Assembly: GCA_003569185.1 (NCBI GenBank)
Contig: BGOJ01000002.1
Coordinates: 1-64,000 of the forward strand
DNA length: 64,000 nucleotides
DNA from: Candidatus Planktophila sp.
GTDB taxonomy: Bacteria > Actinomycetota > Actinomycetes > Nanopelagicales > Nanopelagicaceae
Direction of reading: 5' to 3'
The position numbers and the translations under genes are program-made. Numbering within the stretch: position 1 is the stretch's first letter; each line of letters begins with the position of its first letter. Shown here piece by piece: positions 1 to 64,000 of this stretch. The notes beneath the pieces are model-generated. The model did not search any database, was not told the origin of the DNA, and saw only the letters and a list, made by a program, of their open reading frames with translations.

Positions 1-1502
1 TGGTTACATCTTCTAGCAACTCACCTTATCGACAAAAATCAATTCCACTATATTCTAAAAAATGACGAATTTAAGAAAGCTAAAATTCTTTCCACTAATC
101 TTCTACAAGACCTTTCGATTGGGGAAGTAAGTATTCTTTACGAATATTCAGTTGCAAAATCTAATTCAAAATCTCGAAAATCTAATGGGCAGTTTTTTAC
201 TCCGGACGATGTAGCAGACTTAATGGCCATATACAGTCACCAATTCGGGTCTGGTGTATGGCTAGATCCGTGCTCTGGAATAGGTAATTTGTCATGGCAT
301 TTAGTGGCTGCACAACCTGATCCTGAAGATTTTTTGCTAAAAAGAATAATACTTTCCGATAAGGATGAGCTAGCTCTTCTTGTTGCAAGGTGCCTATTGA
401 CTGTTTCTTTCCAGAATAAACAAGATAAGCTCTTTGAAAGAATTAAAAGTAATTTCATTAAATTTGATTTCCTGTCTGTGGCAGATAACGGCGACTACGA
501 TCTGTTTAATTCAACAAAAAAGTTTAGATGGAATTCCTATCCATGATTTTGTTATAGTCAATCCACCTTATCTAGCAACAAAAATCGATAGTAGATTTGA
601 AACTTCGAAATCTGGGGATTTATACTCGTATTTTCTTGAGAACATAATTAAATCTAGTAAAGGATTCATAAGTATAACCCCACAGTCTTTTACGAATGCA
701 CAAAAATTCAAGTCATTACGTAGATTATTGCTTAATAAATTCAGCAATATAAAGATTTTTACATTTGATAACGTACCAGCGAATATATTTAAAGGAATAA
801 AGTTCGGAAGTACAAATTCGAATCAGGCCAATAGCATTAGGGCCGCAATAATAATTGCTATGCCTGGCAAGGGAAAGCCCCAGATTACTTCACTTTTACG
901 GTGGAGAACCAGCGAGCGTGCATACTTATTTAAGAATATAGAAAAATTCTTAAGCAATGTTAAGTTAACAGAAGATTTTTTTCCAAAAGTGAGCAGTGAA
1001 TACCAGAAGCTTTATGTTGATTTGGCTGGAGCAAAAACTTTAAAATCGATTTATTCGCCAAAGCGTACAAAGTATCCGTTATACATCCCATCAGCACCTC
1101 GATATTTCATACCTGCCTTGAAAAAGCCAGCTAAACGTGCTTCACAGAAAGTTCTATATTTTCCGAACGAGGAAATAGAGACTACGCCTATATGGCAATT
1201 AATAGTTCTTTGCTTTATTGGTGGTGGCGAGTACGAGATGGAGGAATGACGCTTTCGCTGGAGACATTAACCTCCATGCCGTTGCCTGAATTTAAACTCA
1301 AAAAAATATTATTGATGAACTAGAAGAATCAGAGAAAACAAGTAAGGTTTACAAACAGAATGCAGGTGCTGCTCAAGAAAACGTCAAGCATCCCAAGGCA
1401 TTGATAGATAAATTGAATCACGCAGTAATTCCTGAATACGCAAAACTTTTAGTAAGTTTGCATGAAAATTCTGAGCTAACACGATTAATAAAGCAAAAAT
1501 AA
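1..1502 (+). pseudogene. N6-adenine DNA methyltransferase (Eco57I/TaqI-like), 5'-truncated and frameshifted
   Basis: The reading frame is open from the first base, so the gene starts left of the window. The motif X-like stretch GQFFTPDDVADLM is followed by the SAM-binding motif DPCSGIGN (near 265-290) and the catalytic motif NPPY (near 560), the order seen in class I N6-adenine methyltransferases. A target-recognition-like YWWWRVRDGG lies near 1220. Coding sequence continues through three frame changes: at the A6 run 516-521, near 1196-1200 (one base missing), and at the A7 run 1300-1306. After these the C-terminus reads to a TAA at 1500-1502. Each break can be repaired by one base, so this is either a decayed gene or an intact gene with sequencing errors. 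The enzyme would methylate adenine in DNA, perhaps as part of a restriction-modification system whose other part lies to the left. No nuclease gene is visible here. Confidence 0.8.
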
Positions 1503-1505
1503 ATT

Positions 1506-2246
1506 TTATAGTTTTGAAATTTGTTGCTTCTGCCCAACCCTATCCACCACCAACCAACTCCCATTAGGAATCTCTTCCCACCCAGCCTGATCCCAACCAC
1601 TAGATGCCACCACCACCTGACCATCTTTTTTAGTGTATTTAAGGTGGTAGTAATCAGGTGAGTCTTTAAATCTATCTGGGATTTTATCTTGGTTATAAAC
1701 ACAAGCTGCTACAAAGTAATCCCTATTTGTAATCATCATATTTATGGATGAGTAGGAGCAGTTGTTTTTAATATAGGAGAGGCCAGACTTAATACCTGCA
1801 ACAAAGCCATGCTTTTCTATTTGGGTAAGTAAATAGAGGAAGTACCTCTCTGAATCAGTACTGCCCTTAGCAAGGGATAAGAACTTCTTATTAATTAGTG
1901 CATCTAAACAATCAAAGGGGGTGATAGAGCCGTTGTGAATGAAGGAGATATCTTGGTAGGTAAAGGGATGGGTGTTGTTCTCATTTATCGCCATGCCAGC
2001 TGTTGCCCAACGAAGGTGAAGCAGTGCTGCCTTGGATTTATGGCTTTTTAGCTGCTCTTTAAAGTTATCACTCTTTGTGGCAGCAACCGGCTCTTTATAA
2101 AGATCAGTACTCATTCCTTGGCTTGTGGCAATGCCCCAACCATCACAATGATCATCTGCTAGTTTTACAAATTGATTAAAGTTTTCACCAACAACCTCAC
2201 CAAAGGTGGTAGGTGTTTGGGATGAGTAACCAAGTAGGCGGCACAT
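1506..2246 (-). CDS. Class II glutamine amidotransferase (EgtC/YafJ type)
   Basis: This 246-residue protein starts MCRLLGYSS. Cys2 is the N-terminal nucleophile of Ntn-type (class II) glutamine amidotransferases, exposed when Met1 is removed. Further family features are HCDGWGIA, the LRWATAG stretch (Arg binding the glutamine carboxylate) and THPF followed by FIHNG. The length equals the stand-alone YafJ/EgtC-like family. Such proteins release ammonia from glutamine or cleave a gamma-glutamyl bond; EgtC does the latter in ergothioneine synthesis. No egtB or egtD is visible, so the substrate is unknown. It ends 3 bases from the end of the methyltransferase on the opposite strand and lies 18 bases downstream of the glycerol operon, whose transcript may include it. 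Confidence 0.85.
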   Translation of the reverse strand: MCRLLGYSSQTPTTFGEVVGENFNQFVKLADDHCDGWGIATSQGMSTDLYKEPVAATKSDNFKEQLKSHKSKAALLHLRWATAGMAINENNTHPFTYQDISFIHNGSITPFDCLDALINKKFLSLAKGSTDSERYFLYLLTQIEKHGFVAGIKSGLSYIKNNCSYSSINMMITNRDYFVAACVYNQDKIPDRFKDSPDYYHLKYTKKDGQVVVASSGWDQAGWEEIPNGSWLVVDRVGQKQQISKL

Positions 2247-2264
2247 AATTATCTAAGGGTAGTG

Positions 2265-3212
2265 CTAACTTATTTTCTTGGCGATTTTGCGGGCAATTTT
2301 TCTAGCCTCTACTGCGCACTTATCAGCACCCTTGATTGGCAAAGTTAAATTACCTATTGAGTAAATCTGGGTATTTGGGATTAGCCCATCACTATCTGTG
2401 ATTGGTGATTTATAGCTGCTATCTATGGGCAGATTCGCCCGCCGAATAAGCTCATGATCTGGAATCCAATCACCTGTGAAGACAATTGTGTCAGCCTTAA
2501 TTACCCACTCTTTATTACCAGATCTAACCTTAGCCCCACTTACTCGCTGATCTGCTTGAATCTCAACAATTTTGGTATCTAGATGAAGTTTGAAACCAAA
2601 GATTAATCGCAGCAAGGTTGGTGCACCAAATACAGTTTGATGTTTTCTTTTTTCAGTAATCATCGCAACTGTTTTAACACCTGCATGCTTTAAGGTTATT
2701 ACCGCAGATAGTGAAACATGTTCGGTGCCAACAATTATCGCGGTTTTGCCGATATATAAACTCTCTAAGTAGGTTGCTTGTTGGAGTGAGCCGGTGGTGT
2801 AAATACCCGCTGCTCTTTTGCCAGCAACAGCTCTTGCAGATCTTGCCCGCTCTCTGGCACCGGTAGCAAGGAGTATTGCCTTTGCCTTAACCTGCTCAAT
2901 TCCAAATGGTGAGGTGAGTGATAAAGTATTTAAATCAACCCAATCAGTTGCAGTCGTTGAGGTTGAAATCTCAACACCAGTTTTTAATGCTTGGTCCACA
3001 TAATGTTTGGCGTAGGCAGGGCCGGAGATAAATCTCTTTAGGTCCCTTATCCCATAACCTAAGTGATAAGAGTGGCGGGGGACACCGCCGGCAATCTTTT
3101 CTCGCTCAACAACCCGCACATTTTTTACACCATTTTTTTTCAACTCAATTGCAGCTGCTAAGCCGGCAGGGCCGGCACCAACAATTAGTACATCAACAGT
3201 TGAGCTTTTCAT
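2265..3212 (-). CDS. FAD/NAD-dependent oxidoreductase, partner of glycerol-3-phosphate dehydrogenase
   Basis: A 315-residue flavoprotein with an N-terminal Rossmann FAD motif (GAGPAGLAAAIELK), a middle GAR-ER motif typical of the pyridine nucleotide-disulphide oxidoreductase fold, a second dinucleotide site near residues 155-165 (AIIVGTEHVSLS), and a C-terminal FAD-binding segment ending NLTLPIKGAD. It resembles the FAD proteins (GlpB-like or HcnB-like) encoded beside FAD glycerol-3-phosphate dehydrogenases in Thermotoga, clostridia and many actinobacteria. Its ATG (3212) overlaps the TGA of the upstream dehydrogenase (ATGA), which implies translational coupling. It probably passes electrons from the dehydrogenase to an acceptor. 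There is no membrane segment, so it acts in the cytosol or at the membrane face through a partner. The electron acceptor is not evident. Confidence 0.8.
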   Translation of the reverse strand: MKSSTVDVLIVGAGPAGLAAAIELKKNGVKNVRVVEREKIAGGVPRHSYHLGYGIRDLKRFISGPAYAKHYVDQALKTGVEISTSTTATDWVDLNTLSLTSPFGIEQVKAKAILLATGARERARSARAVAGKRAAGIYTTGSLQQATYLESLYIGKTAIIVGTEHVSLSAVITLKHAGVKTVAMITEKRKHQTVFGAPTLLRLIFGFKLHLDTKIVEIQADQRVSGAKVRSGNKEWVIKADTIVFTGDWIPDHELIRRANLPIDSSYKSPITDSDGLIPNTQIYSIGNLTLPIKGADKCAVEARKIARKIAKKIS

Positions 3213-4587
3213 GCCTTTTCCATTAATTTACGTAACTCATGGTGACAATAAAAGCCTTGGCATCTTCCTAAGCCAGCTCTAGTTCTTCGACCTAGCGCCT
3301 GTAAATTTGAAGGTGGCAGTGGTGAGTGCAAAGCATCTAATACCTCTTGGGTGGTGTGCGCTCACAATGACAGATAATCTGACCATTTAATGGATTTGCT
3401 TTAATTGCATCCTCATCCTGATAAGGCCGTCTTGATGCTTCACCAAGAGTATTCATTTTAATTGCTGGAAGTTGTTTTACATCTTTTACTTCAACCCCTG
3501 CCTTTATCAGCAACTCTTTTACATAAAGTGCAATTGCCATTGAGGCGGTTAATCCTGTAGATCTAATCCCACCCACTGTTACATAATTTTGCCTACCTTG
3601 ATGGTTGTGTAATTTAATTTGAAAATCAGAGTGTTCGGTAGCAGCTCGCAGTCCTGCATAAATTGCTGTTATCTCCTCATTTATTAATGCAGGGGCAATC
3701 CTTGCCCCTTTTTTAAGTAAGCCTTCAACACCTGCCTCTGTGCTACCAGTTGCAGTTTTATCATCAAGATTTTCAGCAGTTGGCCCCAACATGATGTTGC
3801 CAAATACTGTCGGTGATACCAAAACTCCTTTGCCCATAGAGCTTGGCACCGGCAAAATCACATGATTTATTAATGGTCTAGATAATTTATCAAAAACTAT
3901 TAGCTCACCTCTTCGAGGTGTGACCTTAAAATCCTTTATCTCAAGTTGAGCATCAATCTCATCAGAAAATAATCCAGCGGCGTTTATTAAGTAGCGGCAA
4001 GTAATCGCACCCCCATTTGTGGTGAGAGAAAATCCACTCTCTGATCTTGAAATTTTTTCTACTTTGGTATTAAGTAAAATTTCCACCCCAGCTAATTTTG
4101 CCTGGGTGGCAAAGGCGGTGATTGGAGTCCAAGGATCAATAATCCACTCACCGGGAACGGTTAGGGCAGCAAGTGCTCCTTGGCCTAGATTTGGTTCTAG
4201 TTTATATAACCGCTCTGCAGTAATTAATTCACAATCTTCATAACCATTTTCAATTGCCTTTTGCTTAAGCTTTGGCAGATTTGCTACCTCTTCTTCACTC
4301 CAAGCAACTAATAATCCACCTAATTGCTCCACTGCAATTGATACCTCTTGGGCGTAGTTTTTTAATAATTCATACCCTTGCCTGACTAATTTAGATTCCA
4401 AGCTGCCAGGTGTCATATCAAATCCGGTGTGCAAAATAGCGGTATTTGCTTTGGAGGTTAGATCTCCAACATCAGCTCTTTCTTCAAGGAGAGCTACCTT
4501 TAGATTACTTTTAGCAAACTCTCTGGCAAGTGCTGTGCCAACCACACCTGCACCAATGATCACTAGATCAAAATCTTGATCATTCAC
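3209..4587 (-). CDS. glpA: FAD-dependent glycerol-3-phosphate dehydrogenase with C-terminal BFD [2Fe-2S] domain (one frameshift)
   Basis: The N-terminus has the FAD motif LVIIGAGVVGTALAREF, then a DAO-type dehydrogenase core (NTAILHTGFD, GELIVFDK, GGIRSTGLTASMAIA). The C-terminus carries CHCER and, after a frame break near 3350, GLGRCQGFYCH; the Cys pattern CxC...C....C is that of the bacterioferritin-associated ferredoxin-like (BFD) domain of GlpA-type enzymes. Read uncorrected, the protein stops at 3337, just after CHCERTPPKRY; adding one base near 3350 restores about 45 residues up to the TGA at 3209-3211. The enzyme oxidises sn-glycerol 3-phosphate to dihydroxyacetone phosphate. It overlaps the end of glpK by 8 bases and the next FAD gene by 4, so the three form one tight operon. 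The symbol is by domain analogy with the anaerobic GlpA. Confidence 0.8.
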
Positions 4588-6014
4588 GATCTAAACTTAC
4601 CTCTTGAATTGTGCGCCACCTACTTAAGTAATGTTGTGCTTGATCACTACTCATTTTTGGGGTGAAAATCTGAGCTGGTTGCCAATATTGATCAAAGTGT
4701 GAAATAGATGTCACAGTTGCAGTTGCTAGTGCGGCTAAATAACCAACGCCGATCGCGGTGGCATCTGGGTGGGCGAAGACCTCAACTGGAATTTGGGCAA
4801 GATCTGCTTGCATCTGCATTAATTTTTTTTGATTGGGTAAGGCCGCCATCGACTCGCAGTTGGGTGACCTGCACACCATCTGATTTAACTGCCGAGAGTA
4901 AATCTGCAATCGCTGCGGCAATCCCATCAACAATCGCTGCGGCAATATGGCTTCGATCATGGTTTAAGCCCAAACCAGAGATTGCCGCTGTTGCATCTGG
5001 CCGCCAAAGTGGGGCACCAATACCGGCAAATGAGGCGCTTGCCACCACGCCTTGAGCATTGGGCAAATTATCAATCTCAGCTATTGATCTTAGGAATTTG
5101 TTTTGGATTAACCAATCAACTGCGCTCGCTGCGGTAAAGACCTGGCCATCTAGATAGTAAGCCTTTGCTGATTTTGTTTGCCAAGCCAGGGAGGTGGCTA
5201 GGCCATTTTTTGAAATCTTTACCTCTGGGCCAATATTTGTCAGCAAGAATGCGCCGGTACCAAAGGTGCACTTGGCTTGACCTGGTTGGAAACAATTTTG
5301 CGCAAAAAGTGCTGCAGCTTGATCAACAATTGCAGCTGCCAGTGGCACATCTTTTAAGAGTGGAAGATCTGGCGTATTTATTTCGCCAATAACCTGATCA
5401 TTATTAATTAACTCAGGAAGGTCATTTATATCTAACTGCCAAATATCTGCCAATTGTTGTTGCCAACTGCTAGTGGCAAGATCTAGCAACAAACTCCTGC
5501 TGGCTGTGGCCTTGTCAGTGACAAATTTTTTAGTTAACTTAAAAATTAGCCAGGTATCACTAGTAGTAATAACCGCATTCTCGCCTAGATTTGGAAATTG
5601 ATTTTTAAGCCAAAGCATCTTTGGCGCAACAAAGTATGGATCAATCGTTAGTCCAGTTTTACTTAAAACAAATTGATTCTGGCTTTTGCGCTCCTGGCAG
5701 AGTTTGGCGCTTCTGGAATCTTGCCAAATTATTATTGGCGTAAGTGGCTCACCAGTTATTCGATCCCAAGCAAGGATTGATTCACCTTGATTTGCAAGTG
5801 CTGCTGCCTCAATTTTTACCCCAGCTGGGATTTGTAATTTACCAATGGCATCGGTGACTGAGCGCCACATATCCTCACCATGGGCTTGACTCATTCCGCT
5901 TTGATTGTGATCGACCGGTAATGCTGATGCTGCCTTTGCTATTACTTTAAAGTCAGAGTTCAGCAAAATTGCCTTGGTGTTTGAGGTGCCCTGGTCAATT
6001 GCCAATATCGCCAT
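4580..6014 (-). CDS. glpK: Glycerol kinase (one frameshift)
   Basis: FGGY-family kinase: N-terminal phosphate-binding AIDQGTSNTKAIL, then ANQGESILAWDR and IIIWQDSRSAKLC, which match the glycerol kinase pattern NQRE...WDR...WQDxRT, then TSDTWLIFKLT and the nucleotide-binding GTGAFLLTN. The frame breaks at a T8 run (4823-4830, A8 on the coding strand) just after VDGGLTQSKK; the rest (QADLAQIPVEVF to the stop at 4580) is read one base out. Repaired length is about 477 residues, slightly short of the usual 500. It phosphorylates glycerol to glycerol 3-phosphate, the substrate of the enzyme encoded next. It is the first gene of the minus-strand operon and its start faces the permease gene at 6175 across a 160-base divergent promoter region. 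A related polyol kinase is possible but less likely. Confidence 0.82.
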
Positions 6015-6174
6015 TTGGCAACCCTACCTAGATAGTAAATAGGCGTAAGGGAGGATAAATTTCATAAATTAGGGGGGAAAACTGGCCTTATTACCCTTCC
6101 GTAATCTGGATCACAGGAGTACAAAAGGCTTAAGGCTTTTTCCAAAGCCACCTAAAAGGAGGAGTAAAAACCTA
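6015..6174. promoter_or_regulatory. Divergent promoter region between glycerol operon and amine/permease operon
   Basis: These 160 bases separate the start of glpK (minus) from the permease start (plus) and must hold both promoters. The plus-strand gene has a strong Shine-Dalgarno AAAGGAGG (6155-6162), 12 bases before its ATG. A tandem AGGCTT repeat lies at about 6127-6138. I could not assign confident -35/-10 boxes or a named operator. Confidence 0.5.
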
Positions 6175-7713
6175 ATGTCAATGACTAATGACGAGCGAAA
6201 GCTCGCAGAGCTTGGCTATAAACAGGAGCTAGATCGTTCGTGGAGCGGATTTTCAAACTTCGCCATTTCATTCTCGATCATCTCAATCCTGGCTGGATGC
6301 TTTACCTCATTTGGTCAAGCATGGAACAACGGTGGACCGATCGCAATCTCAATTGGTTGGCCATTAATTTCTATCTTTATTTTAATAATTGGTTTATGTA
6401 TGTCGGAGTTGGTCTCGGCATATCCAACCAGCGGCGGTATTTACTGGTGGGCATCTAAGTTAGGTGGGGCCAAAGCTGGTTTTTATACCGGCTGGCTAAA
6501 CCTGCTTGGATTATTTGCTGTTGTGGCCTCCGTTGCATATAGCTGCGCAACCTTCTTTGATCTTGCTTTTATGTCATTTAGTAAGAGTTGGGCGGAAGGG
6601 TACTCACTGCAACGTGTCTTTATGATGTTTATTGTTATTTTGGCAATTATCTCGGTCTTAAATATCTCCAGTGGACATTTGATGTCCACCCTAAACAACA
6701 TCTCAGTTTGGTGGCATGTGGCTGGTGCTGCAATTGTGATTGCAGTTCTTGTGGTCTTGCCTGAGAACCATATGAGTGTTTATGACATGTTTACCATGCG
6801 GGTGAATAACTCAGCAGGGTTAGCAGGGGGTGAGACAAGTGGAACAGGATTCTGGTTCTATGTTTTGCCACTTGGATTCTTGCTTACTCAATATACAATT
6901 ACCGGCTTTGATGCTTGTGCTCACCTATCTGAAGAGACCAAGGGAGCGAGCACAGCTGCTGCTAAAGGAATTTGGCAGGCGATCTTCTACTCCGCAATTG
7001 GTGGCTGGATTCTTCTGCTTGCATTCCTATATGCAGTCCAAGATGCTGATGCGGTAACCGCCGGTGGTGGTGGTGTGGCCGTGATCTTTGCTCAAGCATT
7101 AAGTGCAAAGTGGGCAGGTGCGGTCTTATTAATTTCAGCTGTCGGTCAGCTCTTCTGCTGCACCTCCGGTTTGACTAGCTGCTCTCGCATGATGTTTGCC
7201 TTCTCTCGCGATGGCGCACTTCCTGGTTCCAAGAAGTTATCTAAATTAGATAGCAATAAGGTGCCACGAACTGCAGTGCTTGTCTCTGCCGTAGTTGCGA
7301 TGTTAATTACCTTGCCAGCATTAGTTGAGGTAAATATTGGATCAGCTGAAGCACCAATTATTGTGCCAACGGCATTTTATGCTGTGGTATCTATCTGCGT
7401 AATTGGTCTATACCTGGCATTTTTGGTACCAATTTATCTTCGCTGGCGTGCTGGAGATTCCTTTAAACAAGGTGATTGGAATCTTGGCAACAAGTGGAAG
7501 TGGATGGCACCAATTGCCTGTGCTGAAATTGTGATCATCTGTATCTACTTTATTTTGCCAACCACACCAATGGGCTGGCCAAATAATGAGGGATTTGATC
7601 TGAAGTTTGTTAACTACGCACCTGTGCTAGTTGGCGGAACGATGTTAATCCTGTGGGCTTGGTGGCACCTATCAGTTAAGAAGTGGTTCACCGGACCTAA
7701 GACAAATATCTAA
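6175..7713 (+). CDS. APC-superfamily amino acid/amine permease
   Basis: A 512-residue polytopic membrane protein with about 12 hydrophobic helices and no signal peptide. The N-terminal ELGYKQELDRSWSGFSNFA and the helix 1 and 3 glycine-rich stretches (CFTSFGQAW, YPTSGGIYWWASKLGG) are typical of the amino acid/choline/GABA branch of the APC superfamily. TGFDACAHLSEET is the conserved helix 6 region of that branch. It probably imports an amine or amino acid by ion coupling. The genes behind it (glutamine-synthetase-like enzyme, aldehyde dehydrogenase, SDR) suggest that the cargo is an amine or amino alcohol such as a polyamine or ethanolamine. The start is supported by AAAGGAGG; a second ATG at 6181 is an alternative. 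A perfect 12-bp stem terminator follows the gene, so it may be transcribed apart from the enzymes. Confidence 0.88.
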   Translation: MSMTNDERKLAELGYKQELDRSWSGFSNFAISFSIISILAGCFTSFGQAWNNGGPIAISIGWPLISIFILIIGLCMSELVSAYPTSGGIYWWASKLGGAKAGFYTGWLNLLGLFAVVASVAYSCATFFDLAFMSFSKSWAEGYSLQRVFMMFIVILAIISVLNISSGHLMSTLNNISVWWHVAGAAIVIAVLVVLPENHMSVYDMFTMRVNNSAGLAGGETSGTGFWFYVLPLGFLLTQYTITGFDACAHLSEETKGASTAAAKGIWQAIFYSAIGGWILLLAFLYAVQDADAVTAGGGGVAVIFAQALSAKWAGAVLLISAVGQLFCCTSGLTSCSRMMFAFSRDGALPGSKKLSKLDSNKVPRTAVLVSAVVAMLITLPALVEVNIGSAEAPIIVPTAFYAVVSICVIGLYLAFLVPIYLRWRAGDSFKQGDWNLGNKWKWMAPIACAEIVIICIYFILPTTPMGWPNNEGFDLKFVNYAPVLVGGTMLILWAWWHLSVKKWFTGPKTNI

Positions 7714-7727
7714 CTAGTAAAAGCTTA

Positions 7728-7769
7728 AAGGGCTACCCGTTTTTTAAGCGGGTAGCCCTTATTTATTTT
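7728..7769 (+). terminator. Intrinsic terminator after the permease gene
   Basis: A perfect 12-bp stem, AAGGGCTACCCG (7728-7739) with CGGGTAGCCCTT (7749-7760), a 9-base loop, then ATTTATTTT. It separates permease transcription from the glutamine-synthetase-like gene that starts 35 bases later. Confidence 0.92.
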
Positions 7770-7803
7770 CATATTAAAGAATTTGTAATACCCTTGCCCA
7801 ACT

Positions 7804-9162
7804 ATGGCTTCCCTTTCTGTGGATCAACTTCGCAAAGATATCGCCGATAAAAAAATCGACACGGTGGTAGTTGCCATGACCGATATGCAAGGCCGCCTGG
7901 TGGGTAAGAGGTTGGATGCAAATTACTTTTTATCAGATGTAATTAAGCATGGCACTGAAGGGTGTAATTACCTTTTAGCGGTTGATGTGGATATGAATAC
8001 GGTGCCAGGGTATGCGATGAGCTCCTGGGATAAGGGTTACTCAGATTTGGCGATGATGCCAGATACCCAAACCCTTCGTTACATTCCATGGCAAGATGGT
8101 GCTGCGATGCTGCTAGCTGATGTGCAGTGGCTAGATCACTCCGATGTAGTTGCATCCCCTCGTCAGATCTTAAAAAAGCAGATTAAAGCATTATCTGATG
8201 CTGGCATGAAGGCGATGGTTGGAACTGAGCTTGAGTTTGTAGTTTTTAACAATACCTATGAGCAGGCATGGAGTAAGGGATATAAGGATCTAACCCCGGC
8301 TAATCAATACAATGTTGATTACTCAATTTTGGGTGGCTCAAGAATTGAACCATTACTGCGGGCAATCAGATTAGGTATGTCAGGTGCTGGCATGAATGTT
8401 GAATCAGTTAAGGGTGAGTGCAACTTTGGTCAACATGAGATTGCCTTTAAATATAGTGATGCGCTAACTACCTGTGATAACCATGTGATTTATAAAAATG
8501 GTGCCAAAGAGATTGCAGCTCAAACTGGATATGCATTGACCTTTATGGCAAAGCCAAATCAAAAGGAGGGTAACTCCTCCCATATCCACCTCTCCTTTAG
8601 AGGCCTAAAGGATGAGTTGGTGATGGCAGATGATAAAGATAAAGAGCATGGCTTATCTGAGGTTGGCAAACAATTTATTGCCGGTCAATTAAAACATCTG
8701 CGAGAGTTATCACTGCTATTTGCACCAAATATCAACTCCTATAAGAGATTTGTGCCAGGTAGCTTTGCACCAACTGCAATTAGATGGGGAAGAGATAACC
8801 GCACCTGCGCATTGCGCTTGGTCGGACATGGTCAATCATTACGGCTTGAAAACCGAGTCCCTGGTGGGGATGTAAATCCATATTTAGCAGTCTCTGCAAT
8901 TATTGCGGCAGGTTTAGATGGAATTAAAAATAAGTTACAGCTTGAGCCTGCTTATGCTGGCAACGCCTATGACTCAGATTCACCAAGAGTGCCAGCTACC
9001 ATGGTTGAGGCACAAACCCTTTGGGCGCAATCTGCTTGGGTGAAAGAGGTATTTGGTAGTGAGGTGCAAGCTCATTACGCAAATATGGCCCAGGTTGAAC
9101 TTGATGCATTTGGCAAGGCGGTAACTGATTGGGAGTTATTTAGAAACTTTGAGAGGTTTTAA
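7804..9162 (+). CDS. Glutamine-synthetase-like gamma-glutamyl-amine synthetase (PuuA/GlnA3/GlnA4 type)
   Basis: A 452-residue member of the glutamine synthetase superfamily. It has an N-terminal beta-grasp segment (VVVAMTDMQGRLVGKR), the catalytic-domain glutamate region GTELEFVVF (near residues 140-150), CNFGQHEIAF, the ATP-binding FMAKPNQKEGNSSHIHLSF (the H-x-H of the KP..EGSGxHxH site) and RLENRVPGGDVNPYLA. The lack of GlnA adenylylation and ammonia-site features and the gene company point to the branch that joins glutamate to an amine with ATP. Known substrates in that branch are putrescine, spermidine, ethanolamine and isopropylamine; the sequence alone does not decide. There is no Shine-Dalgarno, and a TAATAC box lies 12 bases before the ATG, so a nearly leaderless mRNA is possible. 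Aldehyde dehydrogenase follows after 5 bases. Confidence 0.85.
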   Translation: MASLSVDQLRKDIADKKIDTVVVAMTDMQGRLVGKRLDANYFLSDVIKHGTEGCNYLLAVDVDMNTVPGYAMSSWDKGYSDLAMMPDTQTLRYIPWQDGAAMLLADVQWLDHSDVVASPRQILKKQIKALSDAGMKAMVGTELEFVVFNNTYEQAWSKGYKDLTPANQYNVDYSILGGSRIEPLLRAIRLGMSGAGMNVESVKGECNFGQHEIAFKYSDALTTCDNHVIYKNGAKEIAAQTGYALTFMAKPNQKEGNSSHIHLSFRGLKDELVMADDKDKEHGLSEVGKQFIAGQLKHLRELSLLFAPNINSYKRFVPGSFAPTAIRWGRDNRTCALRLVGHGQSLRLENRVPGGDVNPYLAVSAIIAAGLDGIKNKLQLEPAYAGNAYDSDSPRVPATMVEAQTLWAQSAWVKEVFGSEVQAHYANMAQVELDAFGKAVTDWELFRNFERF

Positions 9163-9167
9163 ATAAA

Positions 9168-10529
9168 TTGTCTACCACCTACCAGATAATTAACCCTGCC
9201 AATGAGCAGATTGTAAAGTCAGTTGATTTAGCAGATATCACCGCCACCGATAAGGTAATTGAAAAGGCAAATAAAGCATTTGAAAGTTGGAAGAAAGTTG
9301 CACCAGGGGATCGAGCAAAGCTGCTGCGCACATTTGCGCAAGTTGTAGCTGATCACCGCCAGGAGTTAGCAAAGATAGAGGTAGAAAATGCCGGCCACAC
9401 TATCGGTAATGCCTTATGGGAGGCAGATAATGTTGCAAATGTTTTAAATTACTACTCCGCCGCCCCTGAACGTTTATTTGGAAAGCAGATTCCAGTTGCA
9501 AATGGAATTGATATTACTTTTAAAGAACCACTAGGTGTAGTTGGTGTAATTGTTCCCTGGAACTTTCCCATGCCAATCGCCGGTTGGGGATTTGCACCAG
9601 CACTTGCTGCTGGCAACACCGTAGTTTTAAAACCTGCAGAGTACACACCATTAACAGCTGTGAAACTTGGTCAATTAGCCTTACTTGCTGGCATTCCAGA
9701 GGGTGTATTTAATGTAATTGTTGGCAAAGGCAGTGTGGTTGGTAATCGCTTTGTTACCCATCCATTGGTGCGAAAGATTGTATTTACCGGCTCTACAACA
9801 GTTGGTAAGCAGATCATGGCGGGGTGTGCTGATCAGGTTAAGCGGGTAACACTTGAGTTAGGTGGCAAGAGTGCCAATATTATTTTTGCAGACTCTGATA
9901 TTGAAAGAGCAGCAGCTGCAGCTCCTGGTGCGGTCTTTGATAACGCCGGCCAAGATTGTTGCGCCCGTTCTCGTATTCTGGTTGAAAAATCTGTCTTTGA
10001 TAAGTTTATGAGTAGCTTTGAAGTTGCAGTGAAGAAATTTAAGGTTGAAGATCCCGCCCTGCCCACAGCTGAGATGGGGCCATTAATTAGCAAAAAACAA
10101 TTAGAAACTGTGCAGGCCTATTTAACAAAAGATATTGCCTTCACCGGAAGTGCGCCGAAGGGTAGCGGTTATTGGATGGCGCCAACTGTGTTGATGCCAA
10201 AGAGTGCAACGGAAAAGGTTTGGCAGGAGGAGATCTTTGGACCAGTGGTAAGTGTTATGGCATTTGATGATGAGGCTGATGCAATTGCTAAGGCAAATGA
10301 TTCACAATTTGGCTTATCTGGTTCAATTTGGAGTAATAACTCAAGCAAAGCACTTCGGGTGGCAAGAGGGATTGAGAGCGGTAACTTATCGGTGAACTCA
10401 AACTCATCTGTTCGTTACTGGACCCCATTTGGTGGTTATAAACAATCTGGATTGGGTAGAGAGCTTGGGCCAGATGCGCTAGATGCCTTTACTGAGGTTA
10501 AAAATGTTTTTATTGCAACTGATAATTAA
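9168..10529 (+). CDS. NAD(P)-dependent aldehyde dehydrogenase
   Basis: A 453-residue aldehyde dehydrogenase. It shows the PWNFPMPIAGW cofactor region, the catalytic general-base glutamate in LELGGKSANIIF (near residue 228), and the nucleophile cysteine in AGQDCCARSR (near residue 265). FGPVVSVMAFDDEADA and PFGGYKQSGLGRE complete the family pattern. It starts with TTG, 5 bases after the synthetase stop, so the two are cotranscribed. By analogy with PuuC and the Streptomyces GlnA4 cluster it would oxidise a gamma-glutamylated aminoaldehyde to the acid. The exact substrate is inference. Confidence 0.9.
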   Translation: MSTTYQIINPANEQIVKSVDLADITATDKVIEKANKAFESWKKVAPGDRAKLLRTFAQVVADHRQELAKIEVENAGHTIGNALWEADNVANVLNYYSAAPERLFGKQIPVANGIDITFKEPLGVVGVIVPWNFPMPIAGWGFAPALAAGNTVVLKPAEYTPLTAVKLGQLALLAGIPEGVFNVIVGKGSVVGNRFVTHPLVRKIVFTGSTTVGKQIMAGCADQVKRVTLELGGKSANIIFADSDIERAAAAAPGAVFDNAGQDCCARSRILVEKSVFDKFMSSFEVAVKKFKVEDPALPTAEMGPLISKKQLETVQAYLTKDIAFTGSAPKGSGYWMAPTVLMPKSATEKVWQEEIFGPVVSVMAFDDEADAIAKANDSQFGLSGSIWSNNSSKALRVARGIESGNLSVNSNSSVRYWTPFGGYKQSGLGRELGPDALDAFTEVKNVFIATDN

Positions 10530-10561
10530 CCACAATCAATCTAAAAAAAGGGGATAGGGCG

Positions 10562-11335
10562 ATGAGTAAAAGACTTGAAGGCAGAGTTGCAGTTGTAACT
10601 GGGGCTGGCAGTGGAATTGGATACGCCACCTCGGTGCGATTAGCTGCAGAGGGTGCCAAGGTAGTTGTCGCAGATACCAATGAGGTCAGTGGTAACAAGG
10701 TGGCAAAAGAGGTGGGTGGGCTTTTTGTTAAGTGTGATGTCACCAATGAGGCACAGGTAGCTAATCTTTATAAGGTCGCCTTTGACACCTACAATCGAAT
10801 TGATATCGCATTTAATAATGCTGGTATCTCACCACCTGATGATGATTCAATTTTAATTACCGGCCTAGATGCTTGGGAGCGTGTACTTAAAGTAAATACC
10901 ACCAGCGTATTTTTGTGTTGCAAAGCGGTTCTGCCATATATGCAAAAGAATAAAAAGGGATCAATTATTAATACCGCATCCTTTGTGGCAACTATGGGTG
11001 CTGCTACCTCCCAGATTGCCTACACCGCATCTAAGGGTGGGGTCTTGGCAATGAGTCGTGAGCTTGGTGTGCAGTTCGCAAGAGAGGGAATTCGGGTAAA
11101 TGCATTATCTCCTGGCCCAGTTAATACACCCTTACTGCAAGAGTTATTTGCTAAAGATAAGGAGAGAGCAGCCCGTCGGTTGGTTCATATCCCAATGGGC
11201 AGATTTGCTGATGCTAGTGAGATCGCAGCTGCGGTTGCCTTCTTAGCCTCCGATGACTCTAGTTTTATCACTGCCAGTAACTTCTTAGTAGATGGTGGTA
11301 TCTCTGGTGCGTATGTAACCCCACTTGATAATTAA
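10562..11335 (+). CDS. SDR-family oxidoreductase (possible alcohol dehydrogenase of the amine pathway)
   Basis: A 257-residue classical short-chain dehydrogenase: TGAGSGIGYATS for NAD(P) binding, the acidic residue after beta-2 in VVVADT (favouring NAD), NNAG, and the catalytic YTASKGG. An intrinsic terminator follows directly. It closes the synthetase-aldehyde dehydrogenase operon at the place where a flavin amine oxidase (PuuB) sits in the putrescine pathway. An alcohol dehydrogenase here would suit an amino alcohol such as ethanolamine, whose gamma-glutamyl derivative needs two oxidations. A generic 3-oxoacyl reductase or sugar dehydrogenase cannot be excluded. Confidence 0.85.
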   Translation: MSKRLEGRVAVVTGAGSGIGYATSVRLAAEGAKVVVADTNEVSGNKVAKEVGGLFVKCDVTNEAQVANLYKVAFDTYNRIDIAFNNAGISPPDDDSILITGLDAWERVLKVNTTSVFLCCKAVLPYMQKNKKGSIINTASFVATMGAATSQIAYTASKGGVLAMSRELGVQFAREGIRVNALSPGPVNTPLLQELFAKDKERAARRLVHIPMGRFADASEIAAAVAFLASDDSSFITASNFLVDGGISGAYVTPLDN

Positions 11336-11346
11336 AGAGTTAAATT

Positions 11347-11390
11347 AATAAGGCCCCACCAAAATATTTCGTGGGGCCTTATTTTTATTT
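11347..11390 (+). terminator. Intrinsic terminator after the SDR gene
   Basis: The stem AATAAGGCCCCAC (11347-11359) pairs with GTGGGGCCTTATT (11371-11383) across an 11-base loop and is followed by TTTATTT. It can serve the plus-strand operon and, less well, transcription from the right. Confidence 0.9.
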
Positions 11391-11487
11391 AATAAGTTGT
11401 TATGTGCGCGCAGGGCGCGGGTGGATGTCCTATTAAATCTAATTTATTAGCAAGTGCTCCCTGAAAAGTTTGAAGTAGTATGTGCAA
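11389..11487 (-). CDS. Possible 32-residue peptide with strong Shine-Dalgarno
   Basis: On the minus strand a perfect AAGGAGG (11503-11497) precedes a TTG start at 11487 with 9 bases between. The frame runs 32 codons (MHILLQTFQGALANK..., ending PPAPCAHITTY) to a TAA at 11389-11391, next to the terminator hairpin. A 13-codon frame (MATAIKMIASLKS, 11543-11502) ends inside the Shine-Dalgarno, as in coupled leader peptides. The peptide has one cysteine, a proline-rich end and no recognised family. It may be chance, but the Shine-Dalgarno is the best in this otherwise empty gap. Confidence 0.25.
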   Translation of the reverse strand: MHILLQTFQGALANKLDLIGHPPAPCAHITTY

Positions 11488-11675
11488 CTATTTCCACCTC
11501 CTTAAGATTTCAAAGAGGCAATCATTTTGATTGCAGTAGCCAAATTACTCCTTCTCAACCCACTTTGATAGATACAAAACTCTAAAAATACCTTAACTCT
11601 TTATTGATACTTTAAGCTTTTTTGCGTAATTACTTGGGCCTTCACCCGACGGGCAAAGTGGTGGAGGGTTAGATA
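11391..11675. other. Intergenic region without a clear gene
   Basis: The gap between the SDR (plus) and the DMT permease (minus, ending at 11676) is 340 bases, the longest unassigned stretch in the window. Apart from the terminator and the possible small peptide, I see a GC-rich patch (11403-11424), an AT-rich middle and a G/C-rich patch at 11636-11669. There is no tRNA shape, no known riboswitch core and no long frame. Confidence 0.6.
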
Positions 11676-12506
11676 TTAATTAAGCGCAATGATGGCTAAG
11701 GCAGCAGTTGATGCGGCGATTCCTAGCCAGTTGGTAATTGAGGGTTTTTGGTGCAACAACTTTATGCCAATTAAAGAGGCTAAGGCTGGAGCTGATGCCA
11801 TAAAGATTCCCACCTTACTTAAATCTAAGTTGTTAATTGCAATCAGAAAAAACATATTTGCCACAACTTCAAATGTTCCAGAAAGTAGTGCGTACTTGGC
11901 ATAGCCATTTGCCCTACTTACCTTATTTTTTGGTGGAAAGATAAAAGTCAAACAAAAAACACCAATCCGGGCACCAAATAAGGCTCCGAGTATCTTGGAG
12001 TTTTCAATCTCAGTCATTAAAAAGGAGAAGCCAGAAAAGAAGGTGGCTGCACTTGCCGCTAGGAAAAAACTTTGCCAGGTAATCTTTTGATTACCAGCTG
12101 TTGGCCGAGAACAGAGGTAGATACCTAGGCCACCTAGCGCTGCTGCAATCGGAAAGGTTACTGATAATGATTCATTTTTTACGATCACGGCAAAGAGAAT
12201 TAAAAATAGTGATTGGGTTAATGCCACAACTGGGGAGACAAATGAGACCGCCCCAGTTGAGATCGCCTTATAGATGAAGGGAAGACCTAACCCGCCGATA
12301 AAGCCGGCGGCGATGCCAATTAAGACCACCTGAAGGGTGATGGTATTTAGATTAAAGAGGATTACTACCGAGATAATTGCCATCGCAATTGAGCTAGAGG
12401 CACGTAATGTGTTGCGCCAACTGGTTATCTGAGTTGATTTACCGCCAAGGGTGTTGGTGAAGGCATTTGCTAGTGCATTAGAAAATGAGGCGATCTCACC
12501 AATCAT
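11676..12506 (-). CDS. DMT-superfamily (EamA-like) transporter
   Basis: A 276-residue, very hydrophobic protein with about ten helices in two similar halves. The first half is followed by GLGLPFIYKAISTGAVSF and a proline-containing helix (VSPVVALTQ), and the second ends with LSKVGIFMASAPALASLIG; this repeat is typical of EamA/DMT permeases. It is the last gene of the gntR operon, 11 bases after the SDR. It may export or import a small metabolite of that pathway; direction and cargo cannot be told from sequence. Confidence 0.8.
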   Translation of the reverse strand: MIGEIASFSNALANAFTNTLGGKSTQITSWRNTLRASSSIAMAIISVVILFNLNTITLQVVLIGIAAGFIGGLGLPFIYKAISTGAVSFVSPVVALTQSLFLILFAVIVKNESLSVTFPIAAALGGLGIYLCSRPTAGNQKITWQSFFLAASAATFFSGFSFLMTEIENSKILGALFGARIGVFCLTFIFPPKNKVSRANGYAKYALLSGTFEVVANMFFLIAINNLDLSKVGIFMASAPALASLIGIKLLHQKPSITNWLGIAASTAALAIIALN

Positions 12507-12517
12507 TATTTACTTAA

Positions 12518-13282
12518 TTACTTTGCGTTGATATCTGAATCAAATTGAAATAGTGAGCAGCCACCATCTGCTAGTAAAACTGTGCCAGTTATGTAATCAC
12601 CAGCTGATGAGCATAAGAAGCCCACCACATCAGCAACCTGATTTGCAGTTTGAAATTCACCAAGGGGCACAACTTTGCCAGCACGCTTTGCATAAACAGG
12701 ATCTGTTTTAAGTAACGCACCAGCCATGCCAGCTTTAACAATTCCTGGGGCAACTACATTTACCCGAATGCCATGTACTCCAAGCTCTCTTGCCATTTGT
12801 TTTGCCAACATTTCAAGTCCTGCCTTTGAAACGGTGTATGCGGTGATCTCAGGCCAAGGAACTGAGCCAACCCAGGAGCCGGTAAAGACAATACGTCCAG
12901 CTGTTTTATTTTTAATGAAATGCTTAGCGGCCACCTGTCCAAGAATAAAGTTTGCAGTCAGATTTACATCCAGGGTGTTTTGCCAAAAAGCGGGGTCAAT
13001 ATCAACAAAGGGTGCGGTTCCGCCCACACCAGCATTGCCAATTACGCAATCAAGTGGTGCACCAGAGTTAATCAGATTGGTAACCGCTGCCTGATCACAT
13101 AGATCTAGAGCAACCGCTTTGATTCGCCCATGATCTGCTGGGGCGTATCGTTTTAATATTTCAGATTCTGGTTTGATATCAACTGCAGTAATAGTTGCAC
13201 CCTCATCTAGAAAGTGTTGAACAATCGCTGTGCCAATATCACCGCCAGCACCGGTTACTAATACATGTTGTGATTTACTCAT
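12518..13282 (-). CDS. SDR-family sugar/sugar-acid dehydrogenase
   Basis: A 254-residue short-chain dehydrogenase with TGAGGDIGTAIV for cofactor binding, Asp after beta-2 (TAVDIK, favouring NAD), GNAGVGG, and the YTVSKAG catalytic Tyr/Lys pair. The ending GTVLLADGGCSLF is the usual SDR C-terminus. It lies in an operon with a GH127-like glycosidase and an enolase-superfamily dehydratase, so oxidation of a free sugar to a lactone or aldonate is a natural guess: the dehydratase would then remove water from the aldonate. This order is inference. Confidence 0.85.
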   Translation of the reverse strand: MSKSQHVLVTGAGGDIGTAIVQHFLDEGATITAVDIKPESEILKRYAPADHGRIKAVALDLCDQAAVTNLINSGAPLDCVIGNAGVGGTAPFVDIDPAFWQNTLDVNLTANFILGQVAAKHFIKNKTAGRIVFTGSWVGSVPWPEITAYTVSKAGLEMLAKQMARELGVHGIRVNVVAPGIVKAGMAGALLKTDPVYAKRAGKVVPLGEFQTANQVADVVGFLCSSAGDYITGTVLLADGGCSLFQFDSDINAK

Positions 13283-13295
13283 TATCTAATGAAGC

Positions 13296-15224
13296 CTATC
13301 TCGCCTGTGGAAATGCCGTCCAACGCAAAACGGTAGTTCCCATCGGCACTAGTTTGACCTTGTTAAAGGCCTCTACATCCAAGCCTTCATCTGCGTGTGG
13401 GTTTAGATTCCAACAATTTGTAGAGATTGAAATACTTGGTTGATCACTCCAGGGATAGCTTCCTGCAGGCGGTGTGGTGCGCTCTAGCTTTGCCGTAGCA
13501 AGATCTGCCTTTCGAAATGCTGGTGGAAAGATCCATTTTGCATTTACTGCGGTTACATCTTGATCGGCATAGCCTGGAAGTTTGTACTCTCGGTAATCAG
13601 TTGCCACATGTGCAATTGGTGCTGAGAAAACCAATGGACCAACATCAAAGACATATCTGCCATCAGATATGGTGCGCTGAGTTAACTCTTGTGGCAGATC
13701 TAGCTCAACCTTTGAATCAGAGCCCCAAGTTGCGGTAACTTGAAAACGATCAGCTAACTGAATCTGCTTAACATCTTTAGCGCCACTTACTTTAATTGTT
13801 GCCTTCTTACACCAGGCCGGGATTCGAAACTCTGCTGTGAAGGTTAACTCTGGCGCACTGATGTGAGCAGTAATTCGCTCTTCAAATGGATATGAGGTCA
13901 CCTGTTTAATTGAGACCTCTTTGCCCTGCATTTGTAAAGTTGCTGACATCGCTCCGTAAAGTTGAAAACTTATTAGATCATCGGCCTGGGCAAGCATTCG
14001 CCTTGCGAAGATCGGCAAGATCTTGCCGGCATTTGGTACACAGCAGACCGCCACATCATCATGGGTGGGTGAGATGTCCCAACGTGTTCCCATTTGATGA
14101 GTTGCTGCTGGTTGATTTTGTGCCAAGCAGTAGACAGTTCTTCTGCCATCATTTGTAACAGCTGCTTGGAAATCATTTAGGAAGAGTTTTTCGGCCAAAT
14201 CAAGGTAGTGGAAATCACCAGTTAATCTCACCGCTTCAAGAAGGGTGATAATCATTTCAAACATAGTGCAGATCTCATACCCATTTTCTGGAAGTGGTAT
14301 GCACTCAATGCCAGGCAGTGATATTTGTTCATCACTTTTAACTCCGCCACCAATACCAATTGCCCGTTCAATCTTTAACATGCCATTTTTAAATGCCTTT
14401 AAATACTGCTCATCTCCTAGATGTTCTGCCAGTGCTAGTGGCACCCGCAAAAACTCAACGGCGTGAGCGCCATGGCCAACAATTGGCTCATCAGAGAGCA
14501 GTGTTTGCAGTTGTCCATCAGTTTCATGCCAATCCATTATTCCAATTGAGTAATCGGCATATAACTCTTTGCCAAACTCAGCAAATCTTAAATCACCAGT
14601 TTGTCTGCTTTGCTCCGCTAGTGCGTCCATAAACATAAGATCATGGCCGGCGCCACAAGAATCTCCAGAGGGTGCGTTAAAGCGCAGATTCTGATCTGAC
14701 TTTCGATAGCGATCGATGGTGTAATCCAATGCCTTAGATACACAATCTCTAACTTTATTATCATCTGTGTAATCTGCCCACAGCTGCAGTGCCAAGATCG
14801 CTCTGCTTTGGGTCCAAAGATCTCCCACAATAAAGTTTCGGCTAGCACGCGCCTCTGCGGTAAACATTCCGATGTAACCATCAGATCCTTGGGTAGCAAG
14901 AATTCGATTTAAATAAGTTCTTACCTGTTCAATCTCTGAGGTTTTGCCATGAAGTAATACATGTCCCATCCAACCGATCAGCCAATTACCTTCACTCTCA
15001 CCATTCCACCACTCAACTTTGGCCACATTATTTCCAGTGCCATAAGCTGATTTAAGACCAAGTTGGCCGCTAGCAAAGACATCACTCCACACCTCTTTGC
15101 TAATTAATGGCAAAGAGCCGATGAAACCTTTCATCGCTAGTGATGATTGTTGCTCCAGCCAGCCTTCGATTTTAATTGCGTTAATTGGAATCGGTTTATA
15201 GATGGCGCGGTTGCTCTTGGTCAT
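13296..15224 (-). CDS. GH127-like glycoside hydrolase (DUF1680 family)
   Basis: A 642-residue protein with the GH127/DUF1680 layout: an (alpha/alpha)6 barrel for about 400 residues, then beta-sandwich segments. Supporting stretches are GLKSAYGTGNNVAKVEWWNGESEG near the N-terminus (as two pieces), NEGYI-like GSDGYIGMF, and DVAVCCVPNAGKILP, corresponding to the family's conserved Cys-Cys-x-Pro-Asn region, where cysteines bind zinc and one acts as nucleophile in characterised beta-L-arabinofuranosidases. No signal peptide is seen, so it works in the cytosol on an imported glycoside. It sits in an operon with an SDR and an enolase-superfamily dehydratase. The sugar released is unknown; arabinose or another pentose is only a family-based guess. 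Confidence 0.78.
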   Translation of the reverse strand: MTKSNRAIYKPIPINAIKIEGWLEQQSSLAMKGFIGSLPLISKEVWSDVFASGQLGLKSAYGTGNNVAKVEWWNGESEGNWLIGWMGHVLLHGKTSEIEQVRTYLNRILATQGSDGYIGMFTAEARASRNFIVGDLWTQSRAILALQLWADYTDDNKVRDCVSKALDYTIDRYRKSDQNLRFNAPSGDSCGAGHDLMFMDALAEQSRQTGDLRFAEFGKELYADYSIGIMDWHETDGQLQTLLSDEPIVGHGAHAVEFLRVPLALAEHLGDEQYLKAFKNGMLKIERAIGIGGGVKSDEQISLPGIECIPLPENGYEICTMFEMIITLLEAVRLTGDFHYLDLAEKLFLNDFQAAVTNDGRRTVYCLAQNQPAATHQMGTRWDISPTHDDVAVCCVPNAGKILPIFARRMLAQADDLISFQLYGAMSATLQMQGKEVSIKQVTSYPFEERITAHISAPELTFTAEFRIPAWCKKATIKVSGAKDVKQIQLADRFQVTATWGSDSKVELDLPQELTQRTISDGRYVFDVGPLVFSAPIAHVATDYREYKLPGYADQDVTAVNAKWIFPPAFRKADLATAKLERTTPPAGSYPWSDQPSISISTNCWNLNPHADEGLDVEAFNKVKLVPMGTTVLRWTAFPQAR

Positions 15225-15256
15225 GATCTATTTACCCTTCGAGTTATTTGGTTCGC

Positions 15257-16432
15257 CTAGTTGGCAAACTTTGCCGCGGAGGTAAATGTTGCGGTTAAAT
15301 CTGTACCCAGGCCAGGCTCACTGCCCAGCGAGAGCTTGCCATCAGCAATTGTTGGTAGCGCACTCACAATCATTGGATACCAGGTGCGAAGACTTGCCCT
15401 TGAGGTCTCCTGCACTAGCGCGTTATCAGATGCGGTAGAAAGTTGAGCGCCAGCAATTAAACCAATTGGCCCTGAGCAATCATGGGGGGCAATTGTTTTG
15501 CCATACTTTTTTGTTGCCTGCGTGAATTTAATACCCTGGGTAAAGCCACCACACCAACCAAGATCTAAGGTGAGCACATCGATGTAATCATTTTTAAGCA
15601 ATGCGTTAACGCGGGTCATGCTAGAGACTGTCTCACCATGGGCGATTGGGGCATACCCTTTGCCGCGCAAGATTGCGTAATCATCTAGTAGATCTGCATA
15701 GATTGGATCTTCAATCCAGGTTAAATTCAAATCCTTTGTTGCCTCAAATATCTTCTTTGCTGCCACCGGTGACCAAAGTGCGTGCAGCTCCAGCATTAAC
15801 TGCATCTTTTCCCCAACAGCATCCCTTACCTTCTGTAGTGGAATTAATCCTTTTTTTAGATCTTCATCTGATATATCTGCGCCATTATTTTTTTCAGCAT
15901 AGATATCAAATGGCCAGATCTTCATGCCACCAATTCCTTCTGCCTGTAATGTTTTAGCTAATGCACCAGCATCAGTTAAGAATGCTTGTAAATCTTCATA
16001 CTTATCATTATCAGCTGAGATTCCCCAAGCTGAACTATCTTGATCTGATTTGCGCATATAACCTCGGCCTGCGCAGGTGTTATAAATTGGTAACGCTTTG
16101 CTTGATCCACCAAGTAATTGATAGATCGGTTTGCCCTCAACCTTTCCTTTGATATCCCAAAGTGCGATATCAACAGCGGACTTTGCCCGCATCTCAGCTC
16201 CAGATGATAAGGCGCCAACGTAGGTGGTTAATTTCCGGCTGATGTTTTCAATATTTGCTGGATCTAATCCAATCAAGGTTGGCGCAACAAACTCTTCCAC
16301 AAATGTGGCAACAGTTCGGCCAAAGTAGTAGCTCTCACCAATGCCATAAACCCCAGCATCAGTACCAATTTTCACATAGATGATATTTGGAAAATCTGCA
16401 TGAACAAAACTTTCAACAGTAGTTATCTTCAT
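15257..16432 (-). CDS. Enolase-superfamily (mandelate racemase/galactonate dehydratase-like) sugar-acid dehydratase
   Basis: The start at 16432 (MKITTVESF) is chosen because the family begins there; a longer frame upstream from 16510 only reads through the end of the gntR gene. The protein is about 391 residues: N-terminal capping domain (YGIGESYYFGR), the alanine-rich AVDIALWDIKGK entry to the barrel, then metal ligands in MLELHALW, WIEDPI and AHGET. APHDCSGPIGL carries the histidine used as base in the galactonate dehydratase-like subgroups. It probably removes water from an aldonate to give a 2-keto-3-deoxy acid. It starts 4 bases after the gntR stop, so the two are coupled. The substrate is not fixed by the residues I can see. 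Confidence 0.8.
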   Translation of the reverse strand: MKITTVESFVHADFPNIIYVKIGTDAGVYGIGESYYFGRTVATFVEEFVAPTLIGLDPANIENISRKLTTYVGALSSGAEMRAKSAVDIALWDIKGKVEGKPIYQLLGGSSKALPIYNTCAGRGYMRKSDQDSSAWGISADNDKYEDLQAFLTDAGALAKTLQAEGIGGMKIWPFDIYAEKNNGADISDEDLKKGLIPLQKVRDAVGEKMQLMLELHALWSPVAAKKIFEATKDLNLTWIEDPIYADLLDDYAILRGKGYAPIAHGETVSSMTRVNALLKNDYIDVLTLDLGWCGGFTQGIKFTQATKKYGKTIAPHDCSGPIGLIAGAQLSTASDNALVQETSRASLRTWYPMIVSALPTIADGKLSLGSEPGLGTDLTATFTSAAKFAN

Positions 16433-16436
16433 AGGG

Positions 16437-17225
16437 TTATCGAAGGATATCCATATGGTAATTTTTAAGGGCTGAGTCCAAAACCTCATGAATTGATCGA
16501 GAGCCACCAAAGGTCTGTTGCACTACTCGATCAGCTAAGACGGAGAGTGCGACATCAAAATCTTTATCGTAGGTATCCTCGGCAATATGAAGATGCTTTG
16601 ACATCGCTGCTACCGCTTTATCTGGATCCTTATCCTTTATTGCGCTCAATATCTTGCGGTGCAGGGGAGCTCCTTGGGCAAAGGTTTTGGAATCTGCCAG
16701 GGAGCGCAACATAATTTCAAAGGTCAAGGTGGTAATTGAGCCAAAGACAATTTGTAATACCGGATTTTGGGTAGCTTTTGCAATCAGTGAGTGAAAGGCA
16801 ATATCTGATTCAGCTCTTGGTAGTAACTCAGTTGCATTATCAAAGGCAGTAAGTGCTAGCTCTAACTGGGCAATATCATCCTCAGTTGCTCTAATCGCTG
16901 CTAAGTAAACAGTTTGCTCCTCTAAGTTAATACGTGCCTCAATTAAATCTCGGGCGGTAGCAGCAGATTGACGCAATGTGGTGTGAACATTTTTAGCGGT
17001 ATCTAACATATGTGGTTTTCTAATAAATACACCCTTGCCAGGTACGGCCTTTATTAATCCCTGTCTTTGCAGACCTGCTAAAACCTCACGTAAAAATAAT
17101 CTTGATACCCCATACTTTTCAGCCAAAATTCTGGCGGAGGGCATTAGGCCATTACTACTTTGATCTCCCAATACATACTTAGTGGTTAACTCTCTTGCTA
17201 ACTCATCTTGGCTAAGTGTTGGCAT
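16437..17225 (-). CDS. GntR-family transcription regulator (FadR/FCD subfamily)
   Basis: A 262-residue regulator. The winged helix-turn-helix covers residues 8-70 (SARILAEKYGVSRLFLREVL, then LQRQGLIKAVPGKGVFI). An all-helical FCD domain follows, with the ARINLEEQTVYLAA start and the metal-ligand pattern Asp...His...His (SDIAFHSLIAKATQNPV, HRKILSAI, MSKHLHIAEDTY). FCD regulators usually bind a sugar acid or organic acid and then release DNA. It is the first gene of the minus-strand operon and faces the ABC importer gene at 17490, so it probably controls both directions. A set of CAGAC repeats at 17441-17463 is a candidate operator. Confidence 0.9.
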   Translation of the reverse strand: MPTLSQDELARELTTKYVLGDQSSNGLMPSARILAEKYGVSRLFLREVLAGLQRQGLIKAVPGKGVFIRKPHMLDTAKNVHTTLRQSAATARDLIEARINLEEQTVYLAAIRATEDDIAQLELALTAFDNATELLPRAESDIAFHSLIAKATQNPVLQIVFGSITTLTFEIMLRSLADSKTFAQGAPLHRKILSAIKDKDPDKAVAAMSKHLHIAEDTYDKDFDVALSVLADRVVQQTFGGSRSIHEVLDSALKNYHMDILR

Positions 17226-17489
17226 CTACATCTCCTTGGAGTTAACTGGCAGGGCGGGCAGATTCTTACCGCTTTTCTGGGCGCCCGGTTGTAAGTAGCT
17301 ATTTGATCGCGCAAATATCCTCGCCGCTACCACTTTTTCTACGTAATTTTGCTCTGTAAGTAACACTTTGGTTACCTCACCATCCGATCCTTTTTTGCTA
17401 TTGACAACTGATGCAGAGGAGAGAAGTATCGCCGACTAATCAGACCTATCAGACAGGTCAGACTACTAGGAAATAATAGGAGTGTAAAT
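17226..17489. promoter_or_regulatory. Divergent control region of gntR operon and ABC importer
   Basis: This 264-base gap separates two divergent transcription units. On the plus strand TTGACA (17401-17406) is a good -35 box, and AAGTAT (17424-17429) lies 17 bases further as a weak -10. Three CAGAC repeats follow at 17441-17463. A Shine-Dalgarno-like AATAGGAG ends about 7 bases before the ATG at 17490. Confidence 0.6.
17441..17463 (+). promoter_or_regulatory. Candidate GntR operator: CAGAC repeats of 9-base period
   Basis: CAGAC occurs at 17441-17445, 17450-17454 and 17459-17463, exactly 9 bases apart, and GACCT...AGGTC forms a 5-bp inverted repeat inside them. The site lies just after the putative -10 box of the importer gene, where a bound repressor would block transcription. 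FadR-family operators often contain GTC/GAC half-sites, so control by the adjacent GntR protein is plausible but unproven. Confidence 0.45.
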
Positions 17490-18491
17490 ATGAAAAGCAA
17501 ACACAAAGCATCGGCTATCGCCACTGCGATGACGCTGCTAGGTTCATTAACTCTTGCGATCACCGCAGCTGCACCTGCAAGTGCTGGCACATGGTGTTCT
17601 GGAGTTAACATAAGTTATTTTAAAGGCGGAACTGCTGATTCCTTCTCCGATATCTTGGAAAAGGGCGCAAAGCAGGCTGCTGCTGATACTGGTGCAAATG
17701 TCACAATCATTTCATCAAACTGGGATTTCCCACTGATGGTGCAAAAATTTAAAGAGGAAATAGCTAAGAAGCCAGATGCAATCTCATTCATGGGTCACCC
17801 TGGTGATGCTGCAATTCAACCATCTGCAAAGGCTGCAAAGGATGCTGGAATTCTTGTTGATTTCTCAAACGTTCCTGCACCTAAGTCAATTGCTACTGTA
17901 AATGGTGGATTCACTGGTGCAAATCTGCTGCTAATGGGTAATAACTTAGCTGCAAGAGCTGTTAAAGACTTCGGTTTGAAGAAGGGTGACGAGGCAATCG
18001 TAATTGGAACCTTCGGCGTACCTGGACGTTCTGATCGCGAAGATGGCACCGTTAATACATTAGTAAAAGCTGGAGTTAAGGTAACAAAGCTTGATCTTAA
18101 GGTATTTCCTGGAAATGCTGCTGGAGATCCAAACTTAGTTACACCTACGCTAACTGCAAGTATTATCAAGAATAAGAATCTGAAGCTAATTGTGGCTGCC
18201 GGTCCAATTCTTGGAAATATGAACAATTACTTCGCCGCTGCAAAGCTTGAGGCAGGAAAAGTTAAGGTTGCAGGATTTGACCTTGGCGAGACTGTACTTA
18301 AGGGTTTTGCAGATGGTTACATTCAGCTAAGTGCTGATCAAGAGCCATTTAAGCAAGGCTACATGCCAATTATTTCTCTATGCCTAGCCAAGCAATACGG
18401 CTTAGGACAAACTAGCGTCGACACCTCATCAGGTTTCGTTACAACCGCTAACTACAAGACAGTCGCAGCGCTTCCAAAAGGATTCCGCTAA
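17490..18491 (+). CDS. CUT2-type ABC transporter sugar-binding protein
   Basis: A 333-residue secreted protein: positively charged N-terminus, a hydrophobic helix and a signal peptidase site after APASA (about residue 32). There is no lipobox cysteine at the cleavage site. The mature part is a periplasmic-binding-protein type 1 fold (SFSDILEKGAKQAAAD, KPDAISFMGHPGDAAI, VKVAGFDLGETVLKGFADG), as in ribose-type importers. It is followed by a strong terminator and then the ATPase and permease genes, an arrangement that gives more binding protein than transporter. The ligand is unknown; the neighbouring glycosidase genes suggest a sugar or small glycoside. Confidence 0.88.
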   Translation: MKSKHKASAIATAMTLLGSLTLAITAAAPASAGTWCSGVNISYFKGGTADSFSDILEKGAKQAAADTGANVTIISSNWDFPLMVQKFKEEIAKKPDAISFMGHPGDAAIQPSAKAAKDAGILVDFSNVPAPKSIATVNGGFTGANLLLMGNNLAARAVKDFGLKKGDEAIVIGTFGVPGRSDREDGTVNTLVKAGVKVTKLDLKVFPGNAAGDPNLVTPTLTASIIKNKNLKLIVAAGPILGNMNNYFAAAKLEAGKVKVAGFDLGETVLKGFADGYIQLSADQEPFKQGYMPIISLCLAKQYGLGQTSVDTSSGFVTTANYKTVAALPKGFR

Positions 18492-18505
18492 GACCTAGGT
18501 AAAAC

Positions 18506-18549
18506 TTGAGCAGGCAGATTTCCCTCCTACTGCCTGCTCAATTTTCATT
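18506..18549 (+). terminator. Intrinsic terminator/attenuator after the binding-protein gene
   Basis: TTGAGCAGGCAG (18506-18517) pairs perfectly with CTGCCTGCTCAA (18530-18541) across a 12-base loop, followed by TTTTCATT. Its position inside the transport operon suggests partial read-through to the ATPase. Confidence 0.9.
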
Positions 18550-18590
18550 ATTGCTAGACAACTCAACTAATAGAGAGTTTGATAATACCT

Positions 18591-19352
18591 GTGAGTAATG
18601 AACCAATTGTTAAGTTAGTAAATGTCAATAAGTCCTATGGCAATGTGTATGCCCTAGAGGATATAAATTTAGATTTTTATCCAGGCGAGATTGTCTCCCT
18701 AGTTGGTGATAACGGTGCTGGTAAATCCACATTAACCAAGATCATCTCCGGTACTGAAGGACCAGATACCAATGGAAAGATCATTGTTGATAACAAAGAA
18801 GTAACCAATTGGAGCTCAGCAAAGGCTAGAGCAAGAGGAATTGAAACGGTTTATCAAAATCGAGCACTCTCTGAACAACAATCAATTTATGACAATGTAT
18901 TTTTAGGAAGAGAGATCACCAATCGATTTGGTTTTATCAACCGCAAGAAGGAGATCGAAGAGACTGAAACCTTAATGCGAAAGATTGGTTACACCTCAAA
19001 GGTTTGGACACCATTATCATCAGTTAATAAATTATCTGGCGGTGAACGCCAAGGCGTTGCAATCTCTAGAGCAATCTTATTTGAATCTAGATTAGTAATT
19101 TTAGATGAGCCAACTACTGCAATGGCCTTAACTGAGGCAGCAGAGGTTTTGGAGTTTGTTAGCAACTTAAAGAAATCTGGCAAATCTGTAGTTTTCATCA
19201 GTCACAATCCATGGGATGCCCATGCAGTGGCAGATCGATTTGTAATTTTAGAACGCGGAAAAATTGTTTTTGATGGACCAAAGGGCTCGATGAGTGCTGA
19301 TGATTTCATCGCACTCTTACATAAATTTGCGAAGAAGGATATTAAGTCATGA
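18591..19352 (+). CDS. CUT2-type sugar ABC transporter ATPase (single domain)
   Basis: About 253 residues with Walker A GDNGAGKST, the ABC signature LSGGE, Walker B LVILDEPTTAM and the switch histidine in SHNPWDAHAVADRF. It has one ATPase domain, as in FrcA-type importers, not the fused pair of RbsA. I chose the GTG at 18591 because the only purine-rich stretch (GAGAG, 18573-18577) is 13 bases upstream; a TTG at 18579 would add four residues but sits too close to it. The last 4 bases overlap the permease start (ATGA), so they are translationally coupled. Confidence 0.88.
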   Translation: MSNEPIVKLVNVNKSYGNVYALEDINLDFYPGEIVSLVGDNGAGKSTLTKIISGTEGPDTNGKIIVDNKEVTNWSSAKARARGIETVYQNRALSEQQSIYDNVFLGREITNRFGFINRKKEIEETETLMRKIGYTSKVWTPLSSVNKLSGGERQGVAISRAILFESRLVILDEPTTAMALTEAAEVLEFVSNLKKSGKSVVFISHNPWDAHAVADRFVILERGKIVFDGPKGSMSADDFIALLHKFAKKDIKS

Positions 19353-20326
19353 GTGAGAAGAAAAAAGGTATTTTAATTCCAGAGCGATATAAACCCGTCT
19401 TAGGCGCATTTATATTTTTCGTTGTCATGTTATCTGCTTTTATAGCTTCATCACCAGATGTATTTTTAAGTATCGGCATTTACTCTGCGGTTTTTTTATC
19501 TCTACCTCTCTTTGCAATTATGGGGTTAAGCCTGGTCTTTGTAACTGCAGCCGGTGAGATTGATCTAGCCTTTCCATCGATCATCCCACTATCAGGATTA
19601 GCCTTTGCCTGGACCTTGCAGCAAACTAACTTAAACTTTCTTCTGGCAACAATTTTTTCAGTTGTGGTGGGAATATCCTGTGGTTTATTAAATGGTTTTC
19701 TAGTCACAAAACTAGGTCTTTCCTCTTTGATTACAACTTTAGGCATGAACTTTGCCTTGATTGGCTTATGTAATGTTTTAAACAATGGTGCAGTTAGAAC
19801 CTTTGAAGAATTAAACGATACGAGAATTAAATCGATTTTAGTTGGATCTTTTGGGCCAATTCCAGCACAAATGTTTTGGATGGTTTTAATTTCTTTGGTG
19901 TTGGGAATGATCTTCCACCGACATAAATTTGGTCTACATGTGCGAGTTGCAGGAGATAACCCAGAAGCAGGTCGTGCGATGGGTGTAAATATTGAGCGAA
20001 CAAAAATTCTCTGCTTTACATTAGTTGGGTTATGCGCATCAATTGTTGGCATCCTAGGAATTCTGTTGCTCAGCACTTACTTCTCCACAATGGGTGAGGC
20101 TTATCTGCTACCGGTTCTAGCTGCTGTCTTTGTTGGTGGCACACCAGTTACTGGTGGCAAGGGAACAATTGGTGGCTTAGTAATTGGAGCTACCACTGTG
20201 GTCTTTATTCAAACTGGTGTGGTTGCTGCCGGCCTAGATGGTCATTGGACTTCACTAGGTTTTGGATTAGTAATTGTCCTTTCACTCCTTGGTCATAGAA
20301 AATTCTCTGGGCGACTAACTAGATAA
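19349..20326 (+). CDS. CUT2-type sugar ABC transporter permease
   Basis: A 325-residue membrane protein of the BPD_transp_2 family with 8-10 helices. Family stretches are VTAAGEIDLAFPSIIPL, the coupling region GDNPEAGRAMGVN and FVGGTPVTGGKGTIGG. It forms the membrane channel for the binding protein and ATPase encoded just upstream; with one permease gene it probably acts as a homodimer. The GH13-like gene starts 5 bases later in the same operon. Confidence 0.88.
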   Translation: MSEKKKGILIPERYKPVLGAFIFFVVMLSAFIASSPDVFLSIGIYSAVFLSLPLFAIMGLSLVFVTAAGEIDLAFPSIIPLSGLAFAWTLQQTNLNFLLATIFSVVVGISCGLLNGFLVTKLGLSSLITTLGMNFALIGLCNVLNNGAVRTFEELNDTRIKSILVGSFGPIPAQMFWMVLISLVLGMIFHRHKFGLHVRVAGDNPEAGRAMGVNIERTKILCFTLVGLCASIVGILGILLLSTYFSTMGEAYLLPVLAAVFVGGTPVTGGKGTIGGLVIGATTVVFIQTGVVAAGLDGHWTSLGFGLVIVLSLLGHRKFSGRLTR

Positions 20327-20331
20327 TTTTT

Positions 20332-22560
20332 GTGAAGTTACATCACTTAGAATCAAATCATCAATTTGAAGTTGATGATAAAAGTGGATTACTTACTGGC
20401 CTTACCTACACATCTGGGGCTGGGGTAAGAACTGTTAGTTTTGAAACTACCTTAAATATTCAAACAGGTGGTGGTGAAAAGCGTGCTGCAACTGGTGGAC
20501 TTGAGTACTTTGATTGCAAAAATCAATCACAGGTTTTAAGTAAGGGTGCGCCAATTTATGGCCAAGGCTTTAATGGCATCTCCTGGCATCAGCCAATAAG
20601 TATTGGTGAGGTTAAGGCTGAGTTAATCTATCGATTAGATCGACAATCAGCATCTGCTGCTCTTGCTATCTGGTTTCCAGGTGGGCAGGAGGTATTAATT
20701 CGAGATATCAATCTGGTATTTAATATTAAATTACCAGCAGATAACTGGATAGTTAATATGCCTGGAAATGGGTTGCGAAAGGATGTGCCGATCTCAATTC
20801 TTAATACTGAGGTTGGTATCTCACCAGTTGGTGGCCTTCGTGGCTCTAGCTCAGTAATTCATTTAGGATCAAAAAACAATGGCCAGCTTGTGATCTGGCC
20901 AAATAATCGAGTTGAGATTCCGCAATTAACCTTAAAAAATAATGGCGATAATCAAGTGCAGTTAAAGATTGATACCAACTTTGGCTCTGATCTATCTGTA
21001 GTTTCAGGTGTTGAGATTGAGATTGCAAAGTTTGATCTTTCATCTCCTGCCTATGACCAATTTGCACCAATCTTTCAAGATTGGATGAGGCGAGATGGTT
21101 ATGTCTCACCAAATAATCCACCAAAGTGGATTGATGGCGCGATGATCTATGAGGCACAGATTGGTTTTTCAGTTTTTAATGAGGTTAATAAATACTCGCC
21201 ATACCCGCAGGTGCGAGATTTAATTAATGATTTAGATCAGATTGCCGAGTATGGCTTCACCTGTATTCAATTGATGCCAAAGCAGCCATATCCAAGTTAT
21301 AACATCCATGATTTTTGGGATATTGATACCTCCTATGGCAATAAGGCTGAGATTAAAGAGTTAGTGACAAAGGCGCACAAACTTGGGATTAAGGTAATTT
21401 TAGATATCTTGCTACATGGCGTATTAGATAAAGAGATTATTAAGATCGCAGCTGATGGGGTAAGAAGTGGACCATTTGCGGAGTTAATTTCATCAGAGAC
21501 GGGTGATAGCTTTAATGCCGATGTTAAGGATTGGCATAATTACTTAATTGCTTGGTCTCGTCATATTTTAGATTTTGAAAAGTATTGGTATGAGGGAAGT
21601 CCTGCAGTATCACCATTAATTGCACAGCATCCAGATTGGTTTTACACCGATTCAAAGGGTGAAGTGCAAGGTGTCTACACCAAAGCCTTTGATGCCAGAA
21701 GTAGTAGTTGGCAGGATTACTTTATTTCTGCTTGTGAGTTTTTAATGAATGAATTAAATATTGATGGCTTTAGATTTGATGCCCCTTCCTACAATGATTT
21801 TCCAAATTGGGCCAGCTGGGCACGGGGTAGAGCAGGAGCATCCGCCCTTGGTTGCCTTGGATTATTTGATCGATTACGTCCAGTAATGAAAAAGATTAAC
21901 CCACAATCTTTGTTATATACCGAACCATCTGGTCATGTATTTAGACAGGCGATGGATTTAAATTACAACTACGATGAACAGTGGTTGGTAACTGCAATTT
22001 CTGACCCTTCTGCTCAATCTGCTTGGGGGATAAGAGGAGCACGGGAGTTAGCTGCCTGGGTGGCAGAGCGCGATAAGTTTTTACCAGCAGGATCTTTAAC
22101 CGCCCACCACATCGACTCGCATGACACATTCTGGTGGCCAAGTTGGGGTAAAAAATGGCGACGTGAACAATTTGATATTACAAAGGTAAAGCTTTTAACT
22201 CTTATCTTTGGCTCACTGCCTGGTCCATTTATGATGTTTTCCGGCGGTGAGATAGGAATTGAACAACTTCTACCTAAACTTGCCAGCGTTAAGCGGTCAA
22301 AGATTTGGTTGACTGGTGAGATCTCTTGGTGGTGTTCATCAAATTACCCAGATGGCTTATTTGCAATATCACGAAAACTAGATGGCAAGGTTAGCGCCAG
22401 CTTAGTTAACTTCACCGATAAAGAGTTGGTGGTCAAAAATGAAGCAAATTACCAAATTGAATCTGTATTACTACAAATCGGAGATCAGATTACAATTGAC
22501 TCGTCCTTAATAAAACTGCCACCATTTACGGGAGCAGTTGTTGAAGTTGAGATTGGCTAA
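20332..22560 (+). CDS. GH13-like (alpha-amylase superfamily) glycosidase, cytosolic
   Basis: A 742-residue protein starting with GTG. The first 250 residues are beta-rich and unassigned (GEKRAATGGLEYF, NSL-like loops). A TIM barrel follows, with ELVTKAHKLGIKVILDI and the GH13 region II DGFRFDAPSYND (nucleophile Asp near 482), region III LLYTEPSG (acid Glu near 530) and region IV HHIDSHDTFW (Asp near 596), so the catalytic triad is complete. A small C-terminal beta domain ends the protein. There is no signal peptide. It lies in the importer operon and so should act on a sugar brought in by it. It is not close to any amylase, trehalose or sucrose enzyme I can name. Confidence 0.78.
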   Translation: MKLHHLESNHQFEVDDKSGLLTGLTYTSGAGVRTVSFETTLNIQTGGGEKRAATGGLEYFDCKNQSQVLSKGAPIYGQGFNGISWHQPISIGEVKAELIYRLDRQSASAALAIWFPGGQEVLIRDINLVFNIKLPADNWIVNMPGNGLRKDVPISILNTEVGISPVGGLRGSSSVIHLGSKNNGQLVIWPNNRVEIPQLTLKNNGDNQVQLKIDTNFGSDLSVVSGVEIEIAKFDLSSPAYDQFAPIFQDWMRRDGYVSPNNPPKWIDGAMIYEAQIGFSVFNEVNKYSPYPQVRDLINDLDQIAEYGFTCIQLMPKQPYPSYNIHDFWDIDTSYGNKAEIKELVTKAHKLGIKVILDILLHGVLDKEIIKIAADGVRSGPFAELISSETGDSFNADVKDWHNYLIAWSRHILDFEKYWYEGSPAVSPLIAQHPDWFYTDSKGEVQGVYTKAFDARSSSWQDYFISACEFLMNELNIDGFRFDAPSYNDFPNWASWARGRAGASALGCLGLFDRLRPVMKKINPQSLLYTEPSGHVFRQAMDLNYNYDEQWLVTAISDPSAQSAWGIRGARELAAWVAERDKFLPAGSLTAHHIDSHDTFWWPSWGKKWRREQFDITKVKLLTLIFGSLPGPFMMFSGGEIGIEQLLPKLASVKRSKIWLTGEISWWCSSNYPDGLFAISRKLDGKVSASLVNFTDKELVVKNEANYQIESVLLQIGDQITIDSSLIKLPPFTGAVVEVEIG

Positions 22561-22561
22561 T

Positions 22562-23275
22562 ATGAAAACTGTAGTTATCACCGGCGCAGCTGGTGGCATG
22601 GGCAGCGCGACTGCCACTTTGTTTAAATCAAAGGGCTATCAGGTACTAGGAACTGATCGCGAAGATATCACCGGAGTTGATTTTCAAGTAGTGGGTGATG
22701 TTGCCGATGAAGTGACCTGGCAGAAAATATCTACGGTAATTGAGCAAAACAAGCTAGAGATCTCAAGCCTTATTAATATCGCAGGAAGAAATTACTTTGA
22801 TCTGATTACTGAGGCTAAAAAGAGTGAATGGCTAAATATGTTTGAGGTTAACGTGGTGGCGATGGTGATGGGCATAAAACATATGACGCCATTTCTTCGC
22901 AAAGCAAAAGCAGCCAGTATTGTAAATATGAGTTCAATCTCTGCCCAGATTGGCACCTCAGGATATGCCGCATATGTGGCAACTAAGGGCGCGGTTGATT
23001 CACTGACTAAGGCGTTAGCACTTGAGTTAGCACCTGAGATTCGCATAAATGCAGTTGCACCCGGTTGGATTGAAACACCATTTACCGTTGCCGGCCTAAA
23101 TCTAACTCCAGATCCAGTTGCTCACCGAAAAAAAGCTGAGCAAATGCATGCCCTAAATCGGGTTGGTACACCTGAGGAGATCGCAAAGGTTATTTACTTT
23201 CTTGCCAGCGAAGATTCTTCCTTTGTAACCGGTTCAATTGTGACCGCAGATGGTGGATATTTAATTAAGAATTAA
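22562..23275 (+). CDS. SDR-family oxidoreductase
   Basis: About 237 residues from the ATG at 22562, one base after the GH13-like stop; a frame starting 24 bases earlier lies inside that gene and is not preferred. TGAAGGMGSATA binds the cofactor, the GTDRED stretch after beta-2 favours NAD(P) selection by an acidic or basic residue, and INIAGRN replaces the usual NNAG. YVATKGA holds the catalytic Tyr/Lys and GSIVTADGGYLI ends the fold. It completes the importer operon and probably oxidises the monosaccharide freed by the glycosidase. Confidence 0.83.
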   Translation: MKTVVITGAAGGMGSATATLFKSKGYQVLGTDREDITGVDFQVVGDVADEVTWQKISTVIEQNKLEISSLINIAGRNYFDLITEAKKSEWLNMFEVNVVAMVMGIKHMTPFLRKAKAASIVNMSSISAQIGTSGYAAYVATKGAVDSLTKALALELAPEIRINAVAPGWIETPFTVAGLNLTPDPVAHRKKAEQMHALNRVGTPEEIAKVIYFLASEDSSFVTGSIVTADGGYLIKN

Positions 23276-23287
23276 ACTCTTTACCAA

Positions 23288-24052
23288 TCATTTAACTGGG
23301 TGTAATTTAGTTGTGGCAGATATCTTGTTATCAACCTTAATTACCTCAGCTGTTGCAATCCTTCTTAGGAATGAATCAACTAGATCCAAGGCTCGCTTAT
23401 CTGAGGCTAGATGTTCACGCTTTGTTTGATCACGCAGTGTTTGAATATCAATACCAATACTTTTTAGATAATCCTTATCCCGCTTAACAGTTAGCCAGGA
23501 ATCTAGGACCTGGGGGTCAATCTCTGGATGAAATTGCATGGCAAGAGTTCTGCCCATTACAAATGCTTGGTTAGCTTTATTAGTTGTTGCGATTGGGGTG
23601 GCACCCTTTGGGTTTTGCCAAGAATCAAAGTGGTATTCAAACCAAGGACCAGTTGGAATTAAAGATTTATCATTAGATTCAACCTCACACCAACCAATCT
23701 CTGCCTCTTTGGCAGGTTCAACTGAACCACCTAACGCCCTTGCCATTAATTGACCACCAAAGCAGATACCAAAGATTGGAATACCAGCGTTATGCGCAGC
23801 TTGGAGTTTTTGTAATTCTGGGAGTAACCAATTACCAATCCGTTCATCCTCATGCACACCCCAGGGGGCGCCCATCGGCACGATTACATCGTATTGAGTT
23901 AGATCTGGAAAATTAGCAACCACATTTGGTTGGTAGTAATCATTTTGGGGAACTATTTGAAATCGCTCTATTTGATAGCCATGTTTTTCAAAGGCACGCC
24001 AGATTGGACCACCAATTGAGACATGATCGTGTTCGATGAAGAGAGCGCGCAT
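23288..24052 (-). CDS. Class I glutamine amidotransferase / gamma-glutamyl hydrolase-like protein
   Basis: A 254-residue protein of the GMP synthase-amidotransferase-like family. The nucleophile elbow FGICFGGQLMARALGG carries the catalytic Cys (near residue 98) and MQFHPEIDP the His and Glu (near 174-176). It is free-standing, as in PuuD-like and GATase1 stress proteins, with about 70 extra C-terminal residues of unknown role. Possible jobs are release of glutamate from gamma-glutamyl compounds, which would complete the amine pathway at 7.8-11.3 kb, or amide transfer. It is convergent with the SDR gene and is not in an operon with either group, so the link is only suggestive. Confidence 0.82.
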   Translation of the reverse strand: MRALFIEHDHVSIGGPIWRAFEKHGYQIERFQIVPQNDYYQPNVVANFPDLTQYDVIVPMGAPWGVHEDERIGNWLLPELQKLQAAHNAGIPIFGICFGGQLMARALGGSVEPAKEAEIGWCEVESNDKSLIPTGPWFEYHFDSWQNPKGATPIATTNKANQAFVMGRTLAMQFHPEIDPQVLDSWLTVKRDKDYLKSIGIDIQTLRDQTKREHLASDKRALDLVDSFLRRIATAEVIKVDNKISATTKLHPVK

Positions 24053-24086
24053 TTGGGGGAGTTTACATGCAAAGGTGGTGGATTTC

Positions 24087-24293
24087 TTAACCTTTCAATT
24101 TTCTAGGCACAAAATTCATTCCATAATACTTATAAACCTCCTCCATTATCTCTTCGGAGATTTGCTCGGCTCGAGCTTCGGTAAGTCGTTCACCATCAAC
24201 AATTACTACTTCTTGATCTAAGTCAATATGTTTAATTATAGGATTTCCATCACCAATTATTTGTTCTTCACCACAGATGATCCATTTTGTCAT
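24087..24293 (-). CDS. Small antitoxin-like protein
   Basis: About 68 residues from the ATG at 24293 (MTKWIICGEE...); an ATG at 24302 would add three residues. The segment VVIVDGERLTEARAEQISEEIMEEV resembles (as two parts: VVIVDGERLT and EARAEQISEEI) the linker found in actinobacterial CopG-like antitoxins paired with small toxins. The ribbon-helix-helix is not obvious here: the protein ends soon after, at NFVPRKLKG, so it could be a short form. It overlaps the upstream toxin-like gene by 26 bases, typical of toxin-antitoxin pairs. The assignment is from memory of the family pattern. Confidence 0.5.
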   Translation of the reverse strand: MTKWIICGEEQIIGDGNPIIKHIDLDQEVVIVDGERLTEARAEQISEEIMEEVYKYYGMNFVPRKLKG

Positions 24294-24531
24294 CAAATTC
24301 ACCTCCTCTTTTTTCTATTGGCATTGCATGAATAATGTATTGGTAGAAGATGAAATTAATCGCAATGATTTCTATCTTCCCACCCAATTCATCTAAACCA
24401 ATCCAAGCTCGTTTATCCAAATTTTCTCGAGATAAGCCGACTTTGATACCAGGTTTGGACTCGATAATTTTAACAATAACTTCTTCTTCTACACCATGTT
24501 TTTTAGATGAATTTGCAAACTCATATTCCAT
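24268..24531 (-). CDS. Small toxin-like protein (BrnT/RelE-sized)
   Basis: An 87-residue protein. The N-terminal FANSSKKHGVEEEVIVKII and the end IIHAMPIEKRG match the pattern of small actinobacterial toxins (SARKHGI ... VIHAMPLR) found before antitoxin-like genes. The order toxin first, antitoxin second, with overlap, agrees. The start codon is at 24531. No Shine-Dalgarno is available because a perfect palindrome (24531-24548) fills that place, suggesting tight self-control and weak or leaderless translation. No biochemical activity can be claimed. Confidence 0.55.
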   Translation of the reverse strand: MEYEFANSSKKHGVEEEVIVKIIESKPGIKVGLSRENLDKRAWIGLDELGGKIEIIAINFIFYQYIIHAMPIEKRGGEFDDKMDHLW

Positions 24532-24548
24532 TGGCGAATAATCGCCAA
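24531..24548. promoter_or_regulatory. Palindrome at the start of the toxin-like gene
   Basis: TTGGCGA (24531-24537) and TCGCCAA (24542-24548) form a perfect 7-bp inverted repeat around ATAA, touching the start codon. This is where an autoregulated toxin-antitoxin operator would be expected. Confidence 0.6.
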
Positions 24549-24632
24549 AAAATAATAATTAAATCTTACTGTTATTTATCTTTGTGGATAAGTTAAGAAT
24601 TATTACGAAGAGTAATTAAGTGTTACAAATAA

Positions 24633-25790
24633 TTACAAAGAGGAGCCATAAAGACGGGAGAGATTAAACTCATGGTGTCCACCAATCTCTGCCTTTGTTA
24701 ATTGACCATTAGCAACATCTAAAATTAAGTTATAGATCTCTTGCCCATTCTCTTCCAAAGTTTGGGTGCCATCGGCGATGGTGCCGGAGTTTAAATCGAT
24801 AATATCTGGGATAGCAGTTGCCATCTCAGTATTAGTTGCCACCTTAATTGTTGGCATTACCGCACTTCCCGTAGGAGTTCCTCGACCGGTTGTGAAGACG
24901 GTGATGTTGACACCGGCTGCGCCAAAACCAGTTAACTGTTCAATGTCATGACCTGGTGTGTCCATGAAGTAGAGACCTGCCTTTGTTGGCGCAATTGCAT
25001 ACTCCAGCACACCAGTAAATTGGGCATTACCTGCCTTCTTAGCAGCTCCTAATGATTTCTCTTCAAGTGTGGAAAGGCCGCCCTCAATATTTCCTCTAGA
25101 TGGTTGGGCGCCTCTGATATCTATTCCTTCATAATTAATACTTGCTTCATACCTTGCCACTACATCAATTATTTGTTGGCCAACCTCTTTAGTAATTGCC
25201 CGCTTTGCTAATAGATGCTCTGCGCCCAAGATCTCCATCGTCTCACCAAGTATTGATGTGGCGCCCTGTTCAACTAATTTGTCACTTGCCACCCCCAACG
25301 CTGGGTTAGCGGTAATGCCAGAGTAGGCATCCGAGCCACCACACTCAAGCCCTAAGACAATTGCAGAGATTGGCGCTGCAACTCTTTGTTCACTCTTAGC
25401 CTGCAGAAGTAATTTATTAGCCTCAGTAATACCAGCTTGGGTTAATTTATCTAAGGATTTTAATTCAGAGAGTGATATTTCAATTAACTTTGTCTTGCCA
25501 TAACTTTTTGCCCTGCTGATTACCTCATCCTCAATTGGTGTGCCAAGGCGTAACAAGATGGTGGCGTAAAGATTTGGATTTGTCGCATTTCCTGCCAATG
25601 AGTGAATTATCCGCTCATGATCCTTCTCATTTACCTGCGACCAATCATGGCTTACTGCAACTGCGCCCTGTGATTGCTCTTCAATATCTCTAGCTGCCGC
25701 CGATAAAATCTGATGAAGGGGCAGGATCAAAACATGGTTTCTAAAACCCCATCTGCCATCACTTCGTTTATAACCGGTAAGGCTCATCAC
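24633..25790 (-). CDS. UxaA-family dehydratase subunit (altronate/galactarate dehydratase-like), large
   Basis: A 385-residue protein of the altronate/galactarate dehydratase C-terminal family. It begins GYKRSDGRWGFRNHVLILP; LGLECGGSDAYSGITANPALG contains the Cys of the metal or Fe-S site, and FMDTPGHDIEQLTGFGAAG and FTTGRGTPTGSAVMP are strongly conserved. With the separate SAF-domain protein encoded two genes upstream it should form a dehydratase acting on a hexonate, hexarate or similar hydroxy acid. It is the last gene of the minus-strand operon. A second, shorter paralogue precedes it and overlaps it by 4 bases. Confidence 0.85.
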   Translation of the reverse strand: MMSLTGYKRSDGRWGFRNHVLILPLHQILSAAARDIEEQSQGAVAVSHDWSQVNEKDHERIIHSLAGNATNPNLYATILLRLGTPIEDEVISRAKSYGKTKLIEISLSELKSLDKLTQAGITEANKLLLQAKSEQRVAAPISAIVLGLECGGSDAYSGITANPALGVASDKLVEQGATSILGETMEILGAEHLLAKRAITKEVGQQIIDVVARYEASINYEGIDIRGAQPSRGNIEGGLSTLEEKSLGAAKKAGNAQFTGVLEYAIAPTKAGLYFMDTPGHDIEQLTGFGAAGVNITVFTTGRGTPTGSAVMPTIKVATNTEMATAIPDIIDLNSGTIADGTQTLEENGQEIYNLILDVANGQLTKAEIGGHHEFNLSRLYGSSL

Positions 25791-26593
25791 ACACTCCTGA
25801 CCGCACGGGGTGCAACAATCTCACCAATGCCAGATACTTCACTCTTTGTTTTCTCACCATTTGCAACCTTGGTGAGAAGATCAATCATTTGAGTCACTGA
25901 TGCATCAGATTGCAGATCAAACTCAGCAGCTAACGCTGCGTGAAGTGGGGAGGTGGATGCAATATTGATAACTGGTATTAATGGAAAGCCAGAGGGTGGT
26001 TGGTTTTCATCTGCGAAGGAGAAAATAATGTGAACCTTCTTGCTCATTAATTTGGCAAGATTATGTTCACTTACTCCCTGCTTATCCTCAATCTCAACTG
26101 CAAAACCAGCTGCGGTAAGTGCGCTTTTGATTTCAGATAGATTTTCAACATTCCTGGCTAGATCTAAACCAACCACTAACTTTTCAACTGCTTTTGGCTC
26201 ACTTTTAAAGTTATCTCGTAATTGCTTTGCCTGCACCACACCCGCCTCATATGTGCCGGTGGCGCCCCCTGACTCTTGAATAACTAATAATCTAGATAAC
26301 TCTTGGTTAATCTTTGGTAGCAACTCTGGTCCTTGAATAGTTTCACAACCAAGGGATACCACCAACACTGATTGCACATTTGGATGATTTGCTAACTCAA
26401 TAAAGAAGTTATCCACCCCTGGCACATCAATACCAATAATTCCGCAACCATTTTGGTGGGCAAAGGTTAAGGCGCCAACCTCATTAGCAATCTTTCGACT
26501 GACATGGGTGGAACAAACTACTGATGGCAGGATCAATTGATGATCTCTTATGCCAACCCCACGACCCTTATGGGCAAAGCCGGTAATACTCAT
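25787..26593 (-). CDS. UxaA-family dehydratase subunit paralogue, short
   Basis: A 268-residue relative of the next protein: GFAHKGRGVGIRDHQLILP parallels the GYKR...GFRNHVLILP start, and FAHQNGCGIIGID and SLGCETIQGPEL hold cysteines at family positions. It lacks the C-terminal TGRGTPTG half. The two probably form a heteromer, as split UxaA-type enzymes such as SuyA/SuyB and related systems do in pieces. Start and stop overlap neighbours within 3-4 bases, so the three dehydratase genes are one unit. Confidence 0.8.
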   Translation of the reverse strand: MSITGFAHKGRGVGIRDHQLILPSVVCSTHVSRKIANEVGALTFAHQNGCGIIGIDVPGVDNFFIELANHPNVQSVLVVSLGCETIQGPELLPKINQELSRLLVIQESGGATGTYEAGVVQAKQLRDNFKSEPKAVEKLVVGLDLARNVENLSEIKSALTAAGFAVEIEDKQGVSEHNLAKLMSKKVHIIFSFADENQPPSGFPLIPVINIASTSPLHAALAAEFDLQSDASVTQMIDLLTKVANGEKTKSEVSGIGEIVAPRAVRSV

Positions 26594-26596
26594 AAC

Positions 26597-26872
26597 TTAA
26601 CTCACCTCGGTGGAGAGGCGATCTCCTAAAACATTGTGGGTGTGAACATGCTCGCCAACTGAAATATCTTTGGTGGCATGTCCCATGCGCTCGCCATACT
26701 TAATAATTCCCTCACCCTTTTTAACCGCCTTAGATGCCACCTTGTGGCCTCTAGGTATTTTTTGGGTGATAGTTAACTTTAAATTATCTTGATCAATTAC
26801 TGTGCCGGCATCCATATCAGCTAAGCAGATTGCAATGTTATCTGCTGGGTTTAAAACCAATACCTTGCGCAT
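26597..26872 (-). CDS. SAF-domain protein (UxaA N-terminal-type small subunit)
   Basis: A 91-residue SAF domain: AICLADMDAGTVI, ITQKIPRGHKVASKAVKKGE and IIKYGERMGHAT follow the family pattern with its conserved IPxGHKxA and KYGxxIG-like segments. In one-chain UxaA enzymes this domain is the N-terminus; here it is a separate gene just upstream of the two larger subunits. It helps bind the carboxylate substrate. Confidence 0.88.
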   Translation of the reverse strand: MRKVLVLNPADNIAICLADMDAGTVIDQDNLKLTITQKIPRGHKVASKAVKKGEGIIKYGERMGHATKDISVGEHVHTHNVLGDRLSTEVS

Positions 26873-26888
26873 ATCGATAAGGCTACTA

Positions 26889-28244
26889 CTAAATGTAGGG
26901 GGAGATTAGCGTTAGGTATTTTTGGTAATTACTACTTAAGGCCTGATCTGGCTTTGGTTGAAATATCTCAATTTGTGAGATATTTATTGCAGCTAAAGCG
27001 CTAGTTAAATCCTCACCAGATTTTGTGTGGCTTGCAAAAGATAAAAATGCGGCTCCCATATCAGAGCCGGTGGTGTTGGTAATTGCAACTGGTCTATTTA
27101 ATATATTTGCTCTAATTTGCGATAAAACCTTTGACTTACCACCACCGCCGGTGGTGTAAATAGTTTGCGATAGTTTTGCGCCAGCTTTTTGCAAAAGATC
27201 ATATGCATACCTTTCAGTAAAGGCGATACCTTCCAATATCCCTCGATACTCCATCACATCACTCTCAGGCTTTGCTGATACAAGATTTGTGATGGTAGAA
27301 GATTTAATTGGAAATCTCTCACCTGTAACTGTTAATGGGTAGGTAATAAAGTTTGCACAATCAATCTCGCCAGCTTTTTTATTTAAGTTTTCTAAATCTG
27401 CCTCATACTTTAGATAACTAACCCCGCCTATGTTGCTAGCACCCCCTAATAAATACCGATTACTTGGCAGAAGGTGGGAGTAAAAGCCGTCCCCTGAGAT
27501 ATTGGAATCTGCCACAACTTTGATAACCATAGTTGTGCCAAGGGAGGTAACAGAGCCAGTAGCACCACCTGCTGCAATCTGTGCGGTGCAGCCATCTGTC
27601 ATGCCGGCATAAATTGGAATAGCAGGAATACCTAATTTTGCTGCGATCTGATTACTTATTGTTGCAATCTTTGTTCCTGGTAGTACTACTTTAGGAAGGG
27701 TTATATTCAATGAGTTAGCGATCTCGTTTGTTGTAGTTAAGTAATCTCTACTTGAAAGCTCAATACCCATCTTTAAGCCATGACTACTATCAGTTGGAAT
27801 TGCAGCTAATGGTTGCTCTGATAGGTGGGCAATTAAAACTTCAGGTGTATTTGCGAAAATAAAAGGCCCGCTCTGTTTTGAAGCTTGTATTACCTTAGCC
27901 GCTCTTCCTAGGGGATCAGAGGCCCTGCCATCGTTATACATAACAGCATCTGCAATAGGTGTTCCATCTTTATTACAAAGTACAAAGGTGCCACTAGTTG
28001 CTGAGATTAAAAGAGATTGGGGGATTAAAGCTGTCTCACTTAATTGTTTGCATAGTTGAGTTAAAACATTATCAAGGGATGAGATCCAACTCTTACTATC
28101 TTGGGTGGCAGATTTATCATCTCCTCTCTTTACTTGCGCGAGGGGGGCGTTTGCTCTTGCAACTGGGGTGCCACTTTGATCAATTGCGACCGCTCTTATA
28201 TTTGAGGTGGCAATATCTATGCCAATAAATACCTGGCGGCTCAT
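26889..28244 (-). CDS. FGGY-family carbohydrate kinase
   Basis: A 451-residue sugar kinase: N-terminal phosphate loop GIDIATSNIRAVAID, then DAVMYNDGRAS, AGMTDGCTAQIAAGG, TSLGTTMVIK and the adenosine-binding TTGGGGKSKVLSQIRANIL. The first acidic residue and the TxGG ATP site are intact. The N-terminal ATSN replaces the usual GTT/GTS, which sets it apart from xylulose and glycerol kinases. The operon (dehydratase, aldolase, phosphatase) suggests a sugar or sugar-acid substrate such as a threonate- or erythronate-like compound, but this is a guess. Its start overlaps the HAD gene by 4 bases. Confidence 0.82.
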   Translation of the reverse strand: MSRQVFIGIDIATSNIRAVAIDQSGTPVARANAPLAQVKRGDDKSATQDSKSWISSLDNVLTQLCKQLSETALIPQSLLISATSGTFVLCNKDGTPIADAVMYNDGRASDPLGRAAKVIQASKQSGPFIFANTPEVLIAHLSEQPLAAIPTDSSHGLKMGIELSSRDYLTTTNEIANSLNITLPKVVLPGTKIATISNQIAAKLGIPAIPIYAGMTDGCTAQIAAGGATGSVTSLGTTMVIKVVADSNISGDGFYSHLLPSNRYLLGGASNIGGVSYLKYEADLENLNKKAGEIDCANFITYPLTVTGERFPIKSSTITNLVSAKPESDVMEYRGILEGIAFTERYAYDLLQKAGAKLSQTIYTTGGGGKSKVLSQIRANILNRPVAITNTTGSDMGAAFLSFASHTKSGEDLTSALAAINISQIEIFQPKPDQALSSNYQKYLTLISPYI

Positions 28245-28900
28245 AATGAGGTAATTAACTCAGGCAGTGATTTCAAATCACTAACTGTTATATCTGCAGC
28301 TGCTAAATCATCCTTTGATGGTTCAGGATTAGCTTCCCCGCGTCTTACCCAAACTGTTCTCATCCCCAATGCTTTAGCTGGATTAACATCGGTATCGATT
28401 CGATTACCAATATGAATTATTTCCTGTGCAGGGAGCGCTAACTCTTTAATTGCTAATTTAAAAAAGGCTGGATCTGGTTTATCAAAGCCCACGATGGCGG
28501 AGATTCCTAGAAAATCAATGTATTGCATAACTCCATCTTGTTTTAATCGATCAGCTGAAGAATTAGGTTGATTTGCCACAATACCTATCTTTAAACCAGC
28601 CTGCTTTAACTTTATTAGGCACTGCCTGCCATCTTGGTATTGATCATCATCATTAAAGAGCCATCTGCTATTGGTTAATTGCATTAACTCACTCTTTTTA
28701 TCTAATGAGCCTAGGAAGGCCTCACATAACTTTGATCTAAGTGAGCCAGATTGTGATTTTAAATGTGACAGGTATACCTGATCAAAATCACTCTTTGATA
28801 CGGTGGTTAATTGATTAAGGGCGGAAAATATTGCACGTTTGAAGGCATCATCTGAGTATAAAACTCCGCCAATATCAAAGGTGGCAGCTTTAACCTTCAT
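28241..28900 (-). CDS. HAD-superfamily phosphatase
   Basis: A 219-residue HAD hydrolase: motif I FDIGGVLY (nucleophile Asp; the usual second Asp is Gly, as in some subfamily I members), motif II IVANQPNSS, motif III with Lys in VGFDKPDPAFFKLA, and motif IV IGNRIDTDV. It has a helical cap between motifs I and II. It probably dephosphorylates a sugar phosphate of the pathway or a toxic side product. Position between the aldolase and the kinase supports a metabolic role. Confidence 0.83.
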   Translation of the reverse strand: MKVKAATFDIGGVLYSDDAFKRAIFSALNQLTTVSKSDFDQVYLSHLKSQSGSLRSKLCEAFLGSLDKKSELMQLTNSRWLFNDDDQYQDGRQCLIKLKQAGLKIGIVANQPNSSADRLKQDGVMQYIDFLGISAIVGFDKPDPAFFKLAIKELALPAQEIIHIGNRIDTDVNPAKALGMRTVWVRRGEANPEPSKDDLAAADITVSDLKSLPELITSL

Positions 28901-28909
28901 TAACTCTTT

Positions 28910-29692
28910 TTACTTACCCTGCGACAACATCTTGCGGCGCAAGATCTCATCCGGCCGATATGCAATTGCTGCTGCTTGCTTTTCACCAACAAATTTAATG
29001 CCGCCAGCAGATAATGCGCCCAATCTAACTCTGGCAGCTTTAACTGCAATCTGGGTTGTGGAGAGTGCTTCTGCACTTGCAGATCCAAAGGTGCAAAGGC
29101 CATGGTTTCCTAAAATAATCTGACCTGGAGATCGCTCATGCTTTTTTTGATACTTAAGTACTCCTTGATAAACACCTAAGCCAAGTGAAAGGCCTGGGTC
29201 TGCGTAGGGAAGAAATAATGGAACTGGTCCGCAGACAACTGCTTCATCTGGAAAAACCGTTGCTTTGTAATGTTTAGCGCCATCTTTGCTGGCAGCAAGG
29301 GCCACCACAGGTGTTGGGTGGGTGTGAAGTGACCAGGTAGCACCCATTAAATCAAAGGCAACTACATGGACCATAGTTTCAATAGAGGCCTTCTTAACCA
29401 CACCATTTGGTGTCTTAGACTCTTTTAATATCGCATCAAATGCTTTATCTAACTTCTTTGTTACTCCCTGTTTATTAGCATCAACTAAAACTTGAGCACA
29501 CTTTGCTAAATCAAGATAAACCCAATCCTCTAATGTTGCTTTGCCCATCACCACACCACTTGCCTTAACTAAAAAGCGATTTGAATCTGGCTCAAATACT
29601 GCAGCATTACCCTCTGCCACAATTGTTAAATCAGCTGATGGATCCCCGGCTGCGATGGCGAGTGAGGTTAATTGGGAAACCAAATCACTCAT
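28910..29692 (-). CDS. Class II aldolase (fuculose/rhamnulose-phosphate aldolase-like)
   Basis: A 260-residue class II aldolase/adducin-type protein. The zinc histidines are in SLHTHPTP (near residues 118-120), FPDEAVVCGP follows, and GNHGLCTFG (near 195) holds the third histidine. Such enzymes split a ketose phosphate into dihydroxyacetone phosphate and an aldehyde. The rhamnulokinase-like gene just upstream overlaps its start by 4 bases, so its substrate is likely the product of that kinase. It is a shorter, separate aldolase from the fused RhaD at 42-44 kb. Confidence 0.83.
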   Translation of the reverse strand: MSDLVSQLTSLAIAAGDPSADLTIVAEGNAAVFEPDSNRFLVKASGVVMGKATLEDWVYLDLAKCAQVLVDANKQGVTKKLDKAFDAILKESKTPNGVVKKASIETMVHVVAFDLMGATWSLHTHPTPVVALAASKDGAKHYKATVFPDEAVVCGPVPLFLPYADPGLSLGLGVYQGVLKYQKKHERSPGQIILGNHGLCTFGSASAEALSTTQIAVKAARVRLGALSAGGIKFVGEKQAAAIAYRPDEILRRKMLSQGK

Positions 29693-31188
29693 CGCATATC
29701 CTCCAAAGTTAGCTTTTGATAACGGGTGCGGATTTGCGCAATTGTATTCTGATCTTGGCCTTGGGTGGGTTTAAAACTTTTCACGCCTAAATCAGAGCTA
29801 GAGATAAGCGCTCTTGCAGATTTTGCATCCTTTAAGTTGGCATCCTTGCCAAGTGCAATTGCCTGCACCATTGCATTTCCCATTGCAGTTGCCTCAACTG
29901 GGCCGGCAATAACCTCTTTGCCGGAGATATCAGCGGTTAATTGGCAAAGATGGTGATTTTGTGAGCCACCACCAACAATATGTATTGCTGGCATATCTAA
30001 CTTTGAACATGCTGCTAAATCATCACAAGTTTTTGTGTATTGCAGGGCAAGGGAGGCAAATACTGTTTGGGCTAACTCACCTGGGGTAGTTGGGATACTT
30101 TGATTTGTTGCTTTGCAAAATCTTTGAATCCGCTCAATCATCCCGCCAGCATGAATAAAGATTGAGGCATCAACATAAATCAAAGAGGCAAATGGATCTA
30201 AAACCTTTTGTGCTTGCTCAACCAACTGCGCATAGGTTAAATCAGTGCCAGACTCCTTTAGATCACGCCGCACCTCTTGGATTAACCAAAGCCCCATGAT
30301 GTTTCTAAGCAATCTAATGGAGCGGTTATAACCACCCTCATTAGTTAACCTGCCTTCCAATGTTGTTTTATTAACAACTGGGTTTTCAAGCTCTACTCCC
30401 ATTAATGACCAGGTGCCACTTGATATGTATGCGCTCCCTGGGGATGAAAGAGGTGTAGCAAAGACCGCAGCTGCTGTGTCATGACTTGCAGTTGCAATAC
30501 AGGTAATTGGACCAATACCTGTTTTATCTTGCAGCTCTTTACTTAATACGCCTCTAATACTTCCTGGGTTTTGCACTGCTCCAAAAATGTGGGAGGGAAT
30601 ATTTAAATCCTTGGCAAGATTAACCGCCCATTGATCATTGACCACATCATATAAACCTGAAGTGGTGGCAATTGTGTACTCAGTACCAACTACTCCAGTG
30701 AGCATATATAAAACTAAATCCGGCATAAAGAGTAGGTGCTTTGCTTTTTTAAACTCCTCCGGTGTTTGATTTGCAATTGCTAGTAATTGATAGATGGAGT
30801 TAACCTCAAGTAATTGGCAACCACTCTCATTGTGTAATCGATCTCTGCCAACTAAGGAGAAAGCTTTCTCTAACATCCCATCGGTTCGATGATCACGATG
30901 GGAGACTGGTAGATCAATTACTTTGCCATCATGATCAATAAGTCCAAAATCTAATCCCCAGGTATCAACTGCTAAACCAAGGTAGGTACCGGTATTTGCC
31001 GCCTTACTTAATGCTGTTGTTATCTCATCCATTATCTTTGGCAGATCCCAACACCTTCTGCCATGGCGATCGGTAGCAACTGGTGTTTGAAAACGGTAGA
31101 GCTCATTGGTGGTAATTTGATTGCCAATACTTACCGCCATCAATCGGCCAGATTCAGCCCCCATATCCAGGGCTAGGTATTGGTGCAT
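29689..31188 (-). CDS. rhaB: Rhamnulokinase-like FGGY kinase
   Basis: A 499-residue kinase of the RhaB group: ALDMGAESGRLMAV phosphate loop, VDTWGLDFGLID with the catalytic Asp, HRDHRTDGM, SHDTAAAVFATPL, SSGTWSLMGVE and HIVGGGSQNHHLCQLTAD. It is first in the minus-strand operon (kinase, aldolase, HAD, FGGY kinase, dehydratase parts). A second RhaB-like kinase is coded at 44.0-45.4 kb, and the two differ widely, so this one may serve another 6-deoxy-ketose or ketose. The symbol states family, not proven substrate. Confidence 0.78.
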   Translation of the reverse strand: MHQYLALDMGAESGRLMAVSIGNQITTNELYRFQTPVATDRHGRRCWDLPKIMDEITTALSKAANTGTYLGLAVDTWGLDFGLIDHDGKVIDLPVSHRDHRTDGMLEKAFSLVGRDRLHNESGCQLLEVNSIYQLLAIANQTPEEFKKAKHLLFMPDLVLYMLTGVVGTEYTIATTSGLYDVVNDQWAVNLAKDLNIPSHIFGAVQNPGSIRGVLSKELQDKTGIGPITCIATASHDTAAAVFATPLSSPGSAYISSGTWSLMGVELENPVVNKTTLEGRLTNEGGYNRSIRLLRNIMGLWLIQEVRRDLKESGTDLTYAQLVEQAQKVLDPFASLIYVDASIFIHAGGMIERIQRFCKATNQSIPTTPGELAQTVFASLALQYTKTCDDLAACSKLDMPAIHIVGGGSQNHHLCQLTADISGKEVIAGPVEATAMGNAMVQAIALGKDANLKDAKSARALISSSDLGVKSFKPTQGQDQNTIAQIRTRYQKLTLEDMR

Positions 31189-31433
31189 ACCCTTAACTCT
31201 TGCCTAACTAACCACCTAACTTCAACCTGCCCCAAATCTGCGCTATATAGATATGTATAGATAAAAGGTGTGGGGTAATCCCAGATTTTAAGATAGAGCG
31301 TAATGGGCGTTACCTCTTTGTTATCTGCGCATACCTTTCCTACCTAGCCGTAATTGGAAAGTGCAGGTAGGGTCAGCGAGAGAATTTGCTTACGGGCTAA
31401 AGATTTTTAATCTATTAGAGATGAGGTAATTCG
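31189..31433. promoter_or_regulatory. Divergent promoter region of the two carbohydrate operons
   Basis: These 245 bases lie between the kinase operon (minus) and the ABC ATPase gene (plus). I see inverted repeats CCTACCT (31339-31345) / AGGTAGG (31365-31371) and the weak dyad GTAA...TTAC (31300-31313). GAGG at 31423-31426 is the Shine-Dalgarno for the GTG at 31434. No regulator gene is nearby, so the binding protein would be coded elsewhere. Confidence 0.5.
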
Positions 31434-32939
31434 GTGGTTGCTAAGGGTGATCTACTTCTTGAGATGAATGGGGTGCAAAAGCGCTTTGGTGGCGCAGTTG
31501 CATTACGCGGAACTGATCTAAAGATTAGAGCGGGTGAGATTCACGCACTCCTTGGTGAGAATGGTGCAGGTAAATCCACCATGCTTAAGATTTTGTCCGG
31601 TGTTCATATCAATGATGGTGGCACAATCAAATTAGGTGGCAAGGATTTTATTACCGGATCCCCACAAGCATCCATTGATCAAGGTGTGGCAGTTATTTAT
31701 CAGGAGCCATCTCTTTTTCTAGATTTATCTTTAGCTGAAAATGTTTTTATTGGTCGCCAACCTAAAAAAGGAGTGGCAATTGATTGGAAGTTTGCCCAAA
31801 GTGAGGCGGCGCGATTATTTAAAGAGTTAGGTGTGGAGTTAGATCCAAAGCGACAAGCACGTGGTCTATCCATTGCAGATCAACAGGTAGTTGAGATTGC
31901 TAAAGCTTTATCTATGAATGCAAATATTATTTTGATGGATGAGCCAACTGCAGCTCTTTCTGCCTCTGAGGTTGAGCGATTGATGACAGTTATGAAATCC
32001 TTAAAGGCTGCTAATAAGGCGGTTATCTTTGTTAGCCACAGGTTGGATGAGGTCTTTGCAATCTCAGATTTCATTACCGTAATGCGAGATGGTGCAACTG
32101 TTAGTGAGAACCCAGTTGGTAAGACTGATCTACAAAAGGTTATTAAAGAGATGGTGGGAAGAGAGTTAACGGAGCTATTTCCAAAGACTGAGAACAAGAT
32201 TGGCGCAGTAGTCCTTGAGGTTAAGGATTTAACCAACCCTGCCTACTTTAGAAATGTCTCATTTAATGTGAAAAAGGGTGAGATTGTGGCGCTGGCTGGC
32301 TTAGTTGGCTCAGGTCGATCAGAGGTTGCCCGGGCAATCTTTGGTGTTGATAAGTATGAAAGTGGCTCAGTAAGTTTAAATGGCAAAGCATTGCCAGCTG
32401 GCTCACCAGTTGAGGCGATGAACCGCAAGATTGCATTAGTGCCGGAGGATCGTCGCCAGCAAGGATTGTTTATGGTGGCCGGGGTTAATCGAAATATCTC
32501 AATGGAATCCTTTGATCGATTAACAGATCGCGGCTTAATTAACTTTAAGCGGGAGAGATCATTGACTAATACTTGGAAAGAAAAACTTAGTATTAAGTTT
32601 GCCAACCAAGCAGATCCAGTAGATCGCCTATCTGGTGGTAATCAACAAAAAACTGTTTTAGCTAAGTGGCTTGCCACCGATCCTGATCTATTAATTGTGG
32701 ATGAACCAACCCGCGGTATTGATGTTGCAACAAAGGCTGAGGTTCACCGCTTAGTAAATCAAGCAGCTAGTGAGGGCAAAGCGGTCTTGATGATCTCATC
32801 TGAACTTCCTGAAGTATTAGGAATGGCAGATCGAATTATTGTGATGCGTGAGGGCCGTCAGGTGGCTGAATTATCTCGAAAAGAGGCAACGCAGGAGAAG
32901 ATAATTGCCGCTGCAACTACTGGAAAGCGAAGTGCTTAA
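31434..32939 (+). CDS. rhaT: Rhamnose-type sugar ABC transporter ATPase (two ATPase domains)
   Basis: A 501-residue fused ATPase of the RbsA/RhaT type. Domain 1 has GENGAGKST, LSIADQQVVEIAKAL and ILMDEPTAALS; domain 2 has a degenerate Walker A GLVGSGRSE, LSGGNQQKTVLAKWL and LLIVDEPTRGID. This asymmetry is normal for CUT2 importers. It starts with GTG. Two permease genes follow with 1-2 base gaps. The set with rhaS, rhaM, rhaI, rhaD and rhaB downstream points to L-rhamnose or a related deoxysugar. Confidence 0.88.
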   Translation: MVAKGDLLLEMNGVQKRFGGAVALRGTDLKIRAGEIHALLGENGAGKSTMLKILSGVHINDGGTIKLGGKDFITGSPQASIDQGVAVIYQEPSLFLDLSLAENVFIGRQPKKGVAIDWKFAQSEAARLFKELGVELDPKRQARGLSIADQQVVEIAKALSMNANIILMDEPTAALSASEVERLMTVMKSLKAANKAVIFVSHRLDEVFAISDFITVMRDGATVSENPVGKTDLQKVIKEMVGRELTELFPKTENKIGAVVLEVKDLTNPAYFRNVSFNVKKGEIVALAGLVGSGRSEVARAIFGVDKYESGSVSLNGKALPAGSPVEAMNRKIALVPEDRRQQGLFMVAGVNRNISMESFDRLTDRGLINFKRERSLTNTWKEKLSIKFANQADPVDRLSGGNQQKTVLAKWLATDPDLLIVDEPTRGIDVATKAEVHRLVNQAASEGKAVLMISSELPEVLGMADRIIVMREGRQVAELSRKEATQEKIIAAATTGKRSA

Positions 32940-32940
32940 T

Positions 32941-33939
32941 ATGAACCTATTAAAAAAACTTCGTCCATCAAGCCGGGAATCAAGTCTTTTTATTATTTTA
33001 ATTGTCGCAGTTGGCGGCACCGGATTAATTAACCCACGATTTTTAACTGGTGATGGTACTAGAGATCTTTTAACCTCAACCTCTGTGGTGGCGTTGCTGG
33101 CAATTGGTATTGCGCCAATTGTGGTGATGCGCCATATTGATCTATCAATCGCCTCCACCGTTGGTTTATCTGCTTGGACAGTTGCTGATTTTTGTGCAAA
33201 AAATCCAAGCTTTACCTGGGTGCAATGCTTTGTGATTGGTTCAATTATTGGCTTAGCAGTAGGTATCGTAAATGGCTTACTTGTGGCAGGTCTTAGATTG
33301 CCCTCCTTGGTGGTAACGCTAGGTACTTTATATATTGTCCGCGGTTTGGTTTATGTTGTTTCAAACTCAGTTGATTACAACGCACAGGAGATGCCAGAGA
33401 GCTTGTTAGCTCTTGGCCAAAAGGTTTACTTTGGTCTGCTGCCATTCACATTCTTAATGGTAATTATCGCAATGATATTGATGGCACTTTTTATGAAGTA
33501 CACAAAATCAGGCAGAGATGCTTATGCAATTGGTTCTAATCCACCAGCGGCAGATCTGGTTGGCTTAAAGGTTTTCCGTCGTACCTTCCTAGCTTTTGTT
33601 TTCTCAGGTGTGATGGCTGGAATTGCTGGCGTATTTTATTTAATGCGATTTGCTCAGGTTGACTCCACCGCCTTTTATGGCCAGGAGTTAGCGGTTGTTG
33701 CAGCTGTTGTAATTGGTGGCGTAACAATTATGGGTGGATCTGGAACTGTAGTTGGCGCTGTCATTGGCGCATTACTAGTGCAGACAATTCAAGGTGGTTT
33801 AGCTGCCCTTGGTGTGGATGCCTTCTGGAAGGCAGCGATTAATGGTTTGCTATTAATTATTGCTATCTACGCCGATCGAGTACTGGCGGTTAGAAATGAG
33901 AAACAATTGCTGGCGCAACGAATTAGAGAGAGGATTTAG
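32941..33939 (+). CDS. rhaP: Rhamnose-type ABC transporter permease 1
   Basis: About 332 residues from the ATG at 32941, directly behind the ATPase stop; the open frame upstream lies in that gene. It has 8-10 helices of the BPD_transp_2 family, with MRHIDLSIASTVGLSAW, AIGSNPPAADLVGLKV (coupling helix) and VIGGVTIMGGSGTVVGA. Two non-identical permeases probably form a heterodimer. The stop overlaps a possible GTG start of the next gene. Confidence 0.87.
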   Translation: MNLLKKLRPSSRESSLFIILIVAVGGTGLINPRFLTGDGTRDLLTSTSVVALLAIGIAPIVVMRHIDLSIASTVGLSAWTVADFCAKNPSFTWVQCFVIGSIIGLAVGIVNGLLVAGLRLPSLVVTLGTLYIVRGLVYVVSNSVDYNAQEMPESLLALGQKVYFGLLPFTFLMVIIAMILMALFMKYTKSGRDAYAIGSNPPAADLVGLKVFRRTFLAFVFSGVMAGIAGVFYLMRFAQVDSTAFYGQELAVVAAVVIGGVTIMGGSGTVVGAVIGALLVQTIQGGLAALGVDAFWKAAINGLLLIIAIYADRVLAVRNEKQLLAQRIRERI

Positions 33940-33941
33940 TG

Positions 33942-34928
33942 ATGTCTAAATTTGCCAAGTTAGGTTCAGTTCGCCGCAGTTGGGATACGGCAATTATTGG
34001 CTTACTACTTTTAGTTTGGGTATTTGCCTCACTCACCACCTCAAACTTTTTAACCCCACTTAACTTCTCCTACATCTTCTCTAACACCTCAGAGATCATG
34101 ATCATCGCCTTTGCGATGTTATTTATGATTATCTTGGGTGAGATTGATTTATCTGTTGCATCCATCCTGGCACTTGGAAGCTCAATGCTGGGTTGGAGTT
34201 ATGCCAAGGGTGCGCCAATTTGGGTCTCAATTCTTATCTGTATTTTGGTTGGAACCGCCTGTGGTTTTATTAATGGCTTTTTAGTTACAAAGTTAGGTTT
34301 GGGTTCATTGGCGGTAACCATTGGAACATTGGCGCTATACCGCGGTATTGCAAATGGTTTACTTGGTGAGAACACTGTTAATGAGTTCCCAGAGTTTTGG
34401 ACAAGCTTTGGTTTTGACACCATTGGTAAGTCATTTATGCCAAAGACTCTGCCATTAATTATTATCTTTGGAATTTTATTTGGTCTACTTCTTCACAAGA
34501 CGCCATTTGGTCGTCGCACATTAGCTATTGGTCAAAGCCCAGAGGCAGCCAAATTTGCTGGTGTTAATGTAATTAGACACAAGATGATTGTTTTCACCTT
34601 CACTGGCTTTATGTCAGGTGTTGCCGGTGTTATCTACACCTTCCGCTTCTCAACTGCCCAAGCTGATAATGGTGTTGGTCTTGAGTTATTAGTTATCTCT
34701 GCCATCTTGTTAGGTGGAGTTTCAATATTTGGTGGAATTGGAACGATGTGGGGAGTTGTTGCAGGTGTATTACTTGCTGGCTCAGTTGAATCTTGGTTAA
34801 CCCTGCAAGAGATCAACGCCCAATGGCGAACAATTGTTACCGGTATTTTGCTTTTGATCTCAGTTGCAGCCCCTGTGTTGGTGCAAAAAGGTAAAGCACG
34901 AAGAGAGCTTAAAGCTTTAAAAAGCTAG
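33942..34928 (+). CDS. rhaQ: Rhamnose-type ABC transporter permease 2
   Basis: About 328 residues from the ATG at 33942; a GTG at 33939, overlapping the previous stop, is an alternative. Family stretches are LGEIDLSVASILALGSSM, AIGQSPEAAKFAGVNV and LLGGVSIFGGIGTMWG. Membrane protein with 8-10 helices, paired with the permease coded just before. Confidence 0.87.
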   Translation: MSKFAKLGSVRRSWDTAIIGLLLLVWVFASLTTSNFLTPLNFSYIFSNTSEIMIIAFAMLFMIILGEIDLSVASILALGSSMLGWSYAKGAPIWVSILICILVGTACGFINGFLVTKLGLGSLAVTIGTLALYRGIANGLLGENTVNEFPEFWTSFGFDTIGKSFMPKTLPLIIIFGILFGLLLHKTPFGRRTLAIGQSPEAAKFAGVNVIRHKMIVFTFTGFMSGVAGVIYTFRFSTAQADNGVGLELLVISAILLGGVSIFGGIGTMWGVVAGVLLAGSVESWLTLQEINAQWRTIVTGILLLISVAAPVLVQKGKARRELKALKS

Positions 34929-34931
34929 CAA

Positions 34932-36424
34932 ATGCAGCAGTTATTACTTGGCGTAGATGTTGGTACCACTGCGACCAAGGCGGTACTAGTTGATAACGCT
35001 GGCCACATCATCTCCCAAGGCAGAGCTGAGTATCCAACTAAGTATTTACAAGCTGGCTGGGTGGAACAAGATCCAAATGATTGGTGGCTAAGTTTTTGTA
35101 AGGCGGTTGAGATCGCCAAAGCTGGCGCAGCTGGTGCGCAAATAATTGGTGTGGCAATCAGCGCGCAAGCACCAACTTTAATTGCAGTTGATGCAAAGGG
35201 TGTTCCGGTAAGGGATGCGATGATTTGGATGGATCGCAGAGCTCAAGTGCAGGCAGATGAGTTGGAAAAAGAGTTTTCCAATATCTCCCAATTAACTGGC
35301 AATCGAGCCGATCCATATTATGTGGCGGCAAAGATTAAATGGTTGATTAAAAATGAGCCAGCTAATTATCAAAAGACAAAGTACTTCCTGCAAATTCCTG
35401 GCTACTTAAACTTTAAGTTAACTGGCAAATTCGGCATTGATGCTGCCCATGCCTCATTGCTGCAACTTCGAAGTGCGGATAATTCAAAGTGGGCCGATGA
35501 GGTAATGAAATTTGTTGGGGTAGATGAGGATAAGTTTCCCCAAATTGCTAACTCAATCACTTTGCAAGGTGAGGTGTTAAGCAATAATGATTCAAAGATT
35601 GCAGCTGGCACACCTGTTTACTTTGGCTCAGTTGATGGCTGCTCTGCCGCCCTTGAAGCTGGCGTAATTGATCCTGGTGTGGTCGCTGAGATGACTGGCA
35701 CCTCAACCGTGCTCTAATGCCAACAGATGGAAATAATTTTAATGACGCCTTTGTCGCAATTGAACATGCAATTGCAGGCAGACAACTACGGTTAGGTGCG
35801 ATGGTGGCATCTGGTGCCAGTGTTGCCTGGCTGCAACAAAATATATTAAAGGGTGAGCAATCAGTTGAGCAGTTATCAAATGATGCCCAAAGTGTTGCAC
35901 CCGGTAGTGAGGGATTAATTTTCCTTCCCTACATGATGGGTGAGCGCTCTCCAATCTGGCATACAAATGCCCGTGGAGTTTTCTTTGGCTTATCACTAAC
36001 TACAACACCAGCGATGATCTTTAGAGCAGTACTAGAAGGAACCGCATTTGCTCTCGCTCACAATGTTGAGATTGGAAAAGCAGCTGGCATAAAAATTGAT
36101 GAGATAAGAAGTATTGGTGGCGGAAGTAAGAGTGGGTTATGGAATCAAATAAAGGCAGATGTATTGGGTATGCCAATTGCGGTTTTAGCAGATTCTGTAG
36201 GGGCTGCAGTTGGGGATGCTTACTTAGCTGGGATGGGTGCTGGGATGTTTAAAGATATTCGCCAAACAATAAAAACAAATGTAAAGATCGAGGCAAGGTT
36301 TACGCCAGATCAAAAGGTTCACACCTACTACCAGGAACGCTACGCCCGCTTTCGCTCACTATATGAATCTATTAAGGATGAGTTTGATAAGAGCGCACCA
36401 TCTGCCTCTTATAGGGTTAAGTAA
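34932..36424 (+). CDS. Xylulokinase-like FGGY kinase (one frameshift)
   Basis: An FGGY kinase read in two frames: residues 1-261 (GVDVGTTATKAVLVD, AISAQAPTLIAVD, MIWMDRRAQ, AEMTGTSTVL) and, from 35717, the C-terminal half (LPYMMGERSPIWHTNARG, SIGGGSKSGLWNQIKADVL, GAAVGDAYLAG). One base is missing near 35714, where GTGCTCTAATG would read on through the family's TSTVL-x-MP. Full length is about 497 residues, normal for xylulokinase-type enzymes. It follows the permease gene by 3 bases and precedes a hydroxyacid dehydrogenase. The substrate is a ketose or related polyol, unknown; the order suggests a second sugar served by the importer. Confidence 0.8.
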
Positions 36425-37501
36425 ATGAAAACATTTATTACCGCCCGAATGGATCAATCTGAGATCAAGCGGTTAACTGCTGCCGGTTTTAAAGTTGAAC
36501 AAGGCGGCTTTGCATTAACGGGTGTAAAGATGGATAAGGATTCCTTAATAAGTAAATTAGCAGATGCTGAGGTTGCCATCATTGAGTTTGAAAGTATTAC
36601 AAATGAGGTAATTAACTCCGCGAAGAGTTTAAAGATAATTGCAGCTTGTCGAAATGAACCAGCGGCCAATACTGATATTGATGCAGCAACTGCTAGAAAT
36701 ATCCCAATCTTATTTACGCCAGGTAGAAATGCAGTTGCAGTTGCTGAGTACACCTTAGGTTTAATGATCTCAATTGCCAGAGGTATTCCAACTACCCACC
36801 ATCTTCTGCGTTACACCGATGATTTAACCTCAGTTTCTTACGCAGATAAGGCCGGAGATCGAAAGGGCATCACCTCTGAGTGGAGTCTTGATCCAGATGC
36901 ACCTTTTCAAAGATTTCAAGGCGATGAGTTAATGGGCAAAACCGTTGGCTTAGTTGGCGCCGGCTTTATAGGACAAGAGATTGCTAAACGGGTTATTGCA
37001 TTAGGAATGTCGGTAATTGCATTTGATCCATATGCAAAGGCTGATCAATTAGCAAAGCTTTCAATAAAAAGTGTGGAGTTAGCAGAGTTAGCAAGTAGTA
37101 GTGATTTTGTAGTTATGGCAGCTAAGGTGACAAGTGAAAGTACTGGATTATTTAATGCCAAGTACTTTGATCTTATGAAGCCAACTGCTTACTTTATAAA
37201 TACTGCCCGGGCTGCCCTAGTTGATTACGAAGCACTTTTAAAGGTATTAAAAGCTAAGAAGATTGCAGGGGCGGCCCTTGATGTTTATCCAACTGAGCCA
37301 CTACCAGGTGATTCTGGATTTAGATCATTATCAAATGTGGTTTTAAGCCCACACCTGGCAGGTGCTTCTAAGCAGGTGGTTGCCCATCACTCAAAAATGG
37401 TGGTCGATGATCTATTAGGCTTACTTAAAGGTGAGATACCAAACCGGGTTGCAAACAAAGAGGTAATGGATAATTTTATGAAAAGTGGTGGCTTAAAGTG
37501 A
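36425..37501 (+). CDS. D-isomer-specific 2-hydroxyacid dehydrogenase
   Basis: A 358-residue NAD-dependent dehydrogenase of the phosphoglycerate dehydrogenase group. Conserved pieces are GRNAVAVAEYTLGLM, the Rossmann loop GLVGAGFIGQEIAKR, the catalytic Arg region NTARAALVDYEAL, Glu in ALDVYPTEPLP and the catalytic His in LSPHLAGAS. There is no ACT regulatory domain, so it is not a standard serine-pathway SerA. It starts right after the kinase stop and overlaps the SDR by 4 bases. It probably oxidises or reduces a sugar-derived hydroxy or keto acid. Confidence 0.87.
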   Translation: MKTFITARMDQSEIKRLTAAGFKVEQGGFALTGVKMDKDSLISKLADAEVAIIEFESITNEVINSAKSLKIIAACRNEPAANTDIDAATARNIPILFTPGRNAVAVAEYTLGLMISIARGIPTTHHLLRYTDDLTSVSYADKAGDRKGITSEWSLDPDAPFQRFQGDELMGKTVGLVGAGFIGQEIAKRVIALGMSVIAFDPYAKADQLAKLSIKSVELAELASSSDFVVMAAKVTSESTGLFNAKYFDLMKPTAYFINTARAALVDYEALLKVLKAKKIAGAALDVYPTEPLPGDSGFRSLSNVVLSPHLAGASKQVVAHHSKMVVDDLLGLLKGEIPNRVANKEVMDNFMKSGGLK

Positions 37502-38230
37502 GGGTGGCATTAGTAACTGGGGGTGCAACTGGAATTGGCGCTGCCACAGTTGCCGCCTTAGCTGCGAAGAAACGAGCGTTGCATTGCAGTACTCAAGTAG
37601 TCAAAAGAGGCTAAACAAATAGCGGAACAATTAAATGGTAAAGGTTTTAAGGTTGAAATCTTTCAAGCAGATCTATCCCAAAAAGGAGCAGCTGAAAATT
37701 TAGTTGAGCAGGTTAAGAAAAATCTTGGTGATATTGATATTTTAGTAAATAACGCAGGGGTAATGAGTGATGCAAGCATTATTCAAATGAGTGATCAACT
37801 TTGGGATGAAGCGATAAATCTTAATTTAACCGCAGCCTTTAAATTAATTAGAGCATGCGCGCCAAGTATGGTCAGTAAAAAGTGGGGAAGAGTAATTAAT
37901 ATTTCATCCCAGGTTGCATTAACAGGCTCTGCCAATCACGCGCATTATGCAACTGCAAAGGCAGGTTTACTTGGTCTTACCTACTCTGCAGCTAAGGAGT
38001 ATGGCGCAAGTGGTGTGACAGTAAATGCGGTCTTGCCAGGAAGAATTGAAACAAAAATGATTGCAGATCGCTCCGTTGGCAGGTTAGATGAGTGGCTTTC
38101 ACAAACTCCATTAAATCGATTGGGCCGGCCCGATGAGGTGGCGGCCATGATCAATTTCCTCGCCTCCGATGCCTCCTCCTACATAACTGGAGCTGCCATC
38201 AACGTAAACGGCGGATTGGTGATGGGTTAG
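37498..38230 (+). pseudogene. SDR-family oxidoreductase with two frame breaks
   Basis: The N-terminus reads VALVTGGATGIGAATVAALAA from a GTG at 37498 that overlaps the previous stop. The frame breaks near 37565-37572 and again near 37608 (CAAAAGAGGC, one G missing). After repair it runs QIAEQLNGKGFKVEIF..., NNAGVMSD, YATAKAG (catalytic Tyr/Lys) and ends INVNGGLVMG. Full length is about 244 residues. It belongs to the 3-oxoacyl reductase/sugar dehydrogenase branch. As both defects can be fixed by one base each, it may be intact in the cell. Confidence 0.78.
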
Positions 38231-38303
38231 GCGTTTCGACACCTAATTGTTATCAATTCAACTTGCCAGTACTTCCCAGCCAATACTAAGTTTGCCCAGC
38301 GGT

Positions 38304-38330
38304 CCTAGGAGTCGTAGCTACTTTCCTAGG
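38304..38330. repeat. Inverted repeat CCTAGGA/TCCTAGG before rhaS
   Basis: CCTAGGA (38304-38310) and TCCTAGG (38324-38330) are 7-bp inverted repeats 13 bases apart, and CCTAGG is itself a palindrome. It lies in the promoter region of the binding-protein gene. Confidence 0.5.
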
Positions 38331-38335
38331 CACGT

Positions 38336-38361
38336 GTTGCAAAATTAAATAATTTTGTAAC
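38336..38361. promoter_or_regulatory. 26-bp near-perfect palindrome before rhaS (candidate operator)
   Basis: GTTGCAAAATTA (38336-38347), AA, then TAATTTTGTAAC (38350-38361) pair at 11 of 12 positions. It ends about 9 bases before the Shine-Dalgarno AAAGGA, so a bound protein could block transcription. Size and symmetry suit a LacI- or GntR-type dimer. No copy was seen upstream of 31434 or 39574. Confidence 0.55.
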
Positions 38362-38381
38362 TATCAACGAAAGGAAATACT

Positions 38382-39392
38382 TTGAAAAAAGTTCTCTCCG
38401 TACTTGCAGCAGCAGTTCTTCTTGCTGGTTGCAGTTCATCATCTGACGGTGGTTCAGGCGATGCACTAAAGATCGCTCACATTCCTAAATTAGGAACAAT
38501 CGGCTACTTCCAAGCAGCTGATAAGGGTGTTCAACGTGCATGTGCTGAGCTTGGTGCAGAGTGTGCCTACAAGGGCCCAACTGAAATCACTGCTGCCGCA
38601 CAGGTAAAAGAAATTAACGCAGCTGTACAAGCTGGTTACAACGTATTGATCGTTGCAGCTAACGACAAAGATGCTCTAGTTCCTGCTCTTAAGGATGCAA
38701 TGGACAAGGGTGTAACAGTTGTTACTTACGATTCAGATGTTGCACAAGATGGTCGTTCAGTATTCGTAAACCAGGCTTCATCAGAAGGTATCGGACAAGC
38801 TCTTGCTAAGTCTGCCTCTGATCTAGCAGGTGGCGCTGGAGATATTGCAATTCTTTCAACAACTCCAGATGCAACAAACCAGAATGTATGGATTGACTTC
38901 ATGAAGAAGGAGCTTGCAGCTAAGTATCCAAATGTTAAGGTAGTTGCAACTGCTTACGGTCTAGATAAGCCAGAAGAGTCAACAACTGAGACTCAAGGTC
39001 TTATCCAGAAGTATCCAAAGATCAAGGCGATTGTTGCTCCTACATCTGTAGGTATTGTTGCTGCTGCTAAGTATGTTTCTGGCTCAGCTGCAAAGGGCAA
39101 GGTTGCTGTTACTGGTCTTGGTCTTCCAAATGACATGAAGACATACATCAAAGATGGTTCAAACGCCCAAGCTTCACTATGGGATGTTGAAAACTTTGGA
39201 TATGTTGCTGTTTACGTAGCTAAGCACGTACGTGACGGTGGCGATGTTGCTGTTGGAGCTAAGGTGCCATCAGGCCCTGGCGACAAGGGTGACAAAGAGC
39301 GCACTGTTACTGCAGGAGCTGTAGGAAATGAAATTATCCTTGGCCCAGCAACTGTGTTCACAAAGGACAACGTAGATCAATTCGACTTCTAA
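38382..39392 (+). CDS. rhaS: Rhamnose-type ABC transporter binding lipoprotein
   Basis: A 336-residue lipoprotein starting with TTG (AAAGGA, 38369-38374, as Shine-Dalgarno). The signal peptide ends with the lipobox LLAGC, so Cys17 would be lipid-anchored. The mature domain is a type 1 periplasmic binding protein close to the RhaS/autoinducer-2 group (PKLGTIGYFQAADKGVQRAC, GVTVVTYDSDV, QASSEGIGQALA). Codon use differs from neighbours in a way typical of highly expressed genes. A very strong terminator follows it. The gene lies apart from its ATPase and permease genes, behind its own promoter region. Confidence 0.88.
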   Translation: MKKVLSVLAAAVLLAGCSSSSDGGSGDALKIAHIPKLGTIGYFQAADKGVQRACAELGAECAYKGPTEITAAAQVKEINAAVQAGYNVLIVAANDKDALVPALKDAMDKGVTVVTYDSDVAQDGRSVFVNQASSEGIGQALAKSASDLAGGAGDIAILSTTPDATNQNVWIDFMKKELAAKYPNVKVVATAYGLDKPEESTTETQGLIQKYPKIKAIVAPTSVGIVAAAKYVSGSAAKGKVAVTGLGLPNDMKTYIKDGSNAQASLWDVENFGYVAVYVAKHVRDGGDVAVGAKVPSGPGDKGDKERTVTAGAVGNEIILGPATVFTKDNVDQFDF

Positions 39393-39418
39393 TTAAATTT
39401 AGAAGTTATTAATCTGCC

Positions 39419-39462
39419 AGATAGGGCAGCCTCAATTAAGAGGCTGCCCTATCTTCTTTTTA
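39419..39462 (+). terminator. Intrinsic terminator after rhaS
   Basis: A perfect 15-bp stem, AGATAGGGCAGCCTC (39419-39433) with GAGGCTGCCCTATCT (39440-39454), a 6-base loop, then TCTTTTTA. It is the strongest terminator in the window. Confidence 0.95.
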
Positions 39463-39573
39463 TTCACCTTTTGTTTACATTTTGATATAGGAAAGTGAAA
39501 AGTTGGACACCGCCTTTAAAGAGTGGAAAGATACGAGTAAAGAATCCTTTTAACGCCAACAAGTAAGGAAAAA

Positions 39574-40434
39574 ATGCCAGCTGCCAAACGTCTTGAGTAT
39601 GGTGGTCACGCACTTGTGTGGGCGGGGGATTGGAGCGCTAAGGGTGCTGCCACTGCGATAAGTGGGGCCGCCCGTGCTGGTTACGATTACATAGAGATCG
39701 CATTACTAGATCCATGGAATGTGGATATTGCGATGACCAAGGATTTACTGCAACAACATAATTTAAGAGCGCACGCCTCCCTTGGCCTATCTGCCAAAAC
39801 CGATGTCACCAGCCTTGATCAATCAATTGTTAAAAAAGGCGATGAGTTGCTTCGCCAAGCAACTGATGTATTACACGCCCTAGGTGGAACTGAGCTTTGT
39901 GGTGTTATCTACTCATCATTAGCTAAGTATCCACAGCCAGCCAGCAAAGAGAATCGGGCTAACTCAGTTGGTGCGATGCAACGACTTGCAGATTATGCAG
40001 CTGATAAGGGAATTAATATAAATCTTGAGGTTGTAAATAGATATGAGACAAACATTATTAACACTGGCGCTGAAGGGTTAAAGTTTTTAGAAGAGGTTAA
40101 CCGAGCCAACGCATATGTTCACCTTGATACCTATCACATGAATATTGAAGAGGATGGGATGCGCAAAGCTGTAATCGAGGCTGGCGATAGATTGGGCTTT
40201 GTTCATATTGGTGAGAGCCATCGTGGATATCTTGGCACTGGCAATGTTGATTTTGATACCTTCTTTGCAGCATTAAAAGAGGTTAAATACCAAGGACCAA
40301 TTACCTTTGAATCATTCTCCTCAGCTGTTGTAGATCCAGCTCTTTCTAATACCTTGTGTGTTTGGCGAAATCTTTGGAGTGATTCAGATGATTTAGCTAA
40401 GAAATCACTGGATTATATGAAGGCTAGGTATTAA
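39574..40434 (+). CDS. Sugar epimerase/isomerase of the D-tagatose 3-epimerase family
   Basis: A 286-residue TIM-barrel protein. The metal ligands of the tagatose/psicose 3-epimerase family are visible: Glu in INLEVVNRYE, Asp and His in HLDTYHMNIEE, the HIGESHRGYLGTG loop and Glu in TFESFSS. It would epimerise or isomerise a ketose. The gene starts the operon that continues with rhaM, rhaI, rhaD and rhaB. The start ATG has TAAGGA upstream. The role next to rhamnose enzymes suggests action on a ketose of that pathway or on a side sugar. Confidence 0.83.
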   Translation: MPAAKRLEYGGHALVWAGDWSAKGAATAISGAARAGYDYIEIALLDPWNVDIAMTKDLLQQHNLRAHASLGLSAKTDVTSLDQSIVKKGDELLRQATDVLHALGGTELCGVIYSSLAKYPQPASKENRANSVGAMQRLADYAADKGININLEVVNRYETNIINTGAEGLKFLEEVNRANAYVHLDTYHMNIEEDGMRKAVIEAGDRLGFVHIGESHRGYLGTGNVDFDTFFAALKEVKYQGPITFESFSSAVVDPALSNTLCVWRNLWSDSDDLAKKSLDYMKARY

Positions 40435-40438
40435 TTAA

Positions 40439-40762
40439 ATGCAGAGAGTTTGTTTTAGATTACAGGTTCGAAAAGAGATGATGGATGAGTATGTTCGCCG
40501 TCATGCTCAAGTTTGGCCAGAGATGTTAAACGCCCTATCTGAAACTGGTTGGCATAATTACTCACTTCATTTAGATCGCTCCGATGGCACATTAATTGGC
40601 TACTTTGAAACCCCATCATTAAAGGATGCAAAAGCTGGCATGGAAAAGCGCGAGATCAATGCCAAGTGGCAGGCAGATATGGCGCCATTTTTTGTTGCCT
40701 TAGATGGCAAGCGACCAGATGAAGGATTTTTACAACTAGAAGAAGTTTTCTACCTTAAATAA
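40439..40762 (+). CDS. rhaM: L-rhamnose mutarotase
   Basis: A 107-residue protein with RVCFRLQVRKEMMDEYVRRH, VWPEMLNALSETGWHNYS and MAPFFV at the family positions, including the His and Tyr/Trp of the active site. It converts alpha- and beta-L-rhamnose. The length agrees with the family (104-108). It lies 4 bases after the epimerase and 30 before rhaI. Confidence 0.93.
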   Translation: MQRVCFRLQVRKEMMDEYVRRHAQVWPEMLNALSETGWHNYSLHLDRSDGTLIGYFETPSLKDAKAGMEKREINAKWQADMAPFFVALDGKRPDEGFLQLEEVFYLK

Positions 40763-40792
40763 AATAAAAGTTAAACCTAAACCAAAGGAGCA

Positions 40793-41965
40793 ATGCGCAT
40801 GGCATCAAAGCAAGAGGCTAAGGAAGTACTTAAGCGGTTTTGGATTGAGACTCCTTCTTGGGCGTATGGAAACTCTGGAACTAGATTTAAAGTATTCGCA
40901 CAACCTGGGGTGCCAAGAGATCCATATGAAAAAATTGCTGATGCTGCCCAGGTACATAAGTACACCGCTGCTGCCCCATCAGTTGCCATGCATATTCCAT
41001 GGGATAAGACTGATGATTACGCAAAGCTTGCCAAGCATGCCAAAGAGCTTGGGGTAAGACTTGGAACCGTAAATTCAAATACCTTCCAAGATGATGATTA
41101 TAAGTATGGCTCTGTTTGCCACTTTGATAAGAAGATTCGCCAAAAGGCGGTTGATCACCTATTTGAGTGCATTGAGATTATGAATATCACCGGCGCCCAA
41201 GATCTAAAGCTTTGGTTTGCTGATGGTACAAATTATCCAGGCCAAGATGATTTAGCTGGCAGACAAGATCGCTTATTTGAAAGCTTGCAAAAGGTTTATG
41301 CCAAATTAGGTGATAACCAAAGAATGCTACTTGAGTATAAATTCTTTGAACCAGCATTTTATTCAACTGATGTGCCAGATTGGGGCACCTCATATGTGCA
41401 TTGCACAGAGCTTGGACCTAAGGCAACTGTTTGTGTTGATACTGGTCACCACGCACCAGGAACAAATATTGAGTACATAGTTGCATTTTTACTTCGTAGA
41501 AAACGACTTGGCGCCTTTGATTTTAACTCTAGGTTCTACGCCGATGATGATCTAATTGTTGGCGCTGCTGATCCATTCCAATTATTTAGAATTATGCATG
41601 AGGTTAATCAAGGTGGCGGCTTTGATAAGGGAACAACTGTCTCCTATGTATTAGATCAATGCCACAACATTGAGCCAAAGATTCCAGCACAGATTAGATC
41701 TATTACTAATGTGCAGGAGGCGGTTGCAAAGGCGTTGTTAGTTGATGCGGATGCATTAAAGAAGGCGCAATTAGCTGGGAATGTATTAGGCGCTAATGAT
41801 CTATTGATGGATGCCTACAACACCGATGTTCGTGATTTGCTTGGTGAATTACGAAGTGAACAAGGATTAGCACCAGATCCAAAGAGTGCTTATGCAAAGA
41901 GTGGATATGCCGAAAAGATTGCTGCCGAACGAGTCGGTGGCGCGCAAGCTGGATGGGGAGCTTAA
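40793..41965 (+). CDS. rhaI: L-rhamnose isomerase (RhaI type)
   Basis: A 390-residue xylose-isomerase-like TIM barrel of the RhaI type found in Pseudomonas and actinobacteria: RFWIETPSWAYGNSGTRF, LWFADGTNYPGQDD, YKFFEPAFYSTDVPDW (Glu ligand), CVDTGHHAPGTNIE (Asp, His) and FDFNSRFYADDDL (Asp). It converts L-rhamnose to L-rhamnulose. AAGGAG lies 6 bases before the first ATG; an ATG at 40799 is an alternative. The end overlaps the rhaD start by one base. Confidence 0.93.
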   Translation: MRMASKQEAKEVLKRFWIETPSWAYGNSGTRFKVFAQPGVPRDPYEKIADAAQVHKYTAAAPSVAMHIPWDKTDDYAKLAKHAKELGVRLGTVNSNTFQDDDYKYGSVCHFDKKIRQKAVDHLFECIEIMNITGAQDLKLWFADGTNYPGQDDLAGRQDRLFESLQKVYAKLGDNQRMLLEYKFFEPAFYSTDVPDWGTSYVHCTELGPKATVCVDTGHHAPGTNIEYIVAFLLRRKRLGAFDFNSRFYADDDLIVGAADPFQLFRIMHEVNQGGGFDKGTTVSYVLDQCHNIEPKIPAQIRSITNVQEAVAKALLVDADALKKAQLAGNVLGANDLLMDAYNTDVRDLLGELRSEQGLAPDPKSAYAKSGYAEKIAAERVGGAQAGWGA

Positions 41966-44002
41966 TGTCGACACCTAAAGTAGTTTCTGAATTATTAGCC
42001 CGCAGTAATAAGTTGGGAGCAGAGCCCCGCTTTACTAATTACGCAGGTGGTAATACTTCAGCAAAGGGTGTGGTGGCAAATCCAGCAACTGGTAAAGACA
42101 CAACCGTGTTGTGGGTTAAAGGATCAGGCGGAGATCTTGGCACATTAAAAGAGGCTGGTCTTGCTGCCCTTGATCTTGAAAATTTAAAGATTTAGTAAAT
42201 GTATATCCAGGGGTAGAGCGCGAAGATGAGATGGTCGCACTCTTTGATTACTGCGCATTTGGTAAGGGTGGGGCAGCTCCTTCAATTGATACCTCCATGC
42301 ATGGTTTAGTTGAGTTTGATCATGTTGATCACCTGCACCCTGATTCAATTATTGCGCTGGCCACTTCAAAGGATGGTGAGAAATTAACCGCTGAATGTTT
42401 TGGCGAAGAAATCTTGTGGGTGGATTGGCGACGACCTGGATTTCAATTAGGACTTGATATGGCAAAGATTGCAAAAGATAATCCAAAGGCAAAGGGTTGT
42501 GTATTAGGTGGCCATGGTTTAACAACTTGGGGAGTGACTAGTAAAGAGTGTGAAGAGCGATCTATTTGGGCAATAACAAAAGCCGAAGAGTTCATCAAAG
42601 CAAAGGGCAAAGCAGATCCATTTGGCAAAAAGGAATCAAAGTACGCACCATTAGATTCAGCTAAACGTAAAGAGCGAGCAGCAGCCCTTGCCCCATACCT
42701 TCGCGGTATTGCATCAAAGGATGTAAGAATGCTGGGCAGCTTTACCGATAATGATGTGGTCTTAGATTTCCTGCAAGGCTCAAAGTTAATGGCGCTGGCT
42801 TCCCTTGGCACATCATGTCCTGATCACTTCTTGCGCACCAAGATCTCACCAATGGTTTTAGATACAAAACCAGATGCACCACTGGATGAGGTAATTAACC
42901 GTGCAAATGAGTTGCATGCGGAGTATCGTAAAAATTACGCCGCCTATTACAACCGACATGCTAAGAAGGATTCACCTGCGATGCGAGGTGCGGATCCATT
43001 AATCATTTTAGTTCCAGGTGTTGGCATGTTCTCTTATGGCAAAGATAAACAAACCGCCCGGGTTGCTGGTGAGTTTTATATCAACGCCATCAATGTAATG
43101 CGCGGAGCAGAGGCTCTTTCAACCTATGCACCAATTGCAGAGTCTGAAAAATTCCGAATTGAGTACTGGGATTTAGAAGAGGCAAAGTTAAAGCGAATGC
43201 CAAAGCCAAAACCATTAGCGGGCAAGATCGCTTTGGTAACTGGGGCTGCCTCAGGTTTAGGTAAAGCAACAGCTGAGCGATTAGCAGCAGAGGGTGCTTG
43301 TGTTGTAGTTGCCGATCGAGATCTAGAGGGTGCTACCAAGCTTGCTACTGAGTTAGGTGGCAAAGATAAGGCGATTGCAGTTGCAATGGATGTAACAAGT
43401 GAGCAGGCGATTGCAGATGCAATGGCGCAAACCATGCTTGCCTTTGGCGGCATTGATATTGTTATTAATAACGCAGGTATTTCAATTGCTAAACCAATTA
43501 CTGAAACCACAGTTGCAGATTGGGATTTGCAATTAGATATTATGGCCAGAGGTTCATTTTTAGTATCTCGTGAGGCTGCCAAGGCGCTTAAGGCGCAGGG
43601 CATGGGCGGAGATATTATTTATATTTCATCTAAGAACTCAGTCTTTGCTGGCTCTAACAATGTTGCATATGGCGCAACTAAAGCTGCGCAATCACACCAG
43701 GTTAGATTGTTAGCGGTTGAGTTAGGTGAGTTTGGTATTCGAGTTAACGGCATCAATCCAGATGGCGTGGTTAAAGGCTCTGGCATATTTGCTGGTGGTT
43801 GGGGGAGCTAACCGCGCCAAGCAATACGGAGTTGAAGAATCTAAATTAGGTGAGTTTTATGCTCAGCGAACTATCTTGAAAAAAGAGGTTTTGCCAGAAC
43901 ATATTGCTGCCGCGGTCTTTGTAATTTTAGGTGGAGATTAACCCTAACTACTGGACTTCATATTCCAGTAGATGGTGGTGTGGCCGCAGCTTCCTTCGTT
44001 AG
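41965..44002 (+). pseudogene. rhaD: Bifunctional rhamnulose-1-phosphate aldolase/lactaldehyde dehydrogenase, frameshifted
   Basis: The N-terminal half is a class II aldolase (RFTNYAGGNTSAKG, ATSKDGEKLTAECFGEEI, LGGHGLTTWG); the C-terminal half from about 43210 is an SDR (LVTGAASGLGKATAERL, NNAGISIAKP, YGATKAAQSHQ). This fusion splits L-rhamnulose 1-phosphate and oxidises L-lactaldehyde. Four single-base breaks are seen: near 42188 (AAA run), the G5 run near 43801-43805 (one extra G), near 43937 (one T missing) and near 43992 (one T missing). With these repaired it ends DGGVAAAFLR at a TAG at 44000-44002, about 680 residues, a normal length. It is probably functional in the cell. Confidence 0.85.
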
Positions 44003-44011
44003 GAAAACTCC

Positions 44012-45406
44012 TTGCTACACGCAGCGATTGATTTAGGTGGCTCATCAGGTCGGGTAACCGTTGGTGAGTTAGTTGATCAAAAAATAGTTTTAACTGAACT
44101 GCACCGATTTAAACATGAGCCAATTCAAAATAATTATGGCTTGTTTGGGATTGGCAATTTATCTTAGAGCAGATAAAAATCGGACTTAATAAAGCTGTTG
44201 AGTTAGGTCAGGTGGCAACTGTTGGTGTGGATAGTTGGGCGGTTGATTATGGATTAATTGATCAAAAGGGTGAGCTCCTAGCCCCGCCCCATTGCTACCG
44301 AGACGGTCGAACCGATGGGGTAATGGCAAAGCTTAAAAATGAGTTAGGTGTTGATTACATCTATAGTAAAACTGGCATTCAATTTATCTTCTTCAACACC
44401 ATGTATCAATTATTTGTGGAGAAAAACTCACCGATCTATAAAGGTGCCGATAAGTTTTTAATGGTGCCAGATCTAATTAACTACCTACTTTGTGGCTCAA
44501 TTAGTACTGAGATCACAACGCCTCCACCACCCAATTACTTAATGTTCACACCCAGGATTGGGATTGGGAGTTGATTGAAAAACTTGGAATCAAGAAGAGC
44601 TTATTTGCCAAGATAAATAAGCCAGGTGTGCAGGTGGGTGAGATTAAAGGACATGGAAAATTAGATGCAATCAAGGTGATCTCAGTTGGCTCTCATGACA
44701 CAGCAAGTGCGGTTGCTGGCGCCCCACTTGGTGAGGATGGCTTAACTGCATATATCTCAAGTGGCACCTGGTCCTTAGTAGGGCTGGAGTTAACAAAGCC
44801 AGTTACTAATAAAAAAGCATGGAATTTAATATCACCAATGAGATGGGTGTTGATGATCGGATTAGATTTATTAAAAATGTTGCAGGCATGTGGTTGTTAG
44901 AGGAGTCCTTGGATTACTGGGCAAGTAAGGGTGAGCATTACACCGCAGCGGAGTTAGCAAAGGCGGCAGCAGAGCTGCCAAGGGGAGCGGTAATTGATGC
45001 CAATGATCCAATCTTTGAAAAGCCAGGGGCTATGCCAGAGCGGATTGCGATGCTCTGTGAAAAAAGTAATCAACAGGTTCCCCAATCTGCAGCAGGATAT
45101 GCCAGATGCATATTTGATTCATTAGCCGATGCCTATGTGAAGGTATTGGCGCAATTACAAAGCGCAGCTGATATAAAGATAAATGCAATAAATATTGTGG
45201 GCGGTGGTAGTGCTAATCGATTGTTAAATCAATTAACCGCAGATGCAACTGGCCTTCCTGTTTATGCCGGCCCATCTGAGGCAACAGTGCTTGGAAGTAT
45301 TATGGTGCAGATGCAATCTGTTGGATTGATTAAATCTTTATCTCAAGGAAGAGTGATAATTAAAAACTCAATTACCCAAGAGGTATTTAAACCAACAAAA
45401 GATTAG
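44012..45406 (+). pseudogene. rhaB: Rhamnulokinase, frameshifted
   Basis: It starts with TTG at 44012 (LHAAIDLGGSSGRVTVGEL) behind AGGAAAA. Three single-base breaks follow: near 44146 (TTTGGG, one base missing), near 44517 (one A missing) and in the A6 run near 44811-44816. Between them the RhaB pattern is clear: VDSWAVDYGLID, YRDGRTDGVM, QDWDWELIEK, SHDTASAVAGAPL, SSGTWSLVGLEL and NIVGGGSANRLLNQLTAD. The repaired protein is about 465 residues. It phosphorylates L-rhamnulose, completing rhaM-rhaI-rhaB-rhaD. Its stop abuts the lexA stop on the other strand. Confidence 0.83.
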
Positions 45407-46068
45407 TTAAACGCTGCGAAGAACAGCGGTCACCTTACCCAGAATTTGGGCATCATCTGCTGGGATTGGTGTGAAATCATCATTTGCTGGCAGTAACCAG
45501 AAGTGGCCATCTTTTTTCGACCAGGTTTTAACAGTTGCCTCACCATCAATCATCGCTGCCACAATCTCACCCTTTTCCGCACTCTTTTGGAGCGGATCAC
45601 AACATAATCACCATCACAGATAGCAAGATCAATCATGGAATCACCCTTAACCTGCAACATAAATAACTCACCCTTACCAACCAGTGATTCTGGAAGAGGT
45701 AGCACCTCTTCAACTATTTGCTCTGCCAAAATTGGATTACCAGCTGCGATCTTTCCAACCAATGGAATCAGGCGGGTCTTATCTTGGGGTGCTGCCCCGC
45801 CATCCTCACCTGGCAGGGTGATCTCAATGGCCCGTCCGCGGGAGGCATCCCGGCGGATCCAACCCTTCTCCTCAAGAATTTGCAGTTGGTAGGTGACGGA
45901 TGCGGTGGAGGATAGGCCGGCTTTTTGGCCAATCTCACGCATAGAGGGTGGGTAACCCTGATCCTCAACTGCTTTTTTAATTACCGACAAAATCTTTAGC
46001 TGGCGTGGGGTCAAGCCATTGTCATCTGCTGGACCATCAGGCAGCTCACTTACCTTCTTTTTAGCCAT
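45407..46068 (-). CDS. lexA: LexA repressor/protease (one frameshift)
   Basis: N-terminal helix-turn-helix [19 protein letters not shown], cleavage site IAAGNP (Ala-Gly), catalytic Ser in [11 protein letters not shown]. The frame breaks near 45588; after adding one base the protein continues [20 protein letters not shown]..., with the catalytic Lys in EATVKTW, and ends [12 protein letters not shown] at 45407. Repaired length is about 220 residues, usual for actinobacteria. It represses SOS genes until RecA promotes self-cleavage. As the break would remove the catalytic lysine, sequencing error is the likeliest cause. Two SOS boxes lie in the gap to the LysM gene. Confidence 0.9.
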
Positions 46069-46098
46069 AAATAAAGGTTAGCAGGGGGATGAAAAAAA

Positions 46099-46114
46099 TC
46101 AAACATATGTTCGA
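46099..46114. promoter_or_regulatory. SOS (LexA) box proximal to lexA
   Basis: TCAAACATATGTTCGA matches the Gram-positive/actinobacterial consensus TCGAACNNNNGTTCGA at all but one specified base. It lies 31 bases before the lexA start, suited to autoregulation. Confidence 0.8.
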
Positions 46115-46156
46115 TTTAAAGTAGACAATGTCAGTGGGGTAGTGTTTAATACTCTA

Positions 46157-46172
46157 TAGAACAGATGTTCGA
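46157..46172. promoter_or_regulatory. SOS (LexA) box proximal to the LysM gene
   Basis: TAGAACAGATGTTCGA matches the consensus TCGAACNNNNGTTCGA at all but one specified base. It lies 35 bases before the LysM protein start; a lone half-site TCGAAC follows at 46179-46184. Confidence 0.82.
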
Positions 46173-46206
46173 ATCCCCTCGAACACTGTTATCTTAGGAG
46201 TAATAA

Positions 46207-46506
46207 ATGAAGGCAAGACAGGCCAAGCGATTGGCAAGAACCGTTTCAACCATATCCTTATTAGTAGTAATTGGCGCTGGTTTTAGCTCCATCTCATCAG
46301 CTAGTGAAAAGGGTGCCAATCAAGGTGATGTGAAGAGTAAGTATGTTCAAGTTGTTGTGACCCCTGGTGAGAGCCTTTGGTCGATCGCAGCCCTAGTAGC
46401 AGGTGAGGGTGATATCGCTTCAGTGGTATCTGAGATCGTGGAGGTCAATCAGCTTAAAAGCGCTGATGTGGCAGCGGGCAGTAAGTTGCTAGTTCCAGTT
46501 TTATAA
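46207..46506 (+). CDS. LysM-domain membrane protein, probable SOS cell-division inhibitor (YneA/DivS/ChiZ-like)
   Basis: A 99-residue protein: a basic start, one hydrophobic segment (residues 12-30) and a C-terminal LysM domain (VVVTPGESLWSIAALVAG ... LLVPVL). Its place beside lexA with an SOS box matches YneA (Bacillus), DivS (Corynebacterium) and Rv2719c/ChiZ (Mycobacterium), which delay division during DNA damage. It anchors in the membrane with LysM outside, binding peptidoglycan. AGGAG is well placed before the ATG. The division role is from context and family. Confidence 0.82.
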   Translation: MKARQAKRLARTVSTISLLVVIGAGFSSISSASEKGANQGDVKSKYVQVVVTPGESLWSIAALVAGEGDIASVVSEIVEVNQLKSADVAAGSKLLVPVL

Positions 46507-46704
46507 CCCACCCAAGCCCTGCTTGTGCGGGTGAGGGAGAAAAAGATTTGCTAAACACGCCGACTCAGGTGCTTTTAAACCCTAAAGCGCGGGTCTATGG
46601 TTCACCCAACATATAGGGGTAATTACGCTTATGGCTTCCATAAGTAGTGGTTTTCCGCTAGTGTGCTCTTCCCCCACTTAGCTAGCAAAAAGGAGAATCA
46701 GCCC

Positions 46705-47199
46705 GTGATCTGTCCATTCTGTCGCTTTGAAGACTCCAGAGTGATTGATTCACGTCCGACTGATGAGGGTAATCAGATCCGCAGAAGGCGCGAGTGCACC
46801 AGCTGTGGCAAACGGTTTAATACCGCTGAGAGCTCCATTCTTCTAATCATCAAACGATCAGGTGCTACTGAGCCCTTCTCTCGCGAGAAGGTAATCAATG
46901 GTGTGCGCAAGGCATGCCAGGGCAGACCAGTTAATGATGATGATCTAGCACTGCTTGCCCAACGGGTTGAAGAGTTTCTTCGCTCCGATGGTGTGGCAGA
47001 GGTTGAGGCCCAAGAGGTTGGAATGGCAGTACTTGCGCCACTCCGAGAACTGGATGAGGTCGCCTACCTACGATATGCCTCGGTATACCGTAGTTTTTCC
47101 TCCCTAGAAGATTTTGAAGGTGAGATCGCACTTCTCCGTGCCGAACCTTCCAGAAATTCAAAAGCTTTAAAAGTTTCCCAACCAGCAAGAGTTAATTAA
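46705..47199 (+). CDS. nrdR: Transcriptional repressor NrdR
   Basis: The GTG start at 46705 is chosen because the family begins directly at the zinc ribbon (MICPFC) and AAGGAG lies about 10 bases upstream; the open frame reaches back to 46663 without support. The zinc ribbon has CPFC and CTSCGKRF; the ATP-cone follows ([24 protein letters not shown], as two parts). About 164 residues. It binds ATP/dATP and represses ribonucleotide reductase genes; the reductase gene nrdJ is next. Confidence 0.94.
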
Positions 47200-47203
47200 G
47201 TAA

Positions 47204-47321
47204 CCCCTTAAGTAGATAAGAAGTAGAGATAAGTAGCGCGAAGAGATAAGTAGAAAAAGATTTGCACCAAAGAAGAAAATGTAAGAAAACCAAAAGAGAT
47301 TTTAAACAACTAGTTAAGGGG
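47204..47321 (+). promoter_or_regulatory. nrdJ leader: GATAAG repeats and inverted repeat covering the Shine-Dalgarno
   Basis: CCCCTTAA (47204-47211) is the exact complement of TTAAGGGG (47314-47321), which holds the nrdJ Shine-Dalgarno about 8 bases before its ATG. Between them GATAAG[AT]AG or the like occurs three times (47215, 47228 and 47245). The mRNA could fold so as to hide the ribosome site. I did not find a B12 riboswitch core. Confidence 0.4.
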
Positions 47322-47329
47322 ATATGTAA

Positions 47330-50141
47330 ATGTCAATTGTGAATAAGCCAGCAGCGGCAAAGACCGGCACTGGAAAAGGTCTTACCATCGAACGTATCTA
47401 CACCACCGCTGGAGTTCACCCATATGACACAGTTAAGTGGGAAAGGCGTGATGTTGTTCAGACCAACTGGAAATCTGGTGAGGTTATCTTTGAACAAAAA
47501 GGTGTTGAGTACCCAGAGTTTTGGTCAGTAAATGCCTCCACCATTGTTACCACCAAATACTTCCGTGGCGCAGTCGGAGCAGAAAATCGTGAGTGGTCAC
47601 TAAAGCAGGTAATTGATCGCGTAGTTTTAACATATACAAAAGCTGGAAAAGAGAATGGCTACTTTGCCACCCCAGCCGATGCTGAAATTTTTGAACATGA
47701 ATTAACCCATATGTTGATGCACCAAATCTTTTCCTACAACTCACCAGTTTGGTTTAACGTGGGAACAAATGCACCACAGCAGGTATCAGCATGTTTCATC
47801 CTCTCAGTTGATGACACGATGGAATCAATTCTTAATTGGTATAAAGAAGAGGGCTTTATCTTCAAAGGTGGATCAGGTGCTGGGCTTAATCTTTCAAGAA
47901 TTCGCTCATCAAAGGAGCTTTTAAAATCAGGTGGAACCGCCTCTGGCCCAGTTTCATTTATGAGAGGTGCTGATTCATCAGCTGGCACAATCAAATCAGG
48001 TGGTGCCACCCGTCGAGCTGCCAAGATGGTTGTTTTAGATGTTGATCATCCAGATATCGAAGAGTTTATTGAGACCAAGGTTCGCGAAGAGGACAAGATC
48101 CGCGCCCTACGGGATGCTGGCTTTGATATGGATTTGGGTGGCAAAGATATTGTCTCTGTTCAATATCAAAATGCTAATAACTCAGTTCGAGTTTCCGATG
48201 CCTTCATGCGAGCTTATGAAAAGGGTGAGTCATTTGGTTTGACTGCTCGTTCAACTGGTGAGGTTGTTGAATCAGTAGATGCTAAACAATTATTTAGAAA
48301 GATGGCAGAGGCAGCTTGGGCATGTGCTGATCCTGGCATTCAATATGATGACACGATTAATGAGTGGCACACCAACCCAGAGACTGGCCGGATCAATGCA
48401 TCCAATCCATGCTCTGAGTACATGTCACTAGATAACTCATCATGTAACTTGGCATCTTTGAACTTAATGAAGTTCTTAAAAGCTGATGGTTCATTTGATG
48501 TTAAAAACTTTGTGAAGGTAACTGAGTTAGTAATTACCTCAATGGATATCTCAATCTGTTTCGCAGATTTCCCAACTCAAGCCATTGGTCAGACCACAAG
48601 AGATTTCCGCCAATTAGGAATTGGCTATGCAAACCTTGGTGCACTACTTATGGCATCAGGACTTGCATATGACTCAGATGGTGGCCGTGCCCTTAGCTGG
48701 TGCGATCACATCTTTGTTAACTGGTGTCTCATACCGACGAAGTGCGGAATTGGCCGGAATTGTTGGTGCATACAACGGTTATGCCAGAAATGCTGCCCCA
48801 CACACCAAGGTAATGCGCAAGCACCAAAATGCAACTGAGTCAGCTAAATCAGTTTCAACCTTGGATAAAGATGTTTGGAGTGAGGCCATTAAGCAATGGT
48901 CAACTGGAAACACAATTGGTGAGAAAAATGGCTGGCGCAATGCGCAAGCCTCCGTTCTAGCACCAACTGGCACCATCGGTTTGATGATGGATTGCGATAC
49001 AACAGGTATTGAGCCAGATCTTGCGCTAGTTAAGTTTAAGAAGATGGTTGGCGGGGGTTCAATGCAGATTGTGAACCAGACTGTGCCACTTGCACTTAAA
49101 AAACTTGGCTACACCGATGAAACAATTGAAGCAATTGTTGAGTACATCGCTGAGAATGGAAATGTAATTGATGCCCCAGGATTAAAGAGTGAGCATTACT
49201 CAGTCTTTGATTGCGCAATGGGAGTTAGATCAATTAGCGCAATGGGCCATGTTCACATGATGGCAGCATGTCAGCCATTCCTATCTGGTGCGATCTCAAA
49301 GACAGTTAACCTGCCAGCCGATGCCACAGTGGCTGAGATCGAAGAGGTTTACTACCAAGGTTGGAAGCTAGGACTGAAAGCACTTGCGGTCTATCGTGAT
49401 AATTGCAAGGTTGGTCAACCGCTATCTGATTCAAAGGGTAAAAAAGATGAGGCGGTATCAACTGAGGTTGCACACAACGCGGTAAGAAAGCGTTTACCAA
49501 AGACACGTCCTGCTCAAACCACATCATTTGCAGTGGGCGGCGCCGAAGGTTATATGACCAGTGGTGCATACGCAGATGGCTCACTTGCTGAAGTTTTCCT
49601 AAAGCTTGGCAAGCAGGGTTCAACACTTGCCGGTGTAATGGATGCCTTCTCAATTGCAGTATCAATTGGATTGCAATATGGCGTTCCACTAGAGACCTTT
49701 GTGGAGAAGTTTGCTAACCAAAGATTTGAACCAGCTGGTATGACAGATGATGCTGATATCAGAATGGCGCAATCGGTAATGGATTACATCTTCCGACGTC
49801 TTGCCCTTGATTACCTACCATTTGAGTCACGATCTGCTCTTGGTATTCACTCAGCGGCGGAGCGCGCTCGCGCACTGGAAAGTGGTGAGTACACAGCTGA
49901 TGAAAAACCAGTTGCTCAAGTAACAGCTCCAGTGAAAAAAAGTGAGAGCAAAAAACAAGAGGTAAAGATTGAGAAGGCGCCAGTTGATAATTCAACTGTT
50001 GGCTCATCAATGGAGTTGTTTGAGAAGATGGCCGGGGTTAAATCTGATGCACCACTTTGTATGACATGTGGCGTGAAGATGAGAATGGCTGGCTCATGCT
50101 TCGTCTGTGAAGGTTGCGGAAACACCTCAGGTTGCTCCTGA
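47330..50141 (+). CDS. nrdJ: Class II (adenosylcobalamin-dependent) ribonucleotide reductase (one frameshift)
   Basis: Long catalytic chain: SPVWFNVGTN, ACFILSVDD, GGSGAGLNLSRIRSSKE, NASNPCSEYMSLDNSSCNLASLNL (split), and PTGTIGLMMDCDTTGIEPD. The C-terminus has a TSCPD-type domain and a zinc ribbon (CMTCGVKMRMAGSCFVCEGC). It lacks an NrdA-type radical tyrosine partner. The frame changes near 48694 (one extra A in CTTAGCT); the correct text reads GGRALAGAITSLLTG. Repaired length is about 937 residues, normal for actinobacterial NrdJ. It makes deoxyribonucleotides and needs B12. As no other reductase is here, the break is most likely a sequence error. Confidence 0.93.
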
Positions 50142-50157
50142 TAAGAAAATTAAATCT

Positions 50158-50195
50158 AAAGGGCTCGCAGGTAAAACTGCGGGCCCTTTGTTTTT
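50158..50195 (+). terminator. Intrinsic terminator after nrdJ
   Basis: AAAGGGCTCGCAG (50158-50170) pairs with CTGCGGGCCCTTT (50177-50189) through one G-T wobble, with a 6-base loop and a following GTTTTT. It ends the nrdR-nrdJ unit. Confidence 0.93.
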
Positions 50196-50213
50196 ATCAA
50201 ATAATCTGCCCTA

Positions 50214-52244
50214 GTGAGTGAGTATTCAAAAAAAGTAAGAAGTGCGCTAGATGCAGCTGTTACTGCAATTGGTGGCTCACCCCGGGATGGCCAGATTGAG
50301 ATGGCGGAGGCGGTTGCAAATGCCTTATCTGATCGGCATCACCTATTAGTTCAAGCGGGCACTGGCACTGGCAAGTCACTTGCTTATTTAGTTCCAGCAC
50401 TTGTCCATGGCAAAAAAGTATTGGTAGCAACCGCCACCTTGGCATTGCAGCGGCAATTGGTTGAACGAGATTTACCAAAGATAAAGGCAGCTTTAGATAA
50501 AGAGTTAAAACGAGATATCTCATTTGCAATCTATAAAGGCGTTGGTAATTACATCTGCTTGCAAAAAATGAATAACGCACCAAATGATCCAGAGGCCCAA
50601 GCTGTTCTTGAGGTTTCATCCCTTGAAGGTGATGCCAAAAGATTAAGAGCGTGGGCGCAATCTGCTGGTGCATCAGGGGATAGAGATGACGCACCTGATG
50701 TTGATAGAAGAGTTTGGTCGGCAAACTCTGTTTCTGGCCGTGAGTGCATGGGAGCAGATGAGTGTCCATCTGGTTCAAAATGTTTTGCTGCCCTTGCAAA
50801 AGCAAAGGCACAAACTGCAGATATTGTGGTTACCAACCACACCTTGCTAGCAATTGAGATTGTTGATTCACATCCAATACTGCCTGAGCGAGATGCCATT
50901 GTTTTAGATGAAGCACATGAGTTTATGGATCGCACCACCCAGGCGGTGACGGAGGAGATAACCGCAGCCAGGGTTTCGCGAGCTGCAAATATGGCAAGAA
51001 AACATATGCCAGGAAAGGCAGGGGATGCTTTATTTAAAGCAAGTGAAAAATTTGCTAAAGCATTAGGTCAGTACGCAGATGATTTAAAAGCAGATCCAAC
51101 TCGTGCTGGCCGATTAGATAAATTACCTTCCGTCTTAGAAGCACCACTTCGAGCTGTTAAGGAGGGTGTGGCAGCAATTACCGCTTTAATCTCAGCTGAT
51201 GCGCAGATAATTGATCCAAACTCAATGGCAGAGCGAGCTCGGGTAAAGGGTGCGCTAAATGAGATTAGTCAGACGGCCAGTAAATTATTAAAGCCAGGTC
51301 ATACCCATGTGCTTTGGTTTGAACCAACCTACTCAACCTTGTATTTAGCACCGCTGGCAGTCTCTGATGTGTTGCGGGGGAATTTATTAACCCAAACACC
51401 GGTAATTGCAACTAGTGCAACTCTGACGGTTGGTAAATCATTTGATGCAATTGCAAAAAATATTGGCTTTGTAATTGGTAGCAAAAATGAGGCAGAGGAT
51501 GAGGCGGATGAGGATGAGGATAATTTAAAGAAAAAAGGTGGAATGGATCCAGCAAATCTGCAGATATTAGATGTTGGTTCACCCTTTGATTTTGCTAATC
51601 AAGGAATGCTTTATCTGCCAAAGGATTTACCAGAGCCAGGCCGGGATGGTCCATCAAAGGAGGCGTTAACTGAGTTAGGTGAGTTAATCCAAGCAGCGGG
51701 GGGCAGAACGTTGGCTTTGTTCTCCTCTTGGCGGGGAGTTGAAGCAGCCGATGAACATTTGCGAGATGTCTTAGCTGAGTTAAAACTTCCAATCATTACC
51801 CAACGCAGAGGTGATTCAGTTGGGCCACTAGTAGATAAGTTTGCAAAGGATGAAAAATCTATTTTGCTTGGCACTATTTCTTTGTGGCAGGGAATTGATG
51901 TGCCAGGGCCAGCCTGCACATTAGTTGTAATCGATCGCATTCCATTTCCACGTCCTGATGAACCAGTTTTATCTGCCAGAGCAGCCGAAGCTGATGCAGC
52001 CGGTGGCTCAGGTTTTATGCAGATCTCACTTCCCAGGGCAGCACTTCTGCTTGCTCAAGGAACCGGGCGATTAATTAGATCCTTAGATGATCGCGGTGTG
52101 GTGGCAATATTAGATTCTCGAATTGTTAATAAAAGATATGGCTCAATACTTTTAAACTCAATGCCACCTTTTTGGCGAACTAGTGATGGCGCAGTTATTA
52201 AAGAGGCGCTACGTAGATTAGATGCGCAGTACTTAGGTAATTAA
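50214..52244 (+). CDS. dinG: DinG-type ATP-dependent DNA helicase
   Basis: A 676-residue XPD-like helicase starting with GTG. Motif I QAGTGTGKSLAYL, the iron-sulphur cysteines (NYICLQ and then SGRECMGADECPSGSKC), motif II VLDEAHEF (DEAH), motif III TSATL, motif V/VI LGTISLWQGIDVPG and QGTGRLIRS are all present. It unwinds DNA with 5'-3' polarity by family knowledge. An acidic insert (EAEDEADEDEDN) near residue 425 is unusual. The end overlaps the Nudix gene tail by 4 bases. Confidence 0.92.
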   Translation: MSEYSKKVRSALDAAVTAIGGSPRDGQIEMAEAVANALSDRHHLLVQAGTGTGKSLAYLVPALVHGKKVLVATATLALQRQLVERDLPKIKAALDKELKRDISFAIYKGVGNYICLQKMNNAPNDPEAQAVLEVSSLEGDAKRLRAWAQSAGASGDRDDAPDVDRRVWSANSVSGRECMGADECPSGSKCFAALAKAKAQTADIVVTNHTLLAIEIVDSHPILPERDAIVLDEAHEFMDRTTQAVTEEITAARVSRAANMARKHMPGKAGDALFKASEKFAKALGQYADDLKADPTRAGRLDKLPSVLEAPLRAVKEGVAAITALISADAQIIDPNSMAERARVKGALNEISQTASKLLKPGHTHVLWFEPTYSTLYLAPLAVSDVLRGNLLTQTPVIATSATLTVGKSFDAIAKNIGFVIGSKNEAEDEADEDEDNLKKKGGMDPANLQILDVGSPFDFANQGMLYLPKDLPEPGRDGPSKEALTELGELIQAAGGRTLALFSSWRGVEAADEHLRDVLAELKLPIITQRRGDSVGPLVDKFAKDEKSILLGTISLWQGIDVPGPACTLVVIDRIPFPRPDEPVLSARAAEADAAGGSGFMQISLPRAALLLAQGTGRLIRSLDDRGVVAILDSRIVNKRYGSILLNSMPPFWRTSDGAVIKEALRRLDAQYLGN

Positions 52245-52711
52245 GCTTTTAATTTAGCTAATAATTGCGGCCAGGTATTGGCAAAGCTTGGGTGCAAACT
52301 TTTATTTGCAACCTGATCAATCTCAACCCAGGCGACCTCCTTGGATTCATCATTTGCCTCATGGGCAACTAAATCATCATGTGCTTGCGCAATTACGGTG
52401 TGATATGCCCACACGCCATGATCATCGGTAAAAATCTCACCAGCACTTAATTGATCCCCTCTTATGCCAACCTCTTCATGCGCCTCTCTAATTGCCGCTT
52501 CAACTGGGCTTTCATGTGAGTCACGTGCCCCACCTGGAATACCCCAGGTATCACCATTGTGAACCCAGGGTGCACGGTGTTGCATCAAAATTGTTTTTCC
52601 TCGTACTAAAAGTAATCCGGCTGCGCCATGTAAGCCCCAATGTTTACCACCACAATCACACTCAATCCATCCATCGCCATCACGGTGTGCCATAAGAGAA
52701 GTTTTACACAC
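52241..52711 (-). CDS. Nudix hydrolase
   Basis: A 156-residue protein with a complete Nudix box: GGARDSHESPVEAAIREAHEEVGI in two pieces fits GX5EX7REUXEEXGU. The N-terminal CDCGGKHWGLHGAAGLLL is typical of an actinobacterial subgroup. It hydrolyses a nucleoside diphosphate derivative; the substrate is unknown. Confidence 0.92.
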   Translation of the reverse strand: MCKTSLMAHRDGDGWIECDCGGKHWGLHGAAGLLLVRGKTILMQHRAPWVHNGDTWGIPGGARDSHESPVEAAIREAHEEVGIRGDQLSAGEIFTDDHGVWAYHTVIAQAHDDLVAHEANDESKEVAWVEIDQVANKSLHPSFANTWPQLLAKLKA

Positions 52712-52779
52712 AATCTCTTAATTCACAGCCAACAGTTTTTTCCAAGCAGAGCAATAGAGTAAATACCTATCTTTAGCCA

Positions 52780-53301
52780 ATGCTTAAGATTAAAAAATTA
52801 ATGTTGGTTTTAATTCTGCCACTTTTACTAACAAGTTGCGCCCGGGCGCAGGGGGCGTTAGCACCAACTGGGGTAGCAGGTGGTGGTGAAGGATATGTAC
52901 CAATTGAACAGGGCAGAGGGCAATACCTGCCAGATGTACTGCCCGCCTCCCTTGAGCCAATAATTAATTATGTTGATGGGCTAAATCTGGCTTTAACTGG
53001 TGAGTTTTTATATCTGCGATCAAGTGCAATTTCAAGCTGTGGCTGCCTTGCGATTGCAAATAGATTAGAGAGTTTATTTAAATCAGCCTCATTAATTGGT
53101 GGCCATTATGAGTTAAAAAGTATTAAGTTAGAAAAGGATGGAGCTAATCAAAAAAGCTTTTTAGTTGTGGTGGATCGAAGTGATATTAGAAAGATAGATA
53201 AGGCAAATCATCAATCAATACTTTGGAGTGCCTCCACCATTAAAAATACCTTTATTGTTAAACGAGTTGGTGGAGTGTGGTTATTAAGCGATACCAAGTA
53301 A
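52780..53301 (+). CDS. DUF6318-like lipoprotein
   Basis: A 173-residue secreted lipoprotein: basic start, hydrophobic core and lipobox LLTSC (Cys19). The mature part fits the actinobacterial DUF6318 pattern: NYVDGLNLALTGEFLYLRS, a CGC cysteine pair (SSCGCLAIAN) and GGHYELKSIKLEKD. Function unknown. It overlaps the next gene by 25 bases, so they are expressed together. Confidence 0.72.
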   Translation: MLKIKKLMLVLILPLLLTSCARAQGALAPTGVAGGGEGYVPIEQGRGQYLPDVLPASLEPIINYVDGLNLALTGEFLYLRSSAISSCGCLAIANRLESLFKSASLIGGHYELKSIKLEKDGANQKSFLVVVDRSDIRKIDKANHQSILWSASTIKNTFIVKRVGGVWLLSDTK

Positions 53302-53999
53302 TTCTCATCCTTCTGCCTCTACTTCCTACCACCCTGGCAGCAGCGGATAATCAATGCCTAGATAAAACCTGCGTTGATGTTTTTACCGAAAATAATCAAT
53401 TAATTATTACCGCATCAAAGGATGGATCTAAGCCAAAGCCTGCGCCAAGTAAGAAGGCGGTGGTAAAACCAAAGCCGGTGGTAAGTAAGAAGATCACACC
53501 AAAACCAAGTAGTAAGCCAGTTGTTAAAAAGGTGGTGGCATCCCCAAAACCAAAGAAGTCGCCAATTAAAAAGGTGGCAACCGCCTCCTTATCGGATCGA
53601 TTAATCAAATTACTTCCGATTGGTGATATCAATTTTCAACCAGATCAGGATGCGCTGGTAAATATGCCAGTTTACTTTTGGACCCAAACACCCCAACATT
53701 TTCAAGCGGTGGTGCCTATTCTTGATTTAATTGTTTATGTCAATCTACATTCAACTTTCACTTGGAGCTTTGGGGATGGCAAATTTATAACCACCCAAAA
53801 TCAAGGAGCGCCATATCCACTTGGTTTAATCACCCATACCTATAAATCAAATAACAATTACCCAGTTAATTTAAAGATCACCTGGCGGGGCACCTGGTCG
53901 GTTAATGGGGTAACCACAGCGATAAGTGGAGATGGGATTACTCAAAGTATCACTAGGGATATCTCAGTTGTAAATGCGGTGGGCAGATTTACTAAATAG
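53277..53999 (+). CDS. Secreted protein with Lys/Pro-rich linker and PKD-like domain
   Basis: A 240-residue protein starting with GTG inside the end of the DUF6318 gene. A signal peptide (LILLPLLPTTLAAA) is followed by CLDKTCVDVF, then a repeated KPKP/KKxVxPKP linker (about residues 50-105), then a folded part with SFGDGKFITT and ITHTYKSNNNYPVNLKITW, which is the core of PKD domains. The linker may cross the cell wall or bind acidic polymers. No enzyme motif is seen. It is probably a surface protein working with the lipoprotein coded before it. Confidence 0.72.
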   Translation: MVIKRYQVILILLPLLPTTLAAADNQCLDKTCVDVFTENNQLIITASKDGSKPKPAPSKKAVVKPKPVVSKKITPKPSSKPVVKKVVASPKPKKSPIKKVATASLSDRLIKLLPIGDINFQPDQDALVNMPVYFWTQTPQHFQAVVPILDLIVYVNLHSTFTWSFGDGKFITTQNQGAPYPLGLITHTYKSNNNYPVNLKITWRGTWSVNGVTTAISGDGITQSITRDISVVNAVGRFTK

Positions 54000-54065
54000 A
54001 GCAGCTATCCACAGATTTAATTGGGTGCTGAGAAATCATTAGCCACTTTTTGCAAGGCTAATCAA

Positions 54066-54581
54066 ATGACAAATAACCTATTACTAGATGATCAATTAAG
54101 TAAGGTAAGTGAAATAAATTATGAAGGCGATGATGTTTTAAAGCAGCAAAGATTAGGCGCGATTGCAGTCAATCAATTGGTGGCTAATTTTGCCCTGTTA
54201 AAACATGAGGAGGATTTTGAGCTAATCGCATTTGTGTTAATTAGGCTAAAGGATTTGCAGGTAAGAGATTATGCAATGGGGCTTAGTACAGATGAAAATA
54301 TTGATCAACAATTTAATCTCTGGCATTGGTTAATGAACCTAGCCCCAGTTGGTTTTATCGCACCAGTTGCTTGTTTATTTGCTGCCACCGCTTATGAATC
54401 AGGTGAGAGTGAGTTAGCCCACGCAGCTTTAGATAAAGCATTTGCAGATGATTTAACCTACCCACTTGCGATCTTGCTGCGACGGGTATTTTTCGCTAAT
54501 TGGCCAGCCTCCTCCTTTGCTGCCATGCGAGCGCAACTTCATCCTAAGATTTGCACCTCTCTTTTTGGGGGTAGTATTTAA
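54066..54581 (+). CDS. DUF4192-like protein
   Basis: About 171 residues from the ATG at 54066, which has AAGG upstream; a TTG at 54021 would add 15 residues. The end SELAHAALDKAFADDLTYPLAILLRR agrees (in parts) with the actinobacterial DUF4192 family, which is often encoded near sigA and the Nudix gene. Here it is shorter than the usual 200-400 residues, missing part of the N-terminus. Function unknown. Confidence 0.7.
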   Translation: MTNNLLLDDQLSKVSEINYEGDDVLKQQRLGAIAVNQLVANFALLKHEEDFELIAFVLIRLKDLQVRDYAMGLSTDENIDQQFNLWHWLMNLAPVGFIAPVACLFAATAYESGESELAHAALDKAFADDLTYPLAILLRRVFFANWPASSFAAMRAQLHPKICTSLFGGSI

Positions 54582-54619
54582 TTACTAAACAGGGTGGTTT
54601 AGTAGATCGGGCAAATTTT

Positions 54620-55702
54620 GTGATTATTGGTATTCCAAAAGAGATTAAAAATAATGAGTTTAGAGTTTCAGCCACCGCCTCTAGTGTGCACGCATATGTA
54701 AGTGCTGGGCATTCGGTATTAGTTGAGAAAAATGCTGGCCTTGGCTCTGGCATATCAAATGAGGATTACATCAAGGCGGGCGCGCAAATAATTGATACTG
54801 CAGATGAAGTTTGGCAAAAGGCTGATTTAATTCAAAAGGTAAAAGAGCCGATTGAGGCTGAGTATAAAAGAATGCGCAAGGGTCAGATTCTTTACACCTA
54901 TCTGCATTTAGCAGCCAATAAAGCTTGCACCCAGGCGGTAATGGATTCAGGAATTACTGCAATTGCATATGAAACAGTTGAGGTTGATGGACAACTGCCA
55001 TTACTTGCGCCAATGAGTGAGGTAGCAGGACGAATGAGTATTCAAGTAGGAGCCGCCGCCCTTGAGGCAAGTAAGGGTGGAGCTGGCGTACTTCTTGGTG
55101 GAGTTCCAGGAGTGCGTCCAGGAAAGGTAGTAGTAATTGGCGGCGGAGTTGTGGGTGTTGCAGCTGCAACTATTGCCCATGGCATGCGTGCTGATGTAAC
55201 AATTATGGATTTGGATTTAAAGCGTCTTGCCCAAATTGATCAGATCTTTGCTGGCAATGTTAAGACATTAGCCTCTAGTGGTTATGAGATTGAAAAAGAG
55301 GTTAGCCAAGCAGATCTTGTAATTGGCGCAGTATTAGTTCATGGCGCAAAAGCTCCTAAGTTAGTGAGCAATGCTTTGGTTAAGAAGATGAAGCCGGGCG
55401 CTGTTTTGGTAGATGTGGCAATTGATCAAGGTGGCTGCTTTGAGGATTCCAAGGCGACAACTCATCAAGATCCAACCTATAAGGTCCATGATGCAATCTT
55501 TTACTGTGTGGCAAATATGCCAGGGGCGGTTCCGGCCACCTCCACCTACGCACTTGCTAATGCCACAATTAAATATGGCTTAGCCCTGGCTAATAAGGGA
55601 TGGCAAAAGGCGCTGGCCGATGATGCCAACTTGGCTAAGGGATTAAATGTGCATGAGGGAAAGATTATGTATGAGGCGGTTGCAAAGGCGCACAATCTCT
55701 AG
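54620..55702 (+). CDS. ald: Alanine dehydrogenase
   Basis: A 360-residue enzyme starting with GTG. It has the N-terminal GIPKEIKNNEFRVS, the pyruvate-binding Lys in QKVKEP and His in TYLHLAANK, and the NAD loop VIGGGVVGVAAATIAHG. The C-terminal FYCVANMPGAVPATST is diagnostic. It converts L-alanine and NAD to pyruvate and ammonium, or the reverse. It lies alone between DUF4192 and the SAM riboswitch. Confidence 0.95.
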   Translation: MIIGIPKEIKNNEFRVSATASSVHAYVSAGHSVLVEKNAGLGSGISNEDYIKAGAQIIDTADEVWQKADLIQKVKEPIEAEYKRMRKGQILYTYLHLAANKACTQAVMDSGITAIAYETVEVDGQLPLLAPMSEVAGRMSIQVGAAALEASKGGAGVLLGGVPGVRPGKVVVIGGGVVGVAAATIAHGMRADVTIMDLDLKRLAQIDQIFAGNVKTLASSGYEIEKEVSQADLVIGAVLVHGAKAPKLVSNALVKKMKPGAVLVDVAIDQGGCFEDSKATTHQDPTYKVHDAIFYCVANMPGAVPATSTYALANATIKYGLALANKGWQKALADDANLAKGLNVHEGKIMYEAVAKAHNL

Positions 55703-55714
55703 TATTTTTCATCT

Positions 55715-55836
55715 TAGGTCATGAGTCTTAGTTCATAGCCCCGGCTAACTAAGCGGCAACCCTCCACCACGGTGGGGTGCTCCGGGTGAAGACCAGGTCG
55801 ATAGCAAGGTGCCATCGGCAAGTGTGGGTCGATAAA
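55715..55836 (+). ncRNA. SAM-IV riboswitch
   Basis: The sequence carries the conserved SAM-IV core: GGTCATGAGT, then GCCCCGGCTAAC, GCGGCAACCCTCC, CGGTGGGGTGC and CCGGGTGAAGACC, with the first GGTC pairing with the final GACC, then a downstream pseudoknot segment. It lies just before metY and metX, the usual targets. SAM binding would lower expression. An intrinsic terminator follows at 55840-55865. Confidence 0.92.
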
Positions 55837-55839
55837 AAA

Positions 55840-55865
55840 ATTAGGGGAGAACCCTAATAATTTTT
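55840..55865 (+). terminator. Riboswitch-controlled terminator before metY
   Basis: ATTAGGG (55840-55846) pairs with CCCTAAT (55852-55858), loop GAGAA, followed by AATTTTT. It is the probable expression platform. The metY Shine-Dalgarno AGGAGG is at 55882-55887. Confidence 0.75.
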
Positions 55866-55892
55866 CTCACCCCCTTTAATTAGGAGGTTGCT

Positions 55893-57197
55893 TTGTCATA
55901 TTCATTTGAAACCCAACAAATTCATGCTGGTCAAGTTGCTGATCCAACTACCGGCGCTCGCGCACTGCCGTTGTATCAAACAACTGCATATCAATTCCGC
56001 GATACCAAACATGCAGCTGATCTATTTGGATTAGCAGAGCTTGGAAATATCTACACCCGCATCATGAATCCAACTCAAGATACGGTGGAGCAAAGAATTG
56101 CCGCATTAGAAGGTGGCGTTGCTGCACTTCTTTTGGCTTCTGGCTCTGCCGCTACTACCTTTGCGATTTTAAATGTGGCAGAGGCGGGCGATCACATCGT
56201 CTCATCCCCATCACTTTATGGTGGTACTTACAATCTCTTCCATTACACCTTGCCAAAGTTTGGTATTGAGGTCTCCTTTGTGGAGAACCCAGATGATCCA
56301 GAGAGCTGGCGCAAAGCGGTAAAGCCAAATACCAAGGCCTTTTTTGGAGAAACTATTGCTAATCCAAAAAATGATCTATTGGATATTGAAACAGTGGCAA
56401 AGATTGCCCATGAAAATAATGTGCCATTAATTGTTGATAACACTGTGGCCACCCCATACCTAATTAGACCAATTGAGTGGGGCGCTGATGTGGTAGTTCA
56501 CTCCGCAACTAAGTTCTTATCTGGCCATGGAAATGCAGTAGTTGGCGCAATTGTGGATTCTGGCAAGTTTGATTACGCCAAATATCCAGAGAAGTTTAAA
56601 AACTTTAACCAACCAGATCCTTCCTACCATGGCTTGGTATACGCCCAAGCACTCGGTGTTGGCTCAGCCTTTGGGGCAAATCTTGCATACATATTCAAGA
56701 TTAGATTGACACTGCTGCGCGATATTGGCGCTGCGGTATCACCATTTAATGCTTGGTTACTTGCCCAAGGACTTGAAACATTATCCCTACGTATTGAGCG
56801 CCATGTTGAAAATGCTAAAGCGGTGGCAGCATTTTTAGAAAAACACCCACAGGTCTCATCGGTTAATTACGCATCGCTGACTTCTTCAAAGTGGAATAAG
56901 TTAGCGACCAAGTATTCGCCAAAGGGAAGTGGTTCAGTTCTCTCCTTTGAAATTAAGGGCGGAATTGAAGCTGGTAAGAAGTTTATTGAGGCGCTAAATC
57001 TGCACTCACATGTGGCAAATATTGGCGATGTTAGAAGCTTGGCAATTCACCCAGCCTCTACTACTCACTCACAATTATCAGCTGCGGAGCAATTAACCGC
57101 CGGTGTTACCCCAGGTTTGGTTCGTCTATCGGTTGGTATTGAAAATATCAAAGATATACAAGCTGATCTTGAAAAAGCATTTGCAGCTGCTAAGTAA
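55893..57197 (+). CDS. metY: O-acetylhomoserine aminocarboxypropyltransferase (sulfhydrylase)
   Basis: A 434-residue PLP enzyme starting with TTG, 5 bases after AGGAGG. TQQIHAGQ and GARALPLYQTTAY begin the family pattern; the PLP lysine is in HSATKFLSGHGN (near residue 208), and VRSLAIHPASTTHSQL is the C-terminal signature of MetY. It makes homocysteine from O-acetylhomoserine and sulfide. The SAM-IV riboswitch controls it, and metX follows 3 bases later. Confidence 0.94.
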   Translation: MSYSFETQQIHAGQVADPTTGARALPLYQTTAYQFRDTKHAADLFGLAELGNIYTRIMNPTQDTVEQRIAALEGGVAALLLASGSAATTFAILNVAEAGDHIVSSPSLYGGTYNLFHYTLPKFGIEVSFVENPDDPESWRKAVKPNTKAFFGETIANPKNDLLDIETVAKIAHENNVPLIVDNTVATPYLIRPIEWGADVVVHSATKFLSGHGNAVVGAIVDSGKFDYAKYPEKFKNFNQPDPSYHGLVYAQALGVGSAFGANLAYIFKIRLTLLRDIGAAVSPFNAWLLAQGLETLSLRIERHVENAKAVAAFLEKHPQVSSVNYASLTSSKWNKLATKYSPKGSGSVLSFEIKGGIEAGKKFIEALNLHSHVANIGDVRSLAIHPASTTHSQLSAAEQLTAGVTPGLVRLSVGIENIKDIQADLEKAFAAAK

Positions 57198-57200
57198 ATA

Positions 57201-58298
57201 ATGAGCAAAGTAAATCCAGCAGTTACCGGGGCGTGGTTGGAAGATCATGACCCCGGGGATCGCCAATTTTTAAAGATTGGTGATTTAACGCTGGAATCTG
57301 GTGAGGTATTACCTGATGTGGTAATTGCTTATCAAAGCTGGGGTCAATTAAACCAGGCAGGTGATAATGCAATTTTGGTAAACCATGCTTTAACTGGCTG
57401 GGCCGATGTTAATGGTTGGTGGCCACAGATGGTTGGGCCAGGCTTGCCATTTGATACTGATAATTACTTTGTAGTGTGTCCAAATGTTATTGGTGGCTGC
57501 CAAGGTTCAACTGGGCCATCCTCGTTAGCACCAGATGGCAAAAGGTGGGGCTCAAGATTTCCAGTAATCACAATTAGAGATATGGTGCAAGCTGAGCTTG
57601 CCTTTACTAAAAAGATTGGTGTGAAGAGGTATCAATTAGCGGTTGGTCCTTCCTTAGGTGGCATGCGTAGTTTGGAGTGGGCAATTGATTATCCAGAGTT
57701 AGTTGGCGCGATCTGCACCATTGGTTCATCTGCAGTTGCAACTGGGGATCAAATTGGCGCAGCTTCAATTCAAGTTAGAGCGATAAAGAGTGATCCAAAT
57801 TTTAATAATGGTGATTACTATGAACAAAGTGTTGGCCCAATTGAGGGCATGGGAATTGCCAGACGAATTGCCCATTTAACCTATCGAACTGAGTCGGAGA
57901 TGGATGTGAGATTTGGTCGGGAGTTACAGGGGGATGAAACTGGCAGATATGCAGTTGAGTCCTACCTCGATCATCAAGCGCAAAAGTTAGCCAAAAGATT
58001 TGATGCCAATACCTATATTGCATTAACTGAGGCGATGAACTCCCATGATGTTGGTAGGGATCGTGGTGGGGTTGCGGCTGCACTTGCCACTATTAAGGTG
58101 CCAATCCATGTGGTCTCAATTGATACAGATCGACTCTTCCCACCTAGATTGCAACAGGAGATTGCCGAGCTCGCCCCAAGCCAAGTCAGCCTGCACCAGA
58201 TTTCATCCCCATTTGGTCATGATGGCTTCTTAATTGAGGTGGAATCTGTGGGGCAGATCATCCAAAATGCGCTTAAACTTCAAAAAATCTCAAATTAG
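57201..58298 (+). CDS. metX: Homoserine O-acetyltransferase
   Basis: A 365-residue alpha/beta hydrolase: nucleophile Ser in AVGPSLGGMRSLEW, Asp in SIDTDRLFPP and His in FGHDGFLIE. NVIGGCQGSTGPSS is the oxyanion region. It acetylates homoserine for MetY. Cotranscribed with metY. Confidence 0.95.
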   Translation: MSKVNPAVTGAWLEDHDPGDRQFLKIGDLTLESGEVLPDVVIAYQSWGQLNQAGDNAILVNHALTGWADVNGWWPQMVGPGLPFDTDNYFVVCPNVIGGCQGSTGPSSLAPDGKRWGSRFPVITIRDMVQAELAFTKKIGVKRYQLAVGPSLGGMRSLEWAIDYPELVGAICTIGSSAVATGDQIGAASIQVRAIKSDPNFNNGDYYEQSVGPIEGMGIARRIAHLTYRTESEMDVRFGRELQGDETGRYAVESYLDHQAQKLAKRFDANTYIALTEAMNSHDVGRDRGGVAAALATIKVPIHVVSIDTDRLFPPRLQQEIAELAPSQVSLHQISSPFGHDGFLIEVESVGQIIQNALKLQKISN

Positions 58299-58333
58299 CC
58301 AATATGGATGTGCATTTAGGGCTGTGGACAATT

Positions 58334-58372
58334 TATAATATAGCCAAGGGTCGAGCGGTTTAAAGAAACCGC
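58334..58372 (+). promoter_or_regulatory. sigA promoter and leader hairpin
   Basis: TATAAT (58334-58339) is an ideal -10 box; no clear -35 box is seen. GCGGTTT (58355-58361) and AAACCGC (58366-58372) form a 7-bp hairpin with AAAG loop in the leader, 34 bases before the GTG. Confidence 0.5.
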
Positions 58373-58406
58373 AAAAAGTTTAAGACCTAAAAACAAAGGA
58401 TGAATT

Positions 58407-59978
58407 GTGGCTGTATCTCGTGCGCCCAAAAAAGGTGCCAAAGCAGGAAAGCGTAAGAGTAAACCTGCTGCAAAAAAGAGTTCAGCGAAAAAAGTTGTTG
58501 CTAAAAAAGTAAAGGTTGCCAAAAAGCCGGTAAAGATTCCGCAAAAGGCAGTTTTAGATGCCAAAGATGTCGCTCAAATTTTAAAGGTAAAAGATTTAGT
58601 AATTCAGCAAAAATCTGTATTAGCTGAGTTAGAAAATCGAGGTATTACCAACATTCATCGCATTGTTAAAAAGGCTGATCAAGATTTAGTTTTAATCGCT
58701 CGCGAGTTAGAGGAATCAGTTCCTAAGCAGGTTGAAAAACTTCGCAAAGTTGGTTTATCACCATTTAGAATGCTTAAGAAAAGTGAGATAGAGCTTGTTG
58801 CTCCTGCTGCGCCTAAGGCGGCACCAACTGCTAAGGGTGGCAAAGTTGAGAAGGTAAAGATTGATGGTGAAGAGGTTGAGTTAGAAGAGGTTGAGATTGA
58901 AGATCTTGAAAACTTAATTGATGACAAGGAGGAGACCCCGGCAGAGGAGGGTGCCTCTGAGATTAGAGTTGTAAATGTCGCTGAAGAGTCACAAAATGAG
59001 GAGAACTCATTTGTACTTAAAGATTCAGAAGAGGATGACGCACCAGTACAAACGGTTTTAACTGCCGGAGCCACCGCTGATCCAGTTAAGGATTATTTGA
59101 AGTTAATTGGTCGTGTGCCACTTTTAAATGCTGAGCTTGAGGTATCCCTTGCTCAATCTGTTGAGGCTGGCTTATTTGCTGAAGAGCGGATTACTAAAGA
59201 TAAGAAAATGGATAAGAAGTTAAAGCGTGAGTTGCAGCAAATTGTTATTAATGGCCGTCGAGATAAGAACCATCTACTTGAGGCAAATCTTCGGTTAGTT
59301 GTCTCCCTCGCCAAGCGTTACACCGGTCGAGGCATGTTGTTCCTTGATCTAATTCAAGAAGGAAACCTAGGTTTGATTCGTGCAGTTGAGAAGTTTGATT
59401 ACACAAAGGGGTATAAGTTCTCAACCTATGCAACTTGGTGGATTCGCCAGGCGATTACAAGAGCTATGGCAGATCAAGCAAGAACAATTCGTATTCCAGT
59501 ACATATGGTTGAGGTTATTAATAAGTTAGCCAGAGTTCAGCGCCAGATGTTGCAGGATTTAGGAAGAGAACCAACCCCTGAAGAGTTAGCAAAAGAATTA
59601 GATATGACACCTGAAAAGGTGGTTGAGGTGCAAAAGTATGGCCGCGAGCCAATCTCACTTCACACCCCACTAGGAGAAGAGGGTGACTCTGAGTTTGGTG
59701 ATTTGATTGAAGACTCCGAGGCGATCGTGCCAGCGGATGCGGTTTCATTTACCTTATTGCAAGAGCAACTCCATTCAGTGCTAGATACATTATCTGAGCG
59801 CGAGGCTGGGGTAGTGGCAATGCGATTTGGATTAACTGATGGTCAACCAAAAACCTTAGATGAAATTGGCAAGGTTTATGGGGTTACCCGTGAACGTATT
59901 CGTCAGATTGAATCTAAGACAATGTCTAAGCTACGACACCCTTCCCGATCTCAAGTTCTTCGCGATTACCTAGATTAA
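58407..59978 (+). CDS. sigA: Primary RNA polymerase sigma factor
   Basis: A 523-residue sigma-70 factor starting with GTG. The first 30-60 residues are lysine/alanine rich, and residues 120-210 are strongly acidic. Region 1.2 [16 protein letters not shown], region 2 [17 protein letters not shown] and [15 protein letters not shown], region 3 and region 4.2 [17 protein letters not shown] are complete. Function: promoter recognition for housekeeping genes. HrdB and RpoD are other names. Confidence 0.96.
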
Positions 59979-59994
59979 GAATTGGATTAAAACT

Positions 59995-60186
59995 ATGAGC
60001 GATAAAATAAAGATGCAGATTAAGAAAAATGGATCAATTCGGGTAACTGGCGAGGTTGATTTTGTGGATGCAGATGGCAAAGTTCTTGAAACTAAAACAG
60101 ATTTTTCACTTTGCCGATGTGGTCACTCCAAGGAGAAGCCATTTTGCGATGGCAGCCACCGCGATGCTGGGTTTGTTGCAGAGTAA
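59995..60186 (+). CDS. CDGSH-type iron-sulphur protein
   Basis: A 63-residue protein with the [2Fe-2S] motif CRCGHSKEKPFCDGSH (three Cys, one His). Such small proteins serve in redox or cluster transfer; the exact role is unknown. It starts 16 bases after sigA and may share its transcript. Confidence 0.92.
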   Translation: MSDKIKMQIKKNGSIRVTGEVDFVDADGKVLETKTDFSLCRCGHSKEKPFCDGSHRDAGFVAE

Positions 60187-60187
60187 G

Positions 60188-60406
60188 TTAGTTAGCTGCT
60201 TGATTAGCTAGTTTTTGGGTTTCATCTTGAATGACCGCCGCAACTGGCTTTAAACCTTCAGCATAAGATTTTGCGTGGTGGGAACAAAATAGTAATTGAC
60301 CACCTGAAACTAAAATGGCACGAACATAGGCCTGTGCACCACAACGGTCACACCTATCTAGTGAGTTCAATGGGGTTTGCTCCATTGTGATCTGGCTACT
60401 CATCAT
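60188..60406 (-). CDS. Small zinc-ribbon protein (DUF7455-like)
   Basis: About 72 residues from the tandem ATGs at 60406/60403, which have a GGAG-like sequence upstream; an ATG at 60481 would add 25 residues without family support. CDRCGAQAYVRAI and LLFCSHHAKSY give four Cys/His ligands. It is the conserved actinobacterial small protein between sigA and parE. Function unknown. Confidence 0.8.
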   Translation of the reverse strand: MMSSQITMEQTPLNSLDRCDRCGAQAYVRAILVSGGQLLFCSHHAKSYAEGLKPVAAVIQDETQKLANQAAN

Positions 60407-60617
60407 CTCTCCATCTGTTTGTTTCATCAGGGGAACATCAAACCATGAATACTTTATTCCCCGCTCGATATTTGGTTTCAATTAAGTAAATTTTTTGCGC
60501 TCAAATGCTGAGAATATGATGCAAATATCTCATTTTTATATCGATTAGCAATAAATATGGGTCCTACTCGGCGAGGATCATCAATAGGTGGTATTAGCGC
60601 CGATAATCTTCTCACCC

Positions 60618-62708
60618 GTGGCAACCAAAAGCGCAAAAACTGATGATGGCACCTCAGCTGCAATTATCAGCAGCTACACAGCCAAAGATTTATCGGTCCT
60701 TGAAGGATTAGATGCAGTTCGTAAACGCCCGGGTATGTATATCGGCACCACCGATTCACGTGGTCTTATGCATTGCCTTTGGGAAATTATTGATAACGCA
60801 GTTGATGAAGCATTAGCTGGTCACTGCCAAAAAATTGAAATTAATTTAGAAGCAGATGGTTCAGTTGAAGTTCATGATGATGGTCGTGGTATTCCAGTTG
60901 ATAAGGAGCCAAAGACAGGATTAACTGGTGTTGAAGTTGTTATGACAAAACTTCATGCTGGTGGAAAATTTGGCGGCGGCTCTTATGCAGCCTCCGGTGG
61001 TTTACATGGTGTTGGTGCATCAGTTGTTAACGCCCTGGCCTCCCGTCTTGATGTTGAGGTGGATCGTGATGGAAAGATTTATTGGATGTCCTTTAAACGT
61101 GGTCATGCTGGAATATTTGAAGGTGAAGGAATTAACGCATCCTTTACTGAAAAATCAGGGCTTAGAGTTATTGGCAAGGTTTCAGCCAAGGTAACTGGCA
61201 CCAGAATTAAGTGGTGGTTTGATAAACAAATTTTCTTAAAAGAGGCAGAGCTGGCAATTGAAGATATTTACGCAAGAGCCAGACAAACCTCATACCTTGT
61301 TCCAGGTTTGACTCTAATTGTTAATGACAGCAGAACTAAGGCAAAAACAACTGAAACTTTTTTCCATAAGGGTGGTATCTCTGAGTTCTGCACCTTCTTA
61401 CGCCCAGATGATCCAGTTGGTGAGGTAATTCGAATCTCTGGAACTGGTGCTTATACAGAAAATGTTCCAGTGTTAGATGAAAAGGGTCATATGACCCCAA
61501 CTGAGGTTGAACGTGAGATGGGTGTTGATATTGCAATGCAATGGGGCAATGGTTATGAGGCAACTATTGCATCCTTTGTAAATATTATTTCAACTCCAAA
61601 GGGCGGCACCCATGTTGCCGGATTTGAAAAGGCAATTACCAAAGCTGTTAATGACGCACTTCGTGCCACCAAGACTTTAAAAAATAATGAGGCAGATGTA
61701 ATTAAAGATGATGTGCAGGAAGGTTTAACTGCTGTTGTCACAGTTCGAATGTCAGAGCCACAGTTTGAAGGACAAACTAAAGAGGTGTTGGGAACAGCTG
61801 CTGCTGGCAAGATTGTTGGTCAAGTTGTTGCCGATGAGATGAAGGCATTTTTCAACACAACCAAGCGAATTGATAAGGCAACTGGCCGGTTAATACTAGA
61901 AAAGATTGCTAACGCCTCACGAACTAGAATTTCAGCTAGGGCACATAAAGATTTGCAGCGCCGCAAGAATGCGCTGGAGAGCTCATCTTTGCCAACCAAG
62001 TTATCGGATTGCAGATCAGATGATCCAACAAGAACTGAGTTATTTATTGTTGAGGGTGATTCGGCTCTGGGAACCACCAAAGCTGCTAGAAACTCAGAGT
62101 TTCAAGCAATCCTGCCTATTCGCGGCAAGATATTAAATGTGCAAAAGGCATCACTGTCGCAGATGCTTGAAAATAATGAGTGCGCATCAATCATTCAGGT
62201 AATTGGCGCAGGTAGCGGAAAATCCTTTGATATTAATGATGCCCGGTATGGTCGCGTTATTTTGATGTCAGATGCTGATGTTGATGGTGCCCATATTCGT
62301 TGCTTGCTATTAACTCTTTTTAACTCCTATATGCGCCCGTTGGTTGAGGCGGGCCGAGTATTTGCCGCTATTCCACCACTTCACCGAATTGATGTAATTG
62401 GTGGCAAAAAGGGCGAGCTCCACTACACCTACACAGATGATGAGATGAAAAAAGTTATTGCGCAGTTAAAGAAGAATGGCAAGCGATGGAAGGAGCCAAT
62501 CCAGCGTTATAAAGGATTAGGTGAGATGGATGCTGATCAATTACGTGAGACCACCATGGATCCAAACCATCGCACACTACGAAGAATTACTATGAAGGAT
62601 GTTACAAAGGCGGAGGCGATGTTTGAATTGCTAATGGGCAATGAGGTTGCACCAAGAAAAGACTTTATTTCAAATGCAGATATTGATCGGGAGCGAATCG
62701 ACGCTTAA
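60618..62708 (+). CDS. parE: DNA topoisomerase IV/gyrase subunit B
   Basis: About 696 residues from the GTG at 60618 (ATKSAKTDDG); a GTG at 60588 is an alternative. The GHKL ATPase has EIIDNAVDEAL, DDGRGIPV and GGLHGVGASVVNAL; the TOPRIM domain has EGDSALG and DADVDGAHI; the end has RYKGLGEMDADQL. Placement next to sigA is the usual site of the second type IIA B subunit in actinobacteria. The 4-bp tail overlap with the ABC-F gene leaves no room for a separate terminator. Confidence 0.92.
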   Translation: MATKSAKTDDGTSAAIISSYTAKDLSVLEGLDAVRKRPGMYIGTTDSRGLMHCLWEIIDNAVDEALAGHCQKIEINLEADGSVEVHDDGRGIPVDKEPKTGLTGVEVVMTKLHAGGKFGGGSYAASGGLHGVGASVVNALASRLDVEVDRDGKIYWMSFKRGHAGIFEGEGINASFTEKSGLRVIGKVSAKVTGTRIKWWFDKQIFLKEAELAIEDIYARARQTSYLVPGLTLIVNDSRTKAKTTETFFHKGGISEFCTFLRPDDPVGEVIRISGTGAYTENVPVLDEKGHMTPTEVEREMGVDIAMQWGNGYEATIASFVNIISTPKGGTHVAGFEKAITKAVNDALRATKTLKNNEADVIKDDVQEGLTAVVTVRMSEPQFEGQTKEVLGTAAAGKIVGQVVADEMKAFFNTTKRIDKATGRLILEKIANASRTRISARAHKDLQRRKNALESSSLPTKLSDCRSDDPTRTELFIVEGDSALGTTKAARNSEFQAILPIRGKILNVQKASLSQMLENNECASIIQVIGAGSGKSFDINDARYGRVILMSDADVDGAHIRCLLLTLFNSYMRPLVEAGRVFAAIPPLHRIDVIGGKKGELHYTYTDDEMKKVIAQLKKNGKRWKEPIQRYKGLGEMDADQLRETTMDPNHRTLRRITMKDVTKAEAMFELLMGNEVAPRKDFISNADIDRERIDA

Positions 62709-64000
62709 TCGATTGTAACTAGATCGAAATACTCCTCTTTCCAAAGATCTTCATCACCATCAGGTAGAAGTAGGACTCGCTCTGGTTTTAATGCTTCAAC
62801 TGCGCCAGCATCATGCGAAACTAAAATCACGGCGCCCTGGTACTCAGTCAAAGCTCCTAGGATTTCCTCTCTCGATGCTGGATCTAAGTTATTTGTCGGT
62901 TCATCTAGAAGTAAAACATTTGCCGCGCTAACTACTAATAATGCAAGGGCTAATCTGGTTCGCTCGCCGCCACTTAAAACCTTAACTGGTTTATGGACAT
63001 CATCACCAGTAAATAGGAATGAACCAAGAACATTACGTGCCTCAGGTTCGCGAATCTCCTTGGTTGCACTTAACATATTTTCTAAAATAGTTCGCTCATA
63101 ATCTAAAGTTTCATGCTCTTGGGCGTAGTATCCAATCTTCAAACCATGGCCAGCCTCAACATGACCGGTATCAGGCTCTAGATCTCCAGCAAGAATTCGA
63201 AGCAGCGTTGTTTTACCAGCACCATTTAATCCCAAAATGACGACCCGAGATCCCTTATCAATTGCTAACTCAACATCTGTGAAGATTTCAAGTGAGCCAT
63301 AGGATTTTGATAACTCTGAAGCGGTTATAGGAGTTTTACCGCAAGGAGAGGGAGTTGGAAATCTTAGTTTTGCAACTCGGTCATTTTTTCGTACAGCCTC
63401 TAAACCGGAGAGAAGTTGATCTGCCCTTCTAAACATAGCTCTTGCTGATGCCGCTTTATCCTTTTTCGCACGAAACTTTTCAGCTTGCTTTTGCAGTATC
63501 TCTGCTTTCTTCTCAGCAATCGCTCGCTCTTTCTTTCTTCTGTGCTCATCTGCCTCGCGTTGCTGAAGGTAGTTTTTCCAAGTCATGTTGTAAACATCAA
63601 TAACGTTGCGGTTAGCATCAAGGTAGAAAACCTTATTAACAACAGTTTCAATCAAATTAACATCGTGAGAGATGATCACCAATCCACCTGGGTACTTAAG
63701 TAGAAATTCGCGCAGCCAAACTATGGAATCAGCATCTAAATGGTTGGTTGGCTCATCCAAAATTAAGGTTTGAGCACCAGAAAATAGGATTCTGGCCAAT
63801 TCAATTCTTCGGCGTTGTCCACCAGATAAAGCGCTTAATTGCTGATCAAACAAATTATTTGGCACGCCAAGGGAGGATGCAATTGCCTCTGCCTCTGCTG
63901 CTGCGGCGTATCCTCCTGCGGTTGAAAACTCGTGCTCAACGCGGGTGTATCGCTCCATTGCTTTTTCTAACTCAGATCCTTGCGCAGTAGACATCTCCTC
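62705..64000 (-). CDS. ABC-F family ATPase, cut by the right edge
   Basis: The gene starts beyond the window. The first seen part holds the end of ATPase domain 1 (LSALSGGQRRRIELAR, LILDEPTNHLD), then a charged helical linker (AIAEKKAEILQKQAEKFRAKKD, in parts), then all of domain 2 (ILGLNGAGKTTLLRI, LSGGERTRLALALL, VLLLDEPTNNLD). No membrane segments are present, as usual for ABC-F ribosome-associated factors. It could be a translation factor or give antibiotic protection. The ATG at 63994 is internal because Walker A of domain 1 would be missing. Confidence 0.92.
   Translation of the reverse strand, partial: EEMSTAQGSELEKAMERYTRVEHEFSTAGGYAAAAEAEAIASSLGVPNNLFDQQLSALSGGQRRRIELARILFSGAQTLILDEPTNHLDADSIVWLREFLLKYPGGLVIISHDVNLIETVVNKVFYLDANRNVIDVYNMTWKNYLQQREADEHRRKKERAIAEKKAEILQKQAEKFRAKKDKAASARAMFRRADQLLSGLEAVRKNDRVAKLRFPTPSPCGKTPITASELSKSYGSLEIFTDVELAIDKGSRVVILGLNGAGKTTLLRILAGDLEPDTGHVEAGHGLKIGYYAQEHETLDYERTILENMLSATKEIREPEARNVLGSFLFTGDDVHKPVKVLSGGERTRLALALLVVSAANVLLLDEPTNNLDPASREEILGALTEYQGAVILVSHDAGAVEALKPERVLLLPDGDEDLWKEEYFDLVTID

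Follow-up and report, generated by a model that had tools for sequence, protein, structure and literature searches.

In fresh water, the acI actinobacteria rank with the most abundant bacteria. What they feed on is known mainly from transporters with generic names, for example 'xylose' or 'ribose' (PMC5574706). CUT2 importers are said to transport monosaccharides almost exclusively, and their ATPase is defined as a fusion of two nucleotide-binding domains (PMC11212667). GH13 enzymes are defined by a catalytic triad of Asp on strand beta4, Glu on beta5 and Asp on beta7 (PMC9781549), and the catalytic barrel of GH101 has been described as resembling those of GH13 and of the GH129 enzyme NagBb (PMC8106489). 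The locus described here, from a Candidatus Planktophila sp., encodes a CUT2-like importer together with a GH13-like enzyme and a sugar-acid dehydratase-like protein.

The window analysed is positions 1 to 64,000 of contig BGOJ01000002.1 (assembly GCA_003569185.1), forward strand, and all coordinates refer to it. Gene calls and Pfam matches place two divergent operons on either side of a promoter region probably controlled by GntR (Table 1). The plus-strand operon runs SBP, ATPase, permease, GH13-like enzyme, SDR, and the minus-strand operon GntR, enolase-family dehydratase, GH127-like protein, SDR, EamA. Spacing of the genes is operon-like, with gaps of 5 bp between permease and GH13, 1 bp between GH13 and SDR, 32 bp between GH127 and the enolase gene and a few bp between the enolase and GntR genes. 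The EamA-family gene has an equivalent place in L048, L003 and L005 (L numbers denote loci compared with this one). The gene positions and families given in the initial annotation agree with the gene calls and with Pfam matches above cut-offs, and hydropathy likewise gives a signal-peptide-like N-terminus to the SBP and to neither glycosidase. The enolase-superfamily gene and both SDR genes, in or beside the annotated range, had been omitted.

Table 1. Features of the two divergent operons and the region between them
Feature	Position	Strand	Basis or remark
EamA-family transporter	11676..12506	-	last gene of minus operon
SDR1 oxidoreductase	12518..13282	-	travels with GH127-like gene
GH127-like protein	13296..15224	-	PF07944 and PF20736; conserved E317, C319, C394, C395
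Enolase-superfamily (mandelate racemase subgroup) sugar-acid dehydratase-like protein	15257..16432	-	MR_MLE N and C domains
GntR/FCD regulator	16437..17225	-	Pfam
Divergent intergenic region with faint SDR3 vestige	17226..17400	.	shared nucleotide stretches only
Promoter-like TTGACA-N17-AAGTAT	17401..17429	+	alignment of loci
Putative GntR operator ACCTATCAGACAGGTCAGA	17444..17462	+	
SBP	17490..18491	+	Peripla_BP_4; N-terminus signal-peptide-like
ATPase, 257 aa, single nucleotide-binding domain	18579..19352	+	one ABC_tran stretch
Permease, RbsC/AraH type	19349..20326	+	BPD_transp_2; NCBIfam ribose/arabinose permease relatives
GH13-like enzyme, 742 aa	20332..22560	+	Pfam PF00128, AF2 model, fold searches, invariant triad
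SDR2 oxidoreductase	22562..23275	+	directly 3' of GH13 gene

We read the two operons, with a probability of roughly 0.6, as an uptake and breakdown route for a small alpha-glycoside whose released sugar is handled by a sugar-acid pathway. The importer would bring the glycoside into the cell, where the GH13-like enzyme, cytosolic to judge from its sequence, would free a terminal hexose by the retaining mechanism that its invariant triad and fold suggest. The pocket of this enzyme is probably shaped by its N-terminal supersandwich, as in exo-acting alpha-glycosidases. From the gene content, an SDR may then oxidise the hexose to a lactone, to be opened by a lactonase that some relatives encode. 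The enolase-family enzyme would convert the aldonate by dehydration into a 2-keto-3-deoxy sugar acid, from which a PfkB kinase and a KDPG-type aldolase would produce pyruvate and glyceraldehyde phosphate. GntR may govern both operons through the palindromic operator in the divergent promoter, and the GH127-like and SDR1 genes would form a later, exchangeable cassette that took the place of another SDR. Gluco, galacto and manno sugars are the candidates for the hexose. Counted against the alpha-glycoside reading are the monosaccharide habit of CUT2 importers, three loci (L012, L013, L017) with no dehydratase nearby, one (L014) with no recognisable partner, and the window cluster itself, which holds neither kinase nor aldolase; a KDPG-type family aldolase is encoded elsewhere in the same genome.

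In the divergent promoter, TTGACA is kept among the aligned loci, and a perfect palindrome, ACCTATCTGACAAGTCAGATAGGT, stands at the place equivalent to the putative operator in L006-L009. A 12-bp palindrome upstream of the SBP gene, CTGGGCGCCCAG, was considered as a second operator and rejected. It lies inside the SDR3 coding sequence in several loci and is hence better read as SDR sequence and its remnant. At the protein level, L007 retains a clear SDR3 remnant (E 4e-29) and L048 a weak one (E 0.006).

Relatives of the GH13-like gene are patchily distributed over three phyla, with 11 positives among 201 genomes of the order. The SBP-ATPase-permease-GH13-SDR2 set with a divergent GntR-enolase pair is kept in diverged loci (GH13 identity 54-92%), and SDR2 lies directly 3' of GH13 in all Nanopelagicales loci that extend so far. 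The enolase gene and GH13 recur in Deinococcota, Chloroflexota and one Propionibacteriales-order genome. All seven of the 201 genomes with an enolase orthologue (at least 56% identity) are also GH13-positive, a co-occurrence with a hypergeometric probability of 1.4e-10, unadjusted and uncorrected for relatedness.

The GH127-like protein, initially counted as the second glycosidase tied to the importer, is no constant partner, its gene being present in 3 of the 11 GH13-positive genomes of the order; the constant partner of the GH13-like gene in most relatives is instead the dehydratase. The catalytic and middle domains of the GH127-like protein match PF07944 (59.1 bits) and PF20736 (54 bits) against cut-offs of about 24, and the aceric acid hydrolase model gives 79.9 bits against a cut-off of 950. 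E317, C319, C394 and C395 coincide in the alignments with residues of 4qjy and 6ex6 that we take to be the GH127 zinc-cysteine cluster (Glu, Cys, Cys-Cys). The position of the acid/base glutamate aligns to S302, with a conserved D298-E299 three residues off, and this serine in the available alignment makes GH127-like activity uncertain. The gene is a lineage-specific add-on, found with SDR1 in two cores that have diverged from each other, with a different SDR lost both times. This pairing with two cores, and the confinement of the gene within the order to GH13-bearing genomes (3/3, p 1.2e-4, unadjusted), would suit the sequential action of both glycosidases on one larger glycoside that the initial annotation implied. 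We consider such a sequence doubtful, as the GH127-like gene is missing from most GH13-bearing loci and a serine is aligned at the acid/base glutamate. The notion of two glycosidases acting on one substrate is thus unsupported, because the GH127-like gene is inconstant and its acid/base residue unplaced.

The dehydratase has the MR_MLE N- and C-terminal domains and metal-ligand motifs of the enolase superfamily and matches 2pod at E 1e-98, with ExH, EDP, ET and PHD motifs common to both. Among curated models it reaches 165.5 bits for ManD (cut-off 550) and 153.4 bits for galactonate dehydratase (cut-off 311), while its L065 counterpart passes the latter model (332 vs 311 bits). Identifying the hexose from the dehydratase was abandoned, as the protein of this locus scores alike with the ManD, galactonate and gluconate models, always below cut-off. 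Frequent further partners in relatives are an SDR, a lactonase, a 2-keto-3-deoxy-sugar kinase and a KDPG aldolase. PfkB and SGL lactonase are found in L005/L006/L016, and a KDPG aldolase gene adjoins GH13-SDR2 in four genomes, the L005 aldolase scoring above the eda cut-off. PfkB kinase and KDPG-type aldolase genes adjoin the cluster in relatives. In L012, L013 and L017 a sugar kinase, a cupin phosphoglucose isomerase and a phosphomannose-isomerase-like protein take the place of a nearby dehydratase, and the phosphomannose-isomerase-like neighbours in Deinococcales make mannose a possible product. An imported compound that already carries a sugar acid (e.g. a glycosyl-aldonate), or that undergoes oxidation (3-keto type) ahead of cleavage, would hand the dehydratase its substrate directly on cleavage; we hold this unlikely. 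The lactonase genes of L006, L015 and L016 suggest C1 oxidation of a free aldose, although lactonase is absent from several other loci, the cluster holds two SDR genes and the dehydratase is the most constant partner, all of which fit a sugar-acid import.

The importer was initially annotated as CUT2. Its SBP (Peripla_BP_4) and single permease type (BPD_transp_2) fit that class, and the closest curated models of its ATPase are sugar CUT2 ATPases. However, the ATPase is not a fused two-domain protein and has one ABC_tran stretch in 257 aa, so the importer resembles CUT2 systems without being a typical one. Matches of the SBP to solved sugar SBPs are weak and of monosaccharide type. These relatives, and the almost exclusive monosaccharide cargo of CUT2 importers (PMC11212667), would favour import of a free monosaccharide or polyol, with the GH13-like enzyme working on an internal glycoside or as a transglycosylase and no imported compound being split. 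This is quite unlikely, as other lineages pair the same GH13-like enzyme with CUT1 importers (L012, L016, L065 and, by homology, L013), and most genomes of the order lack the gene, which is not the pattern of housekeeping glucan enzymes. The alternation of CUT2-like and CUT1 importers among relatives favours import of a small glycoside. The proposed tie between importer and GH13-like enzyme recurs in many lineages. The idea that an imported glycoside is split inside the cell holds up for the most part, its import being favoured, while the part assigned to two glycosidases is doubtful.

The GH13-like protein consists of a predicted beta-supersandwich (1-262), a GH13-type barrel (about 263-660) and a beta domain (660-742), with a pLDDT of 82 and pTM of 0.86 for the whole AF2 model. 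Its profile matches are to GH13 only (PF00128, Alpha-amylase, 55.2 bits, cut-off 22). The catalytic triad, rightly called complete, consists of D483, E531 and D598; it is invariant across all relatives whose sequence covers these residues and sits at or just after predicted strands 479-483, 527-530 and 590-594. Region I fails the canonical DxxxNH and reads DILLHGV, differing in a one-residue spacing or an H-to-G change. The H-G pair is identical in 19/19 sequences, the family consensus is D-[IV]-L-[LM]-H-G, and region II ends in A-P-[ST]-[YW]-N. The altered region I is a departure from GH13, not an exclusion criterion. To conclude from loss of the His that the sugar makes no O6 contact was too strong, because the one-residue gap of one alignment would let the His be conserved. 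No curated equivalog model of a known GH13 subfamily passed (best NCBIfam 42.7 bits vs 577, GlgB), in line with the earlier failure to place the protein, and a plasmid collection yielded distant GH13 matches only, with no relative of named function. A storage-glucan enzyme located here by chance is very improbable and was rejected on scores and distribution: the barrel is nearest maltogenic and neopullulanase-type GH13 enzymes, but all curated glycogen and trehalose GH13 models lie far below cut-off (GlgB 42 vs 577 bits), and the distribution is patchy with conserved catabolic partners.

The N-terminal beta region had been flagged as unusual, and structure prediction supports this. Folded alone, the 262 residues give a predicted beta-supersandwich (pLDDT 89) and no GH13-type module. 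Its conserved residues include E49, R124 and E195. A fold search with this AF2 model returned Z 13-17.6 to GH36, GH97 and GH129 enzymes, including Flavonifractor galactosaminidase 8x1b (Z 17.6, rmsd 4.0, 238 residues), NagBb 5wzn (Z 16.3, rmsd 3.7, 230 residues) and SusB (Z about 16). The sequence profile of the region had no significant match among solved structures, and the protein has no GH36, GH97 or GH129 Pfam match at E 0.01. A literature search, with subscription journals mostly outside it, found no report of a supersandwich in a GH13 enzyme or of such a gene cluster; on this slender literature basis, the predicted domain combination is new to us. More tentatively, the protein may found a glycoside hydrolase family or subfamily of its own, bridging the GH13 clan and the supersandwich exo-alpha-glycosidases. 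It would act on a terminal sugar outside the known GH13 range, in keeping with its altered region I, and would mark a widespread, unrecognised route by which freshwater bacteria use an algal or plant alpha-glycoside, a view we hold possible rather than probable.

On the alpha-glycoside reading, the operon would be a concrete nutrient route for acI actinobacteria. A GH13 active site with a predicted GH36/GH97/GH129-type N-terminal domain bears on the relations between clans, and the two diverged operon versions in which a GH127-SDR cassette has replaced one SDR offer a natural experiment on gene roles.

FrcBCA-like CUT2 sugar importers have an ATPase with a single domain. The importer here has the same one Peripla_BP_4 SBP, one RbsC-type permease and one ATPase gene, but is co-encoded with a glycosidase. 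With the semi-phosphorylative Entner-Doudoroff / De Ley-Doudoroff pathway, relatives share SDR, SGL lactonase, enolase-family dehydratase, PfkB kinase and KDPG-type aldolase, whereas the feed here is apparently a glycosidase and not free sugar, and the gene set is incomplete in some loci. GH101 endo-alpha-N-acetylgalactosaminidase has no sequence match to the GH13-like protein, and the GH101 enzyme EngBF is extracellular whereas this protein is predicted cytosolic. With the GH13 family (clan GH-H) it shares the (beta/alpha)8 barrel, the Asp-Glu-Asp triad on the expected strands and the C-terminal beta domain, the nearest by fold being maltogenic amylase/neopullulanase-type enzymes (VIA Z about 26-28, 315-390 residues, rmsd about 3), but its predicted supersandwich replaces a CBM34/CBM48-type module. 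GH36, GH97 and GH129 exo-glycosidases likewise have an N-terminal beta-supersandwich followed by a helix, a barrel and a beta domain; at about 10% identity to them, the protein combines this arrangement with GH13-type catalytic residues and barrel sequence.

The data on the GH13-like cluster favour an operon that takes up a small α-glycoside, cleaves it inside the cell and degrades it oxidatively. The host, a freshwater actinobacterium with a small genome, is closest among named genomes to Nanopelagicaceae/acI members such as SCGC AAA027-J17. Two operons flank a 264-bp divergent promoter. The importer would take up the glycoside and the GH13-like enzyme may then cleave it inside the cell by a retaining exo-mechanism, followed by a putative sequence of oxidative steps.

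Genes of the cluster in the window
Feature	Coordinates	Strand	Remark
EamA transporter	11676-12506	minus	
SDR1 (oxidoreductase)	12518-13282	minus	
GH127-like protein	13296-15224	minus	
Enolase-superfamily protein	15257-16432	minus	
GntR/FCD regulator	16437-17225	minus	
Binding protein (SBP)	17490-18491	plus	
ATPase	18579-19352	plus	single domain, 257 aa
Permease	19349-20326	plus	
GH13-like enzyme	20332-22560	plus	
SDR2 (oxidoreductase)	22562-23275	plus	

The initial annotation described a CUT2 importer tied to two cytosolic glycosidases. This gene cluster is confirmed, and the unit also includes the enolase and SDR genes. The importer genes are likewise present, but the ATPase is a single 257-aa domain instead of the two-domain fusion found in textbook CUT2 importers (PMC11212667). 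Another importer in the window (31434-34928) has the fused form. The N- and C-terminal domains of an FGGY sugar kinase lie in two overlapping ORFs (34932-35717, 35717-36424), reflecting either a frameshift or a genuine two-part kinase. An altronate/galactarate dehydratase-like protein is encoded by two adjoining genes (24633-26593); its neighbours are two FGGY kinases, a class II aldolase and a HAD-type hydrolase.

The GH13-like enzyme occurs in 11 of 201 genomes of the order (three as contig-edge fragments), in 3 of 111 in a Deinococcota sample and in 2 genomes of each of two further samples (199 and 197 genomes). In the phylum sample it was found in the window genome and no other among 396. 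Nanopelagicales loci with available flanks mostly retain the importer, GntR, enolase gene and SDR2. Seven genomes have an enolase orthologue at 56% identity or more, and each of them also carries the enzyme, a genome count that ignores kinship. A KDPG aldolase passing its curated cut-off, a PfkB kinase and an SGL lactonase adjoin the cluster in relatives, and the window genome encodes a KDPG-type aldolase family member away from it. In one branch only, an FMN-dependent 2-hydroxy-acid dehydrogenase-like gene adjoins the enolase gene (L007:3594-4817, L008:3008-4231).

Partners vary between loci. The importer is of CUT1 type in L012, L013, L016 and L065, as is a binding protein encoded immediately downstream in L010. 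In L012, L013 and L017 the dehydratase route gives way to a sugar kinase, cupin phosphoglucose isomerase and ~600-aa protein. This protein, encoded next to the GH13-like gene (L012:6792-8711, L013:7222-9009, L017:13147-14898), has a long N-terminal extension and, read by eye, the type I phosphomannose isomerase motifs GGNLSLQVHP and IPHGTIHCSGAGSLVLEIS; none of the three matched Pfam, nor the L012 protein NCBIfam. In L066 a large protein resembling GH92 α-mannosidases by motif reading rather than search (11190-14420) lies beside the GH13-like gene, accompanied by a second enolase-family gene.

Of the 201 genomes of the order, three carry the GH127-like gene; they belong to one genus and each of them has GH13. 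Its product retains the Zn-Cys residues, but in the alignment the GH127 acid/base glutamate is not at its position. Comparison of related loci points to a cassette exchange. The cores of L007 and L008 are 93–100% identical, yet GH127 and SDR1 are absent from L008, where a third SDR (SDR3) is intact, whereas L007 carries both genes and retains just 56 residues of SDR3 (86% identical, E 4e-29). L007 and the window share 77% identity in GH127 and 83% in SDR1, versus 54–71% in the core. SDR3 is also missing from the window and L048, whose cores are unlike those of L007/L008, leaving weak vestiges (in the window, short nucleotide matches). The simplest reading is that a cassette of GH127 and SDR1 was acquired on two occasions, or exchanged, and assumed the SDR step, with the GH127 step perhaps widening the range of substrates. 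Separately, 8 kb of L006 is 99.9% identical to L007/L073 although these MAGs are assigned to different genera, reflecting either misbinning or very recent transfer.

In L006-L009, ACCTATCTGACAAGTCAGATAGGT forms a perfect 11-bp inverted repeat about 45 bp ahead of the SBP start. The window, L048 and L003 carry ACCTATCAGAC[AT]GGTCAGA at the matching position, downstream of a conserved TTGACA. This candidate operator occurs once in the window, allowing up to two substitutions. The repeat is probably the GntR operator, through which the operons would be regulated. A SAM-IV riboswitch lies at 55717-55830 (106 bits).

Residues 297-645 of the GH13-like enzyme match PF00128, and none of the curated GH13 subfamily models came near its cut-off. 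Sixteen sequences from actinobacteria, Deinococcales and one Anaerolineae MAG align over the full length; three more distant relatives come from one Chloroflexota, one Deinococcota and one Propionibacteriales-order genome. The triad D483, E531 and D598 is unchanged in every sequence covering it. Region I reads D-[IV]-x-[LMI]-H-G throughout, differing from the DxxxNH of GH13, and its histidine appears either shifted by one or lost.

The predicted full-length model (pLDDT 82, pTM 0.86) matched a Flavonifractor galactosaminidase best in Foldseek, followed lower by GH36 enzymes and GH13 neopullulanases. With a second aligner, residues 241-742 fit GH13 enzymes (Z about 26–28). Residues 1-262 modelled alone (pLDDT 89) resemble the supersandwich domains of the Flavonifractor enzyme (Z 17.6, rmsd 4.0, 238 residues), GH129 NagBb (Z 16.3, rmsd 3.7, 230 residues), GH97 SusB-type enzymes (Z about 16) and GH36 α-galactosidases (Z about 14); a sequence-profile search with this region found nothing. 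The N-terminal β region, initially called unusual, therefore has a known fold in the predicted model, although joined to a GH13-type catalytic domain. G47, E49, G55, G56, R124, G171 and E195 are invariant where covered, which would fit an active-site role. GH101 and GH129 barrels have been described as alike and that of GH101 as GH13-like (PMC8106489). Hence, the combination of supersandwich and GH13-type barrel is foreshadowed rather than wholly unprecedented.
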